A DNA stretch of 64,000 bases from a virus. Position 1 is the first letter of the stretch, and each line of letters starts with the position of its first letter. The translations under genes were made by a program, and so were the position numbers. A model generated the notes under the pieces. That model saw only the letters and a program-made list of their open reading frames with translations. It did no database searches and was not told where the DNA came from. The stretch lies in IMG/VR virus record IMGVR_UViG_3300017991_005548, positions 232,328-296,327 of that record; one strand, given 5' to 3'. This document shows positions 1-64,000 of the stretch, piece after piece.

Positions 1-544
1 GATTGGGCTGTGGAGGCTGTTCATACATTTGTTGTTGTTCAGGAGTAACTGGTATTTCTTCCATTGGGGCTTCTTGAAGAACTTGCTCTTCTTCGGGAGT
101 TAACTCACCCTCTAAATCATTCGGCTCCATCAAAGGATCTTCATTCTCAACATTAACTTGAGCAAATCTTGAAAGATTCTTGTAAGTAACATTGCTTTTA
201 AGAGTTCTCACCCAATCATCTCCATCAAACATCTGGAAACCAACATCAATATTGTTTTTGGAAAACCACCCTTTATTAACTTCAACAGCATATTGGCATG
301 GGCTTGAGGAAGTCGTCATTCTTGTACTCATTGGGGCCATGGATTCTATTTGCATAATCTTTCCACTATCATCAAGAAAAGCAATATCCAATGGAATATA
401 GGTGTTCTGCATCCAAAAACTTTGGGGATGCTTTCTAGGAAAGATGAATATCATTCCATCATTTTCCCCCAGTGTTTTACGATCCATTAAACCATAAGAT
501 CGTTTATGGGGAGTATCCGCTATTTCCAAACTCAAATAAGCCAT
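1..544 (-). CDS. DUF192 (UPF0127) family protein, C-terminus cut by window edge
   Basis: The reading frame is open from an ATG at 544 to the left edge (181 residues visible, no stop). Residues 5-106 follow the DUF192 pattern closely: EIADTPHKRSYGLM, then DGMIFIF, then SFWMQNTYIPLDIAFLD, then a late segment resembling the family's alanine/valine-glutamate-leucine strand (QYAVEVNKGWF). DUF192 is a small beta-rich family found in bacteria, archaea and some phages whose biochemical role is unknown. After the domain comes a short segment with the motif LSRFAQV (124-130) and then an acidic, Gln/Pro-rich, probably disordered tail. The start is supported by GAGG ten bases upstream, and it overlaps the end of the preceding gene by 41 bp. 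The family call is strong; any role in the phage is unknown. Confidence 0.88.
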   Translation of the reverse strand, partial: MAYLSLEIADTPHKRSYGLMDRKTLGENDGMIFIFPRKHPQSFWMQNTYIPLDIAFLDDSGKIMQIESMAPMSTRMTTSSSPCQYAVEVNKGWFSKNNIDVGFQMFDGDDWVRTLKSNVTYKNLSRFAQVNVENEDPLMEPNDLEGELTPEEEQVLQEAPMEEIPVTPEQQQMYEQPPQPN

Positions 545-800
545 ATCTTACCTCTTCATCCCAAGGGATTCCGCTTTGATCCAAAGCATCGCAAAGCACT
601 TCGGAAATTTCTCTATCCTCACACTCAAATTGGAGAACCTTAGAACCTGCTTTGTTGGTCATTTCAACTCCACTAGGAATTTCTAAAGTTGCCAGACCAT
701 GAATTAGCATATTGTAATGTCTTCTTGACAATACAGCCCTAATAGCTACTGGTCCGTTTCCTGGTTCGTGTTTTTTATTCCTGATCAGCATCTTTGACAT
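504..800 (-). CDS. Hypothetical 98-residue protein
   Basis: I do not recognise this protein. It is a compact, mixed-charge protein with no signal peptide or membrane segment. The N-terminal part is basic (RNKKHEPGNG) and the C-terminal half is acidic with predicted helices (REISEVLCDALDQ). It overlaps the upstream gene by 26 bp and the downstream DUF192 gene by 41 bp, which indicates translation as part of one tight minus-strand operon. The start could be the ATG at 800 or the one three codons later; neither has a strong ribosome site. Its reality rests on the operon context and on coding-like composition. Confidence 0.7.
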   Translation of the reverse strand: MSKMLIRNKKHEPGNGPVAIRAVLSRRHYNMLIHGLATLEIPSGVEMTNKAGSKVLQFECEDREISEVLCDALDQSGIPWDEEVRYGLFEFGNSGYSP

Positions 801-1245
801 TAAGATTGTTTGATGTGTTAGAGCAGAATTTTGGAATGCGATATCCTTCCTTCCCTCTCTTATCCATGCTTGCCATGATTTCTAAATAACTCTTATCCGA
901 TTTACCTTTCTCGAACTTATTACCTTCACCAAGGGCCATAACAGTAATAACCTGTCTCCCTCGTTCAGTTATTCTAACTTCAGAAGAATCACCAGAAACC
1001 AACCCATAGGTTTTCAGTCTCATGATATCTCGGTTACTAAGACCCATATCAGAAGAAATCACAAACTTATCATCATTGTTCTCTGCTTCGAGCCAAATTC
1101 TCATCAAAATCTCTGCGTCTTTATTACTAGCAGTGATTTTCTTTCTTTTCTCATCACTCTTAATGACTTCTTGTGCAAGAAACGAATAATCAACAAAACG
1201 ATTGTTTTCTTGTGGATCTTGCATTGGTCTAATAGGTATAGGCAT
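775..1245 (-). CDS. Hypothetical protein with a winged-helix-like middle region
   Basis: This 156-residue protein has a well-placed GGAGAG ribosome site ahead of its ATG. The middle (about residues 45-105) reads like a small helix-turn-helix/winged-helix fold: a helix (AEILMRIWLEA), a segment SNRDIMRLKTYGLV that resembles a recognition-helix arrangement, then a strand-rich EVRITERGRQVI stretch typical of a wing. The C-terminus is basic and probably flexible. This is pattern inference only; it could equally be a structural helper protein. It starts 2 bp after the stop of the large zincin-containing gene and overlaps the next gene by 26 bp, so the three are probably co-expressed. Confidence 0.7.
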   Translation of the reverse strand: MPIPIRPMQDPQENNRFVDYSFLAQEVIKSDEKRKKITASNKDAEILMRIWLEAENNDDKFVISSDMGLSNRDIMRLKTYGLVSGDSSEVRITERGRQVITVMALGEGNKFEKGKSDKSYLEIMASMDKRGKEGYRIPKFCSNTSNNLNVKDADQE

Positions 1246-1247
1246 AA

Positions 1248-3632
1248 TTACTCTCCAAAATCCAATATTTTATCTAATTCATACTTCTTAAAAAGTTCCT
1301 GGGCTTCCTCTTCATTGAGTGACTCTATCTTTGCCTTCGCAAACTGCAAGAAGTCAACAGAATACTTTTCCAAAAGAACGGGAGCGTATTTTCCAATAGC
1401 TTCCTCTAATTCACTATCAATATCAAGACCAAGCTTGATTGACAAATACAACGCTCTCAATATAATGAATGGGTTGAATGACAATACATCATCTGCATCC
1501 ATGACCGTTTCGATATAATTATCTCCATTAAAAGGAGTGATGAACGATCCAGTGTAAGGGTTATATCCTCTAGCATTAATAGTGAAATCCTTGTTGCAAA
1601 TATCATGCAATACATGGCTGGAAGAATCAAGATCCTGTTTTTTCATCCATCTCTCGATAGTTGGGATCTTTTGTCCTCCATTGAAACAAATCTTCACGCC
1701 TTTGTGATTAAAACAAAAACATCTAGTTGCTGGATCAATCTCAGAGACCTGTTCTCCCAATTCTTCAGCCAACAAACTTCCGAATTTATGGCAGTTTTGG
1801 GATGAATCACTTGTAAATTCAAGTTCCTCAACTTCTGGAGATCTGTTCCCAAAAGATTTCTCTCTTGCATAAGAACCGATAGCATAAACATCTTTGATAT
1901 CGTATTCATGAGCCACACTCTTTGCGGCATCCATAATGCAACTAATAGCATCTTCAAGCGTTGGTCTGCAACCAACAACCTTTGACATAATCTCTCTTAG
2001 TTGTTCATCATTGTTCTGAATAGCATCTTCGACTTTTTCAATTTCTTCACTACCAACTCCCCTATGAATCCAGCAGGAGTATATCTCTTCTCCATCGGAC
2101 TCTCCCAAAGAAAACATATCGACTCCAATAGGACTGCGCCCCATTGACTTTTCAATAACTGACAACATATCTTCACTACAAACAATCCTAGTTGCCTTCA
2201 TATCGCCCCTAAGAATGATTGATCGTATTTTTCTCAACATATCAACAATATGTCCAAGCCCACCCGAAGCAAAACGTTTTGCAGGATGAGTGTTGCTTAA
2301 GTCTCTTGTTGAATCAAACCAACTCTCTGGTTTGAACCTTGGCTCGATCCATCTGTAATAAAACCCCTTGATGTCATATGTTGGGTTATATCTAGGTTGT
2401 GACTTTATCCAGTCCTCTTCTTCTGAAAAACATTCATCTCTGTCATCCCAGGCCATGACTCTGTCACCTAACCCAGGAATAGTTGATCCATCAGAAATTT
2501 CGAGATTATTGTACCACCCAAAAACTGTCGCCATCTTTGTCATCTTTGATGCTTGCTTTAAAGGCATCATCAATGGTTGTGGTCTAGTATCTTCCAGAAG
2601 ATCTTCAGTGATTCTATATCCAGTATCGTCTTTGAGCCTGTCTTTGTCAAGCAATTCTTCAAAAATGAGATCAGGATCTAATTCCCAATCACCTTCAGTA
2701 AATTTCCTCAACTGAACTTCATAGATGTCATGTTCTGGAGATAGGTCTGGAGGGAGTGGAGCCTGATACTGTCTGCCAAGCATTTCTTCGATTGCTCGAT
2801 TTTGATATTGATGGGCGATCATACCCCAATCTGGTTGGGCCTGGAAATTTGCTCCATGATCACCATATCTTCCTGACAAATCAGATCCTGAGGGAGGATA
2901 GAATGGAAAGTGGCTTTGAGCTTCTTTATACCAATTATTTGAGGCTCCTTGCCTTAAACTTAGTTCACCCTCTATGCTGTATTTCTGCTGAATCTCTCTC
3001 ATGGCAGATTCAAGTAATGCTGTCTCAACTTGAGTTGGACCTGCTTCGTCTTCTGCCCCTTTAGCATGAGTGGCTTCGTGAGCCATTGTAGCGGCCATGT
3101 GAGCTATCATAAGATCTTGTCTTAGCTCTGCATGCATTTCTGGTGGAACGATGTCCTGAAGGTTCCTAAAGGATTGCTCCATCTCATTACGAGTGTCTGC
3201 TACATTCAGTCCTAGAACTGATCCTCCTTTACTTTCTAGATCAGCATATACTTGCTGGATTTCATTACGGATAGTTTCTTGGTCTTTCTCTTCTTTAGTG
3301 TCATACGCTCGAAGCATTCCATCTTCTTCGACAATTTCATAACCTCTTGATTCAAGTCTTTTTTGAAGTTCTTGGGTTTTGACTGCCCTATCTAGTGACG
3401 GAACATAAACTCCATAAACACCAGCTTTCGCGAAGTTGAACATATAAACAATATTCTGCAAAAGATTTGAGTCGAATCGATTGACTAAGTCAACTGATTT
3501 CTGGGCATCGCCAAATTGGGAAGAGATGTTGGAGATGTTAACACTTGGGCTTCCGATCAAACTACCTTTATACTCTGGAGCATCACCAGAGTAATACCCT
3601 CCGTAGTCTTGAGATACTTTTATGATTTTCAT
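1248..3632 (-). CDS. Zincin-like domain fused to degenerate CCA/poly(A)-polymerase-like domain
   Basis: The 794-residue protein appears to have three parts. Residues about 40-225 contain HEATH (185-189) in a helix followed by acidic residues, the HExxH signature of zinc metallopeptidases, so a protease or an inactive relative is likely. A linker carries the motif NWYKEAQ (233-239), and residues 240-560 are unassigned. The C-terminal part (about 570-750) resembles the head domain of class II nucleotidyltransferases such as tRNA CCA-adding enzymes: a GSYAR turn at 586-590, then DFTINA (682-687) and PFIILRALYLSIKLGLDID (721-739), which match the family's RDFTINALA and P-x-R-I-L-R-A-x-R-F segments. 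The metal-binding DxD pair appears replaced by ELEF, so transferase activity is doubtful. The N-terminus MKIIKVSQ resembles those of other genes in the window. Confidence 0.75.
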   Translation of the reverse strand: MKIIKVSQDYGGYYSGDAPEYKGSLIGSPSVNISNISSQFGDAQKSVDLVNRFDSNLLQNIVYMFNFAKAGVYGVYVPSLDRAVKTQELQKRLESRGYEIVEEDGMLRAYDTKEEKDQETIRNEIQQVYADLESKGGSVLGLNVADTRNEMEQSFRNLQDIVPPEMHAELRQDLMIAHMAATMAHEATHAKGAEDEAGPTQVETALLESAMREIQQKYSIEGELSLRQGASNNWYKEAQSHFPFYPPSGSDLSGRYGDHGANFQAQPDWGMIAHQYQNRAIEEMLGRQYQAPLPPDLSPEHDIYEVQLRKFTEGDWELDPDLIFEELLDKDRLKDDTGYRITEDLLEDTRPQPLMMPLKQASKMTKMATVFGWYNNLEISDGSTIPGLGDRVMAWDDRDECFSEEEDWIKSQPRYNPTYDIKGFYYRWIEPRFKPESWFDSTRDLSNTHPAKRFASGGLGHIVDMLRKIRSIILRGDMKATRIVCSEDMLSVIEKSMGRSPIGVDMFSLGESDGEEIYSCWIHRGVGSEEIEKVEDAIQNNDEQLREIMSKVVGCRPTLEDAISCIMDAAKSVAHEYDIKDVYAIGSYAREKSFGNRSPEVEELEFTSDSSQNCHKFGSLLAEELGEQVSEIDPATRCFCFNHKGVKICFNGGQKIPTIERWMKKQDLDSSSHVLHDICNKDFTINARGYNPYTGSFITPFNGDNYIETVMDADDVLSFNPFIILRALYLSIKLGLDIDSELEEAIGKYAPVLLEKYSVDFLQFAKAKIESLNEEEAQELFKKYELDKILDFGE

Positions 3633-3703
3633 ATTTTAACTCAGGAAAATTGTACAATTGCATTTTTATTCTCACTTTTCCGTTGAATGTCCTATTTGGG
3701 CAC

Positions 3704-3731
3704 AAAAAAACGGGACTATTTCTAGTCCCGT
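3704..3731 (-). terminator. Rho-independent terminator after the 3762-4109 gene
   Basis: A perfect 9-bp stem, ACGGGACTA (3710-3718) with TAGTCCCGT (3723-3731), closes a 4-base loop. Read on the minus strand it is followed by seven T residues (complement of the A-run at 3704-3710). It lies 31 bp past the stop of the 115-residue gene and so ends the transcript coming from the terminase/protease block. The rest of the 129-bp gap (3633-3703) must hold the promoter for the gene starting at 3632, but no clear -10/-35 pair was found. Confidence 0.9.
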
Positions 3732-3761
3732 ATATTATACATTTTATTGTGGGCCGAAAAC

Positions 3762-4109
3762 TTAGATGCCAAAACCTCCTGCATCATAAGGATCAACGGC
3801 CATTGGGGAGTCGTCCAGAGGATTGTAGCCGTCCTCTTCCTCTTCTTCGTCATTTTCAAGTGGATTGAAAGTGACAGAGGCTTGGCGATGCACCATCTCC
3901 CCCTTCTTTGTTAATTCTGGTTCCCCAGAAGATCCGCCAATTTGTTCAGCGATGTACTTCACAATTTTGGCATTGATGTTTTCACCGTTTTCATCAATCG
4001 CAGTACATGAGACTTGCTCCCCATGGTCCAAGATTGTAACGGTGTACTTTCCTGTCAATTTGTCGATTTTTACTTCGACATCGAGATGAGTTCCAAAAAG
4101 GTCAGCCAT
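3762..4109 (-). CDS. Hypothetical acidic-tailed small protein
   Basis: This 115-residue protein is unrecognised. The first 60 residues look like alternating beta strands (VEVKIDKLTGKYTVTILDHG) ending in a helix (NAKIVKYIAEQIGG). The last 30 residues are strongly acidic with a run of five Glu (DEEEEEDGYNPLDD) and end in a glycine-rich tail, which suggests a flexible charged extension. It starts 10 bp after the stop of the DUF1257-like gene and is followed by a strong terminator, making it the last gene of this transcript. Confidence 0.75.
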   Translation of the reverse strand: MADLFGTHLDVEVKIDKLTGKYTVTILDHGEQVSCTAIDENGENINAKIVKYIAEQIGGSSGEPELTKKGEMVHRQASVTFNPLENDEEEEEDGYNPLDDSPMAVDPYDAGGFGI

Positions 4110-4119
4110 TGTTATACTC

Positions 4120-4563
4120 CTAAACCATTCCGTTCAAAATGTCGTCACCATCGATCTTGAACTTGAAGATGAAGTTATCATCATCTTCTTCCTCGGTGAA
4201 GCCCAGTACGTCCAAACGATTGACCATCGTCTTGGCTTTGTACCTTCCGATTTCACCTGGGAGTTCATCTTCGAACTTCTTCTGGCGCTTTCCAGCGACA
4301 GAGCTATGACCACCCAAAGCAACAATCCATTTATTGCCTTCCCGTCTCATACCGAATTCCTCGTAGCAAACTCCTTTTGCTCCGACTGGAACGCGAATGT
4401 GATAGGTTGACTTGGCTTGTTGATAGCCACTTCTCAAAGAAATGTTTCCAGATTCAGAAGTGTCGATTTGACCTTTCCATTCTGGGACCATGTTTTCGAG
4501 AACTCTGGCCATTGTTTGGACATCGCAATTTGCTTGCACTTCACCATAAACATAGTGACTCAT
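4120..4563 (-). CDS. DUF1257/Ycf35-like protein
   Basis: The frame is open from 4623, but the ATG at 4563 is chosen because AAGGAG lies 8 bases ahead of it; this gives 147 residues beginning MSHYVYGEV. The start and overall plan recall DUF1257 (Ycf35), a small protein of cyanobacteria, plastids and some phages: an opening MSHF/MSHY, a helix (VQTMARVLENM), then a strand series around YEEFGMRREGNKWIVALGG and a helix with F-x(3)-L-x(5)-Y ending in a GFT strand. The resemblance is from memory of the family pattern and is moderate. The function of DUF1257 is unknown. It sits 26 bp after the protease gene and 10 bp before the acidic small protein. Confidence 0.6.
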   Translation of the reverse strand: MSHYVYGEVQANCDVQTMARVLENMVPEWKGQIDTSESGNISLRSGYQQAKSTYHIRVPVGAKGVCYEEFGMRREGNKWIVALGGHSSVAGKRQKKFEDELPGEIGRYKAKTMVNRLDVLGFTEEEDDDNFIFKFKIDGDDILNGMV

Positions 4564-4589
4564 TGCTCTTCTCCTTGGTTGTTTTTGTT

Positions 4590-5651
4590 TTATCTTGCTA
4601 CTTGAATACCATTCTTTTCGCAAAATTCGATGGCGTATATTGAGAATACTCCAGCACTCAATCCGTAGTTGTCGTTGTCTCCAACAATTGCAGTTATTAC
4701 TCCGATAACCTTACCATCATGACGATTGATAATTGGACCGCCACTGTTTCCTGGTAATATTGCGAGATCTAAAAACATGTATAGAGGTGCTCCATTATGA
4801 GAATAGATCTCCCTGTCAAGAGAGCTAACATAACCGAAAGTTGTGTTGTTTTCGAATCCATGAGGACTTCCAACTGCAAAAATTTCATCTCCGACATTAA
4901 CGATTTGATCGAATTCAAAAGGTTTTGCATTGATATCGGCCTTCAGTAAAGCTAGGTCTTTAGCTCCATCAAAGGCTATAACCTCTGCGTTAACCATCTG
5001 ATCTCCATCTTTGATCAGTACCCTTATCATATCCTCATATTCAGAGAAGTCAAGCGAGCTTTCAGTATTTTTGTTGTAATTTTTTACGACATGGGCGCAA
5101 GTAAGGAAATAATTAGGGGCTACGCAGAAAGCAGAACCCGTTTCCTCAGTATTCGTGCTGAAGTTCTGTGACTTTACAACAAACGTCTTTTCAAGAGCCT
5201 CATCAACTTGATTTGGTTCTGGTTCAGCTTGCGCTACTCTAGAGATCCATTTGACAAGAACTCCCCTCTCTTCCATCTTTCTTCGATATTGTTGAGCCGA
5301 TTCCAAAGATGGGAAAGTTTTATAGCCACCTCTAACCTTTAACTTCCAAACCTCTTTATCACCAGAATTATTAGTAAGGTTTCTGAAGATGTCTAAATCT
5401 CTTTCTCTTCTTTTGTAATCGTCACCCTCATCTTTGTAAGATCCAGGTTGAGATTCTTCGTTCCTTGACCAATCTCCCCAATCACCTTGTTGACCTGGGA
5501 GTTTATATTGTTTGCCAGTCAATACATCCCATATGGTATGCACATTATTGAAGGGCATAACGGATTTTGGAGTAGTGGGACTTAAGCCAGAGCCTGGATA
5601 TAGAATCTCAGGCATTGTTGTGCGATAAGCTTTTTTCTTTTGTTTGCCCAT
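4590..5651 (-). CDS. Trypsin-like (HtrA-type) serine protease
   Basis: The catalytic triad is complete in the usual context: His187 in TCAHVV, Asp232 in AKDLALLK and Ser303 in LPGNSGGPI. The chymotrypsin-fold domain spans about residues 155-350, as in the protease part of HtrA/DegP, but no PDZ domain follows. The first 130 residues are polar with Lys/Arg/Asp-rich stretches, and the segment KVRGGYKTFPSLESAQQYRRKM looks like a small domain. The junction contains WISRVAQA (135-142), a motif shared with other proteins in this window, so the N-terminal part might be cleaved off. There is no signal peptide, so it probably acts in the cytoplasm or virion, perhaps in capsid or tail maturation. An AGGT site precedes the start. 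Confidence 0.9.
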   Translation of the reverse strand: MGKQKKKAYRTTMPEILYPGSGLSPTTPKSVMPFNNVHTIWDVLTGKQYKLPGQQGDWGDWSRNEESQPGSYKDEGDDYKRRERDLDIFRNLTNNSGDKEVWKLKVRGGYKTFPSLESAQQYRRKMEERGVLVKWISRVAQAEPEPNQVDEALEKTFVVKSQNFSTNTEETGSAFCVAPNYFLTCAHVVKNYNKNTESSLDFSEYEDMIRVLIKDGDQMVNAEVIAFDGAKDLALLKADINAKPFEFDQIVNVGDEIFAVGSPHGFENNTTFGYVSSLDREIYSHNGAPLYMFLDLAILPGNSGGPIINRHDGKVIGVITAIVGDNDNYGLSAGVFSIYAIEFCEKNGIQVAR

Positions 5652-5667
5652 TTTTGATACCTAAATT

Positions 5668-5702
5668 AAGTGTACTCTAACTTATTCAAAAAAAGTACAC
5701 TT
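5668..5702. promoter_or_regulatory. Inverted repeat between two minus-strand genes
   Basis: AAGTGTACT (5668-5676) pairs perfectly with AGTACACTT (5694-5702) across a 17-base AT-rich spacer. It fills the gap between the stop of the Lys/Glu-rich gene and the start of the protease gene. Read on the minus strand there is no T-run after the second arm, so it is a poor terminator. An operator or a weak mRNA hairpin is possible. Function not established. Confidence 0.4.
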
Positions 5703-5709
5703 TGAACCT

Positions 5710-6540
5710 TTAGACTTCAATAAAGGCATCTCCAAGTTGATCTTCTTCATCAACTTCATCTGGAATGAAGGCATTTTCCACATCTTCATCTACAGGTTCT
5801 TCTTCATCGATAAAAGCATCTTCTACATCATCTCCGAAGATTTCATCAACATCTAGGAAATTTGCATCTGGTCTATCACCGAAAGCATTGTTTTTCATTT
5901 CAACCTGGGTTGCCTTGCCATTGCCAGCGCCAATAACAGCGGTTGTTCCCATTCTTTCAGATGGATCTAACAAAGATTCATCGATGGGTGTTTCTTCCTC
6001 AACCTCTTCCCCTGCCTCTTCTGCATCAAGCTTTGCGGCGGCTTTCATGGATGCCTCACAACGAGGCTCATTTTCATCAATTTCCCCATTCATCTTGTGA
6101 ACCATCTCTTGAGTCTTAGGCCCTACATCAGTCATTACAACCACTTTCTCTTTTGGTTTTTCTTCCTTTTCAGCCTTCTTTTCAGTTTTCTTGCTTTTGC
6201 TCTTGCCTCTTCTTGACTTAGGCTTCCTTTTGGGCTTCTCTTCTTCAGCCTTTTCTTCAGGCTTTTCTTCAGGCTTTTCTTGGGGAGGTTCAGTGGTCAG
6301 AATCTCTTCTACCTTTTCTGCTTCTTTAGGTTTTTCTTCGATCACTTCCATACGAATCAAACCATAGTTGGCAACTTGTCTGAGTTCACTTGCTTGCGCT
6401 TCGTTTTCAACTTCGATATTTAAAGCGTAACTACATCCATCACATTTTTTAGGATTGGGGTCATATTTACCCCTAAGCATCATGCCAATAGTGTTGAAGG
6501 AAATTGTAGCTTCTGTCAAACCATATACGTTAACTTTCAT
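5710..6540 (-). CDS. Lys/Glu-rich protein with acidic C-terminus
   Basis: This 276-residue protein is unrecognised. Residues 1-70 form a compact N-terminal unit containing a Cys pair (KKCDGCSYALNIEV). From about 70 to 140 it is a repetitive Lys/Glu/Pro stretch (EEKPEEKPEEK-type repeats and a KRKPKSRRGKSKSKK basic patch), followed to the end by acidic segments with repeated DAFIDEEE/NAFIPDE-like blocks. Such charge-segregated, low-complexity composition suits a disordered scaffold or nucleic-acid-associated protein, but this is inference. GGGAG lies ahead of the ATG, and a TATAAT box occurs about 35 bp upstream, so the gene may have its own promoter. Confidence 0.75.
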   Translation of the reverse strand: MKVNVYGLTEATISFNTIGMMLRGKYDPNPKKCDGCSYALNIEVENEAQASELRQVANYGLIRMEVIEEKPKEAEKVEEILTTEPPQEKPEEKPEEKAEEEKPKRKPKSRRGKSKSKKTEKKAEKEEKPKEKVVVMTDVGPKTQEMVHKMNGEIDENEPRCEASMKAAAKLDAEEAGEEVEEETPIDESLLDPSERMGTTAVIGAGNGKATQVEMKNNAFGDRPDANFLDVDEIFGDDVEDAFIDEEEPVDEDVENAFIPDEVDEEDQLGDAFIEV

Positions 6541-6573
6541 AATAAAACTCCCAATTTAGTCTTGGTGTTGTTT

Positions 6574-6601
6574 ATTATACAAATTAACCGAGCAGATCTA
6601 A
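6574..6601 (-). promoter_or_regulatory. Possible sigma70-like promoter for the Lys/Glu-rich gene
   Basis: On the minus strand TATAAT occupies 6579-6574 and TTAGAT, a weak match to TTGACA, lies 16 bp upstream at 6601-6596. It is 33 bp ahead of the ATG at 6540. The -10 is perfect; the -35 is poor. Confidence 0.4.
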
Positions 6602-6790
6602 CCCTATGTTTTTGTCTTGCATAAAGGTGTTGATGTGTTTAAGGAAAAGAGCTTTCTCTTGTGGAGTAAAAAATGCAGATGCAAGTAAACTACTCAACTC
6701 ATCACTTGTCGCAGGGATATCATCCTCGTCAAACGATCTTTTGAATGAAACAAATGCTCGACTTACTTTCTGGTCATCTACTTTTTTTTT
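6584..6790 (-). CDS. Possible -1 frameshift extension of the 6778-7710 gene
   Basis: A frame in the -1 register opens inside the A-run that ends the upstream gene and continues for 65 codons past that gene's TAG, stopping at TAA (6584-6586). It has no ATG, GTG or TTG for its first 28 codons, so it is unlikely to be an independent gene. Its product looks coding: VDDQKVSRAFVSFKRSF, an acidic linker, then an amphipathic helical region (EKALFLKHINTFMQ). If made by slippage, the fusion would be 375 residues (310+65). A one-base error in the A-run of the assembly would also explain it, in which case the real gene is simply 6584-7710. Confidence 0.6.
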   Translation of the reverse strand, partial: KKKVDDQKVSRAFVSFKRSFDEDDIPATSDELSSLLASAFFTPQEKALFLKHINTFMQDKNIGLDLLG

Positions 6791-7710
6791 GTAGCTTCAA
6801 CGATTTGACGGTTTTTGAAATAATTGGATGCAAAGAGTCTATCTTCCTCATCCATTAGATCTTCTTCGTCTAAGTCAGTTACTTCAAAATCCTCACCCAC
6901 TTCGTCAAGACCGATTTGGTAAGTTACAATGCCCTGACTAAGTTTTGAATCATCAAATGAAGCTAATGAAAATGGAATTTCGCCATGATGTTTGGACATG
7001 AAGTATTCCAAATCGTCAGCGATATCTTCCAAAGTCAAACTACTTGTATCGTTTGTACCAGTTATTTCAAGTTTACCAACAGCGGTAGGGGTTCCACCTA
7101 TGTCAATCTCTTCGTAGTAGACTTCTTTAACAGCTTCTAGAACATCATCGTCGTCTCCGAGGTCTTCTATTGGAAAATCAGGATCGATTTCATTAATTTC
7201 AAAGTCCTGTCCATAAGGATCATCTAGGATATCATCCATATTGTCTTCAAGACTACGATCACGTTCCACATAATCCCAATCAATATCCATTGACTGAGCT
7301 TTCTTCTCGAAAGCTATTTTAAGGCCATCTTCGCTTTTGATTTCCCACCATCTTTGTCGCTTGGGAGTTTCTGAGGCTGTCTCATACTCCTCTCCTTCGA
7401 TATTGTAATCGGCCAATCGTTTCTCTTCAAGCTTATTCATATCACCTTCATAAGCTTGAGCATTTCTGTGTTTAGAACCAAATTCATCTTTGGCTTCATC
7501 TAGGTTTTTCTCAATAACAACTTCTGCACTACCAGTTCTGTTGTTTTCAAGAAGCTTTTCCATAACTGAATCTTTGTCACCTACGTGATGAGGATCTAAC
7601 TGCTTATCTGTAATTTCCTCTGGAATGTCGCCATGGGATTCTGACAACATGCGATCAGTATGGGCATCTTCATCTAATTTTTCATAGACTACAAATTTAT
7701 ATTCAGACAT
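6778..7710 (-). CDS. Acidic repeat-containing protein downstream of terminase
   Basis: The ATG at 7710 (310 residues) is preferred over a GTG at 7719 because AGGAG is about ten bases upstream of the ATG and too close to the GTG. The N-terminal third holds four short related units of the form I/V-x-[D/E]-K-x-L-[D/E] (ITDKQLD at 33-39, VMEKLLEN at 49-56, VIEKNLDE at 65-72, LEEKRLAD at 94-101). Next come RWWEIKSEDG and the shared motif FEKKAQS (134-140), then a very acidic second half (IEDLGDDDDV and DLDEEDLMDEEDR). No family is recognised. Its position directly after TerL suggests a capsid-associated or scaffold role. The gene ends in a slippery A-run with a possible extension. Confidence 0.75.
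   Translation of the reverse strand: MSEYKFVVYEKLDEDAHTDRMLSESHGDIPEEITDKQLDPHHVGDKDSVMEKLLENNRTGSAEVVIEKNLDEAKDEFGSKHRNAQAYEGDMNKLEEKRLADYNIEGEEYETASETPKRQRWWEIKSEDGLKIAFEKKAQSMDIDWDYVERDRSLEDNMDDILDDPYGQDFEINEIDPDFPIEDLGDDDDVLEAVKEVYYEEIDIGGTPTAVGKLEITGTNDTSSLTLEDIADDLEYFMSKHHGEIPFSLASFDDSKLSQGIVTYQIGLDEVGEDFEVTDLDEEDLMDEEDRLFASNYFKNRQIVEATKKK
6781..6787 (-). promoter_or_regulatory. Candidate slippery heptamer A AAA AAG
   Basis: On the minus strand the last codons of the upstream gene read ACA AAA AAA AAG TAG. The heptamer A AAA AAG, in the correct zero-frame phase and immediately before the stop, is the same slippery type used in E. coli dnaX. It is embedded in a run of nine A residues, which could also promote transcriptional slippage. 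No strong downstream hairpin or upstream Shine-Dalgarno stimulator was found by eye. Confidence 0.55.
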
Positions 7711-7769
7711 TTTATGCACTCTCCTGAAGAATATTTCTTATTTGTTCTTCTTCTATTATAAAAAATCCT

Positions 7770-9605
7770 CTAAAATCTCATCCTAACAGTTACAGGTTCT
7801 GGAAGAGCAGGGTTCAGTCCATCAGTAGCAGAAGAAACAGCCCCTACTAAGCAATCAACTACATCATCTGTCTTCACATCTGCATTTTTATCTGGCAGAA
7901 GAGAAATTCCTCTTGCAATTCTTTTGAATTTTAAGTGTTGCATCTCTGCTAACATATATGAAGCATGTCCATCATCATCATAAAGATAAATTTCAGGATT
8001 TGGTTGATACTCCATCATCATCTTCATATTTCTATATAATTTCTGTTTAACACTTCTGTTATATTGAATCTTTTGACAATTTACTCCATGACTCCTCAAA
8101 AACTGCAAACTGTGTACAGACTGAAAGTCATCATAAGTAACTCTCAATGGTCTAAAGATTTTGCAAATAGTTAGAACATCTCTATCAATCTCATGGAATT
8201 GTAATCCAATACCTGGAACTGGTTTCCAGATCCATACGCCAGCTAATTCAACCATCCATCTCTTTTCCCCCTGATTGTTTCTATATTTCTTAGCGGCAAT
8301 CAAAACCATACTGAAGTTATTTCCGCCATTGGCTGGATCAACATGAGCATAATAATTGTATCCTGGTGCTGGTTTGGCATGAGGGCCAAGATCTGCCCTT
8401 ACACATCTTTCAAGCAATCCTTCCTCAAAATAGTTACCATAAATACCGCCACTAGCCCATTGAGCGCCATACTCAATAGCAAACATTTCTGGGTTACTCT
8501 CTCTATCACCAACCATCTCTTTGTTATAAAAATCAATATCATCATTTACACACCAAGTTGGCAACTGAAACGATAAGATAGAATCATCTTCTAATGATCT
8601 TCGATACATATCATAGAAAATACCCATCCTATTGTTCGGTGATGATATCATCACTATTCGAGCCGCATTATATTTGTAGAATTTAGATAATGATGGCTTT
8701 AATCTGTTGAAGAAATAGGTCCCTGTTACCTTACCACTCTCATCATAGAATGCAATCTCGTCAAACAGAATAAGAATAGCACTATATCCAGCAAGTGAGT
8801 CTGGATTACTATGACCACAAAGAAGTAGAATAGATCCCGCAACTTCAATGTCAACTCCCTGACTTTTCTTTTCTAAGTCAGAGTCAGTATACAAACGAAT
8901 CTCCGAAGAAATTGATTTAGCGATTCGTCCTTTGAAAAAAGGAGAGTTTCTAATTCTAGCCTGAATCTGTCCAAACAAACGTCCAGCCTGAGATTGTGAC
9001 AAGGCAACATTAATAATTGCAATTTCATCATCACTAGGTAGATTATAGTAGCTATGGGGATTACCCTCATTAATAACTAGTAACTTGTACGCTTCATACA
9101 CAGTTATGATTGAAGCCATCAAGGTTTTACTTCCACGTCTACCTAAGACAAGATGCAACATACTAAAATATTCAGGTCGTCTGTCTTCTGGCTTCTTCCC
9201 CTCATTTTCATCATTCCCCTTGGCCTTCTCATCGTGGAACCTGTCCATCTCGATCATTTTTTTGATAACCTCTTTGATGTTCCTTTCATAAGTAACACCT
9301 TCAAGAGTCTCATCTTCTTCATTACCGTAAAGCCACTCCCACTCTTCTTTATTGAGATGAAGGTCTTCATTTCCTATAGTGTTCTTGTAGAAGCACTTAA
9401 GGATAACTCTTTGGGAAGTCCAGAGATCAAGCTGATTCTCTTCTGATGGTAAGTTTAGGTAGTCTGGATGATCACAAAACGTTATGATATCGACTATCTC
9501 TTTGTAACCCTTGTTCTTTTTCAGAATCGGGTTTTTGGTATTAATCTGAAGTATTGCTTCTTCAAGTGGATTAATAGCTTTCTGCTTCTTCTGGCGACTC
9601 GACAT
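7770..9605 (-). CDS. terL: Terminase large subunit
   Basis: This is the DNA-packaging motor ATPase and nuclease. The start at 9605 (MSSRQKK, 611 residues) has GGAGG seven bases upstream and is preferred over an in-frame codon ten residues earlier. The ATPase domain carries a variant Walker A, LGRRGSKT (154-161), Walker B ILFDEIAF (279-286, with the catalytic Glu after Asp) and the SSP coupling motif near 321. The RNase H-like nuclease domain has its metal-binding acids at Asp423 (HVDPANGG), Asp492-493 (TYDDFQS) and Asp580-581 (KTDDVVD). All expected parts are present and the length is normal for phage terminases. It overlaps the upstream propeller gene by 35 bp. No small terminase subunit was identified nearby. 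Confidence 0.95.
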   Translation of the reverse strand: MSSRQKKQKAINPLEEAILQINTKNPILKKNKGYKEIVDIITFCDHPDYLNLPSEENQLDLWTSQRVILKCFYKNTIGNEDLHLNKEEWEWLYGNEEDETLEGVTYERNIKEVIKKMIEMDRFHDEKAKGNDENEGKKPEDRRPEYFSMLHLVLGRRGSKTLMASIITVYEAYKLLVINEGNPHSYYNLPSDDEIAIINVALSQSQAGRLFGQIQARIRNSPFFKGRIAKSISSEIRLYTDSDLEKKSQGVDIEVAGSILLLCGHSNPDSLAGYSAILILFDEIAFYDESGKVTGTYFFNRLKPSLSKFYKYNAARIVMISSPNNRMGIFYDMYRRSLEDDSILSFQLPTWCVNDDIDFYNKEMVGDRESNPEMFAIEYGAQWASGGIYGNYFEEGLLERCVRADLGPHAKPAPGYNYYAHVDPANGGNNFSMVLIAAKKYRNNQGEKRWMVELAGVWIWKPVPGIGLQFHEIDRDVLTICKIFRPLRVTYDDFQSVHSLQFLRSHGVNCQKIQYNRSVKQKLYRNMKMMMEYQPNPEIYLYDDDGHASYMLAEMQHLKFKRIARGISLLPDKNADVKTDDVVDCLVGAVSSATDGLNPALPEPVTVRMRF

Positions 9606-10422
9606 AATATTCCTCCAATATATAAACACAACCATTGTCTGATGGACAAAAGGTCAGAATTTTATTTCCAACCTTATATATTTCAAACAAATGAGTCGCA
9701 TCTCCTTCAGAGGAAAGCATATGCACAGTATTGTCACTTAAAAAGAAAAGTTTGTTCTTGACATAATATATGTCTTTTAGGTCTTTGCAGTCATCGATAA
9801 TTGTGTACGTTGAGTTTTTTCGTATCCCCCTTAAGCAATTGTTACCACTGTCTGCAAAACAGACAGTTTTTCCCATTATTGCAACTCCAGTTGGTTTAGA
9901 AATCCTCGTATTTTTTAAATTTGATATTGAGAATCCAGCCTTACCACAACCTATAAGTGGAAAGGCGTTCTCCTCATTCATTATAAAGCATCTGTGACAA
10001 TTTGTAGTGCTCCAGATGACTTGATTTTCTAATGAAGTTACATAAGTCCTTGAGTCGCTTCTTCCAAGGACTTTTCTTCTAAATTGTTTAGCACTGTTTT
10101 TTGAGATCAAATTCTCAAAATCCATCAACTCCAAATCGACTTTGTGAATTCGGCTACCACCTTCTGAAACTATATATAAACAATCATAACTGGAATTATA
10201 GCATATCGAACTGAAAGTTGAAAAGTCTGGCTTCTCAGTATATGTGAGTTCATAACGCCAATCAGGATTGCAGTCGCCATTATTCATCTTTCCTATGCCA
10301 TCATCATGTAGGAAAAACAGATTATCCCCAACACAACAAAAATCCTTGATCTCGAAGTTGATCTCGAAATTTCGTTGTTTTCGGGTGGTAAGGTTCTTTT
10401 CTGTAAGTTTATAGATCATCAA
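9571..10422 (-). CDS. NHL/propeller-like repeat protein
   Basis: This 283-residue protein has repeating units of about 40 residues that look like beta-propeller blades, for example RISKPTGVAIMGKTVCFADSG followed by NNCLRGI, a clear NHL-type signature, and SSYDCLYIVSEGGSRIHKVD. No signal peptide or membrane segment is seen. NHL propellers generally bind proteins, sugars or nucleic acids; the partner here is unknown. The gene overlaps both neighbours (14 bp with the upstream 455-residue gene and 35 bp with terL), indicating translational coupling with the packaging ATPase. Cysteines are unusually frequent for an intracellular protein (CCVG, NCHRC, GCGK). Confidence 0.7.
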   Translation of the reverse strand: MMIYKLTEKNLTTRKQRNFEINFEIKDFCCVGDNLFFLHDDGIGKMNNGDCNPDWRYELTYTEKPDFSTFSSICYNSSYDCLYIVSEGGSRIHKVDLELMDFENLISKNSAKQFRRKVLGRSDSRTYVTSLENQVIWSTTNCHRCFIMNEENAFPLIGCGKAGFSISNLKNTRISKPTGVAIMGKTVCFADSGNNCLRGIRKNSTYTIIDDCKDLKDIYYVKNKLFFLSDNTVHMLSSEGDATHLFEIYKVGNKILTFCPSDNGCVYILEEYYVESPEEAESY

Positions 10423-11776
10423 TGATTTCGAACTGATCTTCTACCATTCTACAAATGTGATTACCAAAGTTAATATCAACTTCCAAATGATCACCAAATG
10501 GTATAACTTGGACAACATGTCCTGTTTGTTGATAATAGCTTTCCAAAGTTGGATCAGTGCAAACAACAATTGCGCCTTTTCCATTTTGGTAGTAATCCTG
10601 TTCAGAGTATTTTGATCCTGCTTCTTTCGTCATTGAAGATGGATTAACAAACCAAGCAGGTTTGTCTCCTTTAAAAGAAACAGTAAAAGTTGATGCCGCC
10701 TTAGATTCTTTATCTATTGTTTCGAAAGTAGGGCTTTCATAGGGAAAGTCTTTAGGTATGTCTGGTAAACTACGTCCCTCTAAATGTAATACAGATGAAT
10801 TGTCTCCTACACAGCAATGCCCTATCTTCTCCACAATTGGCTTCCAATATGCTTGATAGAACTCCAGGGAGTGATATGGATACATATCCCTGATTTTGCC
10901 CCCAGGTCTTATGTCTTGCAAAAACAAATCTTTCCCAATATCTAATGCGATTACAATATCGTCACCATCAAATAAATCAATACCATGGGAATGTTTTACC
11001 CATACTGCACTTGGATGATTATTTTCAACTGCTGAACAAGCACGTTTGCCATACTCATTCATCAACTCTTGGATTGCATCAGCGTCGATGTCTCCCCAAG
11101 CATCTTGATAAGAAGTAAGAGATTGGGCTTGCTTTATTAAAGACTTAGATGAGGCCATCGGCATTTCCATTGGATCGGCCATTGGCATCCCTCCCATCGG
11201 ATCGGCCATCGGATCAGCCATTGGATCAGCCATTGGGACATCTTCCTCTTCTTCACTTTCTTTTTTGTCCTTGGCTAAATCCTCAGAATAATATTTGTGG
11301 ACAAGTTCCTTTATTTTAGAAATAATTCCGTTCAGTCTTTCTTCGCTTTTTTCTTTATCTTCTTCTTCAGCGAGTTCATCTTCGTCCATGTTGTCTATCA
11401 CAAACAAAATTTCACTAACAACAGCTTTTGCTTCGAAGTAATTTACTTTCTTCTGATTCTTATCCTCTTCATCCATGCCATCCGCCGTATCCACGAGACC
11501 ATCATAAATTTCTTCATAATGATCTGCTAATCTCGTCTCTGCCGAAACATCTTCTACTAATGGCTTTTGCAAATCCTCTATAGCGAATTTTTCTAAAGCG
11601 TCAATGTGATAAGAATGTTTCTCCGCAATTTGTTTGGCATCGCTATATGCTTCCCAGGCGTAACGATACAAAGGTTCTGAGAATTTTGTAAGGTTACTGT
11701 GATGGATGGATGAGAATTTGTTTATTGTAAAACAATATCTGTCTTTTATCTTGAAAACTTTAATGTGTTTGTTCAT
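10409..11776 (-). CDS. Two-part hypothetical protein with MADP repeat linker
   Basis: The 455 residues fall into a mostly helical, acidic N-terminal region (about 35-175), a Met/Ala/Asp/Pro repeat linker of MADP units (181-208), and the shared motif SLIKQAQS (212-219). A C-terminal globular region (about 220-455) follows, with strand-rich segments such as SAVWVKHSHGIDLFDGDDIVIALDIG. No family is recognised. The layout, with a low-complexity linker ending in an AQS motif just ahead of a new domain, matches other proteins in this block and would fit proteolytic separation of the two parts. It is the first gene after the reductase terminator. Confidence 0.7.
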   Translation of the reverse strand: MNKHIKVFKIKDRYCFTINKFSSIHHSNLTKFSEPLYRYAWEAYSDAKQIAEKHSYHIDALEKFAIEDLQKPLVEDVSAETRLADHYEEIYDGLVDTADGMDEEDKNQKKVNYFEAKAVVSEILFVIDNMDEDELAEEEDKEKSEERLNGIISKIKELVHKYYSEDLAKDKKESEEEEDVPMADPMADPMADPMGGMPMADPMEMPMASSKSLIKQAQSLTSYQDAWGDIDADAIQELMNEYGKRACSAVENNHPSAVWVKHSHGIDLFDGDDIVIALDIGKDLFLQDIRPGGKIRDMYPYHSLEFYQAYWKPIVEKIGHCCVGDNSSVLHLEGRSLPDIPKDFPYESPTFETIDKESKAASTFTVSFKGDKPAWFVNPSSMTKEAGSKYSEQDYYQNGKGAIVVCTDPTLESYYQQTGHVVQVIPFGDHLEVDINFGNHICRMVEDQFEIIDDL

Positions 11777-11788
11777 AGCTAAAACCTA

Positions 11789-11831
11789 AAAAAGGCTGTA
11801 TCGTGTTTATTTCCACAAATACAGCCTTTTT
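11789..11831 (-). terminator. Rho-independent terminator after the reductase gene
   Basis: AAAAAGGCTGTAT (11789-11801) and ATACAGCCTTTTT (11819-11831) form a perfect 13-bp stem with a 17-base loop, flanked by A/T runs that would work in both directions. It begins 14 bp past the stop of the ribonucleotide reductase on the minus strand and fills most of the gap to the next gene. Confidence 0.88.
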
Positions 11832-11844
11832 ACCTTTTATATGA

Positions 11845-14800
11845 TTACGAGTCTTTTTCGCTTAGCTTCTCACGTATGGATACTCCAAGTGCTCCGCTTT
11901 CACAATGACCGCCTGAGCAAGCGTCTCCAGCCCCGCCACCATAATTGTCTAAATTGCCATATTCATCTTCATAACATCCTGACCAGTCAACATCAATATA
12001 TGTTCTAGTCAGATCTAACCACTTCTTCCAGTTCGCGACATCTTTAAGGCAATATGTCATTTTTCTAACATCACCTTCAAAATAGCGATCTGCAAATTGT
12101 TTTGCCCTTCTGACCCAATCCAATTTTTCTTTGTAGTTTTCTACATTATGGTTAAGCCAAGCTTCAAGTAGTTTGTCTGGAGAGTCAGGGGACAATCCTT
12201 CGTTTTTCCACTTGATCCCATTTGTTTCAAAATCTCTGGAGATCTTATTTCTTAAAGGATCAACATAGATAATCTCTCCAATGCCAAGCAAACAATCACA
12301 AGCTTCCCAAAGATTGTCTTTAAATACTCTCAATCCGTCAACAATAAGACCGCTGGCGAATAAACTGCCATCCCCATACTCTCTGACGATCTCTGTGATG
12401 GTCATAACTGCCGTAAAAGGCGCTTGAGGGTAATCTTTGTCCCCAGACATAGGTAACATAGAAATTCCCGCATAATACCTTCTATTGCGATAAATGTGGT
12501 TAGCAACATCATCCCATTCATGTGGCTTGATGTTAATAGTGTTTGATACATTATGTCTTAGCCAAGGATAAATAGCCGTATCATGTCTTGTCCCTGACTC
12601 AACCCAATTCTGTTGAGTAAGCTTAACATTCTCAAGAAGAGTTATGGCACCGACCTGATTTTTGGTTTTGGCTCCATCAGGAACTTCGCATAAGAAGGTA
12701 ATAACAACATCAGTGTTATTATTTGACCATACTGATTCTTCGATAGCATCTGGGTTATGTTTTTCAAAATATTTCAGCGGAGTCTCAAGTTTGTTTGCTT
12801 GAACTCTCCTGAAATATCTTTTGGCATGATGAGGATGAATCCCAGATGCAGTTCCCAAAACACAACTCGTAGATCCAGCAGGCTTAACACATGTAGCTCT
12901 TGCACATAAATTGATGCCAAGTATTCCTGCAATCTTCTCATTAGTTTTAAGAATAAGTTTAGCACCCTTCCTTTGTAATGCAGGATCAAAGGCCATATCA
13001 GGATTATCTGCCATACCTGTCATAGAAACACCGAGAAGTGCCTCAAGCTTTACGATTTCCTGAGTGATGTTGCCCAAATAATGAAAGGTATCATACGAAG
13101 CTTGAATAGTGCCAATGATTGCCGCCGCTTTACAAGAGTCAAGAAAATCCTCTTCGGTTTTAACCTTCTTTACATTGATCTCACATAAATTGCAAAATTG
13201 CCATCCGCTAAGATATTCATTATTGTCCTGAGCGATAACAGCAGAGGCAAATTCTTTGCGGAATTGATCATTCAAAGGGAGCTTTGGGACCATGCCGATT
13301 TCAACACAGTTATGTACATAAACTCCGTTTCCATCGAACGCATGAACAACGGGAACAGTACAATCATATACTTTTTCAATCCCCTTACTCTCTTTAGAGG
13401 CAACTGTAGCTATGAATTTACTCTTATTTGGTTTTCTTTTATATTGACTCAACAAACTATCAAGTTTTTGAATTTTATATGGTTCTGAAAACCCGATCCT
13501 ATTTCTATAAACCCAAATAGATTCATTTGAAATAACAAGTTCATGGGCCGTTTGGCAAAAATAATCTTTTTTACCACCTTTTCCGTCAGGCATTGGTTTA
13601 AAACCCTCACCTCTACGGTTTTTATAAACTTTAGACACAATACCAAGGCGGAGGAGCATCCTTTGTACAGTTTTTAAATTGTTAAGAGAGATGCTGTGTA
13701 AACGTATTGACATCCCCTTCTTTAAATCGCCCTGGACAGATCCATCTGCATCAAAATACCCCTGAAGGAACCCTCTATACATATCTGAAGAACTTCCCTC
13801 TATTTTACACCCTATCTCCTTTTCACCACGTTTTATTCCGTAGTATTCTGCCATCTTTTTTAACCCAGAAGAATATAACCTTAATTTACCGACATTTGAC
13901 GTTTGTTTTCCTCCTGTCATTTCTTTATATGTATGAAGTCCTGACATTTTTATTCTTTTGATAGCCATCTTCATCATATGAGACCTTGACTCTCCCCAAT
14001 AGTCAAGCAATGCACTATTTTTAGTAAAGGTTCCGTCCCCAAGCAAACTGCCCAACAACCAACCTTTATCAAAGGTTTCATGAAACCCTTCTCCCTTCCA
14101 TGTAAGATTTTGGTGATTATGTAAAACTATTTGATCTCCAACGTTTAGGTCTTTCAGTTCAACCCAACCCTCTGGAGTCATTATCTGGTGATTACTGGTC
14201 GCCTCTATGCAAAATCCCTCTTTAGTTTCTAAACCAAAAAGCTCTTTTTCCCCAGTTTCAAACATCCCCTTTTTTGTAGTAGGATATACTTGACCATCAA
14301 CTATTGCTCCAAACTGTTTGCCCAAAAGATTTTTTGCTTTCTTCGGGCCATGATCTGTCATAACCCAAGTGTCACCACTAACACATGGATTATAAACGAT
14401 GTCATTACTTTCTGCCCAAACGAAGCCTGGTTCACCAAATTCTTTGTTCAATTCAATGAATTTCATGAACTGCTCTTTGGAGGTTTCGCTTCGCACTAAA
14501 ATAACAGAATTATTTGATCTTCCTCTTTGAGGATTCTCTTTGCGCCAAGCGCCAGTTTTGGCTTTTGCCATCTCTTCGTCTTCAGGAGAGAATAAACAAA
14601 TAGATGCACTGCGGCGAATTCCACCAGACAAAACAGCATCAGAGGAATGCATCATGATATCATAAGCATCAATTGGCCTAAGACAGTCACCAAACTTACA
14701 ACATCTATTAAGCAGAACATTGATATTATATAGTGATATTTTCAGTCCATCTGGTCCAGGGGCCTTGCTTCCTGAGGAAATTGGAGCACCTTCTGGTCGA

Positions 14801-15348
14801 ATTTGGGAAAAATCGAAGATCACTTCATATCCTTGATATTCTGGGAAAGGAACGTCATCTCCAATAAAAAATGAAGATAACAAAACCCCGACAGAATCGG
14901 CCCATCCTTCGATGCTGTCTGGGATTACGAAAGTCTTAGTCCCTTTAGTCGGGTTGGCTATGCCAGGAAGCTTCGCGACATGGTGGGTTTGAACTGAAAA
15001 TCCGATTCCACAACCACAAAGTAAAAGGAACATACCTTCTTGAAAAAATCTTGGTCTGTCACAATACGAGACCGTACAATTGTATAACTTCTCATGCTTG
15101 TCTAGAATTGGTTTCCCCCCAAACTGCAATGCCCTTTGAGATCCAAGAACCCTTTTTCTTCGAACCATTCGTTCTGCGAAATCCATTTCTTCTTTTAATT
15201 GCTCACAAATCTCTGGCCCAAGCTTCTTTCGATGCATGTCAAATACTCTAGTGACTTGTTCTTCCCAAGTCTCTCGTCTTTTCATCTCAGGTAGGTATTT
15301 GGCATACTTCGAAAAACGTGTATATTCTTGAAGTGCTCTGACGGACAT
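11845..15348 (-). CDS. nrdJ: Class II (B12-dependent) ribonucleotide reductase with intein
   Basis: The enzyme makes deoxynucleotides for phage replication through a thiyl radical. The extein parts (residues 1-321 and 681-1167, about 808 residues) resemble monomeric adenosylcobalamin-dependent reductases. Matching segments are LYNCTVSYC (88-96, first redox cysteine region), the loop ISSGSKAPGPDG, SGGIRRSA, the catalytic NPCVE segment, CNLCEIN carrying the second redox cysteine, CVKPAGSTS, and a C-terminal C-SGGH-C pair (1144/1149) for re-reduction. An in-frame 359-residue intein (322-680) splits the NP|CVE active site. The exact subclass (ribonucleoside triphosphate or diphosphate) is inferred. 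The gene follows the AAA ATPase by 11 bp and ends at a strong terminator. Confidence 0.92.
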   Translation of the reverse strand: MSVRALQEYTRFSKYAKYLPEMKRRETWEEQVTRVFDMHRKKLGPEICEQLKEEMDFAERMVRRKRVLGSQRALQFGGKPILDKHEKLYNCTVSYCDRPRFFQEGMFLLLCGCGIGFSVQTHHVAKLPGIANPTKGTKTFVIPDSIEGWADSVGVLLSSFFIGDDVPFPEYQGYEVIFDFSQIRPEGAPISSGSKAPGPDGLKISLYNINVLLNRCCKFGDCLRPIDAYDIMMHSSDAVLSGGIRRSASICLFSPEDEEMAKAKTGAWRKENPQRGRSNNSVILVRSETSKEQFMKFIELNKEFGEPGFVWAESNDIVYNPCVSGDTWVMTDHGPKKAKNLLGKQFGAIVDGQVYPTTKKGMFETGEKELFGLETKEGFCIEATSNHQIMTPEGWVELKDLNVGDQIVLHNHQNLTWKGEGFHETFDKGWLLGSLLGDGTFTKNSALLDYWGESRSHMMKMAIKRIKMSGLHTYKEMTGGKQTSNVGKLRLYSSGLKKMAEYYGIKRGEKEIGCKIEGSSSDMYRGFLQGYFDADGSVQGDLKKGMSIRLHSISLNNLKTVQRMLLRLGIVSKVYKNRRGEGFKPMPDGKGGKKDYFCQTAHELVISNESIWVYRNRIGFSEPYKIQKLDSLLSQYKRKPNKSKFIATVASKESKGIEKVYDCTVPVVHAFDGNGVYVHNCVEIGMVPKLPLNDQFRKEFASAVIAQDNNEYLSGWQFCNLCEINVKKVKTEEDFLDSCKAAAIIGTIQASYDTFHYLGNITQEIVKLEALLGVSMTGMADNPDMAFDPALQRKGAKLILKTNEKIAGILGINLCARATCVKPAGSTSCVLGTASGIHPHHAKRYFRRVQANKLETPLKYFEKHNPDAIEESVWSNNNTDVVITFLCEVPDGAKTKNQVGAITLLENVKLTQQNWVESGTRHDTAIYPWLRHNVSNTINIKPHEWDDVANHIYRNRRYYAGISMLPMSGDKDYPQAPFTAVMTITEIVREYGDGSLFASGLIVDGLRVFKDNLWEACDCLLGIGEIIYVDPLRNKISRDFETNGIKWKNEGLSPDSPDKLLEAWLNHNVENYKEKLDWVRRAKQFADRYFEGDVRKMTYCLKDVANWKKWLDLTRTYIDVDWSGCYEDEYGNLDNYGGGAGDACSGGHCESGALGVSIREKLSEKDS
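13309..14385 (-). other. LAGLIDADG intein within the reductase
   Basis: The insert starts with Cys322 (CVSGDTWV, splicing block A), has the block B His in TSNHQIMTPEG, and ends with block F/G (KVYDCTVPVVHAFDGNGVYVHN, split here as KVYDCTV to residue 665 and a terminal His679-Asn680), followed by Cys681 of the extein. Two homing-endonuclease motifs are visible: LLGSLLGDG (431-439) and FLQGYFDADG (527-536). All residues needed for splicing appear intact, so the protein should self-excise, and the endonuclease may be active or recently so. The junctions were read codon by codon: Pro321 ends at 14386 and Cys681 starts at 13308. Confidence 0.93.
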
Positions 15349-15359
15349 AAAGTGTCTCC

Positions 15360-16580
15360 TTATTTCTCTATTAAATCTTCTACAAAACTACTGACAACTT
15401 CGAACATAAACTGCTTTACATCCCCCCTAAAGTCATCCACATCATCGATTGGTTGATCCAATCGTTTCAATAACTCTCTCCCATCTTCAACAATGTCTTC
15501 TGTGTCATCAAACGTTTGCAGTTTTATCAGAGCATCTTTGATTTCATCATGCACTTGCAATCTCCAGGGTTCTTTGCGATAAATATCACTACAATTTAAC
15601 AATCTCAAGTCATGAACTTGGTTTTTGTCTGAAAAATTTCTGGAGATATGATAGCTATGAGTTGTTGTGATGATTTGACTATCCTCAAAACATCTTTTCA
15701 TAGCCCTGATTAAAGGTAAATGTCTTCCACTTTCAACATGCATTTCTACATTATCTATTAGGATTATAGATGGGACGTATTCTAAATTCAAAAGAGAAGA
15801 AAATGTTTTCATGATTTTCCTCTCTCCATCGCTACATTCTTTATAGTGAATTGTTTCATTGGGTTTGTGTACGTAGAACCCGAACACATACTCTTTTTTA
15901 ATTCTGGAGTTTCCGACAGAGAATTCCGTTTCTTCTTCTTCTATCTCAAATCCAGTTACAGCTTCAAACAATTCTTTGAAGATCACCCATTTACCTCTGT
16001 CCAATTGGAACTTTCTTAGCTCCTGATCAAATCGAGTGAAGTAACATAATCTCATTACGAGATTTCTGATTTTTTCAGGGTGTCCTTTCTTAAATCCCTC
16101 CTTAGTGAGTATAACTTCATAATCTCCCAAAGATGTCCCCAGAGTTGCCCTAATGCAGAAGTCGGCATCCCCATAAACACCTGACTTATCCCCTCCTTCC
16201 ACATGACGAACAGCCTTACCAAGTATGGATTTTAGACGAACTTCATCATATTGTTCGTAATTAGTAAAAAGGGAGTAAATAATTTCAAGGGTTGTTGACT
16301 TTCCACAGCCATTGGGTCCGATAAAACAGGCAAAATTGCTGGTTTCATCTTTATAAGTAAAGTCTATTAAGAAGTCATGGAAGATTTTATAGTCTCTTAT
16401 GTAGAGACGCTTCACTTTGACGTAAGGAAAATCTTTCTCTGAGAAATTGGGCATAGCAGAAATGAGCTTCTGAAGGTCATCAGTGACATTTGTCTCATTG
16501 GTTACCTGATCTTCGGCACAATCAAACTCAGTTTTGTTCTCTATGAAAAAATCTTTACCTTTTGTCGTCACTTCGTCCAT
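15360..16580 (-). CDS. SMC/RecF-like AAA ATPase
   Basis: This 406-residue ATPase is of the ABC/AAA15 type. Walker A is GPNGCGKST (88-96), a degenerate signature CSDGERK occurs at 249-255, Walker B is SIILIDNVEM (271-280) with the catalytic acid as Glu279, and the switch His is in TTTHS (305-309). The short middle region (about 100-240) lacks the long coiled coil of SMC proteins, so it looks like the compact ATPases of overcoming-lysogenization or AAA15 type, which act in DNA repair or, with a partner nuclease or toxin, in defence. No TOPRIM domain is fused. It overlaps the 62-residue gene by 26 bp and precedes the reductase by 11 bp. The cellular role is not clear. Confidence 0.8.
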   Translation of the reverse strand: MDEVTTKGKDFFIENKTEFDCAEDQVTNETNVTDDLQKLISAMPNFSEKDFPYVKVKRLYIRDYKIFHDFLIDFTYKDETSNFACFIGPNGCGKSTTLEIIYSLFTNYEQYDEVRLKSILGKAVRHVEGGDKSGVYGDADFCIRATLGTSLGDYEVILTKEGFKKGHPEKIRNLVMRLCYFTRFDQELRKFQLDRGKWVIFKELFEAVTGFEIEEEETEFSVGNSRIKKEYVFGFYVHKPNETIHYKECSDGERKIMKTFSSLLNLEYVPSIILIDNVEMHVESGRHLPLIRAMKRCFEDSQIITTTHSYHISRNFSDKNQVHDLRLLNCSDIYRKEPWRLQVHDEIKDALIKLQTFDDTEDIVEDGRELLKRLDQPIDDVDDFRGDVKQFMFEVVSSFVEDLIEK

Positions 16581-16743
16581 ACTTGCCTCCGCATAACTTC
16601 TTTGTTACTGTTCTATCAATAATCATTCGTCGTTTTTCATATTCAGTTTCAGGTTCAGGTGCAGGTTTATTTTCTGTATTTACTCTTGCACCATCTGGCA
16701 CATGGACATAGAATCCACCCAATTCATATTTTTCATCATTCAT
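16555..16743 (-). CDS. Small hypothetical protein
   Basis: A 62-residue, charged, Pro-containing protein (NTENKPAPEPETEYEKRR) with no recognised domain; the first 20 residues (YELGGFYVHVPDG) look like a beta hairpin. It sits between the 156-residue gene (4-bp gap) and the ATPase (26-bp overlap) in the same operon. The interlocked spacing supports it as a real gene. Confidence 0.55.
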   Translation of the reverse strand: MNDEKYELGGFYVHVPDGARVNTENKPAPEPETEYEKRRMIIDRTVTKKLCGGKYGRSDDKR

Positions 16744-16747
16744 TCTA

Positions 16748-17218
16748 TTACCAATCCAAAGATCTGAGTTCTTCAGTAAGTATTCTGGGCAGTAGACTTA
16801 TGTGAAATTTAAATTTTGCAACATTTCCGAGAACTGTTACACCAAACTTTCTATGAGTTTTTGACGATATCGCCTCAATATAATCTTGTGCTTCTAATTT
16901 AGAGGTTAACTCTACAAATTGGCTGATATTCTCTCTTACCAAGAACTCTCCCAAGAAGTCGATCATGAAAGTGGAGAAGAACTCTTTCTCATATTTGATG
17001 TAGGTTTCTCTATCAAACCCCATATCATCCATGAATACTGAGAAAGTGATATCTTCGGTATCAATCGCTTCTTCATTTTCATTTTGAGACTGGACAAAAG
17101 AAAGAGATCTGATTTGAGGCTTCGTTTTTATAAAGCGCTCAATCATTTCTCGACAATGAAAACACTTGCCTCCATTCGAGTCTTGAAACAACTTATTGTT
17201 TGTTTGCTCTTTATTCAC
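16748..17218 (-). CDS. Hypothetical protein with N-terminal CxxC
   Basis: This 156-residue protein begins at a GTG (17218), the first start in the frame. It has a CFHC motif at about residues 19-22, possibly half of a metal site, and then mostly helical, acidic and aromatic-rich sequence (EKEFFSTFMIDFLGEFLV) ending in a strand-like GVTVLGNVAKFKFHISLLP segment. It does not match a family I know. It leads the operon that runs through the 62-residue gene and the AAA ATPase to the reductase, and so could be a partner of the ATPase. Confidence 0.65.
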   Translation of the reverse strand: MNKEQTNNKLFQDSNGGKCFHCREMIERFIKTKPQIRSLSFVQSQNENEEAIDTEDITFSVFMDDMGFDRETYIKYEKEFFSTFMIDFLGEFLVRENISQFVELTSKLEAQDYIEAISSKTHRKFGVTVLGNVAKFKFHISLLPRILTEELRSLDW

Positions 17219-17242
17219 TTAATCTTGCCCTTGTTAGATTAT

Positions 17243-17268
17243 GGTTATAAGCCTTTGATATTATAACC
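17243..17268. promoter_or_regulatory. Inverted repeat with TATAAT upstream of the 17218 operon
   Basis: GGTTATAA (17243-17250) and TTATAACC (17261-17268) are perfect inverted arms ten bases apart, 25 bp upstream of the GTG at 17218. On the minus strand the first arm includes TATAAT, so this could be a -10 box overlapped by an operator. No convincing -35 was found. Confidence 0.35.
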
Positions 17269-17285
17269 TGAGACGACCCAAAATC

Positions 17286-17753
17286 CTAGAACTTTATTGT
17301 CATTTTTAGGCCGACCTTTAAATTTTTCTTAAGTTTATCTCCGATTTCTTGGATATCGTCGTTCATATAGTCTGGACCTTCGCCTTCTTTGAAAGGTGTA
17401 AGTCCAATATCTGGTCTGACATGTTTCTTTATAAAATTACCTATTCTTCCCAATCTCGTCTTGGGTCTTTTGTCGAATTCTGTCTCTTGAACTGGCTCAA
17501 CACTCTCTAAAATTTCTTTCTTTTCTTCGTCTGTAAGTCTAAATATCTCGGTTTTAGTTGGCGGTTTTGAGTCTTCCGTTTCGACTATTTCCACCTTATC
17601 CTCTGAAGTTCCAAAAAGAGAGTTCAAATCGTCTTGGACATCTTCCAGTTTTTCCGTCTCTTTTTGTTTTTGAAGTGCTTTTTCGGCTTCTCTAGCTTCT
17701 TTCTCCCGCCGTCTTCTCTCTTTTCTTTCTCGGAGTTTTCGTAGTAATCCCAT
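17286..17753 (-). CDS. Basic coiled-coil hypothetical protein
   Basis: The first 40 residues of this 155-residue protein form a highly charged Arg/Lys/Glu helix (RERKERRRREKEAREAEKAL), probably a coiled coil. The middle is acidic and Thr-rich, and a basic C-terminal part follows (RLGRIGNFIKKHVRP), ending in LKVGLKMTIKF. No family recognised. It is transcribed away from the lysozyme gene across an 83-bp divergent gap (17754-17836), with no strong ribosome site. Confidence 0.6.
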   Translation of the reverse strand: MGLLRKLRERKERRRREKEAREAEKALQKQKETEKLEDVQDDLNSLFGTSEDKVEIVETEDSKPPTKTEIFRLTDEEKKEILESVEPVQETEFDKRPKTRLGRIGNFIKKHVRPDIGLTPFKEGEGPDYMNDDIQEIGDKLKKNLKVGLKMTIKF

Positions 17754-17836
17754 GTGAAAGGTTTTTCTCGATTTTAGTTAGAATTATTGGTAAGTTATAG
17801 TTCAAAAAAGTCAAGTTAAAAACCTGTATCTGAAAA

Positions 17837-18613
17837 ATGATTAACAACAAAAATAATTGGTATTCTGAGGCTAGAGAAGCCTCTTTAATCGTTCAAGAAG
17901 CTGGTATCACTGATAACTGGAAAACATTGGTGTTTGCGGTTGCACTTGTTTTATCAGGGTTATCTCTAATTGATGTATCTGAGAAGACTGGATTACCACC
18001 TGAACAAATACAACAAGCCCTCAATAATAAAGAAATAGTTGAACAAGCTCAAAATCAGGAAGAATCATCAATGCCTAGATTAGATTTCTCTGGAATCGAG
18101 GAATTAATTCGACAGCATGAAGTTTCTGGTGCCGAAAGGTATGTTAGAGTTAAAGGTAAAAACGTTGACATAAGAAAAGCATATCCTGATCCTATTCATG
18201 GATGGAAAGTTCCAACCATTGGTGTTGGTTATAATTTAAACAAACCTGAAGCCAGAGGGGAAATTGAAGCTCTAGGACTAGATTATGACAAAGTCCGTAA
18301 AGGAGAGCAAGCCCTAACTGATGAACAGGTAAATATACTATACCGAGACGATATAGCAAAAGCAATACTTTCTGCAAGAAGATTCCTACCGAATTTCGAT
18401 CAACAACCAACTGAAGTAAAAACAGTAATCGTAGACATGGCTTTTAATTTAGGTGAAACCCGATTGAGAAAATTTAAAAAATTCAGGAAAGCGCTCGAAA
18501 ACAACAATTATCAAGAAGCCGCAGAAGAGATGAAAAACTCTAGGTGGTATCATCAAGTTGGGAATAGAGCGAAAAGAAACGTTGAAAAAATGTTGGAATT
18601 TCACTCCAAATAG
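17837..18613 (+). CDS. T4-type (GH24) lysozyme with N-terminal hydrophobic segment
   Basis: This endolysin cleaves the glycan strands of peptidoglycan at the end of infection, or the domain serves in cell entry. The C-terminal domain (about 82-255) has the GH24 triad positions Glu95 (RQHE), Asp118 (YPDP) and Thr127 (VPTIGVGYNL), and the later family elements DMAFNLG and RW-x(3)-VGNRA. Residues 30-46 (TLVFAVALVLSGLSLI) are hydrophobic and could be a membrane anchor or signal-arrest segment; a Gln/Glu-rich linker follows. The N-terminus contains NNWYSEARE (6-14), a relative of the motif recurring in this window. It starts the plus-strand block; its ribosome site is weak. Confidence 0.9.
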   Translation: MINNKNNWYSEAREASLIVQEAGITDNWKTLVFAVALVLSGLSLIDVSEKTGLPPEQIQQALNNKEIVEQAQNQEESSMPRLDFSGIEELIRQHEVSGAERYVRVKGKNVDIRKAYPDPIHGWKVPTIGVGYNLNKPEARGEIEALGLDYDKVRKGEQALTDEQVNILYRDDIAKAILSARRFLPNFDQQPTEVKTVIVDMAFNLGETRLRKFKKFRKALENNNYQEAAEEMKNSRWYHQVGNRAKRNVEKMLEFHSK

Positions 18614-18759
18614 CCTATTTTTTCTCCCAGAATCGTAACACTTATATAATACTATATCTTACTTATTAATATAATAACTTATTATAATAATAAAGGCGAA
18701 ACCCAACTTTCACAAACCATTGATAACTTTATTGTTACATAAGTGCTATTTATTTTTCG

Positions 18760-18867
18760 TTAGTAAAAATTACTAACCCTTGAGCCACACTTTAGTAAAA
18801 ATTACTAACGAAAAATTAAAGATTAGTAAAAATTACTAATTTGCCATTTTTTAGTAAAAATTACTAA
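18760..18867. repeat. Four copies of inverted-repeat element TTAGTAAAAATTACTAA
   Basis: Identical 17-bp copies occur at 18760-18776, 18792-18808, 18823-18839 and 18851-18867, each with arms TTAGTAA and TTACTAA around AAA. Start-to-start spacing is 32, 31 and 28 bp, close to three helical turns. Copies 1 and 2 are flanked by mirror-image CG plus T/A runs, so together they form a larger inverted repeat; copies 3 and 4 are direct repeats extended by TTTGC. They end 24 bp before the -35 of the promoter. They probably bind a dimeric protein. Confidence 0.9.
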
Positions 18868-18891
18868 TTTGCAAAAATCTTGCATTTTTTC

Positions 18892-18919
18892 TTGGAATCA
18901 GAAAATGTGGTTGTATAAT
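18892..18919 (+). promoter_or_regulatory. Sigma70-like promoter of the VWA cassette
   Basis: TTGGAA (18892-18897), a 16-bp spacer and a perfect TATAAT (18914-18919) lie about 100 bp upstream of the ATG at 19017, just after the inverted-repeat array. The gene has AAAGGAG at the proper distance, so this promoter most likely drives the 19017-21850 genes. Confidence 0.7.
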
Positions 18920-19016
18920 GACAATATGCTTTCGAAACCAATTGTTTTGAAAGTGAACCCTTCCTAGCGGGGTATAGGCTAGAGAGCGAGAGACATAATA
19001 AAAGGAGAAAAGTATC

Positions 19017-19940
19017 ATGTCTAATGAAACGCCCACCGACTCTTGGGAGTCAAGAATCAACCAAGTTGCTAAGATCCTTAGCAAAACCCCAGATGACATT
19101 GAGGAAATCCTCAGTGCAGATCCGTTCAGAATTACTCAGGACCCAAACCGTCTTGAGATGCTGGCGGATGAAGAAGTAACCCCATTCGGAGATCTTCGCA
19201 AGATGTTTTGCGATGAGAATGGAGTTTCCCTACCCCAATTACGTATGTGCATGAAAGTATTACGTGGACCTAAAGGTAGCCAGAAGGCTTCTGAAATGGA
19301 TACAAACGTACTTGCTTTCAATGCTAAGTATGGATTGGAAACTCATGTAGAAGATCTGGACATTGAACAGATCCTCCCATTCTACAATCCCAAAAAGCGC
19401 AATAGAATTCATGAACTCATTCGTGATCGTTATGAAAGTGAGTTCGGCCCTGTTATCGCTTTCAAACCGAACTCTGAAAAGATTGCTGTTGAAGAAACAC
19501 TTGATTACATTGCTGATCTTGAATCTGGCCTTCCAGCAGAAGAAAGTATCGAGGTAGATGGGGAACTTGTCCGTCTTTATAAAGTTGGAGAAGTTCCAAA
19601 CGAAAAGGTCGATGAAGATCCACTCTTCCCAGACTGTCCATTGAGAAAAGGCCGTTCTACTCATAACAGAGTGAATTGGACTGACATCTCAATAGAAGTT
19701 CGTCAATTCTTCCGCATTCTTCATGAGTATTCTGAGGATATCGATCCAAACAATCGTCTTGAACTACGTAAAGTGGTTCGTCTTCCTCTTGATGAACTTA
19801 GAGAAATCTTCCCAGAAATCTATTTGATTTACAAAGAGCTTAAGGCAGACAACAAACTGCCAAGTTTGAAGATGTCTTTAAGAACCGTTACTTCAAGAAC
19901 GCAAAATCCATTTGCCATTGGCAGAAACAGAACTCGATAA
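19017..19940 (+). CDS. Hypothetical protein, first gene of VWA cassette
   Basis: This soluble 307-residue protein is mostly helical by eye and rich in Glu/Asp/Arg/Leu, without signal peptide or membrane segment. Recurrent helical segments with Asp-Pro turns (DDIEEILSADPFRI; FGDLRKMFCDENGVSLPQLR) and a basic C-terminus (KMSLRTVTSRTQNPFAIGRNRTR) are visible. I know no family for it. A strong ribosome site (AAAGGAG) and a good promoter point to high expression. A hairpin terminator follows, so the two downstream genes may be expressed by read-through at a lower level. Confidence 0.75.
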   Translation: MSNETPTDSWESRINQVAKILSKTPDDIEEILSADPFRITQDPNRLEMLADEEVTPFGDLRKMFCDENGVSLPQLRMCMKVLRGPKGSQKASEMDTNVLAFNAKYGLETHVEDLDIEQILPFYNPKKRNRIHELIRDRYESEFGPVIAFKPNSEKIAVEETLDYIADLESGLPAEESIEVDGELVRLYKVGEVPNEKVDEDPLFPDCPLRKGRSTHNRVNWTDISIEVRQFFRILHEYSEDIDPNNRLELRKVVRLPLDELREIFPEIYLIYKELKADNKLPSLKMSLRTVTSRTQNPFAIGRNRTR

Positions 19941-19946
19941 AAATAT

Positions 19947-19974
19947 AAGGGAGTGGGGTTATCCTCACTCCCTT
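19947..19974 (+). terminator. Hairpin terminator (probably partial)
   Basis: AAGGGAGTG (19947-19955) pairs perfectly with CACTCCCTT (19966-19974) over a 10-base loop, followed by a short T-rich stretch (TTTACTTT). The next start codon is 21 bp away, so it may attenuate rather than stop transcription into the downstream gene. Confidence 0.7.
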
Positions 19975-19994
19975 TACTTTCTGGGAGAATAATT

Positions 19995-21140
19995 ATGAAA
20001 AATTTTGATACCGTATGGGATTATGAATACTGGATGAAATCCAATGGGATGTTTGTTGGACTAAATACCCCCGAAGCTCTTAAGTCCGAAGATTTTAATC
20101 ATGGTCTGCCACCATATGCTAGAAGAAAATCATTTCTAGTAGATGAATACCCAGCTTGCCCTAAAAACTGGATGCAAAGTGAAGGAACGTTAGCCAGTTA
20201 TTTTGTTCCTGTAAAAGAAGGTAATGGAATGTGGTTAGATTTCAATAAAAACTATGACCATGACTATGATGTGGCTATCGTCATTTCAATTCAAGGTGTA
20301 AACCCAATTTCAGGTTTACCTTGTAAAGATGAATATCTGGAGCAATACATTGAATGTTGTCCAAAATGCGAGACTCCTTTCAAACCAGATAGGTTGTGTG
20401 AGAAGTGTAACATTAGATATCCTAAGCAGAATTATATTGCTACAACTACAACTCCAAAAGGCAAACTTTGGCTTGATGGGTTCAGAAGTTTAGAGGGTAT
20501 CGTTCGTCAATACATTTTAACAGCAGAAAAAATGAGAGGTGTCGCATCTAACGTAAAAGGAGTTGGGAGCAATAGAGTGTTCGCTATTGGAGTCTCTTTC
20601 TTTTTAAGTAAGGAAAAGAAACCAGTATATGAATCTTCATCTTCGTCTTCATCATGGGGGTTCCCATGTTCATCATCTTCTTCGTCTTCTATTGGAAGTG
20701 CATCATCATCTTCGATTCCTGACGCTTATGAAGATGATGACGACGATTACACATATTTGGATATGGATTTTGAAAGTATAAGTAGCGCTGACAACAAATC
20801 CAGTGAGAGTTACAAGATTACATGTGACAACTCTGACATACATAAAGTTTTTTCCAAAAAATCACGTCTCTCTAAACCACAACGTTCAGCCAAACCAGTA
20901 ACTTGCAACTTTATCCAACAAGTTAAAACCAAAAAGCTTGAGGTTGGTGCTGGAGCGAACATTGATCAACAGGTTTATGATGATAACGAAAAGATTGATT
21001 TCTGGAGAAGTGAACCTGAAGCCAGAATTTGCGTAAATTACGTCCTTGAGGAAGACGCAGTTAAGATCATTGAGCAAGGAAGAAGAATATTGGAAGGCCA
21101 CAAGGAAGGCTTTCTGCAAAACGTACCAGTAGGAAATTAA
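19995..21140 (+). CDS. Zinc-ribbon protein of a conserved VWA-associated family
   Basis: The start at 19995 (MKNFDTVWDY, 381 residues) has GGGAGA upstream; an earlier in-frame ATG lies inside the terminator hairpin and is rejected. The protein has MWLDFNKNYDHDYDVAIVISIQGVNP (written here as MWLDFNKN then DVAIVISIQGVNP, about 76-102), then a zinc ribbon CCPKCETPF...CEKC (about 121-139), then the segment KGKLWLDGFRSLEG...VRQYI and RVFAIGVSFFL. A Ser/Asp linker separates a C-terminal strand region with GAGANIDQQV and RICVNYV. From memory the same order of segments occurs in uncharacterised bacterial proteins, so it is probably a real conserved family. Biochemical function is unknown. Confidence 0.75.
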   Translation: MKNFDTVWDYEYWMKSNGMFVGLNTPEALKSEDFNHGLPPYARRKSFLVDEYPACPKNWMQSEGTLASYFVPVKEGNGMWLDFNKNYDHDYDVAIVISIQGVNPISGLPCKDEYLEQYIECCPKCETPFKPDRLCEKCNIRYPKQNYIATTTTPKGKLWLDGFRSLEGIVRQYILTAEKMRGVASNVKGVGSNRVFAIGVSFFLSKEKKPVYESSSSSSSWGFPCSSSSSSSIGSASSSSIPDAYEDDDDDYTYLDMDFESISSADNKSSESYKITCDNSDIHKVFSKKSRLSKPQRSAKPVTCNFIQQVKTKKLEVGAGANIDQQVYDDNEKIDFWRSEPEARICVNYVLEEDAVKIIEQGRRILEGHKEGFLQNVPVGN

Positions 21141-21151
21141 GGAGAATTAAA

Positions 21152-21850
21152 ATGCCTAGAGAAGATTATACCCATTTAGTTTTTGTCGTTGATCGTTCTG
21201 GATCTATGTCTGGAATCGCATCAACAATGTGTGAAGGATATAACGGACTTATGGTTGATCAAAGAGAAGTCGATGGTAAAGCAACCGTCACATTAGCTCA
21301 ATTTGATGACCGATATGAGTTGTTATATGATATGGTTGACATTGAGACCGTTCCAGAGCTTACATTGCAACCAAGAGGCTGTACGGCCCTTCTGGACGCA
21401 ATGGGAAGGACCATGAATACTGTCTTAGAACAGATTATGGAGATGGAAGAGTCTGAAAGACCAGCAAGATGTCTGTTTGTTACCATTACTGACGGTGGAG
21501 AAAATTCATCAATGGAATATACCAGAGATCGGATTTTCCAAATGATCCAGGATTGCCAGGAAAGAGACGATATTAACTTTGACTTCACTTTCCTTGGAGC
21601 TAACCAAGATGCTATCGCTGTTGGTGGAGGTCTTGGTATTCGTCAAGATGCGGCTTTGACTTATGCCGCAAACAATGTCTCTGCTCAAGCAATGTGCGAT
21701 ACTTTGTCAAGAAGCATGACGCAGTATAGATGTTGTAAATCTAGGGATGCTTCATTGAGTTATTCTCTTGAAGATCGGGAAAATGTATTGGGAGAAAACC
21801 CCCTTGTCCCTGACATCGATTCTGATGTAATCAAGAATTTCAAGAAATAA
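21152..21850 (+). CDS. Von Willebrand factor A domain protein
   Basis: The 232 residues are essentially a single VWA domain. The metal-ion-dependent adhesion site is intact: DRSGS (Asp14, Ser16, Ser18), Thr78 in RGCTAL and Asp114 in TITDGGEN. VWA domains bind partner proteins through a coordinated Mg2+; in phages and bacteria they often pair with AAA ATPases or assembly factors, but no such partner gene is adjacent. No signal peptide, so it acts in the cytoplasm. It starts 11 bp after the zinc-ribbon gene with GGAG at good spacing and ends at a strong terminator, closing the cassette. Confidence 0.9.
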   Translation: MPREDYTHLVFVVDRSGSMSGIASTMCEGYNGLMVDQREVDGKATVTLAQFDDRYELLYDMVDIETVPELTLQPRGCTALLDAMGRTMNTVLEQIMEMEESERPARCLFVTITDGGENSSMEYTRDRIFQMIQDCQERDDINFDFTFLGANQDAIAVGGGLGIRQDAALTYAANNVSAQAMCDTLSRSMTQYRCCKSRDASLSYSLEDRENVLGENPLVPDIDSDVIKNFKK

Positions 21851-21869
21851 TTCATCGTACAGTTGTCAA

Positions 21870-21915
21870 ATATCCAACGGTTAGTTATAATATCTCTAAC
21901 CGTTGGATATTTTTT
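21870..21915 (+). terminator. Strong rho-independent terminator after VWA gene
   Basis: A perfect 15-bp stem, ATATCCAACGGTTAG (21870-21884) with CTAACCGTTGGATAT (21896-21910), closes an 11-base loop and is followed by TTTTT. It begins 20 bp past the VWA stop and separates the cassette from the ClpP-like gene. Confidence 0.95.
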
Positions 21916-21938
21916 GTTAAGATTAGGAGAATAAAGAC

Positions 21939-22511
21939 ATGGGTAAAGAAGACACCAATCCCTGCAACAATCTTGAAGACAACCGAATTATTTATGTAAA
22001 TGGAAATTTCAACGAAGAAATGACCAAGAACATATATGAAAAGCTAATAGCACTGGAAACAAAAGATCCTAGAAAAGACATTTTCATGGTCATTGACTCT
22101 TATGGTGGATACTGCCACAGCTTCCTTGCAATTCATGATGCCATGAAAATGTGTAGGTGTGATGTTGCAACGTTTTGTATTGGGAAAGCTATGTCATGTG
22201 GGCAAATGTTATTGATGTCTGGGACTAAGGGTAAGAGATTTGCCTCCCCAAATTGCAGAATACTTGTCCATCAACTTTCTAGTGCTTGTTGGGGAACTTT
22301 GTCAGAAATGCAGGTCGAAGTTACTGAGAGTGAAGAAATCCAGAAAATTATGGACAAAATCATTCTTGAGAACACTGGGATGACCAAAAGGGAATTAAAA
22401 AAGCTGATGTCAAGAGATTCTTATCTATCTCCAGAAGAAGCTATAGAATTTGGAATTGTTGATAAGGTCGTTACCAGTTATAAAGACATTTACAAAACGG
22501 TAAAAATCTAA
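21939..22511 (+). CDS. clpP: ClpP-like serine protease
   Basis: The 190-residue protein has the ClpP fold signatures: the glycine-rich oxyanion strand DSYGGYCHSFLAIHDAM, catalytic Ser86 in GKAMSCGQMLLMSG, His111 in RILVHQLS and Asp160 in SRDSYLSPEEAIEFGIVD. Length and triad spacing match bacterial ClpP, although the residues around the Ser are unusual (MSCG for the common ASMG), giving a divergent protein rich in Cys. ClpP forms barrels fed by AAA unfoldases; no unfoldase gene is in the window, so it may use host ClpX/ClpA or act alone in prohead maturation. AGGAG precedes the start. Its stop abuts the stop of the convergent gene with no gap. Confidence 0.92.
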   Translation: MGKEDTNPCNNLEDNRIIYVNGNFNEEMTKNIYEKLIALETKDPRKDIFMVIDSYGGYCHSFLAIHDAMKMCRCDVATFCIGKAMSCGQMLLMSGTKGKRFASPNCRILVHQLSSACWGTLSEMQVEVTESEEIQKIMDKIILENTGMTKRELKKLMSRDSYLSPEEAIEFGIVDKVVTSYKDIYKTVKI

Positions 22512-23315
22512 TTACCAGACTGTTCTATAGATCTTCAAGCCAAGAACATGATTGTTTTGTGTTCCTGCTGGATAATAAACATATGTTCTTACCCTTGCCG
22601 CTTCTTGAGTAACACTTGGGTCCAATGGGAATCCGAATGTATTCAAACAGCTAATCCATTGCCCTTCATAAGGGTATAGATAACTATCAAAGAATGGTAG
22701 TGATCCTCCCATAGAAGTAGGTATATTAGGTGCCAATACACAATAGAGTTGATGCCCCCAAGCGTCTCCACTTAGGTTTTTATCACACCAGAAAGTTCCC
22801 CCCATTGTATCAACATCCAATGCGGCTGGAGTTTCTGCTTGATCATTAGCTACATAATCCCATATAGATAAAACACCATTATTGTTTGCATCAGTCTCAT
22901 CTGAGCAAGCTGTGTAGCCTGAAGAATCGTCCCCTTTATAACATCCAACAAAAGATAGCTCTCCCCAACTTGTCCTTTTATTGGTTGAAGTGTTAACTCT
23001 CAAATCTTCGAATGTATCAGAAAGTGTTGCTGTTGTTAATTTAAAATCTCTAAATGACATGTAGTAACCAGATCTTGCTGGTTGTTGAACAAATCTTTGA
23101 ACATAACCAACTGTTGGTTTCTCAAGTGTAGCCATGTTTGCAATTTCTACAGCTTCCCCTTCTGTTGTTTCTACAACACTAGTTTTATTACTGTCAATTG
23201 TATGTCCAACTGGATCTGCTGGACAAGTTGTTGGTGCTGTTTCACTTTCTGACCAGAGATATTCCCATTGAGAATCAGTGTCGCACCATACTCTATATTT
23301 ATATAATACTGCCAT
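22512..23315 (-). CDS. Putative phage structural protein (Cys/His N-terminal unit)
   Basis: The 267 residues begin with YKYRVWCDTDSQWEY, then PTTCPADPVGHTID and a strand (SVVETT). This resembles a short N-terminal unit seen in phage virion proteins in which Trp-Cys and C-P-x(n)-H-x-I precede a beta domain. The rest is beta-rich with aromatic residues and repeated Gly/Asn, as in tail or baseplate proteins. No enzyme motif. It is the last gene of the minus-strand fibre operon, ending directly against the ClpP-like gene; a GAGAG ribosome site precedes it. Confidence 0.7.
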   Translation of the reverse strand: MAVLYKYRVWCDTDSQWEYLWSESETAPTTCPADPVGHTIDSNKTSVVETTEGEAVEIANMATLEKPTVGYVQRFVQQPARSGYYMSFRDFKLTTATLSDTFEDLRVNTSTNKRTSWGELSFVGCYKGDDSSGYTACSDETDANNNGVLSIWDYVANDQAETPAALDVDTMGGTFWCDKNLSGDAWGHQLYCVLAPNIPTSMGGSLPFFDSYLYPYEGQWISCLNTFGFPLDPSVTQEAARVRTYVYYPAGTQNNHVLGLKIYRTVW

Positions 23316-23325
23316 AATTTTCTCT

Positions 23326-23961
23326 CTATTTTACGACTGCTGATGAAATCCTCAGTTCATTACCTTTATTATTGATTCTACCCTCTATACTTAGGACTAC
23401 TTCGTCTGTTGGAAGATTTGCTAATGGCGTAAGAGTTACAATAGAAGGAAGATTATTAGTCTTACCTGTAGCTTCGACAATTACATCTCCAGTATCTTCT
23501 CTTACAATCCTAACATCATATGAATCGTTTGATTTAGTCTGCCATGAAACTAACTTAATTACTGTTGGGACTCCAAGCGTATCAATTCCCTCGAATATAA
23601 AACTTGCTATAACACTATAGTTTGTTGAAGTTGTTCTGGTGTAAGGTTTTCTCCCAGATGGAAAAATAACATTAACATCGGACATTTTTTGCTCAGCAAC
23701 AACTGATTGGTTCTTAAATAACTGAATTAAACCAGTTTGAGGCGACTTAAGGGTTATTATAAGTTCGTTCTTTTTATTGCCAGGTGAGGTCATAACACTT
23801 TCTATAAGGTCTTCTCTAGATTTCCCATTAAGAATTACTTTTGCTGTTAGATCTTTGTATCCAAGGTTATGAGTCACTGTTATAACTGATTCAGGTGATA
23901 GAGTTCCTTCCTCTTCATCATATCCAAAGATATGCCTGTATACCAATACATCTTTAGCCAT
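23326..23961 (-). CDS. Putative structural protein, beta-sandwich-like
   Basis: A 211-residue protein of alternating strands with no enzyme motif. The first half (ESVITVTHNLGYKDLTAKVIL) is reminiscent of phage proteins that cap tail fibres, where an I-x-V-x-H-N-L-G segment is common; the second half has paired strands (YDVRIVREDTGDVIVEATG) like an immunoglobulin-type sandwich. Its start overlaps the stop of the beta-helix gene by one base and its stop is 10 bp before the next gene, so it is made with the fibre proteins, possibly as an accessory or chaperone-like subunit. Confidence 0.65.
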   Translation of the reverse strand: MAKDVLVYRHIFGYDEEEGTLSPESVITVTHNLGYKDLTAKVILNGKSREDLIESVMTSPGNKKNELIITLKSPQTGLIQLFKNQSVVAEQKMSDVNVIFPSGRKPYTRTTSTNYSVIASFIFEGIDTLGVPTVIKLVSWQTKSNDSYDVRIVREDTGDVIVEATGKTNNLPSIVTLTPLANLPTDEVVLSIEGRINNKGNELRISSAVVK

Positions 23962-26267
23962 TACAATTTACCTCCATGAGTCCATTTTACTCCACTTAAT
24001 CCGAGTTCAACCACTCCTATTTGTGAAGAAGACGTTCCTAAATCATCTAACTCAAATCTAATAAAAACCATGTCTCCAGGATAATACCCAGATATATAAA
24101 ATGGGCCAAATTCAACAAACTGAATTTTAGTTGTGTCAACATCGTCAACTTTTACAGAATCTGACTGAGCGGCAGTTGCCGTTTTTGATTCTGTATTGAC
24201 TAAAGTCCTTGCAACAGGAGTTATCCCTCCAGATGGATCTGCTTCCAAGACACCTTGCACTTCAACAACTTTAAAGCCAATAGTCATATCTATATCTAAG
24301 CCAGATCCTGTATTAACAGTATCTAGGAAAGTTAAATCAACAAAAATAGGTAAGCTTGTGTCCATCCCCTTAGGTATGCTGAATTGATAGTATATTGCAT
24401 CCCCCGCGTCATTTAACAATGAGTTTGGACATTGATGTGTCCATCCGTCAGGCTCAGTTCCCAAGCCAATTGCAGTCGTCCAAGCCGCAACCCCACCAGA
24501 TTCTCCAAAAACATTCCCAGCGGCGTTTAGAGATACCCTGAATCTAGATCTTCCATGATAAGTGTTCGTTCCATCTGGATTAGCTTCAAATCTATTGCAA
24601 CTTAATTTAAATTGTTCGAAAACTGGAGCAGTTGTAACAGCAGTATCAATTCTAATTCTTGTCCAATATAGATTTTTACTATCAATTGTTTTCTTTGTCC
24701 AGTCAGTACCAGTAACATCTTCAGTTAGTCCAAATCTAATATGTTCACTTGAGTTTGCTCTGATAAATACTTCGTCAGCATAATTGTAAAATTCAGATGA
24801 TTCTGTTGACTGAACTGCGAACTCTGTCCAGGCACTGCCATTCCAATACTCAAAAACAAAACTTTTAGGAGTTACTTCAACAGCGGCTGTGGTTTGTTTG
24901 ACTTTTATTCCCCAATGTTTAACCAAATCTGTTGCAGTTTGTCTTTGTGAACCAATTAAAATTGTATGATTCGCCGCAGTACCTTGGAATGAAAAAGTAC
25001 TGCCTGATGAAGAAGACGCATCCTCTGATTCATCTACGAAATTACCACCATCAGTAGTTGATGACGCTGTGCTGTCTGTAGTTAAAACAACCATTCCTGA
25101 GGTATAAGAGTCACCTTCTCCAGCAATAAGTTCAGATCCACGATCTGGTCGTCCAACTGCGAGTTCTCCAGAGAATTTAAAGCCTTCATCACCTTCAAAA
25201 TCATCTTGAATAAATACAATTTCATTAGCATATCCTGCTGGAAATTGAGCTAACCCAAAATTAGCGTCCAAACCAATAATGTGAATCTCCACATCAAGAC
25301 TTTCTACCAAAAAATCAAGACTTGACGATGTACGGAATTCACACGACGAAATAGTAATCTTACCTGTCCCATCGGCTCTCATCGCGTTGGTGCAATTTCT
25401 TATCGTCATGGAAGATATTATTAACGATGAATCTGTTCCTAAGATATAAACCCCATCAGTTGCTCCATCAATTTCACCAGCACGAACGGTAAGAGTTGCT
25501 CCATCATCACACTTTATCCCTGTAGTAACATTAGTTGACACACACTCAAAAGTTACAAAATCAATTTTTGATGTAGAACCATTTGCGTGAAAAACATTTG
25601 TTATGCTACAAGCAACTGGCACAACAAGGCCAGTACCTCTTATTGTTCCACTATTCGCATAAATAAGGTTGGTTACTGAACCAACTGGCGCTGTAGTTAA
25701 GTTAATAACAACAACGCTTGAACTCGAAGTACATTCAATACCATTCGCACAATTATAAATAACACAGTCTTTAACTATAGATGACGGAACACCTGGAGTT
25801 GCCATTAAGAATGCTGTTCCTGAAGTTGCTCCAGTCAAAGAAAATCCTGCCAAAGTGTTATATCCAGTAGATGTTACTATTGTATCACTTGCGCTTGATG
25901 CTGAAATAGTAGTTGTAAATGGACCAGCTATGGCTCGTATATCAACATAGTTCTTCATTGCTATGGGAGTTTCTGTGTAAATTCCAGGTGCAACTGCAAT
26001 TGTATAGCTATTGGTTGGACCATTGTCTGTAATGTTTGATAAGGCCCCATTTATAGTTAAATATGGGCTATGTGCATCACCGTCACCTTCTGTATCGCTA
26101 CCCGTTTTGGATACATATAAAACGTTTGAAAGTGGAACAAGAAGATTTTCTCTTTTGATATATTGTGATTCATAACTTCCACCACCAAGGTTTTTTGAAA
26201 CAGCGACTAAGTCATCTGCTTCTAAAGTGGTCATTTCTGAAAGTTGTGATAATGATTTGTCAGCCAT
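23961..26267 (-). CDS. Beta-helix tail fibre/tailspike protein
   Basis: The 768-residue protein starts with a short unit found at the base of phage fibres (LSQLSEMTTLEADDLVAVSKN...). From about residue 50 to 350 it reads as a right-handed parallel beta-helix of the pectate-lyase type: VLYVSKTGSDTEGDG opener, IAVAPGIYTET, then repeating rungs with Asn/Thr/Ser stacks (VKDCVIYNCANGIEC; ISSMTIRNCTNAM). Such helices in tailspikes bind or cut host polysaccharide. The C-terminal 400 residues contain separate beta domains, one with YWNGSAWTEFAVQ. No catalytic residues can be assigned. GAGG precedes the ATG; the stop overlaps the next gene by one base. Confidence 0.82.
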   Translation of the reverse strand: MADKSLSQLSEMTTLEADDLVAVSKNLGGGSYESQYIKRENLLVPLSNVLYVSKTGSDTEGDGDAHSPYLTINGALSNITDNGPTNSYTIAVAPGIYTETPIAMKNYVDIRAIAGPFTTTISASSASDTIVTSTGYNTLAGFSLTGATSGTAFLMATPGVPSSIVKDCVIYNCANGIECTSSSSVVVINLTTAPVGSVTNLIYANSGTIRGTGLVVPVACSITNVFHANGSTSKIDFVTFECVSTNVTTGIKCDDGATLTVRAGEIDGATDGVYILGTDSSLIISSMTIRNCTNAMRADGTGKITISSCEFRTSSSLDFLVESLDVEIHIIGLDANFGLAQFPAGYANEIVFIQDDFEGDEGFKFSGELAVGRPDRGSELIAGEGDSYTSGMVVLTTDSTASSTTDGGNFVDESEDASSSSGSTFSFQGTAANHTILIGSQRQTATDLVKHWGIKVKQTTAAVEVTPKSFVFEYWNGSAWTEFAVQSTESSEFYNYADEVFIRANSSEHIRFGLTEDVTGTDWTKKTIDSKNLYWTRIRIDTAVTTAPVFEQFKLSCNRFEANPDGTNTYHGRSRFRVSLNAAGNVFGESGGVAAWTTAIGLGTEPDGWTHQCPNSLLNDAGDAIYYQFSIPKGMDTSLPIFVDLTFLDTVNTGSGLDIDMTIGFKVVEVQGVLEADPSGGITPVARTLVNTESKTATAAQSDSVKVDDVDTTKIQFVEFGPFYISGYYPGDMVFIRFELDDLGTSSSQIGVVELGLSGVKWTHGGKL

Positions 26268-26320
26268 AATTTTTCCTCGGCATTAATTATTTTCTATTTC
26301 TATATTTATGTTAAATAATC

Positions 26321-29300
26321 CTATTGGCTTTCGCTAGAACTTTCGCTAAACATTTCAGATGAAGAGGAAGATGACTCACCTTGAGATGATGTTGATGAGC
26401 TTTCGGAGTATAACTCACTAGAGGTACTTGAGCTTTCGGAGTATAACTCACTAGAGGTACTTGAACTTTCAGAGAATCCTTCAGATGATGTACTTGAACT
26501 ATCGGTACTTTGTGAGTATTGTTCACTAGATGTACTTGAACTATCAGTACTCTCTGTTAATCTACGGAAAGTTCCATCCTCCCAAATTGCGTTTCCTAAA
26601 TCACCATCCCAGACAAAGTTATCTCCATTCTCTAGTATCCATTGTTCGTCATTAATGGATGAAGATGAACTTTCTGAACCAGAGCTTGTGGAGAATGGAC
26701 AACTTTCTTCAACAAATCCAGGGTCGCCAAATCCCCTGCCTTTTGTCCAGACATTACCTTGATTAATTGGATAAATTTGGTTTGGGTCACTATAGAACAT
26801 CCAAAGATTTATGTCATTAGTAACTGTATCGTTAACGGCCCAATAAAAATTACCACCTGATTCTCCATAAAATAGATATAAGTCATTTGTATAACGTTTA
26901 TATATTGGATACCCATTAAATGTTTGTATAGTTTTGTAATACGGCCCATTAACATCTTGAGCAGGGACAGAGCTTGAACTTGATTCTGAAGAAAATTGTT
27001 CACTTGATGTTGAGGAACTCTGAGAAATACTGCTAGATGATTCAGATTTTGATGAATCGCTTACTGAACTTTCAGAAAGTGAGCTTGAACTTTCAGATTG
27101 AGAGCTAGAAGACTCACTAGTAAATCCTCCAGAACTTGTACTACTAGAGTCTTTAGAACTTGAACTACTTTCTCCAACTCCATCAGCAAGGGTTGAAAGT
27201 CTAATGGCAGATAAACCAATTTGGCTTGCTACCGTTAAATCTGTTCCACCTGCCTGACCTTGGAGAGATGTCCTTAACTCAACTTCCTCCCCCGCTGTCA
27301 ATTCAAGGACAGTGTGGGCGTTAAAACCACCATTCCAAGTGTCTGCTCCCCCCTGAGAACCACGTTTGTAATTACCATGACCCCCAATATTACTTTCGAC
27401 ATCATCAACAAACCAATCCGCGCCAAATGTAAGTCTTGTCCCACTAGTTGAAACTGTATCATCTGACAATCCATTCCCCATAAACAAATAATCATCAGTA
27501 ATATTAACTTGAACTTCAGCATTAGAGTTTTGAGTATAGGAGTTTGTGTCAATTTGATCAACATCTCTAGCAATATTAAGAATGGTACTTGCTCCCACAT
27601 CCTGTCCACCAGTACTATCATGAGTAATAATGGTTTCTGTATGCCATGGTACTTCCATAATTTCCAGACTAGATGAGTTAACAACTCTGGCCATACCTGT
27701 TCCATCAATGTCTGCGTTACCTCTTTGGATTTGCAAGATAAGATCTTGATTTGCAGTTGTATTATCGACTAGAAAAAGCGCATGAGCCACACCTGGACCT
27801 GAACTATTACCTCTTTCATAGACATATGAATAACTACCCTCAATTGCTGTACCACCCAAAGTTGTCCTTAATATTCTTTGTGTTCTACTAGATCCAGGTC
27901 CAAACTTGAAAGAATATTTGACAAGATATTTTGCGACCTTTTTAAGTCGAACGGTTGTTGCATTTTGTTGTTCGATAACATCTGTGTCAGTTTCGTCTTT
28001 AGTATTAAATGTAATGTCCTGCCATACTGTTCCAACGTAAGCTGTAGTATCTATATCGTCAAAGTATTGTCCATATGCGACTTTGTCTTCACTTGGCAAT
28101 TTTACCAACATTAATGAAGTTTTAGAGTTCGATAACACATCAGATGCACTTATAAGTACGGGTTGCCATTCAACTCGGACATCTTGTCCTCTAACTACAT
28201 CTATAAAAACCGCTCCAGATGTAAAGCCTTCATCATTCTCATTATTTCTGGCATAGCCATATCCATAACCACCATCTTGAACTACACCATTAACCAAAAC
28301 TCTTGATTGAATTGAATGTCTGCCATCAGATGTTGATGTTGATCTAATCTCATACATGAGTAGGTATTTACCATTGCTATCTATAGTGATGTCTGTATTG
28401 TTTACGTTTTTGTTATAAATGCTGTCTTCTCTAACAGTGTTATTAAATTGAACTCCTTCCCATACCCCAATGTTTCCTATTGTTTGGGTATTATTTGTGT
28501 CTTGGTAAATTGCAATAAGTCCAGTATTTTCTACATCAGACTCACTACTGGAACTTGTGATTCCCTCACTACTGGAACTATTGGAACTGTCAGAACTAAA
28601 TTCATCGTTAAGCCATTTATCAGCGAGATATGCTTCTACTTCATATCTCTCTGATGTAGACAGAACCCTATCATAGAGAAGTATTTCAGCGACTAAACCT
28701 TCAGTATATGAATCATTATTTCTGTTTCTTCCAACAGCATAAAAATCAAACAACGGATTGAAAACGGAACCAAGAGTTTGATCTAAGGTTTTCAATCCAT
28801 TTATATAACCTTTTAAACTATTGGCACCATCAGCAGTAATTGATAAAACGGTTGGCAATCTATTCCCAGAAGATTGCTCAATGGAATATTCTGTAGCTCC
28901 TACTCTAATTCCTAAAGTATCTGATGCATTATAATTGACTTGAAAGGAAGTGTCTGGAGTTTCTGAAGAATCATTACAAAACCAACTATCAAATTCAGAT
29001 TGAGTTTCTGTTGATTTATAAACCAAGAAAAAAGTCATTGGGCCTTGCCAATTAACGATATCTCTGTCTAAATAATCGTTATCACCATCAAACTCAACAG
29101 TGTTCCTTCCATTCATTGAGTTCAAGTTGTAAACTGGTTGATTTGCAGGGGTTGTCTGCTCCACATTAAGTATATTACCAGATTTGTCAGCCCAAGCAGA
29201 TACATTACTTCCGTTCAAGGTAATAGTGGATGCATCATCTGCATCTAGCCATAACCTCAATCCATTGGACGGGAGTCCTTCTGATGATGTTGAGCTACTA

Positions 29301-29404
29301 TCTCTGCTTGAACTGGAGCTACTATCTCTACTGGAAGAGCTAGAACTACTGTCTCTGCTTGAGCTTGAGCTACTATCAAAACTACTTGAACTACTTGAAG
29401 CCAT
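26321..29404 (-). CDS. Multidomain Ser-rich fibre protein with LamG and jelly-roll-like domains
   Basis: Order in the 1027 residues: poly-Ser head (1-44) with SSRDSS repeats; a LamG/concanavalin-like domain (about 45-268: LRLWLDADDAST, SAWADKSGN, FDGDNDYLD, LLYDRVLSTSER); a Ser linker; three beta domains of about 145 residues (288-438, 438-588, 588-740) resembling C1q/TNF-type jelly rolls (GKYLLMYEIRSTS; VAKYLVKYSFKFG; DDYLFMGNGL); a Ser linker; a domain with Y-x-G-type aromatic strands (816-901) related to two in the giant neighbour; a small WxxDxGxxW unit; and a Ser tail with 11-residue repeats. LamG and jelly-roll domains often bind glycans, so a receptor-binding fibre is likely. Confidence 0.8.
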   Translation of the reverse strand: MASSSSSSFDSSSSSSRDSSSSSSSRDSSSSSSRDSSSTSSEGLPSNGLRLWLDADDASTITLNGSNVSAWADKSGNILNVEQTTPANQPVYNLNSMNGRNTVEFDGDNDYLDRDIVNWQGPMTFFLVYKSTETQSEFDSWFCNDSSETPDTSFQVNYNASDTLGIRVGATEYSIEQSSGNRLPTVLSITADGANSLKGYINGLKTLDQTLGSVFNPLFDFYAVGRNRNNDSYTEGLVAEILLYDRVLSTSERYEVEAYLADKWLNDEFSSDSSNSSSSEGITSSSSESDVENTGLIAIYQDTNNTQTIGNIGVWEGVQFNNTVREDSIYNKNVNNTDITIDSNGKYLLMYEIRSTSTSDGRHSIQSRVLVNGVVQDGGYGYGYARNNENDEGFTSGAVFIDVVRGQDVRVEWQPVLISASDVLSNSKTSLMLVKLPSEDKVAYGQYFDDIDTTAYVGTVWQDITFNTKDETDTDVIEQQNATTVRLKKVAKYLVKYSFKFGPGSSRTQRILRTTLGGTAIEGSYSYVYERGNSSGPGVAHALFLVDNTTANQDLILQIQRGNADIDGTGMARVVNSSSLEIMEVPWHTETIITHDSTGGQDVGASTILNIARDVDQIDTNSYTQNSNAEVQVNITDDYLFMGNGLSDDTVSTSGTRLTFGADWFVDDVESNIGGHGNYKRGSQGGADTWNGGFNAHTVLELTAGEEVELRTSLQGQAGGTDLTVASQIGLSAIRLSTLADGVGESSSSSKDSSSTSSGGFTSESSSSQSESSSSLSESSVSDSSKSESSSSISQSSSTSSEQFSSESSSSSVPAQDVNGPYYKTIQTFNGYPIYKRYTNDLYLFYGESGGNFYWAVNDTVTNDINLWMFYSDPNQIYPINQGNVWTKGRGFGDPGFVEESCPFSTSSGSESSSSSINDEQWILENGDNFVWDGDLGNAIWEDGTFRRLTESTDSSSTSSEQYSQSTDSSSTSSEGFSESSSTSSELYSESSSTSSELYSESSSTSSQGESSSSSSEMFSESSSESQ

Positions 29405-29463
29405 TAAATGTTTCCATTACTATTTTTCGTATTCTATATTATAAATTTTTTTCTATTAATCCC

Positions 29464-32400
29464 TTATCCAAAACCAAATAAACAGTATTGATCTGGGAAT
29501 GCCTCTGATGAACTTGAACTTTCGGAGAATCCTTCGCTTGAACTTGAACTTGAACTTTCGGAGAATCCTTCGCTTGAACTTGAACTTTCTGAAGAAGAGC
29601 TTTCTGAAGAAGAGCTTTCAGAGAAACCCTCTGATGAACTGCTACTTGAATCTTTAGAACTACTTGATGACGAAATATCAGCTTCAAAACAAGTTGCCAT
29701 TGCTGACAAACTGATATTAGTACCAGTAACAGTAGTTCCTGTTTCAGTGTACCACCTACCTTTAATGGTATAGGTTCCTGCTGGTAATTTATTTTCTGTT
29801 CTTACAAAAATTGAGCAACTTCCATCTTCATTAGCTGTTCCATGACTTCTTCTAATCTCACCATAATCAGTTCCATCAATGTTGATCGTGAAAAGAACAT
29901 CTCTATTTGCAACATCTGCTGATGTCTGTAATGTCATGCATGCAAAAATGTGGCCCTCTTGATTTAACTGTAGGGTTATGGAAGATCCATCTATATCCTC
30001 TATGGAAGTTGCAGTTGTTGTATCAGAATTAACTATTGTCTGGGATGATGGAAGAAACTCTTCTTGATTTGTTTCGCATCCGAAGGCCGTAAGCATAAAT
30101 GGAGCACCAGTGGCAGTAACTGGAGATTCAACACTCCACCTTCCTTTAACTGTTATGTCTCCAGGACCAAAGTTACTTCCAGTTCTTGAAGCTATACATA
30201 TAGAAGATCTGTCTCCTGCACTTGAATGGAACCTGGTAATAGGCAACTCTTGACCACCAATGTTCAGGGCGCAAGTAATGTCTTTGGCGGCTCCACCAGA
30301 AATGTATGTGGTTGCAGATAGGAAACCAAAAATTGGATGGTTCGTCTGCATGGTCAAGTCTTGAGTTAAGCCATCAATATCCTCTAGTGTTGCAGATGTT
30401 GTTGTGTCATTTGCAACTGTATCATATATTGATGGGATTTCATTTCCATAACAACTCTGCATAGGAATGGCGATAACAGTGATGCTAGTTGCAGATAGAG
30501 TTCCTCCTTCAGTATACCATCTACCTTTAACTGTGTATGTCCCTGCTGGAAGAGTGCTTGGAGTTCTATAAACAACACCAACACTACCATAATCATTTGA
30601 ACTTGACTGGTATCTAGTAATCACAGGAGAATCTGTTCCATTGATGCTAATGGCGAAATAACCTTCTTGGTTATTAGTTGTATTGTTGCTTGATAACGAC
30701 ATGAATCCCATTATGTGGGCATCGTCAACCAATATAACGTCAACGCTTGCTCCATCGATATCCTCAAGAGCGGTTGTATTGGTTGTGGAGTCAGATGCAA
30801 CAACTGCTCTTTCAACAAACATGCAATTAAGACATTCCAAGCTTGAAGAGCTACTTGATGAACTGCTAAATCCTTCACTACTTGAGCTTGAAGGAGAAGA
30901 TTCAGAAATACTTGACGATGACTCAGACAGAGATGAAGACGATTCGGACTGAGAACTCTCTGAGAAAGAACTCTCAGATTGACTACTGCTGGATTCTGAT
31001 GTACTACTTGAGCTAGATGATTCTGAGCTTATACTTTCAGTAAACTCATCGCAGTGTCTGTACCTAAAATGAACGTTCTCTGTAGAACTACTTGATGAGT
31101 TACTACTTGATGATTCACTCTGCGAACTTGAACTTTCTGAGAATCCTTCGGATGAACTGCTTGAAGGAGAGGATTCCGACTGACTAGATGATGATTCTGA
31201 TTGAGAACTACTAGACTCACTTTGTGATGACGAACTCTCTGACTGAGAAGATTCACTTTGAGAACTAGAACTCTCTGACTGCGAAGAACTGGATTCAGAT
31301 TGAGATGAATCGGACTGACTACTTGAGCTTTCAGACTGACTACTTGAGCTTTCAGATTGAGATGAATCGGACTGACTAGATGAACTTTCAGATTGACTAC
31401 TTTCACTTTGTGAACTGCTTGACTCTGATTGACTACTTTCAGACTGAGATGATTCACTTTGAGATGATTCCGATTGACTACTTATACTTTCGGTAAATAA
31501 ATCGCATAACAAATATTTGTAATGAACGTTTTCTGTTGAACTACTTGATGATTCACTACTTGAGCTTTCACTTTGAGAACTTGAGCTTTCAGAGAACCCT
31601 TCAGATGAACTACTTGAGCTTTCAGAGAACCCTTCAGATGAGCTACTTGAGCTTTCAGAGAACCCTTCAGATGAGCTACTTGACTCAGATTGTGACGACT
31701 CTGATTGCGAAGAAGAACTTTCAGACTGGGAGCTACTAGACTCAGATTTACTACTTTCACTTTGACTGCTACTGGACTCTGACTGACTGCTACTGGACTC
31801 ACTTTGTGACGACTCTGATTGCGAAGAAGAACTTTCAGACTGGGAGCTACTGGACTCACTCTGAGATGATTCACTTTGAGAACTACTCGATTCCGATTTA
31901 GAACTACTGGACACAGACGATTCACTCTGACTGCTACTACTTTCTGACTGAGAACTTGAGCTTTCAGATTTTGAACTACTGGATTCTGATTGTGAACTAC
32001 TGGATTCACTTTGAGATGATTCACTCTTAGAACTGCTGGACTCTGATACAGAACTTTCGGAAATCGAACTACTAGATTCAGACTGAGAGCTTTCACTCTG
32101 AGATGATGAACTTTCACTTTCTGATGAGGAGCTTTCTGATTGAGAGCTACTGGACTCAGATTGCGAACTTTCTGATTGAGAGCTACTGGACTCACTTTGA
32201 GATGACTCACTTTTACTACTGCTTGATTCGGATTGAGAAGATTCACTCTTTGAGCTACTGGATTCTGACACAGAACTTTCAGAAATCGAACTGCTAGATT
32301 CTGACTGAGAACTCTCACTCTGCGATGAAGAACTTTCTGACTGACTACTTGAACTCTCACTCTGCGATGAAGACGATTCAGATTGAGAACTCTCACTTTG

Positions 32401-35400
32401 AGATGATGAAGATTCACTTTGAGATGAGGATGATTCAGATTTAGAACTGCTGGACTCAGACTGAGAAGATTCACTTTTACTGCTACTAGATTCAGATTGT
32501 GAACTTTCGCTCTGAGATGATGAACTTTCACTTTCTGAGGAAGAACTCTCTGATTGAGAACTACTAGATACAGAGGATTCACTCTGACTACTTGAACTTT
32601 CTGATTGAGATGATTCTGATTGAGAACTACTGGACTCACTTTGAGATGACGAACTCTCACTTTGACTACTGCTGGATTCAGATTGAGAACTTTCAGATTG
32701 AGAGGAAGATGATTCGCTCTTTGAAGATGAACTCTCGGACTCAGAAGAACTTGATTCACTTTGTGATGATTCAGATTCTGAACTACTCGATTCAGATTGA
32801 GAACTCTCAGACTGAGATGATGAAGATTCACTTTGTGATGAAGATGATTCAGACTGAGAACTACTGGATTCAGATTGTGAAGAGCTGGATTCAGACTGAG
32901 AGCTACTGGATTCAGATTGTGAGCTTTCACTCTGACTAGATGAACTTTCTGATTTAGATGAACTACTTTCTGACTGAGATGATTCAGATTGACTGCTTGA
33001 ACTTTCACTTTCTGACGAAGAACTTTCAGATCTTGAACTGCTGGACTCACTTTGAGATGACTCACTTTGAGATGAACTCGACTCACTTTGAGATGATGAG
33101 CTTTCACTCTGACTGCTACTTGATTCAGATTGAGATGAACTTGATTCAGATTGAGAACTTTCACTCTGAGATGAACTACTTTCGGACTGACTACTGCTGG
33201 ATTCAGACACAGAACTTTCTGACTGAGATGATTCAGATTGACTACTGGAGCTTTCACTCTCTGACGATGAACTCTCAGACTGTGAACTGCTGGACTCTGA
33301 TTTTGAACTGCTGGACTCTGATTGCGAGCTTTCGCTCTGGGAGCTAGAGCTTTCGCTTTGACTACTGCTGGACTCAGATTTTGACGATGAGCTTTCAGAT
33401 TGAGATGATTCAGATTGTGATGAACTTGACTCTGATTCTGAACTACTTGATTCACTTTGAGATGATTCACTCTTACTACTACTGGATTCAGATTGAGAGC
33501 TACTGGACTCACTTTGAGATGATTCAGATTGAGAGCTACTGGACTCAGACTGAGAAGATGAACTTTCGGATTGACTGCTTTCACTTTGTGAACTGCTTGA
33601 CTCTGATTGACTACTTGAACTCTCAGACTGTGAACTACTCGACTCTGATTCAGATGAACTAGACTCACTTTGAGAACTAGATGATTCGGATTTAGAGCTA
33701 GAGCTTTCAGACTGAGAACTTTCGCTCTGACTACTACTTGATTCACTTTGAGATGACTCTGACTGACTACTGCTGGATTCACTTTCTGATGAAGAACTTT
33801 CGCTCTGACTACTACTAGATTCAGACTGAGATGACTCACTTTGAGAGGAAGAACTCTCTGACTGAGACGATTCAGATTGAGAACTTGAGCTTTCAGATTG
33901 AGATGAATCACTCTGACTAGATGATGATTCAGACTGTGAAGAACTGGACTCAGATTGACTGCTACTGGACTCACTTTCAGACGAAGAACTTTCAGATTGG
34001 GATGAACTGGATTCTGATTGAGAGCTTTCACTTTGACTACTGCTGGATTCAGACACAGAACTTTCTGACTGCGAAGATTCGGACTGACTGCTGGAACTTT
34101 CACTTTCTGAAGATGAACTCTTAGATTGTGAACTACTTGATTCAGATTGAGATGAACTTGACTCTGATTCTGAACTACTTGATTCAGATTGTGAACTACT
34201 TGATTCAGATTGTGAACTACTTGATTCAGATTGAGAACTACTGGACTCAGATTGTGAACTACTTGATTCAGACTGTGAACTGCTTGACTCAGATTGACTA
34301 CTACTGGACTCTGACTGAGAACTACTCGATTCAGATTGACTACTGCTTGATTCGGATTGAGAGCTTTCAGATTGAGAAGAGCTAGACTCAGATATAGACG
34401 ATTCACTTTGCGAACTGCTGGACTCTGACTGAGATGAACTAGATTCAGAAACAGAAGATTCAGACTGACTACTTGAACTCTCTGATTGAGATGAAGAGCT
34501 TTCAGAAACAGAAGATTCGCTCTGTGACGAGGATGATTCTGATTCAGATTGTGATGATTCTGATTGAGAACTACTAGACTCACTTTGTGATGACGAACTC
34601 TCTGACTGAGAAGATTCACTTTGAGAACTAGAACTCTCTGACTGCGAAGAACTACTCTCAGATACAGATGACTCAGATTGAGAACTGCTGGACTCTGACT
34701 GTGATGAACTTGATTCGCTCTCTGAGCTTGAGCTTTCACTCTGACTGCTACTAGATTCAGATTTGGAAGAAGAGGATTCACTCTGACTGCTACTAGATTC
34801 AGATTGGGAGCTTGAAGACTCAGACTCACTACTTGAAGATTCACTTTGAGACGATTCTGATTGAGAAGAGCTAGACTCAGATTGACTGCTACTCGATTCA
34901 GACTCAGATGAAGATGATTCTGATTGACTACTCTCTGATTTACTACTACTGGATTCACTTTCGGATTGCGAACTCTCACTTTGACTACTGCTGGATTCAG
35001 ACTGAGAACTTTCAGATACAGAAGACTCACTTTGTGATGAACTAGATTCACTTTGACTACTGCTGGATTCACTTTCTGATGAAGAACTTTCAGACTGAGA
35101 AGAGCTACTTTCAGATTGAGACGAAGAACTCTCTGATTGACTACTACTAGATTCAGACTTAGAACTTGAACTTTCACTAAATAATCCAGAAGATGAACTA
35201 GAGGAACTAACTGGACACTCTCCATTCTGAACATTAGGAGCGGGAGATGTTCCAGACCCAACAAACCAGGTTTCTGTTGATGGAGAAACCCATGGCTCTG
35301 TTATACCAGTGTTATATGCGGAAACGCCCTCTAATGTAGTTGATAAGGTCCATCTACTGATATTAGAGAAGAAAAGAAATCTTGATCCATCACTGTAATA

Positions 35401-38400
35401 TGTAGTGTCGTTATGAACTCCTGCCGCATAGTAACTTCCATTGTAGTTATCGTCTCCCGCTAACTCAACACAATAAACTGGCCCAAGATCTATACTTGAT
35501 ATACTTGAACTCGAATCTATAGATGAACTACTTGAACTAAATTGTTCAGAAGAACTGCTAGATGATGAGCTTTCCCCTTTACTTGAACTACTGGACTCAG
35601 ATTTAGAGGACTCAGATTGAGAACTTGATGATTCTGATTGAGATGATTCACTTTGAGACGACGAACTTTCAGATTTGGACGATTCACTCTGACTAGATGA
35701 ACTTTCTGACTGGCTACTTTCTGACTGAGAACTACTGGATTCACTTTGAGATGATTCACTCTTACTACTGCTGGATTCAGATTGAGAGCTACTGGACTCA
35801 GACTGAGAGGACTCTGATTGTGAAGATGAGCTTTCAGACTGAGATGATTCAGATTGACTGCTTGAACTTTCACTTTCTGACGAAGAACTTTCAGATTTAG
35901 ATGAACTAGACTCACTTTGAGAACTTGAGCTTTCAGACTGCGATGATTCACTTTGAGAACTACTTGATTCACTTTGAGATGATTCAGATTGGCTACTTGA
36001 ACTTTCAGACTGAGATGATTCACTTTGAGATGAAGAACTCACTGATTGCGAAGATTCGCTTTGAGATGAAGACGATTTCGATTGAGATGAACTGGATTCT
36101 GACACAGAACTCTCTGACTGAGAACTGCTGGATTCACTTTCTGACGAAGAACTTTCGGATTTTGAACTTGACGATTCTGATTGTGATGACTCTGACTTGG
36201 ACGAACTACTTTCAGACTGACTGCTACTTGACTCACTTTGAGAGGACTCAGATTGAGAACTTGAGCTTTCAGATTGGCTACTTTCAGATTGAGAACTGCT
36301 GGATTCACTTTTAGAGCTTGAACTATTCGATTGTGAACTACTTGATTCAGATTGTGAACTACTTGATTCAGATTGTGAAGACGAACTCTCAGACTGAGAC
36401 GATTCACTTTGTGAACTACTAGACTCAGATTGACTACTCGAACTTTCGCTCTTACTACTACTGCTTTCAGATTTACTACTTTCTGATTCAGATTGGGATG
36501 ACTCAGATTGAGAACTACTTGAATTAGATTGGCTACTCGAACTTTCGCTCTGCGAACTTTCTGATTGTGATGAACTGGATTCGCTCTGGGAACTTTCAGA
36601 TTGTGATGAACTGGACTCAGACTGGGAACTTTCAGATTGTGATGAACTGGACTCAGACTGAGAACTCTCTGATTTACTACTTTCAGATTGAGATGAGGAT
36701 GACTCAGATTGAGATGAACTACTTTCAGATTGAGATGAGGATGACTCACTTTGAGATGAACTTGATTCTGAAAATTGTTCAGAACTTGAACTTGAACTTT
36801 CAGAGAATTTACCAGATGAACTGGATTCAGAATTTCCCCCACTAGACTCAGAGCTTGTGCTTGACGAGAACTGCTCTGAACTGGAACTAGAGTTTGACGA
36901 AAATTGTTCTGAACTACTGGACTCTGATTGAGACGAACTGGACTCTGATTTACTACTGCTAGATTCACTTTGGGAACTTTCAGACTGAGACGATTCAGAT
37001 TCCGAACTACTGGATTCAGATTGTGAAGATTCACTCTGAGAGCTTGAACTTTCAGACTGAGATGACTCACTTTGAGATGAAGACGATTCACTTTTAGACG
37101 AACTACTTTCAGACTGACTACTGCTGGACTCTGATTGAGACGATGAGCTTTCTGATTGCGAACTTTCTGATTGCGATGACTCTGACTGAGATGAACTACT
37201 CTCAGATTGCGAGGATTCACTCTGAGATGATGAAGATTCGCTCTGACTACTGCTAGATTCTGACTGAGATGATTCACTTTGAGACGAAGAACTCTCTGAT
37301 TGCGAAGATTCGCTTTGAGAACTACTAGATTCAGACTGAGAGGACTCTGATTGTGAAGATGAGCTTTCAGACTGAGAGCTACTGGATTCGCTTTGAGATG
37401 AACTTGACTCTGACTGAGAACTACTAGATTCAGACTGACTACTTTCACTTTGAGAACTACTAGATTCAGACTGAGAACTACTAGATTCAGACTGACTACT
37501 TTCACTTTGAGAACTACTAGATTCAGACTGAGAACTACTGGACTCAGACTGAGATGATTCACTTTGAGAAGACTCTGATTGACTACTACTTGATTCAGAT
37601 TTTGACGATGAGCTTTCAGACTGAGATGATTCACTTTGAGATGAACTGGACTCAGATTGAGATGAACTAGATTCACTTTGGGAACTTTCAGATTGAGAAC
37701 TACTAGACTCGCTTTGAGATGAAGAACTCTCTGATTGCGAAGATTCGCTTTGTGAACTGCTTGATTCAGATTGAGAACTACTTGATTCAGACTGAGAACT
37801 ACTTGATTCAGACTGAGAACTCTCAGATTGCGAAGATGAGCTTTCAGACTGAGAACTACTGGATTCAGACTGACTACTTTCACTTTGAGATGAACTTGAT
37901 TCTGACTGAGAGCTACTGGATTCAGATTGAGACGATTCACTCTTACTACTACTGGATTCGCTTTGAGACGATGATGATTCAGACTGACTACTTTCACTTT
38001 GAGAACTACTGGATTCTGATTCTGATGATGAGCTTTCAGACTGTGATGATTCACTCTGAGATGATGACGAGTCAGACTGCGAACTACTAGATTCACTTTG
38101 AGATGATTCAGACTGAGAGGAAGAAGACTCACTTTGAGATGAACTACTTTCAGACTTACTACTGCTTGATTCACTCTGAGAACTTTCCGACTGCGAAGAA
38201 CTAGACTCAGATTCAGATTGTGAGCTTTCAGATAATGATGAACTACTCTCTGACTGAGATGATTCAGATTGAGAAGACTCTGATTGCGAGGAAGAACTTT
38301 CTGATTGGCTACTTGAACTTTCTGATTGTGAAGACTCACTTTGAGATGAACTTGATTCAGATTGAGATGAAGAACTCTCACTAAATAATCCAGATGAGGA

Positions 38401-41400
38401 ACTTGAAGAACTAACTGGGCATTCTCCCCCTTCTATGTTTGGAGCAGGAGCAGTCCCAGTAAGAGTCTCCCATGACAAAGTGTCAGGATCTACCCAAGGA
38501 GAAGTTATAGAAGTTCGATAGTCTTGTATTTCTGGAGATCTTTGTCCCAAACCCCAACGACTATCATTCGTGAAATACAACTCTTTACCATTTGCATTGA
38601 CAAAGTATGTTGTATCATTATGTACTCCTGCTGGATAATACGATCCATCATACGTTGGATCACCTGCAAATTCAGCACAATATGCCGATTGGATATCTAT
38701 ACTTGATACACTCGAACTTGAATCTATAGATGAACTACTTGAACTGAATTGTTCAGATGAACTGCTAGATGATGAGCTTTCCCCTTTGCTTGAACTACTT
38801 GATTCACTTTGAGAACTTGAACTTTCTGATTGAGATGATTCAGACTGCGAAGAACTGGATTCTGATTGAGATGATTCACTTTGACTACTGCTGGATTCAC
38901 TTTGAGAACTCTCAGACTGCGAAGAACTGGATTCTGATTGAGATGATTCAGACTGAGATGACTCTGATTTTGAAGAACTTGATTCCGATTGAGATGATTC
39001 AGACTGTGAAGAACTACTTTCCGACTGTGAAGAACTACTTTCTGACTGTGAAGATTCACTTTGGCTACTTGAACTCTCTGACTGTGAAGATTCACTTTGA
39101 GAAGAAGATGATTCCGATACAGATGATTCTGATTGAGATGAACTACTCTCTGATACAGATGATTCTGATTGAGATGAACTGGATTCAGATTGAGAACTTT
39201 CACTTTTGCTACTAGAGCTTTCAGACTGAGAACTCTCAGATTGAGAAGAGATGGATTGAGATGATTCTGATTGAGAGCTTGAGCTTTCAGAGAATTTTTC
39301 AGACGAACTTGACTCAGATTTTCCTCCACTTGATTCCGAACTTGATTCTGAACTAAATTTCTCAGAGCTACTGGACTCACTTTGAGATGAACTTGATTCG
39401 GATTGACTACTGCTGGATTCACTCTGAGAGCTTGACGATTCTGATTGAGAACTGCTTGATTCAGACTGAGATGATTCTGATTGAGATGAACTTGATTCTG
39501 ATTCAGATGAAGAACTCTCAGATTGTGATGAGCTACTCTCAGATTGACTACTTTCTGACTGAGATGATTCACTTTGAGAAGAACTCGATTCAGATTGACT
39601 ACTACTTGATTCAGATTGAGAACTTGAGCTTTCAGATTGGCTACTCTCAGATTGACTACTGCTTGATTCGGATTGAGACGACTCACTTTGTGAACTGCTC
39701 GACTCAGATCGTGATGAAGAAGACTCGGATTGGCTACTAGAGCTTTCAGACTGAGATGACTCACTCTGACTAGAGGATGATTCTGATTGAGACGAGGAAC
39801 TCTCTGACTGAGAGCTTTCGCTTTGGCTACTGCTTGATTCTGATTGCGATGAGCTACTCTCCGACTGAGAGCTTGAACTTTCTGATTGCGATGACTCGCT
39901 CTGAGACGAACTCGATTCAGATTGACTACTACTTGATTCTGATACAGATGATTCGCTTTGAGAGCTACTGGATTCAGACTGACTACTTGAACTTTCTGAT
40001 TGAGATGAACTTGACTCGGACTGTGAAGACTCGCTCTGAGAACTACTGGATTCTGATTGCGATGAGGAACTCTCAGAGAATCCCTCTGATGAACTTGAAC
40101 TTTCTGATTGTGAAGAGCTACTTTCACTTTGAGAACTTGAACTCTCTGAGAAACCTCCAGATGAACTAGACTCAGATTGTCCTCCACTAGATGAAGAACT
40201 CGAACTTTCTGAAACCCCTTCAGAAGATGAACTCGAACTCAATGAAAATCTTTCTGATGAACTTGAACTCGATGAAAATCTTTCTGATGAACTTGATTCA
40301 GATTTGGAACTCGATGATTCAGACTGACTACTAGAAGAGATGCCTAAGCTCGAAGATGACTCACTTGAAGAAGAAACGCATGGCCCCTTACAAACAGGCA
40401 AGATGTCTCCACTGGTAATAATGCCTGTCATGTCATTGTCCATGGTGATAAAGACATTCAACCCAGCAATTAACTTAATGAATCCCTGTTCTGGACCGCT
40501 ACTGGTTAACAGACATACAGTTTCCCCTTCTACCCAATCATCAATATGACCTGAGACAAACACAAGATCTTTTAGACCAATAACAAGAATCTCAGTAGTT
40601 TCACAACCATCTAAGCTTGAAGAGCTACTTTCCCCTAAGGAACTCTCTGATGATAATGAGAACCCTTGACTCGATGAACTATAGCGTTGAGAACTTTCTG
40701 AACTAGTTGAGCTTGAAGAGTTGCATGGACCCTTACAAACCTTAATGGTATCACCAACATTGACAATACCCATCATCGATTGTTCCATTCTCAAATAAAC
40801 AGCAGGATCAATTAAAAGATTAACTTTACCCTGATATTCTTGACCCCCAATCTCAAGACATATTAATTCATTAAGCACCCATTCATCAAAATAGTTCGAG
40901 ACAAAAACGATATCAGTTCCACCAACTACTTGAGCAACATTCTCTTCGCAAGAACCCATGCTTGATGAGCTACTCGATGAACTGCTAGTGAAACCTAATG
41001 AAGATGATGATTGAGATGATTGGCTAGACTCACTTGAAGATAAACTACTTGATGAATATCCTTCACTTGAAGAAGAACTGCTCGATGAGTATTTCTCAGA
41101 TGAGCTAGAACTCTCCGAATAACCAAGACTTGAAGAAGAACTACTTGAAGAGTATCTTTCAGATGAACTACTTTCTGAGTATCCTTCTGATGAGCTTGAT
41201 GAGCTTGATGAATCTAATGAACTGCTCGAAGAACTGTAACCTTCTGAAGAAGAACTGCTCGAAGAACTGTAAAGTTTATCAAAGTATGGAGTTTCAAGAA
41301 TGTAAATCGTATCACTCTGATTTACGGCGATACCACCAACTCCGCACCAATCATCTGCTCTAGGATAATCTCTGACCAAAGCTGTGTTACCATCTTGGTC

Positions 41401-42294
41401 AACTCTAACCATTCTGCTACCATAGGATTCATCATAATCAATAACATAAACATATCCAGACTGGTTGATATCCATTAAGAAGATATCTAAATACTGTGTT
41501 GTTCCAGTTGGGCCTAATTCAAACCCTCTTGTTCCGCTACCAGAGTAACGAAGTAAATTGAAATTTTTGTCAAGTCTTTTTAGCTTATAGTTCTTGGAAT
41601 CGGCAATAATTAGATCACCACCGTCTCTAATTCCAAGACCGAATGGAGTATTGAGCAACGAATCTGGACCAATGCCTAAAGTATCTCCAGGGACTCCTCC
41701 AATTCCAGCAACAGTTGATACATTATTAATACCATATCGAATGAATCTAATGGCATGATTTAAAGAGTCAGCAATAAATAAATTGCCAGAAGCATCTACG
41801 GCGATATCTCTTGGCTCATTTAGCAACGCATGATCATTGTCATCAATTTCTATGCAATTACCATCTCTGAAACCTGCGGCTCCATATTTATCTCCACAAA
41901 CCAATGAAACTTTTCTGTCAGGGGTAATTCTGCGAATCTGGTTGTTCCCAGTATCAGCAACATAAATATTTCCTGTTGCATCAATAGACAACCCACCAGG
42001 AGTATTAAATAAGGCATCATCAGCATCAACGATTTTATCACCGTTATTTCCAGCAACACCTGGCGTACCTGCAAACAATATAGTTTGACCATCATGAAGA
42101 ACTCTGGTAATAATATTTTGATATGGGTCAGAGATATAAATTGTACCTGAATGGTCAATAATAATCCCAAAAGGATCAGTGCTCCCCTCAGTACTAAAAG
42201 AAAGGTTTGCCGCAACAATTCGCTCTGCAAACCCATATTCATCAATATAGTACTGGTTTTGGATTAATAATCTACTTGTGTCGCACTTGGCCAT
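29464..42294 (-). CDS. Giant 4276-residue Ser/Gln/Glu repeat protein (fibre or adhesin)
   Basis: One uninterrupted frame. Layout by residue: NHL beta-propeller (1-340, blades such as LSIDATGNIYVADTGNNQIRRI); Ser linker; two Cys-bounded domains (449-524 and 564-639, each C...CKGPC); Ser-rich stalk (640-1197); aromatic domain with Y-x-G-x-Y and two Cys (1198-1294); stalk (1295-2266); a second copy (2267-2361); stalk (2362-3587); two short LCDLFTESISS-like modules (3588-3606, 3739-3758); three related 125-residue beta domains (about 3822-4207, each with LEDIDG and TVKGRW-like strands); Ser tail. The stalk repeats the unit SSSSQSES/SQSES with K, E, V, I, N or R variants. Serines use both TCN and AGY codons. 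This resembles serine-rich adhesin stalks; it is probably a very long virion fibre. Confidence 0.85.
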   Translation of the reverse strand: MAKCDTSRLLIQNQYYIDEYGFAERIVAANLSFSTEGSTDPFGIIIDHSGTIYISDPYQNIITRVLHDGQTILFAGTPGVAGNNGDKIVDADDALFNTPGGLSIDATGNIYVADTGNNQIRRITPDRKVSLVCGDKYGAAGFRDGNCIEIDDNDHALLNEPRDIAVDASGNLFIADSLNHAIRFIRYGINNVSTVAGIGGVPGDTLGIGPDSLLNTPFGLGIRDGGDLIIADSKNYKLKRLDKNFNLLRYSGSGTRGFELGPTGTTQYLDIFLMDINQSGYVYVIDYDESYGSRMVRVDQDGNTALVRDYPRADDWCGVGGIAVNQSDTIYILETPYFDKLYSSSSSSSSEGYSSSSSSLDSSSSSSSSEGYSESSSSERYSSSSSSSSLGYSESSSSSEKYSSSSSSSSEGYSSSSLSSSESSQSSQSSSSLGFTSSSSSSSSSMGSCEENVAQVVGGTDIVFVSNYFDEWVLNELICLEIGGQEYQGKVNLLIDPAVYLRMEQSMMGIVNVGDTIKVCKGPCNSSSSTSSESSQRYSSSSQGFSLSSESSLGESSSSSLDGCETTEILVIGLKDLVFVSGHIDDWVEGETVCLLTSSGPEQGFIKLIAGLNVFITMDNDMTGIITSGDILPVCKGPCVSSSSESSSSLGISSSSQSESSSSKSESSSSERFSSSSSSSERFSLSSSSSSEGVSESSSSSSSGGQSESSSSGGFSESSSSQSESSSSQSESSSSSEGFSESSSSQSESSSSQSESSQSESSSSQSESSSSQSESSSSQSESSVSESSSSQSESSSSQSESSQSESSSSQSESSSSQSESSSSQSESSQSESSSSQSESSSSQSESSQSESSSSQSESSSSRSESSSSQSESSQSESSSSQSESSQSESSSSQSESSSSQSESSSSQSESSQSESSQSESSSSQSESSSSESESSSSQSESSQSESSSSQSESSSSQSESSSSQSESSSSQSESSSSEKFSSESSSESSGGKSESSSSEKFSESSSSQSESSQSISSQSESSQSESSSSKSESSQSESSSSQSESSVSESSSSQSESSVSESSSSQSESSQSESSSSQSESSQSESSSSQSESSSSQSESSQSESSSSKSESSQSESSQSESSSSQSESSQSESSSSQSESSQSESSSSQSESSQSESSSSQSESSSSSKGESSSSSSSSEQFSSSSSSIDSSSSVSSIDIQSAYCAEFAGDPTYDGSYYPAGVHNDTTYFVNANGKELYFTNDSRWGLGQRSPEIQDYRTSITSPWVDPDTLSWETLTGTAPAPNIEGGECPVSSSSSSSGLFSESSSSQSESSSSQSESSQSESSSSQSESSSSQSESSQSESSQSESSSSLSESSQSESESSSSQSESSQSESSSSKSESSSSQSESSSSQSESSQSESSSSQSDSSSSQSESSQSESSSSESESSSSQSESSQSESSSSQSESSSSKSESSQSESSSSQSESSSSQSESSQSESSSSQSESSSSQSESSQSESSSSQSESSSSQSESSSSQSESSQSESSSSQSESSSSQSESSQSESSSSQSESSSSQSESSQSESSSSKSESSSSQSESSQSESSQSESSSSQSESSSSQSESSQSESSSSQSESSSSQSESSQSESSSSQSESSSSQSESSSSQSESSSSQSESSQSESSSSQSESSQSESSSSQSESSQSESSSSQSESSSSQSESSQSESSSSQSESSQSESSQSESSSSQSESSSSQSESSSSKSESSSSQSESSQSESSSSQSESSQSESSSSESESSQSESSQSESSSSKSESSSSQSESSSSEQFSSNSSSSSEQFSSSTSSESSGGNSESSSSGKFSESSSSSSEQFSESSSSQSESSSSQSESSSSQSESSSSQSESSKSESSQSESSSSQSESSQSESSSSQSESSQSESSSSQSESSQSESSSSQSNSSSSQSESSQSESESSKSESSSSKSESSSSQSESSSSQSESSQSESSSSQSESSSSQSESSSSQSNSSSSKSESSSSQSESSQSESSSSQSESSQSESSSSQSESSSSKSESSQSESSSSKSESSSSESESSSSQSESSVSESSSSQSKSSSSQSESSQSVSSSSQSESSQSESSSSQSESSQSESSSSQSESSQSESSSSQSESSSSKSESSSSESESSSSQSESSQSESSSSQSESSQSESSSSQSESSSSKSESSQSESSSSQSESSQSESSSSQSESSKSESSSSQSESSQSESSSSQSESSKSESSSSSKGESSSSSSSSEQFSSSSSSIDSSSSISSIDLGPVYCVELAGDDNYNGSYYAAGVHNDTTYYSDGSRFLFFSNISRWTLSTTLEGVSAYNTGITEPWVSPSTETWFVGSGTSPAPNVQNGECPVSSSSSSSGLFSESSSSKSESSSSQSESSSSQSESSSSQSESSSSESESSSSQSESSSSQSESSVSESSQSESSSSQSESSQSESESSSSKSESSQSESSSSESESSSSQSESSSSQSESSQSESSSSESESSSSQSESSSSQSESSSSKSESSSSQSESSSSESESSSSQSESSSSQSESSVSESSSSQSESSSSQSESSQSESSSSQSESSSSQSESSQSESESSSSQSESSVSESSSSQSESSSSQSESSVSESSSSQSESSSSQSESSISESSSSQSESSQSESSSSQSESSSSQSESSSSQSESSSSQSESSSSQSESSSSQSESSSSQSESSSSQSESSSSESESSSSQSESSSSQSKSSSSESESSSSQSESSQSESSVSESSSSQSESSQSESSSSQSESSSSESESSSSQSESSSSQSESSSSQSDSSQSESSSSQSESSQSESSSSQSESSQSESSSSQSESSSSESESSSSQSESSQSESSSSQSESSQSESSSSKSESSSSQSESSSSESESSSSQSESSSSQSESSSSQSESSQSESSSSQSESSSSQSESSQSESSSSQSESSSSKSESSQSESSSSESESSSSQSESSQSESSSSKSESSSSQSESSSSQSESSQSESSSSKSESSSSQSESSSSESESSSSQSESSQSESSVSESSSSQSESSSSQSESSQSESSSSQSESSSSQSESSSSQSESSSSQSESSQSESSSSRSESSSSESESSSSQSESSQSESSSSKSESSSSQSESSQSESSSSQSESSSSQSESSSSQSESSSSQSESSSSQSESSQSESSSSESESSQSESSSSESESSSSKSESSSSQSESSQSESSSSQSESSSSQSESSSSQSESSQSESSSSQSESSVSSSSQSESSSSESESSSSQSESSQSESSSSKSESSQSESSSSKSESSSSQSESSSSQSESSQSESSSSQSESSSSQSESSSSQSESSQSESSSSISESSVSESSSSKSESSQSESSSSKSESSQSESSSSQSESSQSESSSSQSESSSSESESSSSQSESSQSESSSSISESSVSESSSSKSESSQSESSSSQSESSSSKSESSSSQSESSSSQSESSVSSSSKSESSSSQSESSQSESSSSQSESSSSQSESSQSESSSSQSESSSSQSESSKSESSSSQSESSSSQSESSQSESSSSSEGFSESSSSSSEGFSESSSSSSEGFSESSSSQSESSSSESSSSSTENVHYKYLLCDLFTESISSQSESSQSESSQSESSQSESSSSQSESSQSESSSSQSDSSQSESSSSQSESSSSQSDSSQSESSSSQSESSSSQSESSQSESSSSQSESSSSQSESSSSQSESSPSSSSSEGFSESSSSQSESSSSNSSSSSTENVHFRYRHCDEFTESISSESSSSSSTSESSSSQSESSFSESSQSESSSSLSESSSSISESSPSSSSSEGFSSSSSSSSSLECLNCMFVERAVVASDSTTNTTALEDIDGASVDVILVDDAHIMGFMSLSSNNTTNNQEGYFAISINGTDSPVITRYQSSSNDYGSVGVVYRTPSTLPAGTYTVKGRWYTEGGTLSATSITVIAIPMQSCYGNEIPSIYDTVANDTTTSATLEDIDGLTQDLTMQTNHPIFGFLSATTYISGGAAKDITCALNIGGQELPITRFHSSAGDRSSICIASRTGSNFGPGDITVKGRWSVESPVTATGAPFMLTAFGCETNQEEFLPSSQTIVNSDTTTATSIEDIDGSSITLQLNQEGHIFACMTLQTSADVANRDVLFTINIDGTDYGEIRRSHGTANEDGSCSIFVRTENKLPAGTYTIKGRWYTETGTTVTGTNISLSAMATCFEADISSSSSSKDSSSSSSEGFSESSSSESSSSESSSSSEGFSESSSSSSSEGFSESSSSSEAFPDQYCLFGFG
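31535..35205. repeat. Ser/Gln/Glu-coding repeat tract, C-terminal stalk
   Basis: About 3.7 kb of imperfect 15- to 24-bp units coding SSSSQSES and SQSES on the minus strand. A cleaner local tandem of 33 bp occurs at 31583-31681 (three copies, coding SSSSEGFSESS). Copies differ at many third positions and between TCN and AGY serine codons, so the array is old or selected at protein level. Confidence 0.9.
35500..38390. repeat. Ser/Gln/Glu-coding repeat tract, middle stalk
   Basis: About 2.9 kb of the same units, broken only by short variants such as EQFSSSTSSESSGGNSESS at about 36770-36910. It lies between the two copies of the aromatic Cys-containing domain, suggesting that tract plus domain duplicated as a block. 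Confidence 0.88.
38706..40375. repeat. Ser/Gln/Glu-coding repeat tract, N-terminal stalk
   Basis: About 1.7 kb of the same units, with SSSSEGFSESSSS-type modules toward the N-terminal end and an EKFSSESSSESSGGKSESS variant near 39290-39365. Its 3' end (SSSSKGESSSSSSSSEQFSSSSSSIDSSSS) matches the end of the middle tract almost exactly, again indicating block duplication. Confidence 0.88.
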
Positions 42295-42366
42295 AAAAGT
42301 ATTTTCTTGTTATGTTTGTCAGTACAATGTTATTCAAATAAAGTGTCGTCAAACCCTATGGTAAAA

Positions 42367-43203
42367 TCAACTTGATGAGCTTGAAGAGTCAGTTGATTCA
42401 GATGAACTTGAAAAAGAACTGGAACTATCTATGGAACTAGACGAACTTTCTGAAGATATACTAGACATAGATGTACTTGTACTGGCTAACTCAAATTTAT
42501 TTATTCTTTCCACATCATTGCCTCCAACCATGAACGCAAATTCATGAATAGCAACATCTGAAGTAAACTCACCAGCTAACTCCATAAGTATTTTTACTTT
42601 ATCAGCATATACGGATATGTCGGTTAGAGTTTCAATCTGATTGGGTTCAATCCTTTGATAATCCAACGGATCAAGAGAATCATCTCCTGCAACAGAGAAT
42701 CTAACAATTGTATCTTCGCTGATGTCTCCATTGAAGGTTAATAGGATTGTTTCAGGTTTAAAACCTAAGTCAAATGCTTTTGTGTAAAACTTTGTGGAGG
42801 CATTTGATGTTATGTATCTAAGATTTATATTGCGAACTTTGGGGATATAGGTAGTGTCGGTTGTCATTACAGCCATAAACTGTAGATACCTACCATTTTG
42901 CATCCCCAACTCAAAAGTGCTGTTATAGTATGGCCCAAACCATTTTTCGTTTGTAAGGGCTTTATTCGCTGATCTGACAAAGAAGCCAACATTCAGTTCA
43001 TTCTGATCCCCTTCCCATGTTGCGTCAAGCCATCTTACAAATCCATCATCTGCAATAATATTGTCAGAAATAAAAACGCCTGTAAGCCTATCTATTGGCT
43101 GGATGGCTGTAGGTTTAACGCCTAAGTAATTGAAAGCAACACTGTTGATTCCTGGTATGTTCGCTTGTACAACGTTTGCATTGTTAATATTGATCAGAGC
43201 CAT
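42367..43203 (-). CDS. Structural protein with Ser-rich C-terminal tail
   Basis: The 278 residues are a beta-rich globular part (1-240) followed by a tail of about 40 Ser-dominated residues ending in a run of Ser directly before TGA. The globular part has no enzyme motif; strands such as FYTKAFDLGFKPETILLTFNGD and VRFSVAGDDSLD suggest a sandwich fold, as in tail accessory proteins. The tail composition matches the stalks of the neighbouring giant protein, so it may dock onto or co-assemble with it. GAGG lies ahead of the ATG, which overlaps the upstream gene by 20 bp. Confidence 0.72.
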   Translation of the reverse strand: MALININNANVVQANIPGINSVAFNYLGVKPTAIQPIDRLTGVFISDNIIADDGFVRWLDATWEGDQNELNVGFFVRSANKALTNEKWFGPYYNSTFELGMQNGRYLQFMAVMTTDTTYIPKVRNINLRYITSNASTKFYTKAFDLGFKPETILLTFNGDISEDTIVRFSVAGDDSLDPLDYQRIEPNQIETLTDISVYADKVKILMELAGEFTSDVAIHEFAFMVGGNDVERINKFELASTSTSMSSISSESSSSSIDSSSSFSSSSESTDSSSSSS

Positions 43204-43663
43204 GTTCGTCCTCTTTATTTTCTAGAACAAAGTCGGAAAACTCTTCCTTCCAAGGCCCATAATAACCATGTTGTACTGCTAGTCTTTTGGCATCCCGAAC
43301 GGTATACCTATGAATATTTTCTTCTTTAAAGGTAATTTCTGGTTTTCCACTTTGAAATGAATCAGCCGTTGGCATATTCACTAATCCACCTAATAAATAA
43401 TAATCCCATTTCTTATATGTTTCTTGATTTCTTGAAGTGTCAATTACAGTATCGCCATCTTCAACCCATGCATGGCCAAACTGAACACCTGCCAAAGGCC
43501 CCATTAATGGTCGGATTATTGCATGAACCAATATCAGATCATCTCTCCCTTTCATTACACCTTCTTCGAAAATGTAATTAAACGCTTGGGTAAAGCAGTC
43601 GCCACCTTTATTTTCTTCAGGGATGTGGTCGTACTTTTCTTGGGATTCTTTGTACCAATTCAT
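43184..43663 (-). CDS. Putative Cys/His/Asp hydrolase-like phage protein
   Basis: This 159-residue protein begins MNWYKESQE, the recurrent motif of this window. It then shows GGDCFTQAFNYIF, LVHAIIRPLMGPLAGVQFGHAWVE and DTVIDTS: a Cys in a helix start, a His in a strand and an Asp in the next strand, the order found in papain-like and transglutaminase-like enzymes. The segments around LVHA...G-x-F-GHAWVE-x-GDTVIDTS recall a small family common in phage genomes. Catalysis is inferred, not shown. No clear ribosome site precedes the ATG; the upstream gene stops 4 bp away, so coupling is likely. Confidence 0.68.
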   Translation of the reverse strand: MNWYKESQEKYDHIPEENKGGDCFTQAFNYIFEEGVMKGRDDLILVHAIIRPLMGPLAGVQFGHAWVEDGDTVIDTSRNQETYKKWDYYLLGGLVNMPTADSFQSGKPEITFKEENIHRYTVRDAKRLAVQHGYYGPWKEEFSDFVLENKEDEHGSDQY

Positions 43664-43666
43664 TAT

Positions 43667-44029
43667 TTATTCTAGGGTTAGTAAATATTTCAGGATATTG
43701 AGTTCTTTTACCATCTCATCACGAATTGCAAGAAGATCTACATCTTCTTCTGAGGCAAATTCATTAATTCCATTTGATAAGAAATCAATGTGCTCATTGG
43801 CAAAGCCGTTGACATTATCATCATCAATATTCATGATTTGAGGTTGAGAAACAATTTTAATCCTGCCATTCTTTCCCTGATAAGCTTCTATGAATTCATC
43901 TACATAGTCTTCAAGATTTTCGTAAATCTTCTCGTAAGCTATATGCCTGGCATAACTTTCAGTTTGCCAATGAAGAATCCTTAGTTGACTGAGCATTTCG
44001 GTGAATATACAGATCAGATCTTTTTCCAT
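43667..44029 (-). CDS. Dps/ferritin-like or DUF5856-like helical protein
   Basis: A 120-residue all-helical protein. The N-terminal helix has LRILHWQTESYARHIAYEKIYENL followed by DEFIEAYQGK, a pattern (LHWQT-x-SYA-x-H, then D-x-F-x-E-x-Y-x-G) seen in small phage proteins related to the Dps/ferritin-like bundle. The His, Asp and Glu positions of that pattern could bind metal. The subunit is shorter than bacterial Dps, so it may be only structurally related. GGAGAG precedes the ATG. It is the first gene of the minus-strand fibre operon and has a 16-bp inverted element upstream (44057-44072). Confidence 0.7.
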   Translation of the reverse strand: MEKDLICIFTEMLSQLRILHWQTESYARHIAYEKIYENLEDYVDEFIEAYQGKNGRIKIVSQPQIMNIDDDNVNGFANEHIDFLSNGINEFASEEDVDLLAIRDEMVKELNILKYLLTLE

Positions 44030-44056
44030 AACAATCTCTCCAAAAAAAACTTGATT

Positions 44057-44072
44057 CTAGAATTTATTCTAG
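44057..44072. promoter_or_regulatory. Inverted element CTAGAAT-N2-ATTCTAG, copy 1
   Basis: CTAGAATTTATTCTAG forms perfect 7-bp inverted arms around two bases, 27 bp upstream of the ATG at 44029 in the 110-bp divergent gap between the helical-bundle gene and the lipoprotein gene. The same element occurs at 63306-63321 upstream of another minus-strand gene. Operator or promoter element is the best guess. Confidence 0.55.
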
Positions 44073-44145
44073 CTCCAGGTTCGATTCTCCTATAGAACAG
44101 GTTTTTTTAAGCAAAAAAATGAATCATTAGAACAAAAGGATGAGT

Positions 44146-44586
44146 ATGAGAACTCTTTTAACCACATTGTTGCTGTCCTGTGCTCTAACGGGATGTATAA
44201 TAACCCAATATCACGGTTTACATGACATTATAAACAAAAACCTGAGTGTTTATAGCCAACAAGAAAATATTGAGTTCAATAATGTGGCGATCATTCTGAA
44301 ATATTACTCTAATATGATCAATGCTAAAAGATATAATACCATCAAAGAATTAGAGGAAGACACCAAAGAATTTGTCAAAAAGCTTGGAGAAGGGAACATC
44401 TCTGACAATTATCCTGTGAAAGCCTCAAGAGGAGAGGTTATTGTAGTAGATAAATTCCTAAAAGATGTTTTATCTTTTGTTCGGAAAAACGAAATTAATC
44501 CCAGAAGAGTACAGAATTACATCAACCAAGCACTAAAGATTTATGTAACTGAGATTATGAACTATGAAGAGAAAATACCTCAATAA
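44146..44586 (+). CDS. Predicted lipoprotein
   Basis: The ATG at 44146 (146 residues) is preferred over one six bases earlier because AAAGG then sits at a workable distance. The N-terminus is a lipoprotein signal: MRTLLTTLLLSCALTGC, with lipobox L-T-G-C and lipidation expected at Cys17. The mature part is helical and charged, with no known domain. It would be anchored in a membrane facing the periplasm or exterior, which for a phage suggests superinfection exclusion, a spanin-type lysis role or a conversion factor; none can be chosen from sequence. It overlaps the subtilisin gene by 23 bp, so the two are probably made together. Confidence 0.75.
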   Translation: MRTLLTTLLLSCALTGCIITQYHGLHDIINKNLSVYSQQENIEFNNVAIILKYYSNMINAKRYNTIKELEEDTKEFVKKLGEGNISDNYPVKASRGEVIVVDKFLKDVLSFVRKNEINPRRVQNYINQALKIYVTEIMNYEEKIPQ

Positions 44587-45544
44587 TTGGATTTCATCAC
44601 TCAGATTCAAATTCTCAAAATTTGGTCTTGAGAAGTATAGCGCCATTGAGTTGGAAGGAGTCAAGTCAAAATACAATTGGCTGATAGAAAATGGAAATTT
44701 CAGGAAGACATCATTTACTGGCGAAGGCGAAAAAGTTGCTGTCTTAGATACAGGAGTTGACCCTGATCACGAAGAAATAAAAGATAGAGTTCATCCAACT
44801 TGCTTTATTGAAGATTGTAACGATCCCATCGGACACTACGATTATTCTAATCATGGAACTTTTATGATTGGTGAAATCATCTCAGAAAATTTCGGAGTTG
44901 CCCCAAAAGCAAAATGCATAAGCATAAAAGTTCTTCATGGTGACGGAAGGGATGGAAACCTACATACATTCGAAAAAAATGTTGTATCAGCAATTCAATT
45001 CGCTTGCTTGAATAAATGTGGTGTAATCTCGATGAGTTTTGGCAGTCCCCATAAAAGTAAGATAGTATACGATGCACTGGAAACGGCGACTGAACTTGGC
45101 ACAATACCTATTGCCGCCGCAGGAAACGAAGGATTGAGGGGATCTCCTTACAAATCATATCCTGCTTCTTTTGAGAATTGCATTTCTGTAGCAAGTGCAA
45201 ATAAACATGGACTCCCCTCATGGTATTCAACCTCTGGAAAAGAAGGGAATCGATTAGAACAGCCAGAAGTTGCTATAGCTAGTCAAAACTACCATCATGG
45301 TATATTGAGTGACAATAAGTATGGAGCAATGACGGGGACAAGCATATCCTGTCCAATCGTGGCTGGTGTTGCTCTGTTATGGCTACAAAAAATGAGAGAA
45401 GAGAATACAATGCCCAAAGGCAAAGATGTCCTAAAAAGTTTCAGAGAATGGCTTAGAATAAATTCTCATGATACTAATCGAAATGGATGGGACAATGAGT
45501 TGGGTTTTGGCGTTCTAAAATTAGACCCTTGGAAATCTTTGTAA
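44564..45544 (+). CDS. Subtilisin-like serine protease (S8)
   Basis: The triad is complete: Asp62 (AVLDTGVD), His97 (SNHGTFM) and Ser260 (MTGTSISCP), with oxyanion Asn188 in AAAGNEG. The catalytic domain occupies almost the whole 326 residues; there is no signal peptide and only about 45 residues before the domain, so no classical secretion or pro-domain is present. It is therefore likely to work inside the cell or in the virion. It starts within the lipoprotein gene and its stop is 1 bp before the next fibre gene, so processing of the adjacent giant fibre proteins is an attractive but unproven role. Confidence 0.93.
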   Translation: MKRKYLNNWISSLRFKFSKFGLEKYSAIELEGVKSKYNWLIENGNFRKTSFTGEGEKVAVLDTGVDPDHEEIKDRVHPTCFIEDCNDPIGHYDYSNHGTFMIGEIISENFGVAPKAKCISIKVLHGDGRDGNLHTFEKNVVSAIQFACLNKCGVISMSFGSPHKSKIVYDALETATELGTIPIAAAGNEGLRGSPYKSYPASFENCISVASANKHGLPSWYSTSGKEGNRLEQPEVAIASQNYHHGILSDNKYGAMTGTSISCPIVAGVALLWLQKMREENTMPKGKDVLKSFREWLRINSHDTNRNGWDNELGFGVLKLDPWKSL

Positions 45545-45545
45545 T

Positions 45546-48500
45546 ATGGAAACCTGGATAACTGAATCAATTACAATAAATGGTGATTTATCATACGCTT
45601 TGAGAAGAGGAGAGATAAACACTAATTATGTAGATATTGAAGTTGTTGCATATTCTGATAGATGGAATAACTTTGATGCTTTGATTGAGTTCAGAGAGCG
45701 GGAAGGAGGCGAATGGAGATCAGATATGCAAATTTCGTTCTCCACAGCTAACAGTATTGACAAAAATAGACTAAGAAATCTTGCATGCGCTTCTAATGGC
45801 GGATTGAACCTAATTCGATGGAAATACCCCCAAAATGGGTTAAAATATGGCCAAAAACCCGATATTAGACTCAAAATACTGCCAAGATACCTTAATTTTA
45901 GCACTTCTAGCATTAGTTTCATGATGTCCGAGAATAGCGGAATAAACTTCTCAAAATTCATAGATGCGTCCACATGGGTCCAACCTATCAATTTGAACCA
46001 ATCTGGTCAAACTATTGCTTTAACATCTGACTCTGTTCGCATATACAATGATCTTTCATCTTCATATATATATGAATATAGCGGTCTTTCTAATCCATCA
46101 TTTTCTATACAGATAAATGACGGGAGCTATTTCATTGCAGATACAGATAATAACCAAGTTTTAGAGGTAAGTGAAGATTTTACAAGTGTCATAAATACTA
46201 TTGCAGTTACCAGTCCAGTCTTTTTGGACTACATTGAAGACAATGATACATTATTGGTAACGAGTAGTGGAGGGACAATCTACGAATATGTTCGAGGGTC
46301 TTTTATTTTGGTTTGGACATCAACAACATCATTTGGAGAGTTATCTACAGCAACATATTCAAAGAAAGATTTTAATAGAATAGTTACCTGTGATTCCCAA
46401 AATAATCAAGTTCGAATTATTGATAGGATTACTAATCTAACAACAACTCATTTTGGATTTTCTAACTTTGTTGGAGAAACTGATTCATTTATTAAACCTC
46501 ATATCGCAGTGGAGTTTGAAGATGGATCTTTGACTGTTGTAGAAAGGATTGGAAGAGTCGCAACATTTGAACAATTCACTTCGAGTTCTTCTAGCTCACT
46601 TGATTCATCAAGCGAAAGTTCAATGACAAGCAGTTCATTAAGCAGTAGTTCAAGTAGCGAAGGTTATAGTACGTCAAGTAGTTCAAGTAGCGAAGGAGTT
46701 ACGTCTCAATCAAATAGCTCAAGTTCTCAATCAAATAGTTCAAGCTCACAATCTGAAAGTTCAATCTCTCTTAGCGAATCATCATTACAATACTCTTCAA
46801 GTTCAAGTACTTCAAGCGAAGGATACTCTTCAAGTTCAAGTACTTCAAGCGAAGGATACTCTGAGAGTTCAAGTACTTCAAGCGAAGGATATTCTGAAAG
46901 CTCATCATCCAGTTCTACTAGTTCTCTTGGATACTCATCTTCATCTTCATATAACATTGACCCATTTAATCTCGCATCATTCACTTCATATTGGAAGATG
47001 GAAGAAGCTGAAGAAGGAACAAGATTCGATTATCAAGGTAATAATGATTTGAGTGAAGGAGACAGGTTCATTCCTAGAGTTGCTGGGAAGAATAAAGAAG
47101 CGGCTGGACAATTCTTGGATGGATTGGAAAGAGACGCTGTCACAGATCTTATCCCTACTGATTCAATGATTTTTAGCTCTTGGGTAAAAGTTGACTATGC
47201 AGATTTAGTGACTGGATCTGGATCTCAAATTATGACATGGGATTCTACATCATATCAGCTATCAGTTGCTTCAAATAGTCTGTACGCAAGAGTTCGATAT
47301 ACATCAGGGATAAAGGAAGTAAGTGGACCAATTACTGAAGGGGTACATCACATTTTCTTGGTTGCAACTAAAACTAGTCTAAAGCTTTTCTTGGATGGAG
47401 GTCTGCTTGATAGTGAAACATTCTCAACTCAGAACTTCGATTATTTCGCAGGCTATAAACTTGTTATTGGTGGTTCAGATGGAAGTTTACGTGCTGGAGT
47501 TGATGGCTTTGTGGATGAAGTTGGATTCTGGATGGATGAGGATGTAGATTCATTCCCAGGTTATGCTGAAGATTTCGCCGCGAAAATGTGGAATGGAGGT
47601 AATGGATTGTTCCCAGCTTCTGTTAGCAGTGATTCTTCAGACTCAACTGAGAGTTTTGACAATGTTTCTAGTTCAAGTGACTCAGATATTTACAATGACT
47701 GGAACAGAGATTTGATCGACAGAAGAAAAAATTCAGGATTCACATCCTCTATGGCAATGGTTAATGGACAGCCAGCAGTCGCCTATTATGCATTCGGTAT
47801 TATATTTTACTCTAGGTACAATGGAAGTGAATGGGAGGCTCCAGTATTAGTTGACAATACAAACATAAGAACAGACACGGCAATTTCTATGGCTGTTGTT
47901 GATGGTAATCCAGCAATCACATATTCTAAAACTACTAACCCTACTTTTACATATGTTAGGGCGACAAATTCTGATGGATCTAGTTGGGGAACTCCAATTA
48001 ACGTTACACCTTCAGGGACATTTGCAGATGATAGAAGTTTGGCAATTATTAATGGCAACCCAGCAATCGCTTTCTGGAATTTTGACACTGGTGGAGGACT
48101 AAAATATGTAAGAGCAACAGACAGCACAGGGAGTTCTTGGGGATCAGTTGAAGATGTCGATCTAACTAGTAACAACTATGGAACTGGGTGTTCACTATTG
48201 CAAGTTGATGGTCAGCCAGCAATCTCTTATACTCACCAAGGTGCGGGAAATAATGCTGTGTTATATTACAACAGATACAATGGAGCCTCTTGGGTTAGAA
48301 CTGCAATCATAGGTGGGAGTGGACAAGGGATAGGTTTTACTACAACGCTGAAGTTTGTTAATGGTAACCCAGCCATTGCATATAGAGATGACTCAGGAAT
48401 AAAGTTTATCCGATCAAACAACTCCACTGGATCTTCTTGGCCAGGAAGTGAAGTTACTGTAGCTTCTTTGTCTACTGCTATGAATAGCTCCATGGAAATT

Positions 48501-49997
48501 GTCGGTGGCGATGTCGCTATTGCTTATTATGGCAGATCTATTGGTAGTCAGTATTTCACATATTATGTTGTTTCTTCAGATATTAATGGTGGCACAGGGT
48601 CTTGGTCCTCACCATCAACGATTCAGCAATCTCCTGTAAATGCTACATCTGTAACCACTCAAGAAATAAGTCTAGTGGATTATGATGGGGTCGCAACAGT
48701 AGCATATTATGAAGCTTCATATGGTGAAATGAAAGTAGGATTTGATATTAATGAAAGAGGATATTCATCTTCAAGCTCAAGTCAACAGTACTCAGAATCA
48801 TCTTCATCTATTAGCTCACAAGGGTATTCTGAAAGCTCTTCGAGTTCTAGTGGAGCAATACCAATGTTTCAAACAACATCTGCGTCTCCAGATGTGTTTG
48901 CACCTTTTGTCTTTATATCTGGAGAGACGGTAACTTGGATATTAGGAGACGGCAATCAAGTTACTAGCAATGGTCCACTATCTCATGTATATACAGACGG
49001 AGAACCAAGCCATAACGTTGAAATACAAGCATCAAATCCTTCAAATCTTACTTCAATCAACGTTGATAGTGAAGATATTACATCTATTGACCTAAGTTAT
49101 TTCCCTGGACTTGAAAATCTTAACTGTGCCAACAACACTATTTCATCTCTGGATATATCCACTAACTCATCATTAGACTTCTTGAATTGTAACAACAACA
49201 ATATATCTTCACTTGATCTTTCCAACAACACTCTATTAGAAATAGTACGTTGCAATAATAACAATTTGACTTCACTTGATCTTTCGAACAATAGCAATGT
49301 TACCATTTTTGATTGTTCGAACAATAACATCTCAAGCTTAACGAATTTATCTGGATCAATTGATGAAATTGATGTTAGTGACAATAACTTATCGTCACTA
49401 GACACTTCCAGTATAACATCAGCAACTACCATAACATGTAGTGGTAATGTTATATCATCATTAGACGTTTCAGTTGTTACAGGTTTGGAGACTCTATATT
49501 GTGGAGGAAATAGCTTCTCATCAATTGATATCTCTTCTAATTCATCACTAATAACTTTTTCATGTGATTCCACCTCAAGTTTAACTTCTGTAAATCTGGG
49601 ATCAAGCTCAGTTGAGACAATTGCCCTTAACAACAATAACAATTTGACTTCTGTGGACATTTCGTCAAGCTCTTCAGTAACGAGCATAGCTTGCGCGAAT
49701 AGTGGACTCACTTCTGCAAATGTTGCGTCATCAACCGTAACCGCGATAACATTTGTAAACAATTCACTTACATCACTAGATGTGTCATCATGTACAGCAC
49801 TTGACGAACTTTTTGTTACATCTAACAATCTCTCATCTTCAGCAGTTAATACTATATTGATTGATCTGGACAATAATGGGCTGTCAAATGGAAATGTTCA
49901 ACTTAATGGACAATCCCCATCTGCTCCACCAACTGGAGGGGGAATAACAGCAAAAGCGAATTTACAGGCAAAAGGATGGACAGTAGTCACAGATTAA
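45546..49997 (+). CDS. Multidomain fibre protein: propeller, LamG, repeat blades, PKD-like, leucine-rich repeats
   Basis: Order in the 1483 residues: a beta region with propeller-like blades (1-341, FIADTDNNQVLEV); Ser linker with 11-residue repeats (342-470); LamG-like domain (471-685, YWKMEEAEEGTRFD, LKLFLDGGLLDS, FVDEVGFW); short Ser linker; about seven blades of the type MAVVDGNPAITYS...YVRATNSDGSSWGTP (717-1065); Ser linker; a PKD-like unit (about 1104-1160, WILGDGNQV); and about ten leucine-rich repeats of the L-x-C-x-N-N-x-[IL]-SSLD type (1165-1440), closing with KANLQAKGWTV. Glycan- and protein-binding modules on Ser linkers indicate a host-recognition fibre. The start lies 2 bp after the subtilisin stop. 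Confidence 0.85.
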   Translation: METWITESITINGDLSYALRRGEINTNYVDIEVVAYSDRWNNFDALIEFREREGGEWRSDMQISFSTANSIDKNRLRNLACASNGGLNLIRWKYPQNGLKYGQKPDIRLKILPRYLNFSTSSISFMMSENSGINFSKFIDASTWVQPINLNQSGQTIALTSDSVRIYNDLSSSYIYEYSGLSNPSFSIQINDGSYFIADTDNNQVLEVSEDFTSVINTIAVTSPVFLDYIEDNDTLLVTSSGGTIYEYVRGSFILVWTSTTSFGELSTATYSKKDFNRIVTCDSQNNQVRIIDRITNLTTTHFGFSNFVGETDSFIKPHIAVEFEDGSLTVVERIGRVATFEQFTSSSSSSLDSSSESSMTSSSLSSSSSSEGYSTSSSSSSEGVTSQSNSSSSQSNSSSSQSESSISLSESSLQYSSSSSTSSEGYSSSSSTSSEGYSESSSTSSEGYSESSSSSSTSSLGYSSSSSYNIDPFNLASFTSYWKMEEAEEGTRFDYQGNNDLSEGDRFIPRVAGKNKEAAGQFLDGLERDAVTDLIPTDSMIFSSWVKVDYADLVTGSGSQIMTWDSTSYQLSVASNSLYARVRYTSGIKEVSGPITEGVHHIFLVATKTSLKLFLDGGLLDSETFSTQNFDYFAGYKLVIGGSDGSLRAGVDGFVDEVGFWMDEDVDSFPGYAEDFAAKMWNGGNGLFPASVSSDSSDSTESFDNVSSSSDSDIYNDWNRDLIDRRKNSGFTSSMAMVNGQPAVAYYAFGIIFYSRYNGSEWEAPVLVDNTNIRTDTAISMAVVDGNPAITYSKTTNPTFTYVRATNSDGSSWGTPINVTPSGTFADDRSLAIINGNPAIAFWNFDTGGGLKYVRATDSTGSSWGSVEDVDLTSNNYGTGCSLLQVDGQPAISYTHQGAGNNAVLYYNRYNGASWVRTAIIGGSGQGIGFTTTLKFVNGNPAIAYRDDSGIKFIRSNNSTGSSWPGSEVTVASLSTAMNSSMEIVGGDVAIAYYGRSIGSQYFTYYVVSSDINGGTGSWSSPSTIQQSPVNATSVTTQEISLVDYDGVATVAYYEASYGEMKVGFDINERGYSSSSSSQQYSESSSSISSQGYSESSSSSSGAIPMFQTTSASPDVFAPFVFISGETVTWILGDGNQVTSNGPLSHVYTDGEPSHNVEIQASNPSNLTSINVDSEDITSIDLSYFPGLENLNCANNTISSLDISTNSSLDFLNCNNNNISSLDLSNNTLLEIVRCNNNNLTSLDLSNNSNVTIFDCSNNNISSLTNLSGSIDEIDVSDNNLSSLDTSSITSATTITCSGNVISSLDVSVVTGLETLYCGGNSFSSIDISSNSSLITFSCDSTSSLTSVNLGSSSVETIALNNNNNLTSVDISSSSSVTSIACANSGLTSANVASSTVTAITFVNNSLTSLDVSSCTALDELFVTSNNLSSSAVNTILIDLDNNGLSNGNVQLNGQSPSAPPTGGGITAKANLQAKGWTVVTD

Positions 49998-50007
49998 GGG
50001 TTAAATT

Positions 50008-53000
50008 ATGTCAGTACAAAACGGAATAGGATATTTAAGGGCAACATACAACCCTGACTTACACTTCACGGAAAATAGTGATGCGTATGCAAATCTTATG
50101 TATCCATACATCCAAAGTGATGGTGGGAACACTAAGAATGTATCCCTGTCCGTTGATGTCATCAACTCTGACAAAAATTTTGCGACAAAAAATAATTACA
50201 AAGAACAAGAATGGTCTATCAATGAAACAAATGGCGGAAATTTACTGTTAGACCAAGTTATTTGGGGATTTAAAGAAGCAACACATAACACAAGAGATTC
50301 TAAAGCACTAAATAATGCATTTTGTTTTAATGACCAAACCGTTACAATAAAGATAACCAAGCAAGGACACTTACAAGGATATATCGACAACGACTATCTA
50401 TATGCAAAAAATGAGATAGAACTATCTGTAGTAGATGTCGTAAGGGGCAAGGAAACTACTTTAGCTACCTATAAGGATCTAGAATCAGGTATAGATGAAG
50501 AAAATAGATCCTTACAATGGTCTATTCCTTCAAAAAGCAAAGGTTTCTACCTAAACTATGGATTTTTTGGATTATTTGTTTTTAGAATTAAGGTCACAAG
50601 CGGATATTATATCGATGCCAGAAGGAACGTTAAATCAAGTTATCAGGATCGTATAACAAATGCATATCTACAACTATTGACTTTTTCTGCCGATCAAGAA
50701 GCTGTTAATGTACAGTCTGATTCCATTAATATCTTCGAAGGGAATCCCCAACCAAATGATTCTTTAACAGATCTGTTTGACAAAAGCATTTTTGCTTCCT
50801 TGGAACAATACAACCAGAATCCGTTAAGTGGTAGTCAGAAAAAAGCGATTATCGCTGATCAAATAGCTGTGCTATTTATGTCACAACATCCTGTTGTATC
50901 ATCAGACATAACTCCTTCAAAGATACAGGGATTTGGTGGAGAAAAGGCCATTCAACCACAAAAGATAATAGAGAAAGCAATAACATATGCTGAAAGGTAC
51001 GATCCTGATGTCATTCAATTGGCACAGAATAGATTGTTTGGTATGTTAGCTAATTATAAGACTTTCAGTTTTGCTGATGAAATAAACAACCTATTCTCAT
51101 CTACTAATCAATCAGCACAGAATCTTGTTGAACCGACAAGAATCATTTATATGGATGAGTATGGTGACCTATCAGATGACATGGGTGTTGATGGAATATT
51201 GTTCACTCCATATGTTGTTGAGAATGTTCATACAGAAATTTTAAGTAATGTACCCCCAGCAGAAGCATATGAGATCCCACTCTATAAATATAGTGTAGGT
51301 ATTGATACCCTTGTTGTTACTGATCTATCCGATGAGAATCTTGGATGCGGAGATACTGACATTAAACTGGCATTCAATGTTATCTTCGGAGACAATAAAA
51401 TAGACAAGATTTATTATCAGGTATGGCTGAGAAACAATAAGTCCTATTTAGAATATGTAGACAAAAGTGGAACCTCAACTGATCATTCGTTTGATTTTAG
51501 TGCTCCAGGTGGAATTTCCTGTACATACAGTGGAGGCAGTTTAACCCTGGGAGACATTGTAACAGCAAGAGTAACTATAATTGATATCTATGGTTTTTCC
51601 AATGTTTTTGAAAGGAAGTTGTTTATACCTCTTAATAATGACAGACCAGCCATTACAGAAATCACTTCATTCCAAAGACAAGATGGAAGTGGATTGATTG
51701 ACGTTTTCTATCATTACCAAGGAACATCTGAAGTTAATGCCGCAAATGTCTCTTTGACTTATTCAACAAACAATTCGTCATTCTCAAGTGTTTCCACAAA
51801 TGTAATTGGGGATATCGGTTTGGGCATTATGCCAGGCCATAGAAAGATAACTTGGAACCCAACATCAGTATTATCATCAAGTAATGATGTCGTTTTTGTA
51901 AAAATAACTTTAACTGATGTTGATGAATATTCTAATGCAGGAATAACTGAATCCAGTGTTGTCGTTGTTGATTTGACAACTCCAGAAGTTTCAATTAGAA
52001 AATTGTCGTTAGAAGAAGATGAGGACATGGAAGAAAGCAGTTCGTTGTCTGATTCAAGTGAGACTTCATTAAGTTCAGAAAGCTCAGAGTCATCTATGGG
52101 TTATAGTACAAGCTCTTCCCAATCTGATGGCCCAAGTTCTGAATCAAGTTCATCAAGTGAAGGCTACTCTGAAAGTTCCTCTACTAGTTCAGAAGGTTAT
52201 TCAGAAAGTTCTTCTACTAGTTCAGAAGGTTATTCAGAAAGTTCGTCTTCACAATCTGATAGTTCTAGTAGTTCAGAAGGCTATTCAGAAAGCTCCTCAA
52301 CTAGTTCAGAAGGCTATTCAGAAAGTTCGAGTTCACAAAGTGAAAGTTCTTCGTCAGAGATGTATTCCGAAAGCTCATCAACTTCAAGTTTTATGTATTC
52401 TGAATCAAGTAGCTCAACTAGTGGAGATTTCGAAATTGTGGACGGGGACTCCAATTATATTTCCATGTCTGTAATAAATGGTCGTCCAGCAATCGCATAT
52501 GTCCCAGTTAGTTCTAGTAATGTGTCCTATATAAGATCTGATGATGTAAATGGAGAGTCCTGGTCAGACTCTCCTTTGGGGGTTGGAAGTGGGGATAGAT
52601 ATCCATCACTATTGACAGTATCTTCTCGTCCATGCATCGCCGCAGTTGTTGGGCCATCTTCTAATCAAGCAAGGTTTTCAAGAGCCAGTAATGTAGATGG
52701 TAGTAACTGGGGTACTCCAATTGTTAATGTCTTAATTGGAAGTAATGCAACCCAATTTACTGATCTAAAAATAATCAGTGGTAATCCAGCCGTTGTATAT
52801 GATAGCTCATTTCTAACGTATGTTCGGGCAACCAACTCTACTGGTACGTCTTGGGGCACTCCAGTAACAATAAGCTCAAACACTACAAGAGGGAGTTTAA
52901 ATACAGTTAGTTCAAGGCCAGCCATTTCTTTTGTTAATTACTCAACCCAAGACCTAATGTATTTAAGGGCGGATGACTCAACAGGATCGGCATGGACGGC

Positions 53001-53439
53001 AACTCCAATAGCCGTTGATGCAATAGGGACAGGATCTGCTTTGTCTGTATTAGAAATAATAAATGGTCGTCCAGCAATTGCATATTCACTCTCTGACGGA
53101 TCGCTGATGTATATAAGAGCGGATGACTCAACAGGATCGGCATGGACAGCAACCCCAATAACTGTTGACTCAGGAGCTTCTATAACTTGGAAATCAATGA
53201 TTGTTGTTAACGGTAATCCTGCTATAGCTTATGTAAGTGGATCATCAGAGTTAATGTATATAAGAGCAGATGACTCAACAGGATCGGCATGGACGGCAAC
53301 TCCAATAACTGTTGATGGAAACAATGCAGGGCAGTATAACTCTATGCAAGTTGTTAATGGGAACCCTGCTATAGCATATAAAGGAAATAGCCAACTTAAA
53401 TATATTAGAGCTAAGGACGCTAATGGAGATTCTTGGTAA
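50008..53439 (+). CDS. Fibre/baseplate-type protein with Ser linker and repeat blades
   Basis: The 1143 residues begin with a long structured region (1-672) of mixed helices and strands that I cannot assign (MSVQNGIGYLRATYNP start; a helical stretch around QKIIEKAITYAERYDPD; then two sandwich-like domains). A Ser linker of 11-residue SSSTSSEGYSE units (675-805) leads to blades of the type VINGRPAIAYV...YIRSDDVNGESW (806-1143), like those of the preceding protein. The unique N-terminal part may anchor the fibre to the virion. AAGGG precedes the ATG. The stop TAA is immediately followed by the ATG of the next gene. Confidence 0.8.
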   Translation: MSVQNGIGYLRATYNPDLHFTENSDAYANLMYPYIQSDGGNTKNVSLSVDVINSDKNFATKNNYKEQEWSINETNGGNLLLDQVIWGFKEATHNTRDSKALNNAFCFNDQTVTIKITKQGHLQGYIDNDYLYAKNEIELSVVDVVRGKETTLATYKDLESGIDEENRSLQWSIPSKSKGFYLNYGFFGLFVFRIKVTSGYYIDARRNVKSSYQDRITNAYLQLLTFSADQEAVNVQSDSINIFEGNPQPNDSLTDLFDKSIFASLEQYNQNPLSGSQKKAIIADQIAVLFMSQHPVVSSDITPSKIQGFGGEKAIQPQKIIEKAITYAERYDPDVIQLAQNRLFGMLANYKTFSFADEINNLFSSTNQSAQNLVEPTRIIYMDEYGDLSDDMGVDGILFTPYVVENVHTEILSNVPPAEAYEIPLYKYSVGIDTLVVTDLSDENLGCGDTDIKLAFNVIFGDNKIDKIYYQVWLRNNKSYLEYVDKSGTSTDHSFDFSAPGGISCTYSGGSLTLGDIVTARVTIIDIYGFSNVFERKLFIPLNNDRPAITEITSFQRQDGSGLIDVFYHYQGTSEVNAANVSLTYSTNNSSFSSVSTNVIGDIGLGIMPGHRKITWNPTSVLSSSNDVVFVKITLTDVDEYSNAGITESSVVVVDLTTPEVSIRKLSLEEDEDMEESSSLSDSSETSLSSESSESSMGYSTSSSQSDGPSSESSSSSEGYSESSSTSSEGYSESSSTSSEGYSESSSSQSDSSSSSEGYSESSSTSSEGYSESSSSQSESSSSEMYSESSSTSSFMYSESSSSTSGDFEIVDGDSNYISMSVINGRPAIAYVPVSSSNVSYIRSDDVNGESWSDSPLGVGSGDRYPSLLTVSSRPCIAAVVGPSSNQARFSRASNVDGSNWGTPIVNVLIGSNATQFTDLKIISGNPAVVYDSSFLTYVRATNSTGTSWGTPVTISSNTTRGSLNTVSSRPAISFVNYSTQDLMYLRADDSTGSAWTATPIAVDAIGTGSALSVLEIINGRPAIAYSLSDGSLMYIRADDSTGSAWTATPITVDSGASITWKSMIVVNGNPAIAYVSGSSELMYIRADDSTGSAWTATPITVDGNNAGQYNSMQVVNGNPAIAYKGNSQLKYIRAKDANGDSW
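52969..53307 (+). repeat. Nearly identical 42-bp direct repeats within blade array
   Basis: Copies at 52969-53010, 53119-53160 and 53266-53307 code ADDSTGSAWTATPI and differ by only one or two bases; the period is 147-150 bp, one blade. The near-identity, compared with the diverged neighbouring blades, indicates recent duplication or gene conversion. Confidence 0.85.
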
Positions 53440-55833
53440 ATGATCCTAGAGCAAACAAAAATATTAACTAATCGATACCCTCCAGAATATTTTTCTATGG
53501 ATTTAGATAACCGTGGATATCCACATCTTGTTTGGGTAGAGCAAAAGAATGGTCATTTCGATCTCATCTATAAATTCTGGAATGGACTCGACTGGGAATC
53601 TCTAGAAACAGAAGTTATCTATAGATCCGACGAAGACATCTCATATGTGAATTTGGTAATTGCAAGTGGGAAAGTCCTAATCATATTTTTGAAAAAATCT
53701 GATGAAAACTCGGTAATAGGATTTGTAAAAATCGATCAAGTTGTCGAAGAAATTATTGAATACGAAACGGGAGGCTTTGTAAACTGGGTTAGCCTTATAA
53801 CAGATACTACTGAAAAGAAAAGACCTTATGTAATTACTCATGAAGTATATGAATTCAAAGTTTATCAATTAACTGATGAAAATCTGATATTGAAGAGTTT
53901 ACAATCAAAGGTTCTTGACGATTTTGATAACATCAAGGTTTCAAATACAGTTGACAATTTTATTATTGCAATTAATGGTGAAGAAAGTATAGAGTTTAAT
54001 TTCTATGATTACACTTCCAATACTTGGGCCAATTCAAGTTTTATTGAACTTTCTAGTTCAGCAGTTGGTAATGTCGTTGATTTTGATGTTAAGGGGTTGG
54101 CATCATCTAGTAAGGCAGGATTCACGTTTTTAAGAAACGATACCGCAGATCAAATTTATTATGTTGTCTCTGATAGCTCAGGAACTGAAACCACTCTTGG
54201 GACAAACCCAATACACCAAGTCTCAACCAGTCTTACCGCGCCTAATGGTTTCTCAATAGGTGGATTCGTAAATGTAAGTTTATCATATGAAAGCGACTTT
54301 AAACCTAACATATTCGTCCTTGGAACTCAGAACATAAAACTTTCTTATAACGGTGAATGGAATTCTGATATCATAGGAGTCCCAACAAAATCAGAATCAA
54401 CAGTATTTATATTCAACTCATTTAATATTGTGACCGTCTCTAGTGGACAAATATACTTTTTCAATTTGGTTGATGACGCTATCGTTGGAGAGGAAGTCTT
54501 AATTTCTTTACTAAATGCAAAAGAGTTTATTGTCTCAGATTGGAAAAAAGGAGCACTCGTTCCTCAAGAGTTAAGTTTTGTCGATAATTATGACAATGAA
54601 GTTGGGGACATATTGAGGGATGCATTGTCTCCAATACTTGTGACAGCTTCAAATGAACATCCAGGTTATGCATCATCATCATCAACCTCATCAGAAAGTT
54701 CGCCAAGCTCTAGTTCGACATCGTCAACTTCTGATAGCTCACCAAGTTCAACATCATATAGCTCCATAAGTTCATTATCTATTAGTTCACAATCCGTTTC
54801 CGATAGCTCTTCATCTCAATCATTGTCCTCAAGTTCCTCAAGCTCATCAAGTGGAGGTTACTCCGAATCGTCATCATCTAGTGTTGGTTATTCTGAATCA
54901 TCATCATCTAGCATAGGGTTCTCTGAATCATCTAGTTCAATTTCCGAATCTTCAAGTGAAGGGTTCTCTGAATCATCCCCATCAAGCCAAGGAAATTCAG
55001 AATCATCTAGTTCATATTCTGAGTCCTCAAGTGGAGGTTATTCAGAATCGTCATCAACTGGAAATGTTCGTTTTGAATATTTGTTGTGTGACTTATTTAC
55101 GGAAAGTATAAGCTCAGAGTCGTCTAGCTCTGATCCGATGTCAAGTAGCTCTCAATCAATGAGTAGCAAATCTGAATCCAGCAGTTCTCAGAGTGAAAGT
55201 TCTCAATCTGAAAGCTCTCAATCTGAAAGCTCTAGTTCAGAAGCAATACTAGACAGTTCATCATCCTCTTCTTCTTCGTCTGATGGAGGAGTGCCAGCCG
55301 CAATCGAATGTACATTTAATCATGGATGGCCTGGATGTACTCTTACTGACCCAAAAGTTAACATAACACTTACTGGAATTAACTCTGGAAACTCTGATGG
55401 AGGAAGTGGGACTCCACTAGATCCATATTACAAAACATTCTTTGGATGTAATTTTACCAATGGTCAACCCCAAGAAATATGTGGAACATTTGGAAGCAAC
55501 GCAAGTTTAGAATACTGGAGCGTTACTGGTAGTCAAGAAAGATTAAGGTTGGAAGCTTGGGCCGTAAGTAGTCGTCATAGAGTAAATGTATATACCACAT
55601 CTATATGGAATCCGAATGGAATTTTTGAAAAATTCATAAATGGTGGAAATACATTCACTATAAATAACTGGAATGGGGACACCACACCTCCTAATGATGC
55701 TTATGTAACACCTACCAACTGGTCCATTGGTGGAGTTAAAATCTTAGATGAGCAATTTGGCTATGTTGTGAATACTGATGGAATAACCATTAGATGGGAC
55801 CGTGGAGCGAATGGATCTGGTCAAAGTTGGTAA
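53440..55833 (+). CDS. Fibre protein with propeller-like head, Ser linkers and unique tip domain
   Basis: The start codon directly follows the TAA of the upstream gene. Residues 1-405 are blade-like (DNRGYPHLVWVEQKNGHFDLIY, FWNGLDWES). Residues 407-540 are Ser-rich with SSSGGYSESS-type units, followed by the short module RFEYLLCDLFTESISSE (about 543-560), which is also present twice in the giant protein on the other strand; then a second Ser linker. The last 180 residues (618-797) are a Cys-containing beta domain (IECTFNHGWPGCTL, FFGCNFTNGQPQEICGTFG), probably the distal tip. No enzyme motif. It ends the fibre series and is followed by its own promoter-like region and the dehydrogenase. Confidence 0.8.
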   Translation: MILEQTKILTNRYPPEYFSMDLDNRGYPHLVWVEQKNGHFDLIYKFWNGLDWESLETEVIYRSDEDISYVNLVIASGKVLIIFLKKSDENSVIGFVKIDQVVEEIIEYETGGFVNWVSLITDTTEKKRPYVITHEVYEFKVYQLTDENLILKSLQSKVLDDFDNIKVSNTVDNFIIAINGEESIEFNFYDYTSNTWANSSFIELSSSAVGNVVDFDVKGLASSSKAGFTFLRNDTADQIYYVVSDSSGTETTLGTNPIHQVSTSLTAPNGFSIGGFVNVSLSYESDFKPNIFVLGTQNIKLSYNGEWNSDIIGVPTKSESTVFIFNSFNIVTVSSGQIYFFNLVDDAIVGEEVLISLLNAKEFIVSDWKKGALVPQELSFVDNYDNEVGDILRDALSPILVTASNEHPGYASSSSTSSESSPSSSSTSSTSDSSPSSTSYSSISSLSISSQSVSDSSSSQSLSSSSSSSSSGGYSESSSSSVGYSESSSSSIGFSESSSSISESSSEGFSESSPSSQGNSESSSSYSESSSGGYSESSSTGNVRFEYLLCDLFTESISSESSSSDPMSSSSQSMSSKSESSSSQSESSQSESSQSESSSSEAILDSSSSSSSSSDGGVPAAIECTFNHGWPGCTLTDPKVNITLTGINSGNSDGGSGTPLDPYYKTFFGCNFTNGQPQEICGTFGSNASLEYWSVTGSQERLRLEAWAVSSRHRVNVYTTSIWNPNGIFEKFINGGNTFTINNWNGDTTPPNDAYVTPTNWSIGGVKILDEQFGYVVNTDGITIRWDRGANGSGQSW

Positions 55834-55842
55834 TTCTTCCTG

Positions 55843-55848
55843 TATAAT
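55843..55848 (+). promoter_or_regulatory. -10 box upstream of the dehydrogenase gene
   Basis: A perfect TATAAT 34 bp before the ATG at 55882, followed by an AGGAG ribosome site. The best upstream match to a -35 is TGGTCA at 55818-55823 with 19-bp spacing, so the promoter is only tentative. Confidence 0.4.
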
Positions 55849-55881
55849 GTCAATGATACACCATTCTTAGGAGAATTTATA

Positions 55882-56721
55882 ATGAACGTAGGTATCGTTG
55901 GTCATGGTTTCGTAGGTAAGGCTTTAGATTTCGGCTTCAAAGATAATCACAATCTTTTTATATACGACAAATTCAAAGATCTTATGTCTTTGGAAGAAGT
56001 ACTTGAAAAGTCAGATGTAATTTTCTTCTGTCTTCCAACTCCATTTGATGAAGACTCAATGCATATCGATCTCACAATATATGATGAGGTTATTGAAGAA
56101 GCATCAAGATTAGTAAACAATAAACTCTTTGTTATTAAGTCAACGGTTGTTCCAGAAACAACAGCTAAATATCAAGAAATGTATCCAAACAATGAGTTCG
56201 CCTTCAACCCAGAATTCTTAACTGAAGCTCATGCAAATGAAGATTTTATCCATGCTAAAAGAATTGTCCTGGGTGGAAGCTCAATTGCTGTAAACATTCT
56301 CGAAAAGCTATATAGAGAATGCTGGTGTTTCAAAGAAACTCCGATCATCAAAATGAGTACAACAGAAGCAGAAGTTGTTAAGTATCAGGCCAATATCATT
56401 CTTGCCACAAGAGTCGCCATTTCAAATTACTTCTATGACATCTGTCAAGCAACCAATTCAAACTACAATAAAGTAAGAGAAGGGGTTATCACAGACACTA
56501 GAATTGGTGAGTCTCATTCCAAAGTCACTGAAGAACGTGGTTTCGGCGGGAAATGTTTTGTGAAAGACCTTGCCGCAATTATTGGTAAAGGTAACGATTT
56601 GGAGATAGACACTGCTCTTGTCCAAGAAGTCTTCGATTATAATAATAGAATCAGAAAGACCAAGGATTGGCAAGAGATCGCAGGAGCAACCTCTTCAGGC
56701 AAACAGTATAAACAAGAATAA
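55882..56721 (+). CDS. Short UDP-glucose/GDP-mannose dehydrogenase-like enzyme
   Basis: The family oxidises nucleotide sugars to uronic acids with two NAD+. The Rossmann start GIVGHGFVGKA (4-14), STVVPETT (87-94), FNPEFLTE (108-115), the Lys/Asn helix (Lys168, Asn171 in EVVKYQAN) and the catalytic Cys225 in GFGGKCFVKD are all present. At 279 residues it lacks most of the usual C-terminal UDP-sugar-binding domain (bacterial enzymes are about 390-450 residues), so substrate use may differ or it may be a phage-specific compact form. No other sugar gene is nearby. AGGAG precedes the start. It could modify fibre glycans or host surface sugars. Confidence 0.88.
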   Translation: MNVGIVGHGFVGKALDFGFKDNHNLFIYDKFKDLMSLEEVLEKSDVIFFCLPTPFDEDSMHIDLTIYDEVIEEASRLVNNKLFVIKSTVVPETTAKYQEMYPNNEFAFNPEFLTEAHANEDFIHAKRIVLGGSSIAVNILEKLYRECWCFKETPIIKMSTTEAEVVKYQANIILATRVAISNYFYDICQATNSNYNKVREGVITDTRIGESHSKVTEERGFGGKCFVKDLAAIIGKGNDLEIDTALVQEVFDYNNRIRKTKDWQEIAGATSSGKQYKQE

Positions 56722-56744
56722 TTTATTCTTCAAACAAGAATAGT

Positions 56745-57002
56745 TTATCCTTCGTGGTTGGACCTGGCTTTACTACCACAGAATTTGCAAACCGCATAAA
56801 ACTCGTAGATATCGCACAGTTCCATTTTTCTACCAAGCTCTTCATTGTATTCAACGATAGTACCATCCTTAGTGATTGTAAGGATAGTAGTGTTGTCCTC
56901 TACTGAGCACTCATGATTTTGACACCAATCAAGCATCTGAAAGAACCTATGAATATTTTCTTTCAAACCAAGACAAGTTAGATCACCTTTTATAACTATC
57001 AT
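56745..57002 (-). CDS. Small hypothetical protein with C-terminal CxxC
   Basis: This 85-residue protein has a GGGGG ribosome site ahead of its ATG. A first strand MIVIKGDLTCLGL, then CQNHEC, a hairpin (TILTITKDGTIVEYNEE) and a C-terminal CKFC are visible; the Cys and His residues might form a zinc site. No family recognised. It stands alone: the convergent dehydrogenase stops 23 bp away, and the next minus-strand gene ends about 100 bp upstream across a gap (57003-57104) with a TATTAT-like -10 and no firm promoter. Confidence 0.6.
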   Translation of the reverse strand: MIVIKGDLTCLGLKENIHRFFQMLDWCQNHECSVEDNTTILTITKDGTIVEYNEELGRKMELCDIYEFYAVCKFCGSKARSNHEG

Positions 57003-57104
57003 CTTAACCCCCTATAACGAAAAGACTGACACTATATAATACTGAAAAAGGACCTGCAAATCCTCTATTTTTTGTAAGTGTTTGAGGCTAAGATTGTACT
57101 AGAC

Positions 57105-57308
57105 TTAGGATCGTATACTTCTGTTATCTAGAACAGGGAAGGGAGGGTCTTTGAAAGGTTGTGGATCATCTACTTTACCAGAATACATAAAAGGTTCCCA
57201 TCCTCCACCACAATTCTCGCAGACAATCCATCGATCTTTTACGTTGATTTCATTCTGATAACCGCAATGCGGACATTCTTCCTTAAATGCTATTTTTATA
57301 ATTCTCAT
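57105..57308 (-). CDS. Zinc-ribbon protein
   Basis: The 67 residues contain two Cys pairs, CPHC (about 12-15) and CENC (about 30-33), spaced as in rubredoxin-like zinc ribbons, followed by a Pro-rich tail. The N-terminus MRIIKIAF belongs to the recurrent M-[K/R]-x-I-[K/R] group in this window. Zinc ribbons in small phage proteins commonly bind nucleic acid or partner proteins; the role here is unknown. It overlaps the upstream gene by 4 bp. Confidence 0.72.
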   Translation of the reverse strand: MRIIKIAFKEECPHCGYQNEINVKDRWIVCENCGGGWEPFMYSGKVDDPQPFKDPPFPVLDNRSIRS

Positions 57309-57589
57309 AAATACTTTTGATTCCTAAAACAAGTTTGTGGTGGAACGTTGGAAGTGTCATCATCTTCCTCATCGTTCTCTTGGCTTTGACCTGTATCATT
57401 CGCAGAAACTCGACCATCCCCAGATGGATAAGGATAACTCCCAGGTTCTTGACCAATTACATCACATCTCATGGAATGAGTTGGACTTTCTGAATTCCCA
57501 GACTTCTTTAACTGATACATCAAAGGAGTGAATCTCTCAAGATTCCTCTGATTCTCTTCTTCACTTCTGTCTGACAATTTGCTGGACAT
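57305..57589 (-). CDS. Hypothetical acidic, probably disordered protein
   Basis: The ATG at 57589 (94 residues, MSSKLSDRSEEENQ) is preferred over a GTG three codons earlier because it forms a TAATG overlap with the upstream stop and has AGGTGG ahead. The sequence is low in hydrophobic residues and rich in Ser, Gln, Asn, Glu and Asp (ENDEEDDDTSN), so probably unstructured. No family recognised. It is interlocked with both neighbours, which supports it as real. Confidence 0.6.
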   Translation of the reverse strand: MSSKLSDRSEEENQRNLERFTPLMYQLKKSGNSESPTHSMRCDVIGQEPGSYPYPSGDGRVSANDTGQSQENDEEDDDTSNVPPQTCFRNQKYL

Positions 57590-58296
57590 TAATACCACCT
57601 AAATACATCTATCATTTCTGATACATGATCAAATTGATAATTGTTATCTTCTGCACTAACACTTATATCACTAGCACCACTAGCGATTTCAATCATTCGT
57701 CTTATTTGGCTTCTTGTTGGCTTCCGATACCAATCAAAGCTAACATAATCCCCAGAAGGAGCATGCATTCTAATGGCTCCTGTCGCATACATAAACTGTC
57801 TCATCCCCATTGTCCCACCACTTAACTCATCAATATCCTGGGTAATCTCCCTATGATCAACATCTCTATTGTGACCAGTATAACTCATACTAAGGAGATC
57901 ACCATCTCTCATGATATATCCAGCTAGATTTGGATACTCAGTTCTAGGCCAAGCATCTATAGCATTCTCAATTTTTATTTGAAATGACTCATCAGATTTA
58001 GCTCTTTCCAAGATGTCTTGCTCCATCTGCTGTTCTTTTTCGTATTCCTTATTTCTTCTGTCAATTTCTTTCAAGGCAGGCGCTGTCAATATTTTTATTC
58101 GCTCAGAAAGTTCGTTAAGATATGATCGCATTTTTTCGACACGATTATTAAGAGTTGCTTCATCAAGATCTTTACGTTTCAGAATGTCAAGAAACTTTCC
58201 ACTTATATTGGTTTGCTGTTCTTTCAAAGCCTGATATTCTTCCCAGTCTTGATCTGACATGTAGGGTTTTAAACTGGCGACTCGTATTAATCTCAT
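57589..58296 (-). CDS. Coiled-coil protein with phage-type C-terminal domain
   Basis: Residues 1-8 (MRLIRVAS) carry the recurrent N-terminal motif. Residues 15-100 are charged heptad-like helix (RVEKMRSYLNELSERIKIL; RRNKEYEKEQQMEQDILERA). The C-terminal part (about 115-215) reads NLAGYIMRDGDLLSMSYTG, RDVDHREI, GG-x-MG-x-RQFMYATGAIRMHA and a final PTRSQIRRMIEIA helix. From memory this set (an A-Y-I-x(2)-DG start, D-H-R-E-I, then G-A-I-R) recurs in large phage and mobile-element proteins of unknown function. AAGGAG precedes the start. Confidence 0.65.
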   Translation of the reverse strand: MRLIRVASLKPYMSDQDWEEYQALKEQQTNISGKFLDILKRKDLDEATLNNRVEKMRSYLNELSERIKILTAPALKEIDRRNKEYEKEQQMEQDILERAKSDESFQIKIENAIDAWPRTEYPNLAGYIMRDGDLLSMSYTGHNRDVDHREITQDIDELSGGTMGMRQFMYATGAIRMHAPSGDYVSFDWYRKPTRSQIRRMIEIASGASDISVSAEDNNYQFDHVSEMIDVFRWY

Positions 58297-58297
58297 T

Positions 58298-58891
58298 TTA
58301 GAACTTGCTCCTTTTGATCATCTGCTCTCTTCGAAATTCCTCATGATCATTATGTCGTTCCATGTTCTTAATCTCTTCTTGTATTTCCCTAAAAGCCTTT
58401 TCAGCTTCTGCTCTAGCTTTTTCCTTGGCTTCCCTCTCTCTTTCCATATCAGCTTTTCTTTCAGACTCAACTTTTCTTTGCATAGCTTCTCTTCGCTTCG
58501 CTTCAGCCTTTATCCTTGCATCATCAAATTCGTTGTCAATTTCGTTGTCAATTTCGTCCTGAATAACTTCAATAGGATTTTTTTCAATCCTAACAACGAT
58601 ATTGCGATCACCTTCATCAAACATTCTTTGGACCCGAATTTTCAAGACCTTAAGTTCTATTTGTTGAGCTTTGATTTTTTCGTCTTGCTCTTTAAGAATT
58701 TGCCACTGAGAATCATCGTCATTAATCTTTTGCTTTATAAGCCTCAATTCAGTTTGATTACTTTGAATCGTTTCAATGTGTTTTTGAACCATTTCAAAAT
58801 ACTGAGCACCTATGAAACCAAGAAGCGCAAGAGTCAAAGAACCAATTGTACTCCAAACAGCAATAGTCTTTTTTGTAATCTCTATATTCAT
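58298..58891 (-). CDS. Membrane-anchored coiled-coil protein
   Basis: The 197 residues have one N-terminal membrane segment (10-29, hydrophobic with Gly/Leu/Ala), then a long charged helical region: about 35-95 heptad-like, then Arg/Lys/Glu/Ala-rich from 120 to the end (RKVESERKADMEREREAKEKA). This N-in, C-out layout resembles inner-membrane spanins or phage membrane-tethered coiled coils. A spanin role would need an outer-membrane lipoprotein partner; the only lipoprotein gene in the window is 14 kb away. Starts by ATGA overlap with the upstream gene. Confidence 0.7.
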   Translation of the reverse strand: MNIEITKKTIAVWSTIGSLTLALLGFIGAQYFEMVQKHIETIQSNQTELRLIKQKINDDDSQWQILKEQDEKIKAQQIELKVLKIRVQRMFDEGDRNIVVRIEKNPIEVIQDEIDNEIDNEFDDARIKAEAKRREAMQRKVESERKADMEREREAKEKARAEAEKAFREIQEEIKNMERHNDHEEFRREQMIKRSKF

Positions 58892-61800
58892 TCTTCTTCA
58901 ATAAACCCATTCTCTATAGCGTAGTCAGAACCTCGAACGATGTAAGTTTGGCCTCCACCCTTGATAAACTCAACTGATTGCGGATAAACCCGTCTATAAG
59001 CCAATCTAAGCAATGCAGGATCAAGTTCGTTAACATCTACATCAGACAACGCCTCTTTAGCAATCTGGGACGCTTTTTGTAAATCATAAAGAGTCATATA
59101 TGCTCTCACAGGTGCATAATCACCTTGCTCTCTACCTTCATAAGGTCTTTGAACTCTTCTTTGAGCATTCATGATTCTAAAACTACCATCTTGTTTTTTA
59201 AATCCGATTGTGAATCTTCTGGTTCCAAATCCCTCAATGATTCCTTCTACTTCCATAGCATCAATCAATTGGGGGGCTTGTCCGAATACTTTTCTTTTGT
59301 GTCTATCATACCAACTTTGTGACATTTTGTTCTCCTCATCATAAGTAAAATCAAATTCTAACTGGTTGTCGTCAGGTTGATGGCCTATATCTTGCCAAGC
59401 TTCTTTTTCACTTAGATCAATATTTAATTCTTGAGCCTTCTCTCTCAACGCATTTATAACTTCCCTATCTTCTCTAAATACTAGAGGAATGAAGTTAAGT
59501 GATCGTTCTATATCTGAATTCATATATCCAAAATACATATTTTTTAACTTATCATATTGCTCTTGGAATTTATCAGGGTACATCCTATAAGCTTCATTAA
59601 TGAATTGTGATTGCTTGTAAAAGTCAGAATAGCTATAAATTCTATAATCTTCATTAACTATTGTCTGCATAATAGGAATCATTAATTCAGCTAACCTTGG
59701 GTCAACTGAACTTAACTCTTTCCCTGTGAGAGGAGTCGAATTCCTATATCCCCCCATCCATGCCCTACAAATAACTTCTGCGGTGTGTTTCATCAATTCA
59801 GGATCATTGATTACGAAATTAGGCACACGACCAAATATTGCCTTCGTTTTCTCAACATCTCCAACACTTTGCCAATATTGAGAAACATGTCGTTTATATG
59901 ATGCTTTTGCATTAGCCAAAGCTTTGTCATAGAAATGTTCGTCATCCTTATATCTCTCTACAGAAGAATCAAATTGTATGAGTCCTTCCATGTCGGAAAA
60001 ACCCAAACGCTGAACTATATTTGCTTTGGTAGCCTCATGATAGAACTCTTCTTGCATTCTGATCTTCTCAGGAGCAGTATCATACACCTTAGGGCTAACG
60101 TCCCAAAGATATTGTTTCCAATCATCCAAAGTGCCTATTCTGGCTTTTACAATATCTGGATCTTCTCTAAGATGATAAGGGACTTTTTCGAATTCATATG
60201 GCCTTTTCTGCATCCATTCGATCCAATATTGACGAAACATCTCTTCATATTTCTCTACTAATTTCTCATCATCTTCACTTTCATATAATTCATGTTCATC
60301 TCTCATTTCTTCTACAATGTCAAGCATGTAATGAATGTTCTCAGGTTTCTCTTCTATGTATTGATCAATAAACCTGATAATAAAAGCCTTGTTGTTCTCA
60401 ATGAAATTAGAATGAGAATTTATGACCTTAAACCACTCTTCTTCAAGTATAAGGTCTGGATCTGATATGATGGCTCTTTGCAATATTTCGTCATCAACTT
60501 GTTCAAGAATCTTCTCGTAAAAATAATCAAGATGACGTTCACTATATATGTAATGTTTTGCTTCCGTAAAGTTGTCAAAGTCTTGTAAAGTGTAATTAAC
60601 CCAAGCACTGACATACCAATTGTCATCATCATCTGCATAATCACTATAGAGATATTCGGCAATTTCACTTGGAGCCTCATTGATTTTGGTTGGATCTTCA
60701 TATATTTCGTCATTCCAAGCGTTTTCCCACTCGGAACGACAATCTGTGTAGTCATCCCAGTCAGCGAGGTACGTATTCTCACGTAAAAAACTTTCTACCT
60801 CTTCATAACGATCCTTAGGATCTACAGTTACATAACTATGCCAATAATCTGCAAGATTACTTTTGATATGATCAATAAAAGTTTCGTCATAGAATGAATC
60901 TGGCAATTCCTTATCTTCTAAATAATCTTCATGTTCTGGGTCCTTGTCTTTCTTGTACATTTCATCTAACTGTTCTTGACTCAGATCGACAAGTTCTTCA
61001 AATCTATACTCGTCATCATATGGCCCAGAAGAACCATCATAAAAATGATTATTAAGTATGTCACCTGGATTCTCATTTCCTTCCTCAATCGTTTCAAAAT
61101 CAAGTATGGCTTCATAAGCTTGGTCTTCCCTTGCTTTTTGAATTATCTCCTGATCCATGAATTTTTCAACCTTATAATGAATCAAAGCACCTACCCATGG
61201 TTTTTCTTTCACATATGGTTCAAGAAAACGGGCATAAGCCATCGCATATGGTTCAAGGTTAAAGAAACTGTGTTTAGTTTCCCCTGCCAATCCAGATAGG
61301 ACAGGTACATGGGATTTGGGGGCATTGATAAAAGAGTTATACACACTATCTAAACTCTTTTTATCCAACCTTGGCTTAATTTCTTGGGGACATTCATTGT
61401 ATAAGCTGGGAGCAGAAGTCCAAAAATTAGGTGGTTTCAGTTCAGCATTTTGTATTTTAGTGTTCCAATACAAAGCGGCAAGATCTAAAAACTCTGGTTG
61501 TTTTTGCCGTTCTCTAGAAAGCATCTCAAAAGTTTCTGGCTTCTCCAAAAACTCTACCTTAAACTCATCAATGAAATTTGGATCATTATCTAATCTGTCA
61601 TTCAGTAATTTCGCATCCAAAAGTTGTTTGTAATGATGAGACTCTTTATCAAATCCTTTTTTATCAATAAGCTTGAGTATCTCTTCCCAATAATCAAATG
61701 GTCTTTTATTATGGTCACCTTGAATTTCTTGAATACGATCCCCTTCAAAACGAATAGCGACTCTAGCTTCTTTGTCTTTTATTAAAAGCCAAAAGTCACC

Positions 61801-62553
61801 TTTAGAAAGATAAGGTCTTGCCATACTATCTCCAGTACACCATCCTCTTGGTACACTAAGGTTCTTCAGCTTTTGGACATTCTCATCAAAGTTATCTGGA
61901 TCATTTTTCGCTGAAGGTATTCTAATCCAGCCATCCTCTTCATCCGTTTGAAATTTTTCCAAGTCCTGTGATTCAACTTTAGTCAACGCCCTTTTATACG
62001 CCTTCATAATATTAATGGGGCCAGTGTCATCACCAACATCCCCAAAAACATTAGCAAGGGCCAAAGCATTATGACCGATGATTGGTCTTCTTGTATCAGA
62101 AGGAGAAGAGTCAAAAAGTGGTTTTAGAACCATGTAAATGAATGCTGGGCGTTTGGCATACTCGTCATTCTCTTTTGTCATGTAATTCCACCAAAGCTCA
62201 AAGGCTTCTTTCTTTCTCTTGTTAATGGGTTCAATGATTGCATCTTTTGCAGACTGAACATCTCTCTTTACCAACCTTGCCGCCCTTTGGACATCAGGAT
62301 TATCCATGTTTCTCTCAAATTCTCTTTCGAGATCAATATCTTTAATGAAATGATTGCTTTCACTTTTCGGATCGAAAGCTTCCTTCACTTTGGGTAAAAG
62401 AGTCCCACTAATAAAGTTATTGATGTCTTCCTGGGATTTTATCTGATTCCAAGGGACAAGATTCTCATACTTCCTAATAAAAGTTTTTAGATAAGGATCG
62501 TCTATTTTGTAACGAATTATCTTATCTCTCGCTGATGCAAATATAAATTTCAT
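58888..62553 (-). CDS. PcfJ-like 1221-residue protein of unknown function
   Basis: The protein begins MKFIFASA (recurrent N-terminal motif). Residues about 205-282 contain a segment (GWIRIPS, then WCTGDSMARPYLSKGDFWLL and VAIRFEGDRIQEIQGDHNKRP) that resembles the core of PcfJ-like proteins: W/H-C-x-G, a strand pair, then I-x-E-I-Q-G-x(2)-N. PcfJ proteins are encoded by plasmids, phages and mobile elements, and their biochemistry is not known. The long middle (300-1000) is acidic, Tyr/Asp/Glu-rich and helical, with repeated 60-residue-scale units. The C-terminus (about 1080-1221) is a separate mixed domain. It is coupled by ATGA overlaps to both neighbours. No capsid or enzyme signature. Confidence 0.7.
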   Translation of the reverse strand: MKFIFASARDKIIRYKIDDPYLKTFIRKYENLVPWNQIKSQEDINNFISGTLLPKVKEAFDPKSESNHFIKDIDLEREFERNMDNPDVQRAARLVKRDVQSAKDAIIEPINKRKKEAFELWWNYMTKENDEYAKRPAFIYMVLKPLFDSSPSDTRRPIIGHNALALANVFGDVGDDTGPINIMKAYKRALTKVESQDLEKFQTDEEDGWIRIPSAKNDPDNFDENVQKLKNLSVPRGWCTGDSMARPYLSKGDFWLLIKDKEARVAIRFEGDRIQEIQGDHNKRPFDYWEEILKLIDKKGFDKESHHYKQLLDAKLLNDRLDNDPNFIDEFKVEFLEKPETFEMLSRERQKQPEFLDLAALYWNTKIQNAELKPPNFWTSAPSLYNECPQEIKPRLDKKSLDSVYNSFINAPKSHVPVLSGLAGETKHSFFNLEPYAMAYARFLEPYVKEKPWVGALIHYKVEKFMDQEIIQKAREDQAYEAILDFETIEEGNENPGDILNNHFYDGSSGPYDDEYRFEELVDLSQEQLDEMYKKDKDPEHEDYLEDKELPDSFYDETFIDHIKSNLADYWHSYVTVDPKDRYEEVESFLRENTYLADWDDYTDCRSEWENAWNDEIYEDPTKINEAPSEIAEYLYSDYADDDDNWYVSAWVNYTLQDFDNFTEAKHYIYSERHLDYFYEKILEQVDDEILQRAIISDPDLILEEEWFKVINSHSNFIENNKAFIIRFIDQYIEEKPENIHYMLDIVEEMRDEHELYESEDDEKLVEKYEEMFRQYWIEWMQKRPYEFEKVPYHLREDPDIVKARIGTLDDWKQYLWDVSPKVYDTAPEKIRMQEEFYHEATKANIVQRLGFSDMEGLIQFDSSVERYKDDEHFYDKALANAKASYKRHVSQYWQSVGDVEKTKAIFGRVPNFVINDPELMKHTAEVICRAWMGGYRNSTPLTGKELSSVDPRLAELMIPIMQTIVNEDYRIYSYSDFYKQSQFINEAYRMYPDKFQEQYDKLKNMYFGYMNSDIERSLNFIPLVFREDREVINALREKAQELNIDLSEKEAWQDIGHQPDDNQLEFDFTYDEENKMSQSWYDRHKRKVFGQAPQLIDAMEVEGIIEGFGTRRFTIGFKKQDGSFRIMNAQRRVQRPYEGREQGDYAPVRAYMTLYDLQKASQIAKEALSDVDVNELDPALLRLAYRRVYPQSVEFIKGGGQTYIVRGSDYAIENGFIEEE

Positions 62554-63287
62554 GGGCGTTGTCCTTTTAAAAAATTATAAAGCATTTGATTAATACCATC
62601 TATGGTTACCTGTTCAGGTGGCATCTTCGCAACTAATCTTTTCATATACATTATATACGAACCTATGTAATCTCTACTGTTATACATGGCCCCCTGAGTA
62701 TCGCTAATTTGGAAATCGAATCCATACTTATTCAAATAAAACATAGTCTTCATTCTGGCAAACTTATTGGCAGTTTGCTCTATCCACATTAGTCTGTCAA
62801 TATCTTCTTCAAGCTGGGCTGGGTCATTGGTATAAATTGACATTGCAAAGTCATCACCATATTTACGGTATTGGTAAAAGTGAGCTAGTTCATGAAACAA
62901 AACAAACATCAGGTCGGAAGGATATTTCTTTAATACTGAGTTATCTATGACACATTGACCATGCATGGCGATCCCTTGTGCTCCAGTTAACTCCTCAAAA
63001 ACGTAAGGGACTCCGATAGCATCAATTTCATTGGAAATATCATGTGCCCAATTAGTTGCCATGTTTCCTGCTTTTAAATCAAGTTCCCCACAAACAACTT
63101 TCAATGCTATCTCATAAGCTTCTACAGTTTTCCCACCATACTCTTCCATTTCCTCATACACTTCTTTCTTGATCTCTTTGTCATCATTCAGTAACTTATG
63201 AGAAATATGGAGATATAAAGACCTTTCGATTTTATTGAAAGTGTCTGCCCCTGCAACAACAGTCTTACTGGTTTTGATTAATTTCAT
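62550..63287 (-). CDS. Zinc metallopeptidase-like protein (HELAH)
   Basis: The active-site helix FVLFHELAHFYQY places HELAH at residues 132-136, with a likely third ligand Glu170 in WIEQTANKFA 34 residues later, the gluzincin arrangement. The N-terminus MKLIKTSK is another copy of the recurrent motif. No signal peptide or pro-segment is evident, so action would be intracellular or virion-associated. It is coupled to the PcfJ-like gene by a 4-bp ATGA overlap, and an inverted element lies 18 bp upstream of its ATG. Confidence 0.82.
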   Translation of the reverse strand: MKLIKTSKTVVAGADTFNKIERSLYLHISHKLLNDDKEIKKEVYEEMEEYGGKTVEAYEIALKVVCGELDLKAGNMATNWAHDISNEIDAIGVPYVFEELTGAQGIAMHGQCVIDNSVLKKYPSDLMFVLFHELAHFYQYRKYGDDFAMSIYTNDPAQLEEDIDRLMWIEQTANKFARMKTMFYLNKYGFDFQISDTQGAMYNSRDYIGSYIMYMKRLVAKMPPEQVTIDGINQMLYNFLKGQRP

Positions 63288-63303
63288 AGGTACACCTTAG
63301 TTG

Positions 63304-63323
63304 TTCTAGAATTAATTCTAGAA
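63304..63323. promoter_or_regulatory. 20-bp perfect palindrome containing CTAGAAT-N2-ATTCTAG, copy 2
   Basis: TTCTAGAATTAATTCTAGAA is a perfect palindrome; its core at 63306-63321 shares 7-bp arms and 2-bp spacing with the element at 44057-44072. It is 16 bp upstream of the zincin ATG (core 18 bp). It follows the end of the 50-residue gene (63366) by 42 bp and probably regulates the zincin-PcfJ operon. Confidence 0.6.
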
Positions 63324-63365
63324 ACTATTAGCGGATACCTGTAGAAACCCCTGTCAAGAAATGAA

Positions 63366-63518
63366 TTATCTTGAAACTTTGAATTCAACTTTACAACCAA
63401 GATGCTTTTGAACAATTTCACGTTGTTCTTTACTAATTGGTTGAGAAGTATAAATAATTACCAGATCATCTGAAACACTAAATCGGACAACTCCAATTTC
63501 TAAAAGACAATCCTTCAT
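63366..63518 (-). CDS. Small hypothetical protein (50 residues)
   Basis: A short gene starting at 63518 with an ATGA overlap to the stop of the right-edge gene and ending at TAA (63366-63368). The product, MKDCLLEIGVVRFSV then YTSQPISKEQREIVQKHLGCKVEF, has two strands, a helix and a final strand, a compact alpha/beta layout. No family is recognised. The start-stop overlap, the upstream GAGGG sequence and the fold-like composition support it. Confidence 0.6.
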   Translation of the reverse strand: MKDCLLEIGVVRFSVSDDLVIIYTSQPISKEQREIVQKHLGCKVEFKVSR

Positions 63519-64000
63519 GGCATACCCTCTTCTATTTGTAGGTAAAACTCATGGAACCAAATGAGTAGTGTCTCCTTCAAACCATCCATATTCTTCAGAC
63601 GAATCCCTTGAATTTCACCTGAATCAACTGGCTTTTCGAAAACATAGGTTCCATCATGACAATCAAGTATACGAAACAAAGTTGTTTCATGATGGTCACT
63701 GCTTTCTATTTTGAAAACGTAACGGAATGAGTCATTATGAAGAACGTATGGCTCGATATGACGATTATCTTGCAAGTTCTTCATTTTTTTGAATGCAATG
63801 AGGAATTGCTGTACTGCAAAGACAGTGTCCTCAAGAATAGTTGTGACATCCTCATCTCTGGTAAGTATATTGTGCAAGAACTCACGAGCTTTTGCAACCT
63901 CGTTCCAATCCATATGCAGGATATAGAATAAATCCCGCGTGAAATGATCTGTCATTGTCGTATCCACTGAAGAATCTCCAATGGGGTGGGTGTGATTCAA
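63515..64000 (-). CDS. Hypothetical protein, 5' end at window edge
   Basis: At least 161 residues are visible; the first visible codon is TTG at the edge, so the true start may lie outside. The sequence is helical at the N-terminal side (WNEVAKAREFLHNIL; LEDTVFAVQQFLIAFKKM) and strand-rich in the second half (SFRYVFKIESSDHHETTLFRILD). No family recognised. It is coupled to the 50-residue gene downstream. Confidence 0.6.
   Translation of the reverse strand: MNHTHPIGDSSVDTTMTDHFTRDLFYILHMDWNEVAKAREFLHNILTRDEDVTTILEDTVFAVQQFLIAFKKMKNLQDNRHIEPYVLHNDSFRYVFKIESSDHHETTLFRILDCHDGTYVFEKPVDSGEIQGIRLKNMDGLKETLLIWFHEFYLQIEEGMP

Follow-up and report, generated by a model that had tools for sequence, protein, structure and literature searches.

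In bacterial serine-rich repeat proteins (SRRPs), the Ser-rich repeat acts as an extended stalk that projects a binding region, and the length of this tether is thought to clear the capsule (PMC7661464). Described examples are PsrP, GspB, Srr1 and Fap1 of streptococci and lactobacilli. In phages, modular tail fibers and receptor-binding proteins that carry domains of the LamG, C1q or TNF-like type join conserved N-terminal parts to exchangeable C-terminal binding domains through a coiled-coil, collagen-like or beta-helical shaft. LamG lectin domains have been found on jumbo-phage fibers, and the jumbo phages CBB, 121Q, Atu_ph07 and PAU bear whiskers or hair-like fibers, which are long flexible appendages (PMC7824862). 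A TNF-like domain is likewise found at the end of the long stalk of BclA.

The gene analyzed here encodes a 4276-aa protein. It lies within a stretch of 64,000 nucleotides, referred to as a whole as the window, which forms the end of a 296-kb IMG/VR record. We consider the protein to be an accessory, virion-attached adhesion fiber of a tailed megaphage, with a probability of approximately 0.6. Like the SRRPs, it combines a very long Ser-rich tether with glycosyltransferase genes in the same genome, and its layout is of the SRRP type, with Ser-rich regions, intervening and terminal folded modules, and a putative binding region. It differs from them in being phage-encoded among virion genes, in its repeat (SSSSQSE/SSQSE), and in a glycan cluster that is not adjacent. 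There was no SRRP-type signal peptide at the N-terminus, MAKCDTSRLLIQNQYYIDEYGFAERIVAANLSF, which by eye had no basic-plus-hydrophobic stretch, and no LPxTG cell-wall anchor, the protein ending in SEAFPDQYCLFGFG. No gtfA/gtfB or secA2/secY2/asp genes were seen among the examined neighbors, secA2 and secY2 without a dedicated search. By analogy, the protein may work like a bacterial SRRP adhesin, of which group it is not a member. With modular phage fibers it shares an architecture of conserved N-terminal parts and C-terminal binding domains that can be exchanged, but thousands of Ser-rich residues stand in place of the usual shaft. The likeness to jumbo-phage whiskers is one of description. 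The TNF-like lectins BclA, BC2L-C and PLTL have the same fold as is predicted for the C-terminal domains, whereas here there is no collagen-like stalk and each chain carries three tandem copies.

Gene, composition and assembly

The coordinates given in a preliminary description of this DNA were exact, and the strand, which it had left unstated, was the minus strand (Table 1). The gene formed one unbroken open reading frame with 0 internal stops in 4276 codons. Ser, Glu and Gln accounted for 52.3%, 12.6% and 8.7% of the residues, giving a sum of 73.6%. The Ser-rich part, defined as windows with at least 40% Ser, covered 3358 of the 4276 residues; the edges of this mask overlap the adjoining modules, and because the mask was set by Ser content, some stalk statistics are conditional on the pattern. 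The Ser-rich stretches held 524 acidic and 59 basic residues. All six Ser codons were present, as had been claimed, in proportions near those of the globular parts, and the codon string quoted in the preliminary description (TCA TCT CAA AGT GAG TCC AGC AGT) was found in frame at 33037-33060.

A second assembly (IMGVR_UViG_3300018080_008436, 476 kb) was identical to the window over a 31.5-kb overlap, its contig breaking inside the stalk at window position 31569, where a 33-bp tandem repeat is about to begin. Only repeat matches to the 476-kb record were found at window positions 55-64 kb, and the offsets imply a phage genome of at least about 509 kb. The other end of the 296-kb record fell inside a paralogous stalk gene, which the 476-kb record completes; over the 9647 bases compared there, the records differed at 3 positions, of which two were close to the contig end, and 1255 residues of the paralog stalk protein were identical in both assemblies. 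Wherever the two assemblies overlap, the stalk sequence is thus reproduced, but its full length depends on a single assembly. As no exact repeat reached 120 bp, the gene should be tractable for ordinary reads. The phage is a tailed one, and its genome encodes a terminase large subunit (terL) and a ribonucleotide reductase.

Table 1. Features of the giant Ser-stalk gene and its neighbors (window coordinates; residues refer to the 4276-aa protein)
Feature	Residues	Position	Strand	Basis or remark
Giant Ser-stalk gene, 4276 aa		29464..42294	-	ATG at 42294, stop at 29464
NHL-type beta-propeller, N-terminal	~19-310	41365..42240	-	Pfam NHL and PDB matches
Small Cys-bracketed module 1	449-524	40723..40950	-	Sequence; tandem pair by eye
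Small Cys-bracketed module 2	564-639	40378..40605	-	Sequence; tandem pair by eye
Long Ser stalk 1, 589 aa	626-1214	38653..40419	-	40% Ser mask
CxExAGD...CPV module copy 1	1204-1294	38413..38685	-	Homologous copies in 2527-aa paralog
Long Ser stalk 2, 1002 aa	1281-2282	35449..38454	-	40% Ser mask
CxExAGD...CPV module copy 2	2273-2362	35209..35478	-	Sequence comparison
Long Ser stalk 3, 1488 aa	2347-3834	30793..35256	-	40% Ser mask
STENVHYKYLLCDLFTES motif (STENV type)		31486..31539	-	Sequence
STENVHFRYRHCDEFTES motif (STENV type)		31033..31086	-	Sequence
Three tandem TNF/C1q-like jelly-roll domains	3825-4202	29689..30822	-	Predicted fold
C-terminal peptide SEAFPDQYCLFGFG		29467..29508	-	Resembles end of 2527-aa paralog, SEAFPEQYFGDGFEE
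1027-aa Ser-linker protein, downstream neighbor		26321..29404	-	phrog_10356 virion structural, E=1.5e-24; cyanophage virion proteins
768-aa tail protein, next after the 1027-aa protein		23961..26267	-	Tail family match; weak beta-helix match
278-aa protein (p278), upstream, Ser-rich C-terminal tail		42367..43203	-	56% identical in sibling G009
Three more Ser-linker structural genes		45546..55833	+	N-termini kept in sibling, modules past linkers not

Domain organization

Folded segments do break up the Ser stretches, as had been proposed. The N-terminal propeller matched Pfam NHL (E=3.5e-14, 52.5 bits against a cut-off of 20) and the NHL, Pizza and teneurin propellers of the PDB, with E-values down to 1.6e-28. 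The CxExAGD...CPV module, of approximately 90 aa, was present in two copies; its fold was left uninterpreted, as the model was poor (pLDDT 56). Stalk 3 included two 18-aa motifs of the form STENVxxxYxxCDxFTES, a type with ten copies across the proteins of this phage. The three tandem C-terminal domains were 35-43% identical among themselves, and the AF2 model (pLDDT 76, moderate) had a TNF/C1q-like jelly-roll fold. The best Foldseek matches in the PDB were the N-terminal lectin of BC2L-C (TM 0.56-0.60), PLTL and BclA; sequence similarity to these was not significant, and the jelly-roll fold is common to many phage proteins (C1q/tail proteins). The C-terminal block is thus predicted with moderate confidence to have a TNF-like lectin fold, making it the putative lectin-like or receptor-binding domain. 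The last 14 residues of the protein were similar to the C-terminus of the 2527-aa paralog (SEAFPxQY).

Codon variation and selection on the stalk

The stalk comprised 407 units, 274 of them heptads of the form SSSS-x-SE (mostly SSSSQSE) and 133 pentads of the form SS-x-SE (mostly SSQSE), in unbroken runs of up to 101 units. The 274 heptads were written in 238 distinct DNA sequences that encoded 9 peptides only, 208 of the heptads being exactly SSSSQSE. Over the last five codons, codon identity between units was 0.33-0.38 at all separations tested, from 1 to 200 units, and equaled the value of 0.357 that an independent draw of codons at each position would give. Differences between units were synonymous in 57% of codon comparisons and nonsynonymous in 7.5%, while among random single-base changes to the unit core 72% would be nonsynonymous and 8% would create a stop; the ratio is indicative only, as the units were picked by peptide pattern. 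Strict units filled 80-82% of stalks 2 and 3 and 67% of stalk 1, and therefore long decayed stretches were not hidden by the selection of units. The large number of DNA variants for few peptides, together with the flat codon identity, indicated that the repeat is old and has been maintained at the protein level, beyond chance or slippage. The earlier claim of protein-level conservation was thereby upheld.

The argument previously used to reach that claim was less secure. It held that TCN and AGY codons cannot be interchanged by one base, which is correct, as no single point mutation joins the two Ser codon sets (PMC6872785), and that their mixing within a unit proves the repeat to be more than slippage. 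Mixing alone is still compatible with duplication, because both classes are passed on by any founder unit that contains them. The box strings of the four Ser residues were strongly non-independent, with taat seen 68 times against 43 expected, attt 41 against 14, taaa 38 against 14, and ttat 6 against 30. Much of the TCN/AGY mixing is therefore carried by a few inherited haplotypes that were spread by duplication and perhaps by register shifts. The 68 taat units came in 56 DNA variants, and such third-base variation within one haplotype is the cleaner and stronger proof of protein-level selection and supports the same conclusion. The statement that the repeats were not just recent DNA slippage stood in its main part, the codons being saturated, but a minority of the stalk was recently duplicated: exact repeats of at least 45 bp covered 748 bp of the gene and 0 bp of codon-shuffled controls, the longest being 102 bp (about 32 in shuffles). 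Recent duplication is therefore real but limited. Adjacent pentads occurred 14 times, against 42 expected and never fewer than 26 in 2000 shuffles, which suggested that spacing follows a rule or derives from an ancestral 12/19-residue unit.

Neighboring genes and related phages

The stalk gene lay at most 22 kb from terL, in a same-strand block at 22.5-43.2 kb that also encodes a tail protein (phrog_4577) and a virion structural protein (phrog_10356), a setting that favors a fiber. The C-terminal half of the 768-aa tail protein was conserved (65%) in the sibling phage G010. In another sibling record, G009, with 75% terL identity, the syntenic region was present, and the N-termini of p278, P0004, P0005 and P0006 showed 56-58% identity as far as the beginning of the Ser linker and no further, except that the alignment of P0006 continued some way into the Ser-rich part. 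The G009 linkers differed in length and wording, with SSSSSSEGYSS units against SSSSQSE. Past the linkers, G009 P0004 stopped, P0005 bore a different C-terminal domain, and P0006 left the contig within the linker. Ser linkers are therefore a trait of the lineage that marks the sites of module gain, loss or exchange. In G009, the syntenic locus between p278 and p232 lacked the 4276-aa gene together with five neighbors, so the giant stalk gene is accessory and dispensable. Short Ser linkers were also present in the phages G003 and G008 (54% terL identity), and none of this type was found in the 195 kb checked (290-485 kb) of LR745208, a 485-kb uncultured phage with 25% terL identity.

The length and composition of the stalk had been called unusual, and wider searches bore this out. 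A codon-specified QSESSSSQSE pattern with 20 specified bases had 21 matches in the window, none in any IMG/VR contig other than this phage's own, and 0 in 84,980 prokaryote genomes (one per species); the scan was exact for one codon arrangement, and other arrangements would escape it. Relatives of the N-terminal propeller and the C-terminal triple domain were found in IMG/VR within the same phage population only, and in GenBank phages there were none beyond generic NHL similarity. The CxExAGD module, the STENV motif and the N-terminal domain of the adhesin array described below were likewise restricted in IMG/VR to that population, and the CxExAGD module had no match in GTDB genomes. No ortholog of the stalk was found.

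Alternative explanations and modification of the stalk

An assembly or sequence artefact, in which a low-complexity tract was expanded and wrongly stitched, would fit the break of the second assembly within the stalk and the left end of the other contig within the paralog's stalk; however, the longest exact repeat is shorter than a typical short read, the frame is free of stops throughout, and the paralog stalk agrees between assemblies, and we consider this highly improbable. A tape measure or internal scaffold in place of an external fiber is barely credible. The protein is very long and encoded close to structural genes, but its acidic, Ser-rich composition with a beta-propeller and jelly rolls does not suit such a role; tape measures are typically of predicted-helical composition. 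The gene was also missing at the same locus of the sibling, which would be fatal for a tape measure unless it is encoded elsewhere, and we rejected this reading on both grounds. The stalk could instead be an unmodified, disordered spacer of neutrally varying length, with only the folded domains of importance. Short Ser linkers in the wider lineage and in more than 20 proteins would agree with this, as would some recent duplications and the sibling's linkers, which vary freely in sequence and length beside conserved flanking N-terminal domains. However, in a neutral spacer Thr, Ala, Gly, Asn or Asp should be tolerated, whereas the SSSSQSE/SSQSE units were kept almost exactly over most of the stalks despite codon saturation, and the rarity of adjacent pentads suggests that spacing matters or that there was an ancestral higher-order unit. 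A plain linker is therefore unlikely.

A more specific form of the adhesion-fiber reading, and one compatible with it, is a glycoprotein fiber like the bacterial Ser-rich repeat adhesins, in which Ser would be O-glycosylated in the cytoplasm by the phage's own enzymes and the glycans would end in nonulosonic acid or sulfated sugar. A glycan cluster of approximately 25 kb was present at 28-53 kb of the record (G000:C1:28000-53000), encoding NeuB (E=8e-33), a cytidylyltransferase (7e-19), a sulfotransferase (1e-21), several GT2 and GT1 enzymes, a DXD glycosyltransferase and methyltransferases. It adjoined the 2527-aa paralog and the adhesin array, and NeuB-like sequences were rare, occurring in 2 of 50,697 phage records. 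Profile searches of the phage gave no match to Pkinase, Bac_transf (lipid-carrier sugar transferase), Polysacc_synt flippase or the thymidylate synthase/hydroxymethylase family, each of which was detected in most control genomes. With no lipid-carrier transferase or flippase, protein glycosylation is favored over export of a lipid-linked polysaccharide, and with no thymidylate synthase/hydroxymethylase it is favored over the classical hydroxymethyl-base route. A Ser/Thr kinase was rejected as the stalk modifier for want of a Pkinase match, and phosphorylation is much less likely than glycosylation. Against the glycoprotein fiber, a Ser initiator of the GtfA/GtfB type was not identified, the 4276-aa gene is about 210 kb from the cluster, which could serve another target, and published work describes the glycosyltransferase clusters found in jumbo phages as systems that modify capsular polysaccharide (PMC7824862). 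A passage citing earlier work also names DNA or virion proteins as targets that viral glycosyltransferases can modify (PMC12619734). On balance, a glycoprotein fiber is possible, at somewhat less than even odds, and O-glycosylation is put forward tentatively as the preferred candidate modification of the Ser tether.

Proposed function

As an adhesion fiber, the protein would hold its NHL propeller and three TNF-like domains apart by approximately 3,000 residues of tether. The tether, strongly acidic and Ser-rich with small Cys-containing modules along its length, would be unfolded or extended and may carry the binding domains far from the virus particle. If it were fully extended, its contour would measure up to ~1 micrometre, as an upper estimate at ~0.35 nm per residue. 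Anchoring at the C-terminus would fit because the SEAFPDQYCLFGFG-type peptide is common to both giant proteins, and anchoring at the N-terminus would fit because the other linker proteins have conserved N-termini. Across the lineage, the Ser linkers also serve as junctions for the loss or exchange of C-terminal binding modules. The tether keeps its composition and its spacing of 7- and 5-residue units while its codons drift freely, which points to selection on a physical property rather than a specific fold; this property could be, for example, length, extension, charge or modifiable Ser. O-glycosylation by the phage cluster may stiffen and shield the tether.

If this is true, very large phages can substitute kilo-residue Ser tethers, clearly selected at the protein level, for rigid fiber shafts and use Ser linkers as joints for the exchange of binding modules. 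The stalk offers a clean natural case in which codons are saturated and a low-complexity peptide is kept, and could be used to probe selection on disordered proteins. It is a more doubtful proposition that the giant Ser-stalk fibers (4276 aa, 2527 aa and more than 20 shorter ones), coated by the phage's own nonulosonic-acid and sulfated-glycan machinery, form a mucin-like, negatively charged adhesive brush convergent with SRRP adhesins. If the fiber reading is correct, the fiber and the unusual NeuB/glycosyltransferase/sulfotransferase cluster in a phage together make mucin-like glycoprotein coats of virions a testable question.

Other Ser-linker proteins and additional genes

Ser-rich linkers occurred in more than 20 ORFs of this phage. 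The 2527-aa paralog (L037:4569-12152, minus strand) had 2018 Ser-rich residues and modules as in the 4276-aa protein, together with a domain that looked like LamG and the C-terminal peptide shared by both; its N-terminal repeats looked EF-hand/dockerin-like by eye, and Pfam gave no match there at E 0.05. A tandem array of approximately 10 proteins (L040:1-13516, minus strand) had a common N-terminal domain of about 50 aa (KIFxDYQGxSxKI...CLEC), which a short Ser linker joined to C-terminal domains that varied and included DUF285, and from its sequence looks like a receptor-binding cassette. A 1075-aa Ser-linker protein (L021:3810-7037, minus strand) had a middle part that by eye resembled a trypsin-like protease, with a GDSGS motif. 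Directly upstream of P0004, a subtilisin-like protease (window 44564-45544, plus strand; conserved at 70% in the sibling phage) is a possible processing protease. A Dps-like protein (window 43667-44029, minus strand; phrog_858, E 8e-17) adjoined the structural genes. In the 1167-aa ribonucleotide reductase (window 11845-15348, minus strand), residues ~324-680 did not align to relatives and had weak matches to helicase/endonuclease families, and this insert looks like a putative intein.
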